Virus record (IMG/VR): IMGVR_UViG_3300028581_000244
Location: 1-23,893 of that record
Reading direction: 5' to 3' (one strand)
Length of the DNA stretch: 23,893 nt
From: a virus
This document shows positions 1 to 23,893 of this stretch, one piece after another (position 1 is the stretch's first letter; every line of letters starts with the position of its first letter). The position numbers and the translations under genes are program-made. The notes below the pieces were generated by a model. That model saw only the letters and a program-made list of their open reading frames with translations, was not told the DNA's origin and did not search any database.

Positions 1-2
1 GT

Positions 3-2465
3 TTAGACTATGAGTTTAGACTAATGGCTCAATTACTTACGGATAATAGATTTGCCAATTCAATTGTTGATATTGTAGATGCTAATTACTTTAGTGACCC
101 ATATCTTAGAGTAATAGCTGCTGCCATAAAAGAAGCCAAAGAAAAAGATGATATTGTTCCTGATTTAGGAAGTGTTAAAATTAGACTGTTAGCCGATGTG
201 ACAGAGGATTTACAAAGAAAGTATATCCTAACACAGCTTAGCAAGGTTCAAGAGGCTAGTTCTTATGATGCTCTTAAAATACAAGACATCGCTATGAAGT
301 TTTGTAAACAACAAGAGTTGAAGAAATCCATCAAACAGATTCAAAAAATAATTGATATTGGTGACATTGAAAACTACGAACAATGTGAAACAATACTTAG
401 AAAAGCATTGGAGCATGGCGACAATAAGGATGACGGCATGGATGTTTTCGATAATATCAAAGATGTTTTGGTTGATGACTTTAGAAAACCAATAAGAACT
501 GGCATAAAAGGCTTGGATGAAGTAATGGATGGTGGCTTATCTAAAGGTGAATTGGCTGTAATATTGGCACCGTTTGGTGTCGGTAAAGCACAGCCATTAT
601 TTTCTAATATATTAACACCTAATGGTTGGGTAACTATGGGTGATATTAATTTAGGTGACTATGTTATTGGCAGGGACGGAAAACCAACCAAAGTTATTGG
701 TACATTCCCACAAGGAAAAAGACCTATATACGAAGTTAAATTTAACGATGGTACTAAAACATTATGTGATGCTGAGCATTTATGGTCTGTAAACACAATT
801 AATCAAAGAAATAGAAAAACAAAAAAAGATGGTAAACAAATTTATTTACAATCTGATAATTCATTTAAAGTTGTAAAAACTATTGATATGATTAATAGTG
901 TTAAAGTTTGGAATGGAAGACGATTGAATTATAAAATACCCAATGTATCACCAATCGAATTCATAAAAAAAGATTTGATTATTGACCCTTATTTATTAGG
1001 TGTTATATTAGGTGATGGGTGTATTACATCATCTAATCAGCCGAATTTTGTTACCAAAGATGAAGAAATAATTACTGAGGTTGCTAAAATTTATAACAAC
1101 TTATCAATTAAAGAACAAATTAGAGATATTGAAAAAGAAATTAATGGTGAATTAGTTTTAGTTAAACGCTATTTAAAAAAGGTTTCATTATTAGGGATTA
1201 AAGATTCTTTAATCGAATTAGACTTATACGGAACTAATTCTAAAACTAAGTTTATCCCACAAAACTACCTTTATTCTTCTATATCTGATAGAGTTAGCCT
1301 ATTACAAGGTTTAGTTGATACAGATGGGTATATTGATGAGCATAGAATAGAGATTTCAACAACATCTGAACAGTTATCTAAAGATATTAGAGAATTAGTT
1401 TTATCTTTAGGTGGTAGAGTTTCAATTTCTGAAAAGATTGGAAAATATGGTGATAATATTTGTAATAATTATTATCGTATTTCCTTTAGTTTCCCAGATA
1501 ACGGAATTATACCAAGTAGGTTAAGTAGAAAACTAAATAAATTTAAAAATAGAACTAAGTATTCTAATAATAAATTTATTAAATCAATCGAGTATTACGG
1601 TGAAGAAGAAGCTAAATGTATTATGGTGGAAAACCCAGAACATTTATATGTTACTGATGATTACATCGTCACCCACAACACGACCATGATGACCAAAATT
1701 GCTAACACAGCAATGAACGATGGTTACAGAGTTTTACAAATCTTCTTTGAAGATAACCCAAAGGTAATTCAAAGAAAACATATTTCTTGTTGGACTGGTA
1801 TTGACTTGAATAGCTTATCTTTACATAAAGACGAAATCACGTCTTTATGTGAACACAAGCAAAAAGAGTCAAAAGGTGGAAAAGGTAACTTAAAACTTAA
1901 AAAATTTTCTAGTGATGGGACAACCATACCTATTATAAGACAGTATATCAGGAAAAAAATTGCTGAAGGTTTTAGACCAGACATCGTTCTATTGGATTAT
2001 ATCGACTGTGTTCAACCATCAAGAAAATATGATGATGCGAATGTTGGTGAAGGTAGTGTTATGAGACAATTTGAAGCTATGTTAGGTGAATTAGATATTG
2101 CTGGTTGGACAGCGGTACAAGGAAACAGAAGTTCAATAAAGGCAAACGTAGTAGAAGCAGACCAAATGGGTGGTTCGATTAAAAAAGGTCAGATAGGTCA
2201 CTTTATTGTGTCAATCGCAAAAACTCTAGACCAAAAAGAAAATGGAACTGCAACAATGGCCATACTTAAATCACGTTTTGGTAAGGATGGTATTATCTTT
2301 GAAGATATAACCTTTGACAATGCTAGGATTCAGATAGATATGGGCCAAAGTAAAGGAGCAAGAACCCAAACTGAATACAAAAAAGATGTCGAAACTAACG
2401 ACCAAGCAAGGGTAAATGAAGTTTTAGCCAGTACAAAAAGAAAAGCGGTTATAAACGAAGAATAA
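3..2465 (+). CDS. Replicative DNA helicase (DnaB/T4 gp41-like) containing an intein; 5' end probably outside the window
   Basis: Hexameric helicase that would unwind phage DNA at the fork. The first ATG in the window is at 24, giving 813 residues (numbering used here). The frame is open to the left edge and reads LDYEFRL before that Met, which suits the helicase N-domain, so the true start is probably just upstream. After removal of the intein (residues 189-552) about 449 residues remain, a normal gp41/DnaB length. The N-terminal DnaB-N-like region is residues 1-140. Walker A is APFGVGK joined to TTMM after splicing, with Lys188 as the P-loop lysine. Walker B is LLDYID with Asp658. An AVQGNRSS stretch matches the H3 Gln region, and ILKSRFGKDG near the end matches the arginine-finger region. 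nrdB follows after 23 AT-rich bases. The helicase call is firm; whether it is closer to DnaB or gp41 is not decided. Confidence 0.93.
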   Translation, partial: LDYEFRLMAQLLTDNRFANSIVDIVDANYFSDPYLRVIAAAIKEAKEKDDIVPDLGSVKIRLLADVTEDLQRKYILTQLSKVQEASSYDALKIQDIAMKFCKQQELKKSIKQIQKIIDIGDIENYEQCETILRKALEHGDNKDDGMDVFDNIKDVLVDDFRKPIRTGIKGLDEVMDGGLSKGELAVILAPFGVGKAQPLFSNILTPNGWVTMGDINLGDYVIGRDGKPTKVIGTFPQGKRPIYEVKFNDGTKTLCDAEHLWSVNTINQRNRKTKKDGKQIYLQSDNSFKVVKTIDMINSVKVWNGRRLNYKIPNVSPIEFIKKDLIIDPYLLGVILGDGCITSSNQPNFVTKDEEIITEVAKIYNNLSIKEQIRDIEKEINGELVLVKRYLKKVSLLGIKDSLIELDLYGTNSKTKFIPQNYLYSSISDRVSLLQGLVDTDGYIDEHRIEISTTSEQLSKDIRELVLSLGGRVSISEKIGKYGDNICNNYYRISFSFPDNGIIPSRLSRKLNKFKNRTKYSNNKFIKSIEYYGEEEAKCIMVENPEHLYVTDDYIVTHNTTMMTKIANTAMNDGYRVLQIFFEDNPKVIQRKHISCWTGIDLNSLSLHKDEITSLCEHKQKESKGGKGNLKLKKFSSDGTTIPIIRQYIRKKIAEGFRPDIVLLDYIDCVQPSRKYDDANVGEGSVMRQFEAMLGELDIAGWTAVQGNRSSIKANVVEADQMGGSIKKGQIGHFIVSIAKTLDQKENGTATMAILKSRFGKDGIIFEDITFDNARIQIDMGQSKGARTQTEYKKDVETNDQARVNEVLASTKRKAVINEE
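588..1679 (+). mobile_element. Contiguous class 3-type intein with LAGLIDADG homing endonuclease, inserted in the helicase Walker A motif
   Basis: A 364-residue in-frame insertion splits the P-loop between Lys188 and Thr553. It starts AQPLFSNILTPNGW and ends DDYIVTHN before Thr+1, matching intein blocks A and G with terminal His-Asn. Residue 1 is Ala, so the usual N-to-S shift is impossible. By motif alignment the WCT residues of class 3 inteins are all present: Trp254 two residues after the block B His (EHLW), Cys532 in place of the block F Asp (KCIMVENPEH), and Thr550 just before His-Asn. Two dodecapeptide motifs, LLGVILGDG (about 325-333, Asp331) and LVDTDG (about 430-435, Asp434), mark a LAGLIDADG endonuclease that would cut intein-less helicase alleles. 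The intein is visibly more AT-rich and uses more TTA leucines than the surrounding helicase. Splicing activity is inferred. Confidence 0.92.
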
Positions 2466-2488
2466 AAAACAAATTTAAATTATTAAAA

Positions 2489-3442
2489 ATGTATCTAAAA
2501 GATAAAACACTTAAAAAAAGGTATTCCATTTTCCCAATCATTCACAATGACTTGTGGCAAATGTATAAGAAAGCTGAATCACAAACTTGGGTTGCTGAAG
2601 AAACAGATTTGAGTAAGGATAAATTTGATGAGCTAAAAGATAATGAAAAAACTTACCTTAAAAACATTTTGGCTTTCTTTGCCATATCAGATGGGTTGGT
2701 TATTGATAATTTGGCCACAAACTTTCTTAATGAAGTTGAAATATTGGAAGCTCAATATTTTTATGGTCATCAAACGTTTATTGAACAAGTCCACGCAAAT
2801 GGATATTCTCTATTGATTGAAACGTTTATAAAAAATCTTCACGAAAAAGAAGAGCTGTTTAATTCAATGGAAAACAATCAAGCAGTGGCTAAAAAAGCTT
2901 CATGGGCTGAAAACTGGATAAACCATCCATCATTTGCTCATAGATTGGTAGCGTTTGCTTGTATTGAAGGTATCGCATTCTCTAGCGTATTTTCTGGGGT
3001 TTTCTGGTTTAGAAGCAGAAACAAAATGCCAGGTTTAGCTGCAATGAACGAATTAATTTTAAGGGATGAAACATTCCATTATGAATTTGCTATTAATTTA
3101 TATAACAACTATTTGAAAGATGACTATAAGTTGTCAACTGACGAGTTAAGAAAAGTTATATTGGGTTGTTATGAAATTGAAAAAGCTTTTGTTGAAGAAA
3201 GTATGCCAGATGGTTTACAAGGTATTACAAAACAAGACATGGTAAAATATGTCCAATATGTTACGGATATTGTGCTAAACGATTTTGGTTGCCAAAGAGA
3301 ATTTATGGTTAGCAATCCGTTAGAATATATGTCTAGAATTGGATTGTCTTCTAAAAATAACTTCTTTGAAAAGAGAGAAGGTGAATATACCAGAGTAGAC
3401 ATTCCAACAACTATTGATGGTATTTTTGATGAGGAATTTTAA
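2489..3442 (+). CDS. nrdB: Ribonucleoside-diphosphate reductase small (beta) subunit, class Ia
   Basis: Makes the tyrosyl radical that NrdA uses to reduce ribonucleotides to deoxyribonucleotides. At 317 residues it is a slightly short but complete R2. The di-iron ligands are all visible: Asp68, Glu99 and His102 (ExxH), Glu160, Glu194 and His197 (RDETFH). The radical Tyr106 follows in the ExxHxxxY pattern. Sequence around these sites (FFAISDGLV, EAQYFYGHQ, EQVHANGYSLLI) is closer to the eukaryote-type R2 also found in Bacteroidetes than to the E. coli type. The C-terminus, FDEEF, resembles the acidic/aromatic tail with which R2 docks onto R1. It lies between the helicase gene and nrdA, with only 5 bases before the nrdA ATG, so the two subunits are probably translated from one message. 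No disabling change was seen. Confidence 0.97.
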   Translation: MYLKDKTLKKRYSIFPIIHNDLWQMYKKAESQTWVAEETDLSKDKFDELKDNEKTYLKNILAFFAISDGLVIDNLATNFLNEVEILEAQYFYGHQTFIEQVHANGYSLLIETFIKNLHEKEELFNSMENNQAVAKKASWAENWINHPSFAHRLVAFACIEGIAFSSVFSGVFWFRSRNKMPGLAAMNELILRDETFHYEFAINLYNNYLKDDYKLSTDELRKVILGCYEIEKAFVEESMPDGLQGITKQDMVKYVQYVTDIVLNDFGCQREFMVSNPLEYMSRIGLSSKNNFFEKREGEYTRVDIPTTIDGIFDEEF

Positions 3443-3447
3443 ACAAA

Positions 3448-4929
3448 ATGGGAATGAGAATAGTTAAACGAGACAAAACGACACAAGCGTTTATGCCAAA
3501 CAAAATCCTAACTAGGATTAAAACACAATCAACTGGACTAAATGTTGATGCCGATTCTTTATTTTTGGAAGTTATGCCGCTTATAAGCGATAACATTACA
3601 ACAACAGAAATAGATGAAATCATCGCTTTTAAAGCTGCTGATAAAATCATTCAGCATCCAGACTACTCCTTATTAGGTGGTAGAATACTATTAAGTAGAC
3701 AATCAAAATTGGTAGGTAAAGAACTACAACCAATTGATTTGACTTATGACTTTTTTGCTGCGACAACATTTCTTTCGAAGTATTCAAAAAGAGATAACAA
3801 CAAGGCACCAATTGAACTTCCTTCATGCATGTATGAGCGTGTTGCTTATCATTTGCACGATGATGATGAAGAAGCTAGAAAAGAACTTTTAAAAGAATTA
3901 AAAAGCAAAAGAGCCAACTTTGCAACACCAACATATACAAACGCTGGTGTGGACAAAAGAAATGGTATGGTTAGTTGTAATCTAACACATTTGGAAGAAG
4001 ATTCTTTTGAAGGTATTGAAGCTACTTTAACAAAGATAGCGTCTGCATCAAAAGAGGGTTCTGGTATTGGTTTACTTATAGACCCACTTAGAAGCAAAGA
4101 CAGCTTGGTTCATTCATTCCAAGGCAACGCTGGAGGTGTTGTAAGACTTGCAGATATGGTTCAATCAAAAATGCGTTTCTACAAACAAGGCTCACGTTCT
4201 GGAAGTTGCGCTCTTTATTTATCAGTTTGGCATAGAGACATTTTTGATTTCTTAGACCTTACTTTACCAATTGGTGATGAACAATTAAGAACACGTGATT
4301 TATTTACTGCTGTTGTTATAAACGACTTGTTTATGCAAAAGCTTGAAAAAAGTGAAGATTGGTATTTGTTCTGTCCAAATGATATTAATAAAGCTGGTTT
4401 AACACCACTGCATCTTCTTTGGGGTGAAGAATTTGAAACAGAGTATCAAAAAGCGGTTGATTTGGGAATTGGTAAAAAGGTGAATCCAAAAGAAATATTT
4501 GACGCCATAATTAAAGCACAAGTTGAAAGTGGCAGACCGTATGTTATGTTTAAAGACAATGCGAACAAAAGAAATATGCAATCCAATATAGGCCCTATTT
4601 GTCAATCCAACTTGTGTTGTTTAAATGGTGAATCAATTATAACAATCATTAATGAAAACGGTGGTATTGAAAAAATAACTATGGAAGAAGTAGTTAAACT
4701 TTATGAAAAACATAAAAATATTTTAGTTTTAAGTCAAGATAATACTTTTCAACCAATATTAGGTGCTATAAAAACTAAAGATAATGCTGAAGTACTTGAA
4801 ATTATTGATGAAGAAAAAAATGTTAGGATTATTTGTACACCAGACCATAGGATATTCACTAAAAATAGAGGTTATGTAATGGCTTGTGATTTACTAGAGG
4901 ATGATGAGTTAGATACAAATTTTAATTAA
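3448..4929 (+). CDS. nrdA: Ribonucleotide reductase large subunit, N-terminal part fused to an N-intein fragment
   Basis: First piece of a fractured class Ia R1 gene, 493 residues. Residues 3-90 form an ATP-cone (IVKRDKTTQAF...KIL). The R1 barrel follows, with redox Cys177 in MVSCNL (counterpart of E. coli Cys225) and the active-site run QSNLC ending at Cys390. This is the NxCxE thiyl-radical cysteine (E. coli Cys439), with Asn388 matching Asn437. From Cys391 the protein changes into an N-intein that ends at a TAA stop. On its own this chain lacks half the barrel and must be joined to the product of 6211-7299. The start is ATG 3448, with ATG 3454 as an equally reasonable alternative. In Aeromonas phage Aeh1 an endonuclease insertion also divides nrdA, but there the halves associate without splicing; here intein motifs point to trans-splicing. 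Confidence 0.95.
   Translation: MGMRIVKRDKTTQAFMPNKILTRIKTQSTGLNVDADSLFLEVMPLISDNITTTEIDEIIAFKAADKIIQHPDYSLLGGRILLSRQSKLVGKELQPIDLTYDFFAATTFLSKYSKRDNNKAPIELPSCMYERVAYHLHDDDEEARKELLKELKSKRANFATPTYTNAGVDKRNGMVSCNLTHLEEDSFEGIEATLTKIASASKEGSGIGLLIDPLRSKDSLVHSFQGNAGGVVRLADMVQSKMRFYKQGSRSGSCALYLSVWHRDIFDFLDLTLPIGDEQLRTRDLFTAVVINDLFMQKLEKSEDWYLFCPNDINKAGLTPLHLLWGEEFETEYQKAVDLGIGKKVNPKEIFDAIIKAQVESGRPYVMFKDNANKRNMQSNIGPICQSNLCCLNGESIITIINENGGIEKITMEEVVKLYEKHKNILVLSQDNTFQPILGAIKTKDNAEVLEIIDEEKNVRIICTPDHRIFTKNRGYVMACDLLEDDELDTNFN
4618..4926 (+). mobile_element. N-terminal half of a split (class 1) intein in NrdA
   Basis: The 103 C-terminal residues of the first NrdA piece (391-493) have N-intein features: Cys1 in CLNGESIITI (block A) and a TxxH block B motif in ICTPDHRIFTKNRGYV. 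The fragment ends at a stop after DDELDTNFN with no endonuclease domain. Length and sequence resemble the N-halves of naturally split inteins such as NrdJ-1, recalled from memory. It should pair with the C-half at 6211-6309. Confidence 0.93.
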
Positions 4930-4937
4930 TAAAAAAA

Positions 4938-4982
4938 AAATATACAGTACATAGTATAAAGTACACTATGTACTGTATATTT
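4938..4982 (+). promoter_or_regulatory. Long perfect inverted repeat (hairpin) in front of the homing endonuclease gene
   Basis: An 18-base arm (4938-4955, core ATATACAGTACATAGT) is the exact reverse complement of 4965-4982, with a 9-base loop. It starts 8 bases after the nrdA-N stop, is preceded by a run of ten A at 4931-4940, and ends 6 bases before the likely endonuclease ATG at 4989. It could limit endonuclease translation by structuring the initiation region, as RNA hairpins do for I-TevI in T4. It could also weakly terminate transcription; the downstream T tract is poor on the + strand, while the A run would be a T run on the other strand. Which role applies is not decided by sequence. 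Confidence 0.75.
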
Positions 4983-4988
4983 ATTAAT

Positions 4989-6188
4989 ATGAGATATTAT
5001 ATTTACATTTTATTAGATGATAGAGTAATGGGTGATTATAGTAATAATTATTCTGAAATAAATTACAAACCTTTTTATATAGGTAAAGGTGATTATAACG
5101 CTAAAAATAATAGAAAACGACATTTAACACATTATATTGATGTATTAAAAGATAATCGCAGTAGTAAAATAAACCCACATAAAACTAATACGATTAAAAA
5201 ATTAATTGGATTAGGTTTCAAACCTAACTTTAAGGTTATATTTGAAACAGATAATGAAGATGAAGCTTTTAAAGTTGAGAAAGAATTAATTGGTTATTAT
5301 GGTCGATTTACTGAAGGTGGTTTATTAACTAATATTGTTATAGGTGGAACTGGTGGTGATACTTTTAATAATAATCCTAAAAAAGAAGAAATAAGGGAAA
5401 AACATAGTGAAAATACTAAAGGTAGTAAAAACCCTATGTATGGTAGACCAATAGAAATTAATCCATCTTATTTAGCTAAAATTAATGGAGTTCATTGGAA
5501 TAAAGGTAAGAAATTTACTAAAGAGCGTATAGATAATATGAAAGAAAATTTTAAATCTAGAGTTAAACGTTTAATAGTTATGATTGATTCTAAAACATTA
5601 GAAGAAATAGATATTTTAAATATTAATGATATACTTAATAAATATGAATTTAAAACTAAATCATTAATATACCGATGTATTAAATATGGTGGTACATATA
5701 AAGGCTATTATTTTAGATACAATGATAGTGAATTAGTCTATAGTAAAACTAAACGGTCAGATTATAAAAAACCTACTGATGATTCATCCAGAGGGTTTAA
5801 AACAACTAAAAATGGTATTATTAGAATTTCTAAATTAGTTTATTACAAAAAAGATATTGATAGTAATATAGAATTAGTTTTCAATAATGTATTTGAAGCT
5901 AGTGAACAAATCGGTTTAAACCCAACTGTAATCAGAAGAAAATGTAAAAATAACAACACTTTTATTGATATTTTTAGATGGGAGAATGAAGAATACACAT
6001 TTGATATTAAAAAAGGTAACAATCAACGAAAAGTGAGAAGGATTGATAATAACGGTGATATTATCGAGTTTGATTCATTAAAATCAGCTGCTGAATATAT
6101 AGATGGTAAAATAACATCTGTATTAGCAGTATGTAAAGGTAGAAATAAAACTTATAAAGGTTTTAAATTTGAATATATAAATAATTAA
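4989..6188 (+). CDS. Free-standing GIY-YIG homing endonuclease with NUMOD/IENR-type DNA-binding modules
   Basis: 399 residues from ATG 4989. An in-frame ATG at 4968 adds 7 residues but lies inside the hairpin arm and before the conserved YYIYIL, so 4989 is preferred. The N-terminal nuclease domain (about 1-110) shows YYIYILLD and KPFYIGKG (the GIY and YIG halves), basic RKRH at 42-45, and EKELIGYYGR with probable catalytic Glu97. A NUMOD3-like stretch follows (GSKNPMYGRP), then probable NUMOD1/IENR1-like modules, the last reading RRIDNNGDIIEF...SAAEYI...GFKFEY at the C-terminus. The gene sits between the two halves of a split intein in nrdA and probably cuts uninterrupted nrdA, thereby spreading the whole insertion. 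It is strongly AT-rich (9 G/C in the 60 bases 5581-5640, against 18 in 6841-6900 of nrdA-C), suggesting recent arrival. The target site is not known. Confidence 0.93.
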   Translation: MRYYIYILLDDRVMGDYSNNYSEINYKPFYIGKGDYNAKNNRKRHLTHYIDVLKDNRSSKINPHKTNTIKKLIGLGFKPNFKVIFETDNEDEAFKVEKELIGYYGRFTEGGLLTNIVIGGTGGDTFNNNPKKEEIREKHSENTKGSKNPMYGRPIEINPSYLAKINGVHWNKGKKFTKERIDNMKENFKSRVKRLIVMIDSKTLEEIDILNINDILNKYEFKTKSLIYRCIKYGGTYKGYYFRYNDSELVYSKTKRSDYKKPTDDSSRGFKTTKNGIIRISKLVYYKKDIDSNIELVFNNVFEASEQIGLNPTVIRRKCKNNNTFIDIFRWENEEYTFDIKKGNNQRKVRRIDNNGDIIEFDSLKSAAEYIDGKITSVLAVCKGRNKTYKGFKFEYINN

Positions 6189-6210
6189 TAATTAATAAAA
6201 AATAAATAAT

Positions 6211-6309
6211 ATGATTAAAATTAATAAATTAGAAAAAACTATGGATGTGTATGACATTCAAGTTGAGAATACTAACAATTTTTATGCTAATAATATATTA
6301 GTTCATAAT
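6211..6309 (+). mobile_element. C-terminal half of a split (class 1) intein in NrdA
   Basis: 33 residues beginning MIKINKLEK, with block F VYDIQVENTNNFY and block G NNILVHN, immediately before Cys+1 of the extein. Terminal His-Asn, the block F Asp (DVYD) and Cys+1 are all as expected for a canonical class 1 intein. The length of about 35 residues is typical of naturally split C-inteins. Stop-to-start distance from the N-half (4930-6210) is occupied entirely by the hairpin and endonuclease gene. Confidence 0.93.
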
Positions 6310-7299
6310 TGTGAGATTTTTCAAGCTTCAAAACCAAAATACACACCTCAATGTACTTTGGCATCTGTAAACTTAGCTGAACACAATGGACTTAAATCAA
6401 TTGACAAAACAACAAGGGTTTTGGTTAGAGGTTTAAATAAAGTTATTGATAAAAATAAATGGAGTGATGATTGGAGCGAAGCAGCTGGTTTGGACCAAAG
6501 AGCTTTAGCAATCGGTGTTGCTGGTTTAGCTGATTTCTTTGCAAAAAAGAAGATTTCGTTTGAAAGCGAAGAAGCTAAGAAATGGAACAACGACATTTTT
6601 GAAACAATGTATAAAGCTGCTGTTGAAGAGTCGATGAAAATAGCTGAAGAAAAAGGACAAAACTATCCAGCTTGGGAAGGAAGTTTATATTCTGTTGGAG
6701 AAACTTATATTGAAGGTTGGTCACCAAAACCAGCTGGAGAACCAATACCTATGTACAACAGTCTTCTTCTCGGTCTTATGCCAACAGCTTCATCAGCAAT
6801 TCTTTTGGGTTCATTTGAGTCGTTTGAGCCAGTTACTGCTAATTTGTTTACAAGACGTGTTGGTCAAGGTGAGTTTTTGATTGTTAACAAATATCTTGTA
6901 AACGAATTGATTGAACATGAGTTATGGGATTCAGAAATGATTGACAAAGTTATTAAAAACAAAGGTAGTATTCAAAATATTGTTGATATACCAGAAGATA
7001 TTCGTTTCAGATACAAAGATGTTTGGGAGATACCACAAAGAGTTTTATTAGACTTGGCCATCATTAGAAACAAATATGTTGACCAATCACAGTCATTGAA
7101 CGTATATCATGCTGATGCAAAATATGGGAAAATAGCAAGTGCTTTGATGTATGCTTGGAAAGGTGGGTTAAAAACAGGTGTTTACTACACTAGGACAAAG
7201 TCAAAGTTGGAAACAAACACAAAATTAGCCACACAACAAGTAAATGTTGCCAAGAAACCAAAAGATAGTCAGTTTGAGTGTTTTGGTTGTTCAGCTTAA
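6211..7299 (+). CDS. nrdA: Ribonucleotide reductase large subunit, C-terminal part preceded by a C-intein fragment
   Basis: Second piece of the fractured R1, 362 residues. Residues 1-33 are the C-intein; the extein begins at Cys34 (CEIFQ). Joined to the first piece this gives NLCCEI, restoring the NxCxE active site with Glu35 as the E. coli Glu441 counterpart. Cys48 in PQCTLASVNL is the second redox cysteine (E. coli Cys462). Tyr325-Tyr326 (GVYYTRT) are the radical-transfer tyrosines, and Cys357/Cys360 in the CFGCSA tail are the re-reduction pair. The exteins total 719 residues, short but complete for R1. The piece has its own ATG after a 22-base AT-rich leader behind the endonuclease stop, so it is translated separately. 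An intrinsic terminator follows 20 bases after the stop. Confidence 0.95.
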   Translation: MIKINKLEKTMDVYDIQVENTNNFYANNILVHNCEIFQASKPKYTPQCTLASVNLAEHNGLKSIDKTTRVLVRGLNKVIDKNKWSDDWSEAAGLDQRALAIGVAGLADFFAKKKISFESEEAKKWNNDIFETMYKAAVEESMKIAEEKGQNYPAWEGSLYSVGETYIEGWSPKPAGEPIPMYNSLLLGLMPTASSAILLGSFESFEPVTANLFTRRVGQGEFLIVNKYLVNELIEHELWDSEMIDKVIKNKGSIQNIVDIPEDIRFRYKDVWEIPQRVLLDLAIIRNKYVDQSQSLNVYHADAKYGKIASALMYAWKGGLKTGVYYTRTKSKLETNTKLATQQVNVAKKPKDSQFECFGCSA

Positions 7300-7318
7300 A
7301 TTATTACATTAAAATTAT

Positions 7319-7346
7319 AAAAGGGCCTTTTTAGGCCCTTTTTTTT
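7319..7346 (+). terminator. Intrinsic (Rho-independent) terminator after nrdA
   Basis: Stem AAAAGGGCCT (7319-7328) pairs perfectly with AGGCCCTTTT (7333-7342) around a TTTT loop, and a run of eight T covers 7339-7346. It stands between the replication/nucleotide genes and the baseplate genes, so it probably separates two transcription units. This is the only strong terminator seen in the window. Confidence 0.93.
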
Positions 7347-7405
7347 ATTTACATATTTACTTACAAAAATCTTTTAGTACCATATTTATGTATAAAAGCA
7401 CAAAC

Positions 7406-7792
7406 ATGGCTGAATTAAAATACATCAACATAAATTATCCATTTAAGAATAGCCCAAAGGGTTTCTTCTTGGATTTAAACCTTGATGAAAATGCAGCAAT
7501 CAAAGCAGATTTGATGCATTTAATATTGACCAGAAAAGGTCAAAGATTATATAATCCAGACTTTGGAACAGATTTACTTAGATATATTTTTGAGCCAGAG
7601 GATGGCTTGACATTATCTAAAATAAAAGAAGAAATTGACACAGCTGTAAACAGATATTTACCAAAATTAAAAGTAAATGAAATAAGTGTTACACCATCGG
7701 AGTTAAACGACCATGCAGCTGTGGTTAGGTTTGACTACACTATAACAGATGACGTTTTTACAACCTCTGATTTTGTAATAATTAATATATAA
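7406..7792 (+). CDS. Baseplate wedge protein, T4 gp25-like (GPW/gp25 family)
   Basis: A structural part of the contractile-tail baseplate, where gp25-like proteins sit at the wedge core and connect to the sheath-initiation region. From ATG 7406 it has 128 residues (T4 gp25 has 132). An upstream in-frame ATG at 7388 would give 134; 7406 is chosen because MAELKYININYPF starts like the family and the added residues overlap a TATAAAAG sequence that could instead be promoter-like. Family marks are LILTRKGQRLYNPDFG, the LFEP-like IFEPEDG, and the following helix with AVNRYLPKL. It is the first gene after the terminator and is followed after one base by the gp6-like gene, the usual pairing in myovirus baseplate clusters. 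Confidence 0.88.
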   Translation: MAELKYININYPFKNSPKGFFLDLNLDENAAIKADLMHLILTRKGQRLYNPDFGTDLLRYIFEPEDGLTLSKIKEEIDTAVNRYLPKLKVNEISVTPSELNDHAAVVRFDYTITDDVFTTSDFVIINI

Positions 7793-7793
7793 T

Positions 7794-9611
7794 ATGGCAC
7801 AAGGAATTAACTATACTTCTCGTAACTTTGCGGATATAAGAACCGACCTAGTAAACATGGTTAGACAATACTATCCAGACATTTTTAATGATTTTAACGA
7901 TGCATCTGTTGGTATGATGTTATTGGAATTAAACGCTGCTGTTGGGGACATGCTATCCTTCAATACAGACAGAATGTTTCAAGAAACACAAATTGATTAT
8001 GCACAACAAAGACAATCAGTCCTTTCTTTAGCTAGAACATTTGGTTTAAAGATTCCAGGAAAACGCCCAAGCGTAACTATAGTTGATTTTTCAGTTACAG
8101 TACCGCCATTTGCAGATACATTTGATGTGTCATATGCACCAGTTATTAGAGCTGGAGCTCAAGTTAATGGTGCTGGTAAAGTATTTGAAACACAGTATGA
8201 TATTGATTTTTCAAACCCATTCACAATAGGCGGTGTACCAAACAGATTGATTATTCCAAATTTCAATTCAAATGGTGTTTTAACTACTTATACATTGACA
8301 AAGAGAGAAATGGTTGTAAACGGTTTTACAAAAATTTTTAGTAGAACCATATCAGCAAATGACGTTAAACCATTTTTCCAAATTATATTACCAGAAAACA
8401 ATGTATTATCGATTGATTCTATTATAGCCCTTCAAGGAACAAACTTTATACAAGACCCAGCATTAGACCAATTTTTAAACATTGAAAATAGATGGTTTGA
8501 AATGGATGCGCTAGCTGAAAGTGAAATCTTTATTGGAGATAATGCCGTTACTAGTGATAATGCTGGTATTAGACCAGGAAAATGGATAACAGTAACAAAA
8601 AAATTTATACGTGAATACACTGACTTAGGGTTCACAAAAATAACCTTTGGTGGTGGTAGCCAAGATGTTAGTAGCCTTTGTGATTTTGATGTAAACCCAG
8701 CTTTGGTTAATCAAATCGGTGATTTTATAAATAACATGGCATTGGGTGAAACGCCAACAGCAAATACAACCATGTTTGTAAAATACAGAGTTGGTGGTGG
8801 TGGCGATACAAATTTAGGACCAAACGTATTAACTAGTCTTGGTTTGGTAAACATGGTAGTCAATGGTCCAAATCAGACAGTAAATAACTCTGTTAAGGCT
8901 TCTCTTAGAGTGAATAACCCACTTCCAGCTTTGGGTGGTAAAGACGCTCCTAGCATTGAGGAAATAAGAAACATGGTTAAGTATAACTTTTCATCTCAAA
9001 ACAGAGCTGTAACAATAAAAGATTATCATAGTAGGATTTCTTTAATGCCAGGTGAATTTGGCGTTCCATTTAGATGTGGTGTGTTTGAAGAACAAAACAA
9101 AGTTAAAGTGTATATCTTAAGTTTAGATGCCAATGGAAAATTAACCAATACTTCAACAACTACGCTTAGAAGCAATATTGCAACTTATTTAGCTGATTAC
9201 AGAATGTTAAATGATTATGTTCAAATTTCAAACGGTAAAATAATAAACCTATCTTTTGAAATTGATTTATTTGTTGATAAAAAATCACCTCAGTCACAGA
9301 TTATTTCACAGGTAATTTCAAGTGTTCAGAGCTTTATGGATATAAACAAATATCAGATGGGTGATAATATATATTTGTCACCTTTGATTGAAAATATAAA
9401 TAATGTTGGTGGTGTATTAAACGTGATTGATTTAAGAATTTACAATAAAGTTGGAAACGGATATAGTGTCAATGAGATTTCACAACCTTACATAGATGAA
9501 ACAACAAGACAAATAGATATAGCAAGTGACTATACATTATTTGGCGACCCAATCACAATGTTTGAGATAAAATTTCCAGCGCAAGATATTAAAGTAAGAG
9601 TCAAATCGTAA
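7794..9611 (+). CDS. Baseplate wedge protein, T4 gp6 / baseplate J-like
   Basis: 605 residues (T4 gp6 has 660). gp6-like proteins form the ring that ties the baseplate wedges together and controls sheath contraction. The N-terminus, INYTSRNFADIRTDLV followed by DFNDASVGMMLLELNAAVGDMLSF, is the typical opening of this family, describing an early helical region. The segment from about residue 381 (GGKDAPSIEEIRN...FSSQNRAVTIKDY) is its best-preserved signature. The C-terminal third holds alternating strands and a YKVGNGYSV-like turn region typical of the dimerising end. The ATG follows the gp25 stop by one base, so translation is probably coupled. No membrane or enzymatic motif was seen. The assignment rests on recalled family patterns plus the gene order. 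Confidence 0.87.
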   Translation: MAQGINYTSRNFADIRTDLVNMVRQYYPDIFNDFNDASVGMMLLELNAAVGDMLSFNTDRMFQETQIDYAQQRQSVLSLARTFGLKIPGKRPSVTIVDFSVTVPPFADTFDVSYAPVIRAGAQVNGAGKVFETQYDIDFSNPFTIGGVPNRLIIPNFNSNGVLTTYTLTKREMVVNGFTKIFSRTISANDVKPFFQIILPENNVLSIDSIIALQGTNFIQDPALDQFLNIENRWFEMDALAESEIFIGDNAVTSDNAGIRPGKWITVTKKFIREYTDLGFTKITFGGGSQDVSSLCDFDVNPALVNQIGDFINNMALGETPTANTTMFVKYRVGGGGDTNLGPNVLTSLGLVNMVVNGPNQTVNNSVKASLRVNNPLPALGGKDAPSIEEIRNMVKYNFSSQNRAVTIKDYHSRISLMPGEFGVPFRCGVFEEQNKVKVYILSLDANGKLTNTSTTTLRSNIATYLADYRMLNDYVQISNGKIINLSFEIDLFVDKKSPQSQIISQVISSVQSFMDINKYQMGDNIYLSPLIENINNVGGVLNVIDLRIYNKVGNGYSVNEISQPYIDETTRQIDIASDYTLFGDPITMFEIKFPAQDIKVRVKS

Positions 9612-9617
9612 GGTTTC

Positions 9618-9635
9618 CTTATTTTAATAAGTTTT
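9618..9635 (+). terminator. Weak A/T hairpin followed by four T, possible attenuator
   Basis: CTTAT and ATAAG (9618-9631) can form a 5-6 bp stem followed by TTTT, starting 7 bases after the gp6-like stop. With one G/C pair it would be unstable, so it is at best a weak terminator. Confidence 0.25.
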
Positions 9636-9636
9636 G

Positions 9637-9644
9637 TATATTTG
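9637..9644 (+). promoter_or_regulatory. Possible Bacteroidetes-type -7 promoter element
   Basis: TATATTTG matches the TAnnTTTG consensus of the Bacteroidetes primary sigma factor and lies 22 bases before the ATG of the small membrane protein gene, in one of the few gaps over 40 bases. No good TTG (-33) element is seen at the expected distance upstream, so the match may be chance in AT-rich DNA. Confidence 0.3.
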
Positions 9645-9665
9645 AATAAATAAAAATTAATTAAT

Positions 9666-10022
9666 ATGGCTGGATGTAATTGTAAAGGTAAAGTATCTAT
9701 GGAAGCTATGGGTGATTCAACTCAAAGCGAACAAAAATCATTTTTTGAAAAGTTTATAAAATATAGCTTAAAAACACTTATGTTTTTAATGTTTTTAATG
9801 GCATTACCATTTATAAATCTATATATAATTTATCTATCATTTAATATTATTATATTAAATGAAAATATTGATATTAAACCATTATTGTTGGCTATTGGTA
9901 ACAAGTTTAAACCAAAAGACGATGACGATGATGATTTAATTGATGATGAAGAATTCGAAAAACTAACAGAAGACGATGTTGTTTTATTGGATGCTGAAGA
10001 TATAACAGATAAACAAATCTAA
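9666..10022 (+). CDS. Small membrane protein with acidic C-terminal tail, unknown function
   Basis: 118 residues, not recognised. It has three parts: an N-terminal segment opening MAGCNCKGK with two close cysteines; a strongly hydrophobic stretch at about residues 36-65 (LKTLMFLMFLMALPF...) long enough for one long or two short membrane helices; and a very acidic tail from about residue 83 (KPKDDDDDDLIDDEEFEKL). There is no obvious cleavable signal peptide. It lies between the gp6-like gene and the large virion protein, with a 4-base gap to the next ATG, so it is expressed with the tail genes. A holin-like, chaperone-like or virion-assembly role would be a guess. Most holins carry a basic rather than acidic C-terminus, which argues mildly against that option. 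Confidence 0.75.
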   Translation: MAGCNCKGKVSMEAMGDSTQSEQKSFFEKFIKYSLKTLMFLMFLMALPFINLYIIYLSFNIIILNENIDIKPLLLAIGNKFKPKDDDDDDLIDDEEFEKLTEDDVVLLDAEDITDKQI

Positions 10023-10026
10023 ATTA

Positions 10027-13000
10027 ATGTCTGAATCAATAAGAATAAGAACCAAGCCAAATGGAGGTGACAAATATGTCAAAGTTAAAATAGACCAAGA
10101 CATAGATTTTGTTGAAATCCTTTCATTAAAGATAACTCAGGATGAAATTTATCAAAATTTTTGTTCTGATTATGGTGTTGTTGCTGGTAGAGTAATTATA
10201 AACAGTGGATTTGGGGTTCCTAACGCAAAGGTTAGCATCTTTATACCTATTGACGAAATAGATAAACAAGATGTTAAAATATCTGGCCTTTATCCGTATG
10301 ATACTGTTACAGACAAAGACAGTGACGGAATAAGATACAATTTATTACCTAGATATTCAGTAACTGAAAATGATTGCTTTACACCAGTTGGTACATTTCC
10401 TAGCAAAAGAGAGGTTCTAGATAATTCAGACATTTTAGAGGTATATTGCAAATATTATAAATTTACAACCACAACAAATTATGCTGGTGACTTTATGATT
10501 TTTGGTGTTCCTATAGGAACATACACACTCCATGTTGATGCAGACGTTTCTGATATTGGAATAGCATCACAAAGACCATATGATTTAATAAGACAAGGCA
10601 ATTCACCTAAATTTTTTGACAGCCCAACAAAATTTAAAGCTGATACTAATTTAGACAGATTAATTCAGATAAAATCATCCAATGTAGGTGTAAACGTGCA
10701 GCCTTTTTGGGGTGATATGGACAATTGTGAAATTGGTATTACAAGAGTAGATGTTGATTTGAATTATACGTTACAACCTTGTGCTATTTTTATGGGTAGC
10801 ATTTACGGTGACCAAGATAAAAATTCTGTCAACAAAAGGTGTAGACCTAGAAAAAAGTTAGGCGAACTGTGCGAACAAGTTGCAGGGGCAGGTAGCGTAG
10901 AAATGATTAGAAAGAATATCGATGACGAAATTGAGGAATTTTCAGTAGATGGTGGTAGAGTTATTGATGATGATGGAACATGGGCTTTTCAAGTTCCAAT
11001 GAATTTGGACTACATGATTACCGATGAGACTGGGACACTAGTTTTGTCAGAAGACCCTAATAAAGGGGTTCCTACTAGAGCTAATGTAAGATTTAGAATA
11101 GGAATGGACGTGACTGGTGGTGAAGGTAGACTTAGAACTAGAGCGAAATATTTAGTCCCAAACAACCCACAAAACAGTAATCAGATTGATTATAATTTTG
11201 ATGAAAATACAAAGCCAACAAGTTTTAAAGACATATATTGGAATAAAATATATACAGTATCAAACTTTATTAGTAGATATCAAAAAAGTTTAACAGGTGC
11301 TTCAAACAGAAATATAACAGCAATGAAAGATGTTGATGCTTGTGCTGGTGATAAAAATCCGTTTCCTTATAATAGAGTTAATACAACTATAAATCCAATA
11401 TTTTTTATAATATGTTTAATTATTAAAATCATTGGTTTTATTGTTGGTTTGATTAATTTTATAATAATACCCCTCATAAACGTTATAGTAAGCATTATAA
11501 GGGGTATTGTTAAATTTATTAATAAACTTGGGGCCGATTTGAACGAACCAGATTTTGTATCATGTGTAACAATTCTTTGTCCAGCTGATGATGGTTCATT
11601 GTTTGCACCAGGATGCCGTAAAGACAGTAAAGGTTTTGATGCAGCTACACCCCCAATTAATTATTCTAGCAACTTACCAACTGATTTAGCTGGTTTAGAT
11701 GATTGTTTGGCTTTTCAGATGGCTCAAGAGTTAAATCTTTTCCAATTTGATTTTTATAACGATTGGGTAACTGGAACGTTATTTGGTTATTTGTTAAAAT
11801 ATAAAAAGAGAAGAAGAGGCAAAGAAAGATTTTGTGAATTTGATTGTGAAGATTTTACTGGAGACCCTAATTATTCTGGTGTCGATGGGAATAACAATGG
11901 TATACCAGATAACCCTTGTAGAAACAATAAACAATTGGACACTTGTTACAGTTGTAATAGTAACAATTGTCAGAAAGACTATCGTGATAACGGACTTATT
12001 AGAGAAGGTTTAATTAAAAAATACAAAGACGAATTTTATTATGCTGCAACAACCCATAATGCAGCGTTTAAGTTATTTGCTACTGATATTGTTTGTTTGG
12101 GTTCGGTGTTCTCATGTGATTGGCAAGGTTATCCAAAGTTACAACCATCATTAGTCGGTTCAAGTTATAAGCTACCGCCAGAAATTGAAGAACTTGATGA
12201 TGACAATGTTACAGTATTAGCGACTGGTCAAGTTAAAATTGGAAACGGTGCTCCAGGATTATTTTTTGATATTAATTGTGCTGGTTTACATGTTGATGCA
12301 AGACAATGTTTAAATTTAAGACATATGTGTGAAGTAGAAGTTGACTTGGACGAAGCATTATTTAACCCACAAACTGGTGCGATTATGACACCAGCGAATG
12401 GTAATTTAGGTAGCAATGATATTGACGATACGTTTGGTAAACAATTTAGAGATGCTTATCTTTATATAAACAGCGCAACAACATTCCCTGTTATTTATTC
12501 ACAACCAGCAATCATCAATAGTGATTTTAATTTAGCTAACGATGCAATTTATAACTTTTCTAGTGGTTTTCCAATTAACGGACAAGATTATGCTAACTTT
12601 AGGGGTTATGCAAACGACAATAGTTTTGTTCAACCAAAACATTCATTTTTCATGTATTTTGGAACTCAACCAGGGCGTTCATCTTTGGATAAAATGAATC
12701 AAAGATATTTTACACCATGTGTTGTAATAGTTGATACTGATATGGTAATAGATGCAACAGTTACACCAACAACAACTACAGGTGGGTTTGACGGACAAAT
12801 AACATTTACAATCGTTGGCAGTCAAGGCCCTTATACATACACAATAACTGGGCCGAATAATTACACAACTAGCGGAACAATAACAGTAACACCAGCAACT
12901 GATACAGCAACTGGTTTAGAACAAGGTACATACACAATAAGTGTGTTTGATGCTGGTGGAAACCCAGTGACACAAACAGTGATTGTAGGTGGACCACCAT

Positions 13001-14031
13001 CATTCTATTGTAGTGCAAGTGTGACAAAAAATAACACGTCAACTTCAGTATCAGATGGTATAATAACTTTAAATGTAGGCGGTGGTTCAGTACCATACGT
13101 GTATACGTTATTAGATGAAAACGGTGCACCTGTACCTAACTATACTAACGAACCAACTAATGGCGCAGTTGAGATGACTGGATTAGCCACAGCGGTAGAC
13201 CAAGGCTATACAGTTACTGTAACTGATTCGGCTGGGTCTGTTTGTACAACAACTGGTTTGACTGTTTCTGGACCTACAACAATAAATATTACAGCCGTTC
13301 CAACAAATACAACATGTTATGTTGGTAGCAATGATGGTGCTTTAGCGATAACAGTAACTGGAGCACAATTACCATATTTTGTAACAACATCTGGAACAAC
13401 AACTAATAACGCTGGATTTTTTAGCGGTTCTCTTAATCTAACGAATTTAGCCGCAGGTGATTATTTGGTAACGGTTCAAGACCCTAATGGGATTTCAACA
13501 CAAACATTTACAGTTGGGTCTAATGGAGCTCAATTAACATTAACAGCTGCACAACCAGCTGAAATAGCTAAACAATGTAGTCCAAATAATTATAGGATAT
13601 ATTTTAGAATACCAAATGGGTTATCTGTTGGTGCAACAGCTTATATTGAGTATAGAGTAGACAATTCAACAACATGGAATTATTTAAACACCAATCCAAC
13701 ATGGACTAGTGCTCTAATGTCATTTGACGTACCTAAAACAGCGTTTGTAAATAACATTACGTTTAGATTTAGTGACACTTCTACACACGATTGTCATAGT
13801 AACATATTAACTTACTATGCTGCTCAAATGCCATTACCAATCTCTCCATTAGCTTCGAGCTCAAATGTAAGCGCACCAAACAAAACAATTACTGTAACTG
13901 GTGGTATAGGACCTTACACCGTATTGGTAAATGGTATAACAGCAACGCTTAACAATAATAACCAAATAACAGTAAATCAAAGTGCTACAGTGACTATAAC
14001 TGATAGTGTTGGTTGTCAAGTATCGGCTTAA
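10027..14031 (+). CDS. Large virion/tail protein with carboxypeptidase-regulatory-like domain, internal hydrophobic segment and SprB-like repeats
   Basis: 1334 residues, probably a baseplate- or fibre-associated protein. Residues about 50-175 resemble a CarboxypepD-regulatory/Cna-B-like beta-sandwich (GVVAGRVIINS...GVPNAKVSIF...GTYTLHVDADV). A second region to about 440 is mixed beta. Residues 458-498 are almost wholly hydrophobic (NPIFFIICLIIKIIGFIVGL onward), which is odd for a virion protein and could be a membrane-active or buried helical segment. A cysteine-rich part follows (FCEFDCEDF, CYSCNSNNC). The C-terminal third carries three SprB-like repeats (about 909-1169) and a final half repeat (1285-1334). 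Such repeats are known from flavobacterial surface adhesins and suggest contact with the host surface. Neighbouring starts are 4-5 bases away on each side, consistent with one operon. The exact place in the particle is not known. Confidence 0.8.
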   Translation: MSESIRIRTKPNGGDKYVKVKIDQDIDFVEILSLKITQDEIYQNFCSDYGVVAGRVIINSGFGVPNAKVSIFIPIDEIDKQDVKISGLYPYDTVTDKDSDGIRYNLLPRYSVTENDCFTPVGTFPSKREVLDNSDILEVYCKYYKFTTTTNYAGDFMIFGVPIGTYTLHVDADVSDIGIASQRPYDLIRQGNSPKFFDSPTKFKADTNLDRLIQIKSSNVGVNVQPFWGDMDNCEIGITRVDVDLNYTLQPCAIFMGSIYGDQDKNSVNKRCRPRKKLGELCEQVAGAGSVEMIRKNIDDEIEEFSVDGGRVIDDDGTWAFQVPMNLDYMITDETGTLVLSEDPNKGVPTRANVRFRIGMDVTGGEGRLRTRAKYLVPNNPQNSNQIDYNFDENTKPTSFKDIYWNKIYTVSNFISRYQKSLTGASNRNITAMKDVDACAGDKNPFPYNRVNTTINPIFFIICLIIKIIGFIVGLINFIIIPLINVIVSIIRGIVKFINKLGADLNEPDFVSCVTILCPADDGSLFAPGCRKDSKGFDAATPPINYSSNLPTDLAGLDDCLAFQMAQELNLFQFDFYNDWVTGTLFGYLLKYKKRRRGKERFCEFDCEDFTGDPNYSGVDGNNNGIPDNPCRNNKQLDTCYSCNSNNCQKDYRDNGLIREGLIKKYKDEFYYAATTHNAAFKLFATDIVCLGSVFSCDWQGYPKLQPSLVGSSYKLPPEIEELDDDNVTVLATGQVKIGNGAPGLFFDINCAGLHVDARQCLNLRHMCEVEVDLDEALFNPQTGAIMTPANGNLGSNDIDDTFGKQFRDAYLYINSATTFPVIYSQPAIINSDFNLANDAIYNFSSGFPINGQDYANFRGYANDNSFVQPKHSFFMYFGTQPGRSSLDKMNQRYFTPCVVIVDTDMVIDATVTPTTTTGGFDGQITFTIVGSQGPYTYTITGPNNYTTSGTITVTPATDTATGLEQGTYTISVFDAGGNPVTQTVIVGGPPSFYCSASVTKNNTSTSVSDGIITLNVGGGSVPYVYTLLDENGAPVPNYTNEPTNGAVEMTGLATAVDQGYTVTVTDSAGSVCTTTGLTVSGPTTINITAVPTNTTCYVGSNDGALAITVTGAQLPYFVTTSGTTTNNAGFFSGSLNLTNLAAGDYLVTVQDPNGISTQTFTVGSNGAQLTLTAAQPAEIAKQCSPNNYRIYFRIPNGLSVGATAYIEYRVDNSTTWNYLNTNPTWTSALMSFDVPKTAFVNNITFRFSDTSTHDCHSNILTYYAAQMPLPISPLASSSNVSAPNKTITVTGGIGPYTVLVNGITATLNNNNQITVNQSATVTITDSVGCQVSA
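11466..11508 (+). repeat. Inverted repeat inside the coding sequence of the hydrophobic segment
   Basis: AATACCCCTCATAA (11466-11479) pairs with TTATAAGGGGTATT (11495-11508), 13 of 14 positions, around a 15-base loop. It contains a C4/G4 block that stands out in this AT-rich gene and lies in the codons of the membrane-like segment (residues 480-494). It lacks a T tract, so it is not a standard terminator. It may be an mRNA structure slowing translation, or chance. Confidence 0.6.
12751..13533 (+). repeat. Three degenerate SprB-like protein repeats
   Basis: Three units of roughly 80-90 residues share the order xDGxITxxVxGxxxPYxYxx ... GLxxGxYxVTVxDxxG. They open near VTPTTTTGGFDGQITF (residue 909), VTKNNTSTSVSDGIITL (999) and NITAVPTNTTCYVGSNDGAL (1086). 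The pattern matches SprB repeats of Bacteroidetes adhesins as recalled; no nucleotide identity between units is obvious, so they are old duplications or imported as a block. A partial fourth unit ends the protein at 13879-14028. Confidence 0.8.
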
Positions 14032-14035
14032 TAGT

Positions 14036-15841
14036 ATGAGTACAGAAAGAAAACAAATTAGATTATCGGTAGAGAATTCAAAGGAATCTTTGAATACCGA
14101 CAGTTATATTAAGATAAACATTGATGATAGTGAAAGGTTACTACCACCTGGAGTTATTACAAAAATTGTTGATGCTGCTGAACGATTTGATTTTGAAAGA
14201 CAAAGAAGCACATATTATAGAATACTTGGAACAATCAATATATTGGCATCAAATCCACTGTTTAATTTGGATGATTCTGGTGCTTATTTGGATTTATACA
14301 CTTGGAAAGGATTTAACTACGTAAATCAAAATGGTGATTATCGTTTTACAGACCCAGTATATCCAAATGTTATTAAAAAATATTTAAAAGAAAATAATGG
14401 TTGGTTTGGTTATTATGACCCAGACATAACAAAAGCTGGTTTTTGTAATTATTTTGATATGGAACCTAAAAGAGAAAGGTTTTCATTTATTCAAGACATA
14501 GACCCATACCACAATCCAACAGGAGAACCAGTAAAAAATTGGGAATTAACAATAACATATCCAGCGACTTCAGATTCTGGTCACACAATGGTAAATGGTG
14601 GTCTGTTGTTGGTAGATATTCAACCAGCGGATGTTTCAACCAGACAAATGAGTGCAATATCAGCTGGTTGTTTACACAATTTGGCTGTGGGTGATTTAGT
14701 TAGAATCACAGGTTCAAACGGTTATGATGGAGACCATTTGGTAGTAAGAACAGGTTTAGATAATGGTGATTTAAAAGGCTATTATTTTGTTATAGACGTA
14801 CCGACATCACCTTTCAATACTATAGACTTTGACTCTAGAATGAAAAAAGTGGTAAACGATAAAGAGTCTGTTTACTATTTTAGAAAATTTAGAAAAATAA
14901 AAACAAGAAATACTCCAGTTATTGAGACAGATGACTATGAAACATACAGAGTTGCTTTTAGTGAAAATTCTTATCAAGATGATATAACTCAATTTGTTTT
15001 TAATGAAGACATTGACGTATCTGATTTGGTTGATAATTTAGGTAGACCACTTACAGAATTATATTTGACAGTGATAAAAACAGACAGCAATAATTTGTTT
15101 ACACAAGTTAAATCTGGTATTGAGTTGCCATTTATTGCACAGTTAAATACTAGCAGTAGTAGCAACCCATATTTGTTAGATATACCTGTTATAAATAAAA
15201 TACATAATGGTGGTTCATTGCCTTTTCCTAGCCATAAAGAATTAGAATTCAATGTAACAATAAACAACAATAATAATATTACAAACAATAATGATTATTA
15301 TGGTGATTTGGTAGAATACAATGAAGCTGAATTAAGAGAATATATTTTAGCTCACGTTTCTCATAGATTTAATACTCGTAATAGAGAGACCAGCCCATCA
15401 ATGACGTATACAACAATTGAAGCAAATCCTTTTACGACACCAAACACACCAGCAACTACTGTTACCACAAATTTAGGGCCTAGACAAGAAGGTTATTTCT
15501 ATAAAGCCCATCATATGATTAGAATAAAACAATTTTCAACCTATATAGAACAAAGTGATGCTAACACAATTGGTATACCTAGTTATGCTGTAGCTTTGGG
15601 TGACGGCACATATTTATGGAGGGATGTTTTGGATATTGGATTTAACCAAGTTGATGGAACGGCTTTAAATTATCCATTTTTAAATGGTTGTCACTACAGA
15701 TACGACAATTATTGTTTTTATGTAAGAAGACAAGACCCATTTGATAATTGGGATTTATACTACTCAACCTATCCAAGCGACCCTGTAGGGGAAAGCATTA
15801 CTGATAAATTTACAATTAACTCGGCTGAAGATGTTTGTTAA
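14036..15841 (+). CDS. Virion structural protein, unknown family (baseplate cluster)
   Basis: 601 residues from ATG 14036. An in-frame ATG at 14006 overlaps the previous gene by 26 bases; 14036, 5 bases after the previous stop, is preferred and gives MSTERKQIRLSVEN. The family is not recognised. Visible features are an early charged segment with DAAERFDFERQRSTYYRI, beta-rich sequence in the middle (VGDLVRITGSNGYDGDHLVV is a small-barrel-like stretch), an asparagine run near residue 415 (NNNNNITNNND) that is probably a loop or linker, and an aromatic-rich C-terminus (YYSTYPSDP). No signal peptide, membrane helix or catalytic motif is seen. Its position between large tail proteins and its end overlapping the next gene by 11 bases support a coordinately expressed baseplate or tail component. 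Confidence 0.7.
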   Translation: MSTERKQIRLSVENSKESLNTDSYIKINIDDSERLLPPGVITKIVDAAERFDFERQRSTYYRILGTINILASNPLFNLDDSGAYLDLYTWKGFNYVNQNGDYRFTDPVYPNVIKKYLKENNGWFGYYDPDITKAGFCNYFDMEPKRERFSFIQDIDPYHNPTGEPVKNWELTITYPATSDSGHTMVNGGLLLVDIQPADVSTRQMSAISAGCLHNLAVGDLVRITGSNGYDGDHLVVRTGLDNGDLKGYYFVIDVPTSPFNTIDFDSRMKKVVNDKESVYYFRKFRKIKTRNTPVIETDDYETYRVAFSENSYQDDITQFVFNEDIDVSDLVDNLGRPLTELYLTVIKTDSNNLFTQVKSGIELPFIAQLNTSSSSNPYLLDIPVINKIHNGGSLPFPSHKELEFNVTINNNNNITNNNDYYGDLVEYNEAELREYILAHVSHRFNTRNRETSPSMTYTTIEANPFTTPNTPATTVTTNLGPRQEGYFYKAHHMIRIKQFSTYIEQSDANTIGIPSYAVALGDGTYLWRDVLDIGFNQVDGTALNYPFLNGCHYRYDNYCFYVRRQDPFDNWDLYYSTYPSDPVGESITDKFTINSAEDVC

Positions 15842-16670
15842 CAAATTTCAAATAAACCTAGCAACACTAGCTAGCGGTACAACAGCAACGACAATAAATA
15901 TTCCGATAAATATGGAATATCAAGTTGTTGACAATGCTGAGTTGGTTGACCGTGTGTTTGTTGACGTTGAAACTGAAAAAAACATTAACCCAATTATTGA
16001 CTACGAAAAAACAAGGTTTGTTCCAATTGATAAAACATCACTACCAATAGATAGAATAATATATAGAGTAACATTAATAGCTGGTAATACATATGGTGCA
16101 ATAGGTTTTACAGATGATGATATAAAATTTAGAAAAGAAAATTTTAGACAAAGTTTTTTAAATTTGAATTTTTATGATTCTGACAATCCTTTATCACAAA
16201 ATCTAGTTACAAATATTACACTTTATTCTAGAATAACACAATCTGATTTGGTACCCATGGGGTCTCCAATTGGTGTTATCGGCCAACCAAAACCAGCAAA
16301 CCAAATACCAATAACATACACATTAGAAAGCCCTCTTTTAAATCCTAGAGGTTTTTCTGAAGGATATTTTTTGTATGACTATAAAGATGAATTGCTAATA
16401 GGCGGACCACCTAAATACTTGTACATGAGAGCCAGCTTTAAAAATGCAAAAGATGGCAGAACTACAAACATGATGGTCAAACAAGCAGCACAACCTATTG
16501 ATACGCTTATACACGAATTGTACACTAGATTTATATTATCTAGGACAACAACTGGGTATTTCTATACTATAGATGATTCCTATCAAGGAAACATACCAGC
16601 ACCATCAAATAATGTAACTTACCTAGGTAATAAGATTTTTGTTAATTTATATCAAATAAATGCTCTATAA
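15831..16670 (+). CDS. Virion structural protein, unknown family (baseplate cluster)
   Basis: 279 residues. The start overlaps the end of the preceding gene by 11 bases and its stop shares one base with the next start (TAATG), so three successive genes are likely translationally coupled and needed in set proportions. The sequence alternates beta-strand-like segments (TTINIPINMEYQVV, RIIYRVTLIAG) and has a compact motif FRQSFLNLNFYDSDNP, followed by QNLVTNITLYSRI. The C-terminal third includes a helix-like HELYTRFILSRTTTGYFY. No family is recognised and no enzymatic motif is visible. By size and position it could stand where T4-like phages have gp8, a baseplate wedge protein of 334 residues, but there is no sequence reason to claim that. 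Confidence 0.68.
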   Translation: MFVNKFQINLATLASGTTATTINIPINMEYQVVDNAELVDRVFVDVETEKNINPIIDYEKTRFVPIDKTSLPIDRIIYRVTLIAGNTYGAIGFTDDDIKFRKENFRQSFLNLNFYDSDNPLSQNLVTNITLYSRITQSDLVPMGSPIGVIGQPKPANQIPITYTLESPLLNPRGFSEGYFLYDYKDELLIGGPPKYLYMRASFKNAKDGRTTNMMVKQAAQPIDTLIHELYTRFILSRTTTGYFYTIDDSYQGNIPAPSNNVTYLGNKIFVNLYQINAL

Positions 16671-17551
16671 TGGAATTAGTTAAACGTCAAATATCGTTAG
16701 AAAACAGCACAAATAGGGGTGATTTTAGCTCATCATGGGGTGCCATGACCGCTAGTACGTTTTACGTTAATATTTTCTTGTCTCAAGATATTGATGATAT
16801 GGGTCTTTTTACTGATATACAATATTTTTCAAATGTTCCAGTAGCTCAATCACCAGTAGATTATTCCATTTTAATTAATAAAATGATTCAGAGTGGTTAT
16901 ACTTCACCTTTTATGTTTGGTATTTTACCACCAGCATTTACAGGTATAACTGAGACAGACCTTAAAACACTTCGTTTTACAGGGAATACGGAATCATCAT
17001 ATTATGCATATTTTAATATACCAATAACTGGTTTCACAGATAGCAAAATAGAAGACGTGTATTCTTATAGTCAGTTAGACAGATTAAAAGTTGGTTTGGA
17101 TATTGAAGCTGAGACATACATAAACTATATTGGAAATACAATAAACGGTGTTAGTAGAGTTTCATCTGATGGAGAGCCAGTTGTTTATGTAGTAGATACA
17201 GCGAATAATGCATTATTGGGTACAAATAACCAAAGCAGTGGTATATTATATAGAGACTATTCTGGTATAACTAGAACTGTTACATATGAAGATGGGGTGA
17301 CTGAAGTAATCCCAGTAACTCAATTTAGGTTTAGGGGTGAGGGTAAAAACCAAACAACAGTCTCATTATCCGCCATTACCAAAGAAGAATATTTGTTTGG
17401 AATAATTTCTACACCAGAAGTTCAAAGTGATGTATTTATAGATAGAGGTATAACTTCAGTTATGGATATGCACTTAAGACTTTCTGAAATAAAAAATATG
17501 GGAGAATTAGCCAGATATGGTAACGGATTTTACACAATTAGAAGAACATAA
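16670..17551 (+). CDS. Virion structural protein, unknown family (baseplate cluster)
   Basis: 293 residues, starting at the TAATG junction with the previous gene. It opens MELVKRQISLENSTNRGDF, then has WGAMTASTFYVNIFLSQDIDDMGLF and, near the middle, a run of acidic, aromatic and beta-like segments. The last 60 residues (KEEYLFGIISTPEVQ, DRGITSVMDMHLRLSEI, MGELARYGNGFYTI) look like a helix-plus-strand closing domain. No signal peptide, membrane helix, cysteine cluster or catalytic motif is present. No family is recognised. Its tight coupling to the two preceding genes suggests it belongs to the same subassembly. A 49-base AT-rich gap separates it from the next gene. Confidence 0.68.
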   Translation: MELVKRQISLENSTNRGDFSSSWGAMTASTFYVNIFLSQDIDDMGLFTDIQYFSNVPVAQSPVDYSILINKMIQSGYTSPFMFGILPPAFTGITETDLKTLRFTGNTESSYYAYFNIPITGFTDSKIEDVYSYSQLDRLKVGLDIEAETYINYIGNTINGVSRVSSDGEPVVYVVDTANNALLGTNNQSSGILYRDYSGITRTVTYEDGVTEVIPVTQFRFRGEGKNQTTVSLSAITKEEYLFGIISTPEVQSDVFIDRGITSVMDMHLRLSEIKNMGELARYGNGFYTIRRT

Positions 17552-17600
17552 AATACACTTTGAAAAAATCATAGTTATATTATAAAAAAAAAAGAATAAA

Positions 17601-18524
17601 ATGGCAACAGGAACTTATGGAATAGTTAGACCAGCAGACATCAGACCAGATGACGTTGAGATTTTCTATCATTATTCACCATCTAGAGACCAAATTGGTA
17701 ACACTACATTACAAAAGTTAAACCCAGCTGATGTTTTAATACCGCTGGATAATCCAAACAAAACTCAGTCGAATGTGACTGGTTTTGAAATATTTGGTGG
17801 AATGTATACATTAAAATTACCAGCAAATTTATTTGGTATAAAAGGGTTTTATTCAATTATAATAAAACCAATAGAAATAAGAACCAAAATAGTTGACATT
17901 GGTGTATTGTCTGCATTTCCAGACATACAAGGTTTATTGTTTGATTTGGCGGCTATTCCACAACAATTTTTGACTAGATTCGAAAATAATGGTTTGGTTG
18001 GGTACAGAGTTGAGTATTTGAGTACCAATACTAGTGGTCCTGATGCTAAAATAAATAACTTTTTTAGGGTAATTACATCAAATAACAGAGCTGAACCAGT
18101 AAATCAAAACTTAACCAATAGCAATCAAAAAGCTATTAGATATAGGTTTAATGACAATTCAACTTTAACATTTTGCACTGTTTCACCATCATCAGCATCT
18201 AATGTAAAACCAAATGCGTTACCTTATATTGGTCAACCAAACCAACAAGTTATCATAACAAATACATTTTTCAATCCTTTGATGATTGAAATTGAAATGG
18301 TTGAACAAGATATTGAAACATTGGCCTTTGCTTTGTTCGGAAATCAAACAAAATCTATCGAAGATGGTATTTATACTATCTACAACTTCAATAATCAGAT
18401 TTACAAACAGTATGATTTGTATGAAATAAAAGATAGGTTTACTGGTAAACCATTGTTTGAAGTTAGACAACAAAGAACAACTATTGATTTTACTAAAAAC
18501 TTTACAACAGTAACAACAGTATAA
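17601..18524 (+). CDS. Virion structural protein, unknown family (tail cluster)
   Basis: 307 residues opening MATGTYGIVRPADIRPDDVEIFYHYSP, an N-terminus that begins with a conserved-looking extended arm. The body is mostly beta (FEIFGGMYTLKLPANLFGIKGFYSIIIKPIEIRTKIVDIG), followed by a Ser/Asn-rich stretch (TVSPSSASNVKP) and a C-terminal part with alternating strands (DGIYTIYNFNNQIYKQYDLYEI). No transmembrane segment or known motif is visible. The gene follows the longest gap of this cluster (17552-17600, containing A10 before the ATG) and is separated from the 904-residue gene by 6 bases. A role beside the neighbouring gpI-like protein is inferred only from position. Confidence 0.68.
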   Translation: MATGTYGIVRPADIRPDDVEIFYHYSPSRDQIGNTTLQKLNPADVLIPLDNPNKTQSNVTGFEIFGGMYTLKLPANLFGIKGFYSIIIKPIEIRTKIVDIGVLSAFPDIQGLLFDLAAIPQQFLTRFENNGLVGYRVEYLSTNTSGPDAKINNFFRVITSNNRAEPVNQNLTNSNQKAIRYRFNDNSTLTFCTVSPSSASNVKPNALPYIGQPNQQVIITNTFFNPLMIEIEMVEQDIETLAFALFGNQTKSIEDGIYTIYNFNNQIYKQYDLYEIKDRFTGKPLFEVRQQRTTIDFTKNFTTVTTV

Positions 18525-18530
18525 TAGAAA

Positions 18531-21245
18531 ATGGCTAATGACAGAATAAAAGTAGTTGGATATGCTCAAAAAGTTGTTTATACTGATGGTATCGAGTATA
18601 GAAACTTTACACCTGACTTAGTTGGTGTACAGCTTGCTAGTGATGGCAACACCCCATTGTTCACAATGGGTAACTTTGCTGTTACAACAAACTTAGACCC
18701 TAAACTAACAAAGTTTTTTACAACATCAAACTTTTCTAATTTTGTCACCCTATCAAGTTTAAATGTAACGGTAGAACAAGCCGCTGTATTGTTAGATGAC
18801 AATGCTAGACCAATCTTAAATTTAGATAAATCAAAATTAGATTATTATGCTTTGTTTGGTTCCCTTAGAGAACTTATGAGAGTTTCTTTGGAGGATATAA
18901 TTTTAAAGTGGCCAGCTTCTTTGTATTTGACACCACTAACAACTGGTGCTTTAGGTGTTCCAGTAACTGGTAATACAGTACAAAATTATATTTATGATGA
19001 TTTATATGAAACATCAACATTTAGAATAAACACATCATTTGTAAATAATAATTTCGGAATTGTTTATACAACAAATGGTTCAATTCTTAATACTTTTAAT
19101 GAAGCAAATGACTTAAGAAATTTTACGGTTAACTACAACTCATATGCAATTGCATATAATAATCAAGAATATGAAATATTAGAATATACTGCGTCAACAT
19201 ATACTTCTAATGATTATGCTTATTTTAAAGTAAAAGGCGACCCATTTTCAGCTGCAACACCAGATTTAGCTGCGACATATCATATAAAACCTAAAAACGT
19301 TTTAGTAGATAAATTCTTCAATGAATTACCTGATTTAGAGTATTATTTGTTAAGTCGTGATGTAACACCAATATATACCGCTAGCTTTACCTATCCTGTA
19401 AAATCAGACGTTGGTGTTATTGTTTATGTTACAAATTCTGCAACATGGCCAGTAAGTGATGGTTACAATATTGATTTTAAAAGTAGTGATTATTTTGATT
19501 ATGCAACAAAATTATTAGAGATTTGTGATGTAAATGATTTGTCATCAAGCAACCTAATGAATAGGTTTTTGGTTTCTGAATCAATTACATCTTTCGACAC
19601 AGCACCAGTTCGTTTATCAGCAGACGAAGAAGATGATACAGGTCAAAAGATAAACAAAACGTTACAAATATATGGTAGAGAATATGATGAGTTAAATAGA
19701 TACATAATAGGTATTAGTTTTGCAAATACGGTAAGTTACGATAAAAAAGATAACACGCCAGACATTTACCTTAAAAATTTAGCAAATGTTTTAGGGTGGG
19801 AATTAGTATCGGCAGTATTTGACAATGACTTATTAACTAGTTATGTGTCTACACCACAATCAACCTATTCTGGTCAAAGCGTTGGCTTGACACCAGTTGA
19901 AGCTGATGTTGAACTTTGGAGAAGAATAATTCTAAATAGTCCGTGGATATGGAAATCAAAAGGTGCAAGAAAATCAATTGAATTTTTATTAAGATTTATT
20001 GGGTCACCAAAAGGTTTGATTCAATTCAACGAATACATTTACAAAGCAGATGGACCAATTGATGTTGAGTTATTTAATGCTGTATTGCTTTTAAATGGGT
20101 TAAATAATGATGATTTATCAATATATCCAATTGATTCTGAAGGTTATCCAAGACCATTAGCAGATACACCAGACATGTATTTTCAAAATTATGGTTTATG
20201 GTATAGAGAAACTGGCGGAACAGGTGCAACAATAGATATATTGGGCGGCAACAACCCACACGTTGGGCCATATGACGGTGGGTCTAGGTATCTTGACCAA
20301 TTTACTTGTTTGATACCTAGATTTAGCGCTGTTACGGTTAGTTCAGTTACAACAACAACCGACACAACAAATCTGTATAGTAATTACGATTTCGGTAGTT
20401 TTAATAGCGGTGTTACGACAGCAACAACCGTCACATCGGTAAACATGACAAATGTAGATGGTAGTACTTTGGATAATTGTATTGTCTTCAAACCATCTAT
20501 TATCGTAGACCCTAATCCATCACCAATATTGAATGAATGTGGTTGTGATACTGGTCAAATAGATAATGTATTAAGCCTTTGTGTGAGTGAAACGGAACCA
20601 AAAAAACAAAATTGTCCTAAATTTGTAAAGGAACCATCTTTAACATCTCTTGGGTTACTTTCATTTTCGTATGAACAATATCTACCAAATGGTAGTGTTT
20701 ACCAAGTAAATAATTCACGAGTTGGTTTGGATTCTAAATTTACGTCAATAGATTGTTGTAAAAAAGTTGGTGGTAACCCATTTCCTTACAGTGAAATAAA
20801 CAAAGGTGTGGTTGAAAATAAAGGTTATATTTGTTGTAAAGCAAACCAAACACCATCTTCGTCATTTGAAAGATGTGGTTGTTTTGTTACTTGTAAATGG
20901 ATGGTTCAAACAAACTATGTAACCCTTCCAGTATTAGCTCAACAAGCTCAACAATCTAATTATCTATTATTTAAAGATTTGGATGGAAGTAATCATGTTG
21001 TTATGCCAGATAAATGTAATTGTATTAAAAAAAATGCGGCTGGTCAAACACTTACAACTCCCGTTCCAAATATAACCGACCCATTTACTGGACAAGTTGG
21101 TGTAGCATGTCAATTAACACAATTTGGTATGGTTGACATAGCAAATGGTCAAAATGGAACAATATATGCTTTCTATAATAATAAAGCAAATGGGGTTACT
21201 AATAATTTTTATCCAAGAAAAATAGATTGTTTTTACACCCCATAA
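18531..21245 (+). CDS. Baseplate/tail protein with a P2 gpI (tail protein I)-like core and cysteine-rich C-terminal region
   Basis: 904 residues. A central segment (about 395-495) has YGREYDELNRYIIGI, then DIYLKNLANVLGWEL, then ELWRRIILNSPWIWKSKGARKSIEFLLRFIGSP. The spacing of a Leu-rich helix, a 'WRRIIL' helix and a Lys-Gly turn before a helix is reminiscent of tail protein I of P2 and the related part of T4 gp7, wedge proteins that connect to fibres. This is a structural analogy from pattern only. The N-terminal 390 residues are beta-rich and unassigned. From about residue 668 there are 15 cysteines, including ECGC, DCC, ICC, RCGC and KCNC, suggesting metal binding or disulphides at an exposed end. 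The gene sits between the smaller virion genes and another cysteine-containing large protein with a related CC motif. Confidence 0.72.
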   Translation: MANDRIKVVGYAQKVVYTDGIEYRNFTPDLVGVQLASDGNTPLFTMGNFAVTTNLDPKLTKFFTTSNFSNFVTLSSLNVTVEQAAVLLDDNARPILNLDKSKLDYYALFGSLRELMRVSLEDIILKWPASLYLTPLTTGALGVPVTGNTVQNYIYDDLYETSTFRINTSFVNNNFGIVYTTNGSILNTFNEANDLRNFTVNYNSYAIAYNNQEYEILEYTASTYTSNDYAYFKVKGDPFSAATPDLAATYHIKPKNVLVDKFFNELPDLEYYLLSRDVTPIYTASFTYPVKSDVGVIVYVTNSATWPVSDGYNIDFKSSDYFDYATKLLEICDVNDLSSSNLMNRFLVSESITSFDTAPVRLSADEEDDTGQKINKTLQIYGREYDELNRYIIGISFANTVSYDKKDNTPDIYLKNLANVLGWELVSAVFDNDLLTSYVSTPQSTYSGQSVGLTPVEADVELWRRIILNSPWIWKSKGARKSIEFLLRFIGSPKGLIQFNEYIYKADGPIDVELFNAVLLLNGLNNDDLSIYPIDSEGYPRPLADTPDMYFQNYGLWYRETGGTGATIDILGGNNPHVGPYDGGSRYLDQFTCLIPRFSAVTVSSVTTTTDTTNLYSNYDFGSFNSGVTTATTVTSVNMTNVDGSTLDNCIVFKPSIIVDPNPSPILNECGCDTGQIDNVLSLCVSETEPKKQNCPKFVKEPSLTSLGLLSFSYEQYLPNGSVYQVNNSRVGLDSKFTSIDCCKKVGGNPFPYSEINKGVVENKGYICCKANQTPSSSFERCGCFVTCKWMVQTNYVTLPVLAQQAQQSNYLLFKDLDGSNHVVMPDKCNCIKKNAAGQTLTTPVPNITDPFTGQVGVACQLTQFGMVDIANGQNGTIYAFYNNKANGVTNNFYPRKIDCFYTP

Positions 21246-21282
21246 TAATAAAATGAATATTTATCTCTAAATAAAAACAATA

Positions 21283-23893
21283 ATGCCAACAGGAAAACAA
21301 ACTAGTTGTTATACAAAACAATACTTATCTACTAACGGTTCGTTAGTTGAGAACCAAGATGGTTCTGTGTCTATATTTGTAAGAAACACACAGAATGTTT
21401 TGGCACCAGTTTTTTTAACAAGCTATTGTTGCGAAGTTTTAGGTTATACTTTTGATGCAAATAATCAAAAATGTTTATGGTCTGCAAAATCAAAATGTAG
21501 TATTGAAAATTCATTTAACATAGAATTAAACCCTGTTGGTAACTCTAGTGTGATATTCAATGTTGGTTCTAACGAATCGTGTCAGCTTAATGTTGAATTT
21601 GATTATTTATTTAAGATTAAGTGTGAAACACTTAATAAATTTTTACTTGAATCACAAAATTCGACAGAACCTACGTATGACCCAGATGTTTTAATACAAA
21701 TCATAAACCTTCAAGGAGAAATTCAAAATCAAGAAACAGAATGTAGTGCGATACAGAACACAATAAATTTCTTGACTGATGGAATAAAACAAACACCGTA
21801 TTCTATTTTTTGTTCTATACCAATATCGCAATCAAATGTTGCTTTACCTAATTCTTCTAATCAAATTATGGGTAGTACGGCTTTTGGTAATACAACAAGT
21901 GAACCAACAAGAGGTCCCCAAGTTATACAACCAATAACACCAAATATTGGACATGTTAATAATCAAACTTTTTGTATTTCAGAACCAGATGGATTATCTG
22001 CTTGGGCGACAATATTGGGGGCGGTTAACTATGAAAATTTTATCAACGGTGACCCAACATCATATGGATGTGATGAGGTAAGTCAATTATACGAACAATC
22101 ACAAACAGCTGTCGCAACTGGTGGCCAACCATTACTATCAACTTGTACAATACCATTTGGTACGAGAACACAATTAGAGGTTAATTTAGCAAATTCTTTA
22201 CAACAACAAATTGATTGTAATAATGTCTTACAAACACTTTATTCTCAGTTGGCTACTTTAACCGCCACACAAGAAACACAAGTTGTAAAATGCGGTGACC
22301 CTATTGATATGTTTGAAACGTTAGATGTTTCAATGACTCTTAGTGTTTATAGTGGTGGAACATATGTTGTAGTATATGAGGATAATACGCTTTTCCCAGC
22401 AATAGGCGCTGGTAACTTATACAATTACTTAACAGAAAGGTCACCAAGCGGTTTTTACGTTTGTGGCGGTTCTGATTGTCAACCAATGTATTTAAATACT
22501 GGTCAATTTATTGGTGAAAATACAACAACATGTGATGCGGTTGCTGAGAACTTAACGCAAGCACTTTTTAATCAATCTGGTTTACAAAACACATCTGATG
22601 ATATAACAATATTTACAGACAGCCTACCAACAGATTCTTTTAACTCTGATTGGCTTTCGTTTAACACAGATATTACCGACCCAGTTGTTTTATCAGCCAT
22701 AACAAATCAAAAAATCAAAATAAATCTAAAATTAAATCATACGTGTGGTGATATTTGCATTTTGATGGATAATATAAAGTTGAACAAAAACTGTTCTACA
22801 ACATCAAACACAAATATATTTGTGACAGAGTGTCTAGGATTTAAATTAGAAAAGATTATTGACAATAAAAAATCATGGTTGGCAAATACAACACCAGTTA
22901 ATAGAGACTTTAGAGTATTCAACGCTAATGGTCTATACCCAATTCGTCAAACAAATTACGACATAGATAACGAACGTTTAATTATAAACACCAAAGAAAT
23001 TGATTTGGATATAAACATTGCAGCAGCCATTGAAACTGATGTTTGGTGTTACATTGTTGACAATCCGTGTTTATTGACTGGTCAAACAACTTGTGAATTT
23101 ATTTGTGAAGGTCAAACTATACCAAAATCATGCCCATCTGGGTATACTTTATCACTAGATGGAACACAATGTATTGGATTTACAAACGTACCTGCAACAG
23201 GGGTTGGTATAACATTTACTGCTGAAACAGCTGGGCCAGACCTAAATTGGAATTCAAATGGTGCAATTTTTCATGAAAACATAACTAATAAAATATTCCC
23301 CATTTCAATAACTGGTGCTTCATTTGCTTTGCCAGTATTTGCGGAAGATAATGGTACTGGTTCAACATTAACAGTTGAAGCAACAGTATTAAATAATTTA
23401 TGGGGTAGTGGTACAACTTTACCTTACAATAGAGGTAGACTAAACAATATAGGTATTTGGGCAACCACAGGAACTACAATATCGGCAGATACCTTTATTG
23501 GGTTTTCATTTTGTTTTGATGCGCCAGCAACCGCTGAATATTGTATTGGTATATCTGGTGATAACTATATAAAAGCTAAATTAAATGGAATAACAATAAT
23601 AGACGTTAGTCCATCAAACAATAACCCAAATTTAAACTATAGAACTTGGAATGTTTTTCCAATAACTCTTAGCGGTGGTACAAATATTATTGAATTAGAG
23701 GGTGCTAACGATAACACTGGTGCTTATCCATCACCAAACCCAGCTGGTTTTGGTGCGGAAGTTTATAATGTGCCAGTATCAATATTAAGCGGTCTTACCA
23801 CAATTTCTCAACTAGAACCATATATTATTTTTACAACTAGCGGTAAAACTGGTTCAACCTACACAACATTTACTTGCCCAGATGGTTTTGCAT
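21283..23893 (+). CDS. Large cysteine-containing tail or host-adhesion protein, 3' end outside the window
   Basis: An open frame of 870 codons from ATG 21283 to the right edge, with no stop. It starts MPTGKQTSCYTKQYLSTNG. An early cysteine module, SYCCEVLGYTFD...KCLWSAKSKC (residues about 47-73), resembles the CC...GG motif near the end of the preceding gene. A glutamine-rich, probably helical stretch surrounds IQIINLQGEIQNQETECSAI. Near residues 610-635 a cysteine cluster (CEFICEG, CPSGYTL) comes before a beta-sandwich-like region of about 200 residues (about 640-845) with YCIGISGDNYIKAKLNGI and GGTNIIELEGANDNTG, a pattern reminiscent of carbohydrate-binding galactose-binding-like domains. 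A new CPDGFA unit begins at the edge. The probable role is receptor binding or tail-tip structure, inferred from domain types and position. Confidence 0.72.
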   Translation, partial: MPTGKQTSCYTKQYLSTNGSLVENQDGSVSIFVRNTQNVLAPVFLTSYCCEVLGYTFDANNQKCLWSAKSKCSIENSFNIELNPVGNSSVIFNVGSNESCQLNVEFDYLFKIKCETLNKFLLESQNSTEPTYDPDVLIQIINLQGEIQNQETECSAIQNTINFLTDGIKQTPYSIFCSIPISQSNVALPNSSNQIMGSTAFGNTTSEPTRGPQVIQPITPNIGHVNNQTFCISEPDGLSAWATILGAVNYENFINGDPTSYGCDEVSQLYEQSQTAVATGGQPLLSTCTIPFGTRTQLEVNLANSLQQQIDCNNVLQTLYSQLATLTATQETQVVKCGDPIDMFETLDVSMTLSVYSGGTYVVVYEDNTLFPAIGAGNLYNYLTERSPSGFYVCGGSDCQPMYLNTGQFIGENTTTCDAVAENLTQALFNQSGLQNTSDDITIFTDSLPTDSFNSDWLSFNTDITDPVVLSAITNQKIKINLKLNHTCGDICILMDNIKLNKNCSTTSNTNIFVTECLGFKLEKIIDNKKSWLANTTPVNRDFRVFNANGLYPIRQTNYDIDNERLIINTKEIDLDINIAAAIETDVWCYIVDNPCLLTGQTTCEFICEGQTIPKSCPSGYTLSLDGTQCIGFTNVPATGVGITFTAETAGPDLNWNSNGAIFHENITNKIFPISITGASFALPVFAEDNGTGSTLTVEATVLNNLWGSGTTLPYNRGRLNNIGIWATTGTTISADTFIGFSFCFDAPATAEYCIGISGDNYIKAKLNGITIIDVSPSNNNPNLNYRTWNVFPITLSGGTNIIELEGANDNTGAYPSPNPAGFGAEVYNVPVSILSGLTTISQLEPYIIFTTSGKTGSTYTTFTCPDGFA

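What the first reader, a model, noticed from the sequence alone, without database searches (positions are those of the whole stretch)
3448..7299. Fractured nrdA: split intein with a GIY-YIG homing endonuclease gene nested between the halves
Seen: NrdA-N ends in a 103-residue N-intein with Cys1 and TPDH. NrdA-C begins with a 33-residue C-intein ending VHN before Cys+1. The 1281 bases between stop and start hold only a hairpin and a complete GIY-YIG gene. Known: split inteins with free-standing endonuclease genes ('fractured genes') were described in environmental phage sequences, mostly with Vsr-like endonucleases as I recall, and Aeromonas phage Aeh1 has nrdA divided by the endonuclease MobE without an intein. 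Inferred: the intein and endonuclease form a collaborative homing unit in which the endonuclease supplies mobility and the intein repairs the damage at protein level. A GIY-YIG member in this position may be a little-described combination.
Basis: partly seen in the sequence, partly recalled or inferred. Interest (0 to 1): 0.9.

Follow-up and report, generated by a model that had tools for sequence, protein, structure and literature searches.

The report
Mobile split intein with endonuclease gene
A phage gene for making DNA building blocks is cut in two by a self-removing protein splicer that carries a DNA-cutting enzyme gene between its halves, and near-identical copies sitting in otherwise different phages show that the whole package jumps as one unit.

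Summary
nrdA is broken at its catalytic cysteine (Cys439 by E. coli numbering). A class-1-type split intein (103 + 33 residues) flanks a hairpin and a complete GIY-YIG endonuclease gene; precise joining would give 719 residues.

Mobility is supported by natural alleles. The 1.69-kb cassette (4618-6309) is 99.3-99.4% identical to copies in two other phages whose flanking nrdA is only 77-79% identical. A nearly identical nrdA (97-98% aa over the C half) exists without it. The nrdA tree rejects common descent of the three carriers (AU p = 4e-10). Donor-like sequence extends only about 20 nt past the 3' junction. That tract carries the +1 Cys that splicing needs: 8/8 occupied alleles have it, 0/68 empty alleles (Ile or Ala).

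In related phages the same site holds empty alleles, split inteins without endonuclease, split inteins with a Vsr-like/PD-(D/E)XK-like ORF, or cis inteins; cultured phages have HNH versions.

The arrangement is known: "fractured genes" (Dassa 2009, from memory) and a GIY-YIG example in nrdHF (AceL NrdHF, PMC7891396). This is a new member of a known kind. The added value is natural evidence for unit mobility and co-conversion of the splicing nucleophile. Splicing and cleavage remain inferred.

The parts
2489..3442 (+). nrdB, class I ribonucleotide reductase small subunit (upstream neighbour)
   Evidence: Pfam Ribonuc_red_sm E 3e-80
3448..4617 (+). NrdA N-extein (390 aa), ends at the catalytic-site motif SNLC
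   Evidence: Pfam ATP-cone, Ribonuc_red_lgN, lgC 1-213; alignment with intein-less alleles
4618..4929 (+). N-intein (103 aa, Cys1, TPDH block B) plus stop
   Evidence: Pfam Intein_splicing, TIGR01445; absent from 68 intein-less alleles
4938..4982 (+). Hairpin, 18-21 bp stem, just upstream of the endonuclease start codon
   Evidence: Folding z -6.1 in the window, -3.3 to -8.2 in relatives; 95% of stem cells paired against at most 67% when slid
4989..6188 (+). GIY-YIG homing endonuclease gene: GIY-YIG domain, NUMOD3-like linker, NUMOD-like DNA-binding modules
   Evidence: Pfam LEM-3_GIY-YIG 1e-6, I-HmuI_NUMOD-like 2e-6; catalytic-motif residues invariant in 19 relatives; AF2/Foldseek matches to I-HmuI and GIY-YIG nucleases
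6211..6309 (+). C-intein (33 aa, ends VHN)
   Evidence: TIGR01443 E 8e-7, above cut-off; strong purifying selection
6310..6331 (+). Donor-derived 3' co-conversion tract carrying the +1 Cys codon (TGT; Ile ATT/ATC/ATA or Ala GCA in empty alleles)
6310..7299 (+). NrdA C-extein (329 aa), starts CEIFQAS, plus stop
   Evidence: Pfam Ribonuc_red_lgC 205-523
4618..6309 (+). Complete mobile cassette: N-intein, hairpin, GIY-YIG gene, C-intein
   Evidence: 99.3-99.4% identical in L083 and L084 with 77-79% identical flanks

Best explanation
This is a mobile fractured-gene cassette in a T4-like phage nrdA. The two nrdA halves are translated separately. The N- and C-intein associate and trans-splice, joining SNLC to CEIF and restoring a 719-residue NrdA (inferred from intact motifs, selection and similarity to the split intein NrdJ-1). 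The GIY-YIG enzyme between the halves recognises intein-less nrdA at the Cys439 codon and cuts it (inferred). Double-strand-break repair then copies the whole cassette into the recipient (inferred). Transfer of the cassette as one unit, together with about 20 nt of 3' flank that rewrites the +1 codon from Ile to Cys, is shown by natural alleles. A hairpin just before the endonuclease start probably limits its translation (inferred). The endonuclease can decay or be absent while the split intein persists (shown).
For: Intact splicing motifs and RNR domains split exactly at the junction. Best solved relative by sequence is NrdJ-1, PDB 8ubs, E 1e-21. Cassette 99.3-99.4% identical to L083 and L084 while flanking nrdA is 77-79% identical. 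Closest nrdA alleles, L002/L003 (97-98% aa in the C half), are empty. Six GIY-carrying alleles need six changes on the nrdA tree, five of them forced by starred branches; a WIN+L083+L084 clade is rejected, AU p 4e-10. 3' footprint of 0-22 nt: 57/176 differences from the nearest empty allele against 17/184 in the next 23 nt; +1 Cys 8/8 against 0/68. dN/dS below 1 for both intein halves (0.13-0.31 and 0.03-0.14 for window comparisons) and for the GIY-YIG gene (0.15-0.38). Relatives at 37% identity or more in the examined contexts sit between split-intein halves of nrdA.
Against: No biochemical evidence of trans-splicing or of cleavage here. Split inteins without any endonuclease (L010, L166) show that the intein can exist, and perhaps move, without this gene. 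Extein recombination could inflate the tree conflict, though it cannot easily explain sharp identity boundaries at the cassette edges.
Confidence: 0.88

Rival explanations
1. The GIY-YIG gene is an independent element that homes into, or is lost from, a pre-existing split intein; it targets the gap between the intein halves, not empty nrdA.
For: HEG-less split inteins exist, and L010's intein is nearly the same as HEG-bearing L009's (intN dS 0.11 against extein dS 1.34). L209-type alleles carry an internally deleted endonuclease beside intact intein halves.
Against: In the three most recent transfers the identity boundaries coincide with the outer ends of the intein, not with the endonuclease gene. 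The 3' conversion tract lies in the extein.
Confidence: 0.1
2. The intein is dead and the two NrdA halves assemble non-covalently, as reported for the genes-in-pieces NrdA of Aeromonas phage Aeh1.
For: A split NrdA can work without splicing in Aeh1 (PMC3653736).
Against: All splicing motifs are intact; purifying selection acts on both intein halves; Cys+1 is present in every occupied allele and in no empty one.
Confidence: 0.05
3. The intervening segment is a group I intron or other RNA-level element inside an intein gene.
For: An endonuclease with NUMOD-like modules is typical of phage introns.
Against: No Rfam match above the gathering score in the whole window and no intron-like match at a permissive threshold. 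HEG-less alleles reduce the gap to about 15 nt with the stop and start kept, too short for an intron.
Confidence: 0.01
4. Assembly artefact or a decaying pseudogene.
For: Metagenomic contig.
Against: Separate contig 100% identical over 12.8 kb; the same order in many diverged contigs; open frames under selection.
Confidence: 0.01

Closest known systems
Fractured genes with split inteins and free-standing endonucleases (Dassa et al. 2009, NAR 37:2560; not held, known from memory and from citations)
   Same: A DNA-metabolism gene broken by a split intein, endonuclease gene between the halves, phage origin, RNR genes among the hosts
   Different: As recalled, about half of those loci carry Vsr-like endonucleases; here it is GIY-YIG, and population data show the unit moving
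AceL NrdHF split intein (PMC7891396)
   Same: Phage RNR gene, fractured-gene organisation, intervening GIY-YIG putative homing endonuclease
   Different: nrdHF (beta subunit), class 3 intein with Ala1, 98+48 residues; here nrdA, Cys1, 103+33 residues
NrdJ-1 split intein (PDB 8ubs)
   Same: Best match among solved inteins, E 1e-21 over nearly the whole intein
   Different: Different gene (nrdJ, by its name) and insertion context
MobE in nrdA of Aeromonas phage Aeh1 (PMC2988022, PMC3653736)
   Same: nrdA divided by an endonuclease gene, hairpin at the endonuclease start
   Different: No intein involved in Aeh1 as far as I know (PMC3653736 reports that the split gene is functional without a self-splicing intron); HNH endonuclease
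Yersinia phage vB_YenM_TG1 nrdA (KP202158)
   Same: Cultured phage with nrdA split by intein halves and an endonuclease gene in between
   Different: HNH endonuclease; insertion one codon upstream (SNL|C)

Membership tests
Fractured gene (Dassa type) | Conserved enzyme gene broken in two by split-intein halves | tested here: met
Fractured gene (Dassa type) | Free-standing endonuclease ORF between the halves | tested here: met
   ORF 4989-6188 with its own start and stop, Pfam GIY-YIG
Fractured gene (Dassa type) | Protein trans-splicing restores the enzyme | not testable with these tools
   Motifs intact; no experiment
Class 1 split intein | Cys1, TxxH block B, terminal His-Asn, Cys/Ser/Thr at +1 | tested here: met
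   Cys codon at 4618, TPDH, VHN, Cys+1
Class 3 split intein (AceL NrdHF type) | No nucleophile at position 1, internal branch-point Cys | tested here: not met
   Cys at position 1 in the window and its three aligned relatives
GIY-YIG homing endonuclease | GIY-YIG domain with conserved catalytic residues plus DNA-binding modules | tested here: met
   Pfam PF22945 and PF22083; Y5, Y29, H44, E96, N114 invariant in 19 relatives; fold match to I-HmuI and GIY-YIG nucleases, low pTM
GIY-YIG homing endonuclease | Site-specific cleavage of the cassette-less allele | not testable with these tools
   Only predicted from natural transfer footprints
Mobile homing element | Presence/absence at one site with element identity far above flank identity | tested here: met
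Vsr-like homing endonuclease family of fractured genes | PD-(D/E)XK/Vsr-like nuclease between intein halves | tested here: not met
   The window has GIY-YIG; a TnsA-like/PD-(D/E)XK-like match appears in L013 and L014 instead, below the gathering score
Group I intron | Catalytic intron RNA | tested here: not met
   No Rfam hit

The most novel reading that the evidence does not exclude
The split intein acts as a neutral landing platform at the RNR radical cysteine whose endonuclease can be swapped or lost. Homing routinely overwrites the +1 Ile with Cys by co-converting about 20 nt, so this intein does not need a pre-existing splicing nucleophile at its insertion site. The endonuclease is predicted to cut within about 25 bp downstream of that site.
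Probability: 0.5. Interest if true: 0.65.

Novelty: new member of a known kind. Interest (0 to 1): 0.5.

Why it matters
The held literature describes fractured genes and presumes that they are mobile. Here a natural allelic series shows the split intein and its endonuclease gene travelling as one unit between diverged phages, with sharp boundaries. It also shows an intein bringing along the splicing nucleophile that the recipient gene lacks. Co-conversion of a flanking residue needed for splicing has been reported as rare for an archaeal MCM intein (PMC10643990), so this is a clean case with testable predictions. The cassettes are also a source of natural split inteins.

Tried and rejected
Group I intron or other RNA element: no Rfam hit. 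Hairpin as a terminator for nrdA: the + strand lacks a T tail and only the - strand fits the terminator pattern. Hairpin covariation as proof of function: inconclusive, covariation is not above column shuffles with 6 sequences, although stem pairing persists. A cultured phage with this GIY-YIG gene inside a split intein: none found; the INPHARED hits are about 30-38% identical over part of the protein and the two inspected (Bacillus phage Mater, Erwinia phage pEa_SNUABM_22) lie outside nrdA as far as annotation shows. Bacterial genomes: one distant hit, not in an intein. The first AlphaFold model with 8 sequences was weak; 19 sequences raised pLDDT to 75.8, but pTM stayed 0.30, so only the domains are usable. 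Dassa et al. 2009 could not be read.

Full report
OBSERVATION. The described structure is present at the stated coordinates. nrdA-N (3448-4929) encodes a 390-residue extein ending SNLC, followed by a 103-residue N-intein with Cys1 and TPDH. nrdA-C (6211-7299) begins with a 33-residue C-intein ending VHN, then Cys+1 and 329 residues. The 1281 nt between them hold a hairpin and a GIY-YIG ORF. The exteins cover the RNR barrel profile with only a few positions of overlap (1-213 and 205-523), and both intein halves match intein models. By E. coli NrdA numbering (own knowledge), SNLC is the Cys439 motif, so the break lies directly after the radical cysteine. The endonuclease probably starts at ATG 4989: L083, 99% identical, lacks the upstream ATG.

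NOT AN ARTEFACT. The window is a complete 23.9-kb IMG/VR record. A second contig, L081, is identical over 12,806 nt. The same gene order recurs in many diverged contigs. Four related contigs of 171-362 kb, two of which carry the GIY-YIG cassette, encode a T4-type portal, so the carriers are large T4-like phages.

ALLELIC SERIES. Eighty relatives of nrdA-C were fetched. Most have no insertion and read SNLC-IEVF or similar. Occupied alleles fall into four kinds: split intein plus GIY-YIG (window, L004/L005, L009, and later L083, L084, L170); split intein with only about 15 nt between the halves and no endonuclease (L010, L166); a different split intein one codon upstream (SNL|C) with a TnsA-like/PD-(D/E)XK-like, presumably Vsr-like, ORF (L013-L015; Pfam TnsA-like 1e-4 to 2e-5, below the gathering score); and a cis intein of LAGLIDADG-type length at SNL|C (L076). 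In cultured phages of other lineages the SNL|C site holds a split intein with an HNH gene (Yersinia phage TG1) and a cis intein with an HNH-like insert (Salmonella phage pertopsoe).

MOBILITY OF THE UNIT. The cassette 4618-6309 has 12 differences in 1685 nt to L083 and 10 in 1683 to L084, while the flanking nrdA is 77-79% identical; L083 and L084 flanks are 77% identical to each other. In contrast, L002 and L003, whose C halves are 97-98% identical to the window in protein, are empty. On the extein tree the six GIY alleles need six changes, at least five forced by starred branches, and holding window, L083 and L084 together is rejected (AU p 3.8e-10). Recombination among exteins could add to the conflict, but the sharp edges at the intein ends argue for movement of the cassette itself.

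CO-CONVERSION. The first 22 nt after the junction differ from the nearest empty allele at 57/176 positions over eight occupied alleles, against 17/184 in the next 23 nt (Fisher 5e-8; alleles are not fully independent; three recent transfers only: 18/66 against 4/69, p 9e-4). The 5' side shows a weaker, less donor-like signal. The tract holds the +1 codon: TGT or TGC in 8/8 occupied alleles, never Cys, Ser or Thr in 68 empty alleles (p 5e-11). Since the C-terminal splicing step needs Cys, Ser or Thr at +1 (established intein chemistry), the cassette must bring this codon with it. A flanking Pro that must be converted to Ser for splicing was reported for the haloarchaeal MCM intein, as a rare event (PMC10643990). 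From the one-sided footprint I predict a cleavage site within about 25 bp 3' of the insertion site; this is inference.

ENDONUCLEASE. Pfam finds a LEM-3-like GIY-YIG domain and an I-HmuI-like NUMOD. Y5, Y29, H44, E96 and N114 are invariant among 19 relatives. The AF2 model (mean pLDDT 75.8, pTM 0.30; domains only) matches I-HmuI and, weakly, GIY-YIG nucleases including UvrC. All contexts examined with a relative at 37% identity or more are nrdA genes with split inteins, at SNLC|C (L183-L194, L196, L208, L209) or SNL|C (L088-L090, L199, L202-L207). Of the relatives at 35% and below, those examined lie elsewhere. L209-type alleles keep residues 1-86 and 344-382 only, a recent internal deletion next to intact intein halves. 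L010 shares a nearly identical intein with GIY-bearing L009 (dS 0.11 against 1.34 in the extein) but has no endonuclease. Decay of the endonuclease is shown for L209; for L010 and L166 loss and gain cannot be told apart.

CONSTRAINT AND HAIRPIN. For comparisons with the window, dN/dS is 0.13-0.31 for the N-intein, 0.03-0.14 for the C-intein and 0.15-0.38 for the GIY-YIG gene. Synonymous sites are near saturation in several pairs, so values are rough. A strong hairpin precedes the GIY-YIG start in all six close carriers and, with unrelated sequence, in L088 and L089. In L183-L193 no such hairpin is obvious by eye. Hairpins that limit translation of phage homing endonucleases, including mobE in phage Aeh1, are documented (PMC2988022), so this role is plausible here but untested.

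COMPARISON WITH THE LITERATURE. The arrangement belongs to the fractured genes of Dassa et al. 2009, which could not be read here; from memory, they described 26 loci, with Vsr-like endonucleases in about half. A split class 3 intein in phage nrdHF with an intervening GIY-YIG gene is published (PMC7891396). The GIY-YIG combination is therefore not new. The nrdA cases and the natural evidence for unit mobility were not found in the held papers, which is a limited library.

VERDICT. A functional-looking, recently mobile split-intein/GIY-YIG cassette in nrdA; a new member of a known kind with unusually clean population evidence.

Noticed in passing
window 24-2465: DnaB-like helicase with a large cis intein at the Walker A motif (GVGK|AQPL...VTHN|TT): Ala1, LAGLIDADG domain, and W, C, T residues that look like a class 3 intein. 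Relatives L165 and L170 lack it.
   Followed up: partly
L083 5213-8074, L084 5213-8079, L088, L090, L166 4328-5892: A second split intein at MPTAS|S (or equivalent) in nrdA, with a nuclease-like ORF between the halves in L083 and L084 and no ORF in L166; L166 thus has three inteins in one nrdA.
   Followed up: partly
L006 3574-6987, L084 1211-3940, L166 2369-4312: Cis intein at a third nrdA site, GMIS|CNLTHL, probably the Cys225 equivalent, so inteins sit at two catalytic cysteines of the same enzyme.
   Followed up: partly
L174 (Campylobacter phage CPt10) and L175 (CC_R7): nrdA annotated as a disrupted pseudogene in CPt10; in CC_R7 the same locus reads as a split intein (MTNLC|CLAGDT...VHN|CEI) plus a second cis mini-intein, and the two ORFs between the halves have no evident endonuclease motif.
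   Followed up: partly
L208-L211: Endonuclease reduced by an internal deletion to residues 1-86 plus 344-382 while both intein halves stay intact.
   Followed up: yes
L089 6001-6750: A GIY-YIG-like ORF whose first residues repeat the start of the downstream baseplate gene (MANGKYININYP), as if inserted at its 5' end.
   Followed up: no
L088 80-1344 and L090 430-1364: Split intein in the DnaB-like helicase (GNR|C...HN|SSLS in L088; C-part and a nuclease-like ORF seen in L090), resembling gp41-type fractured genes.
   Followed up: no
window 10027-23892: Several large proteins downstream of the baseplate genes (1334, about 601, 279, 293, 307, 904 and over 870 aa); those tested have no PHROGs match.
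   Followed up: no
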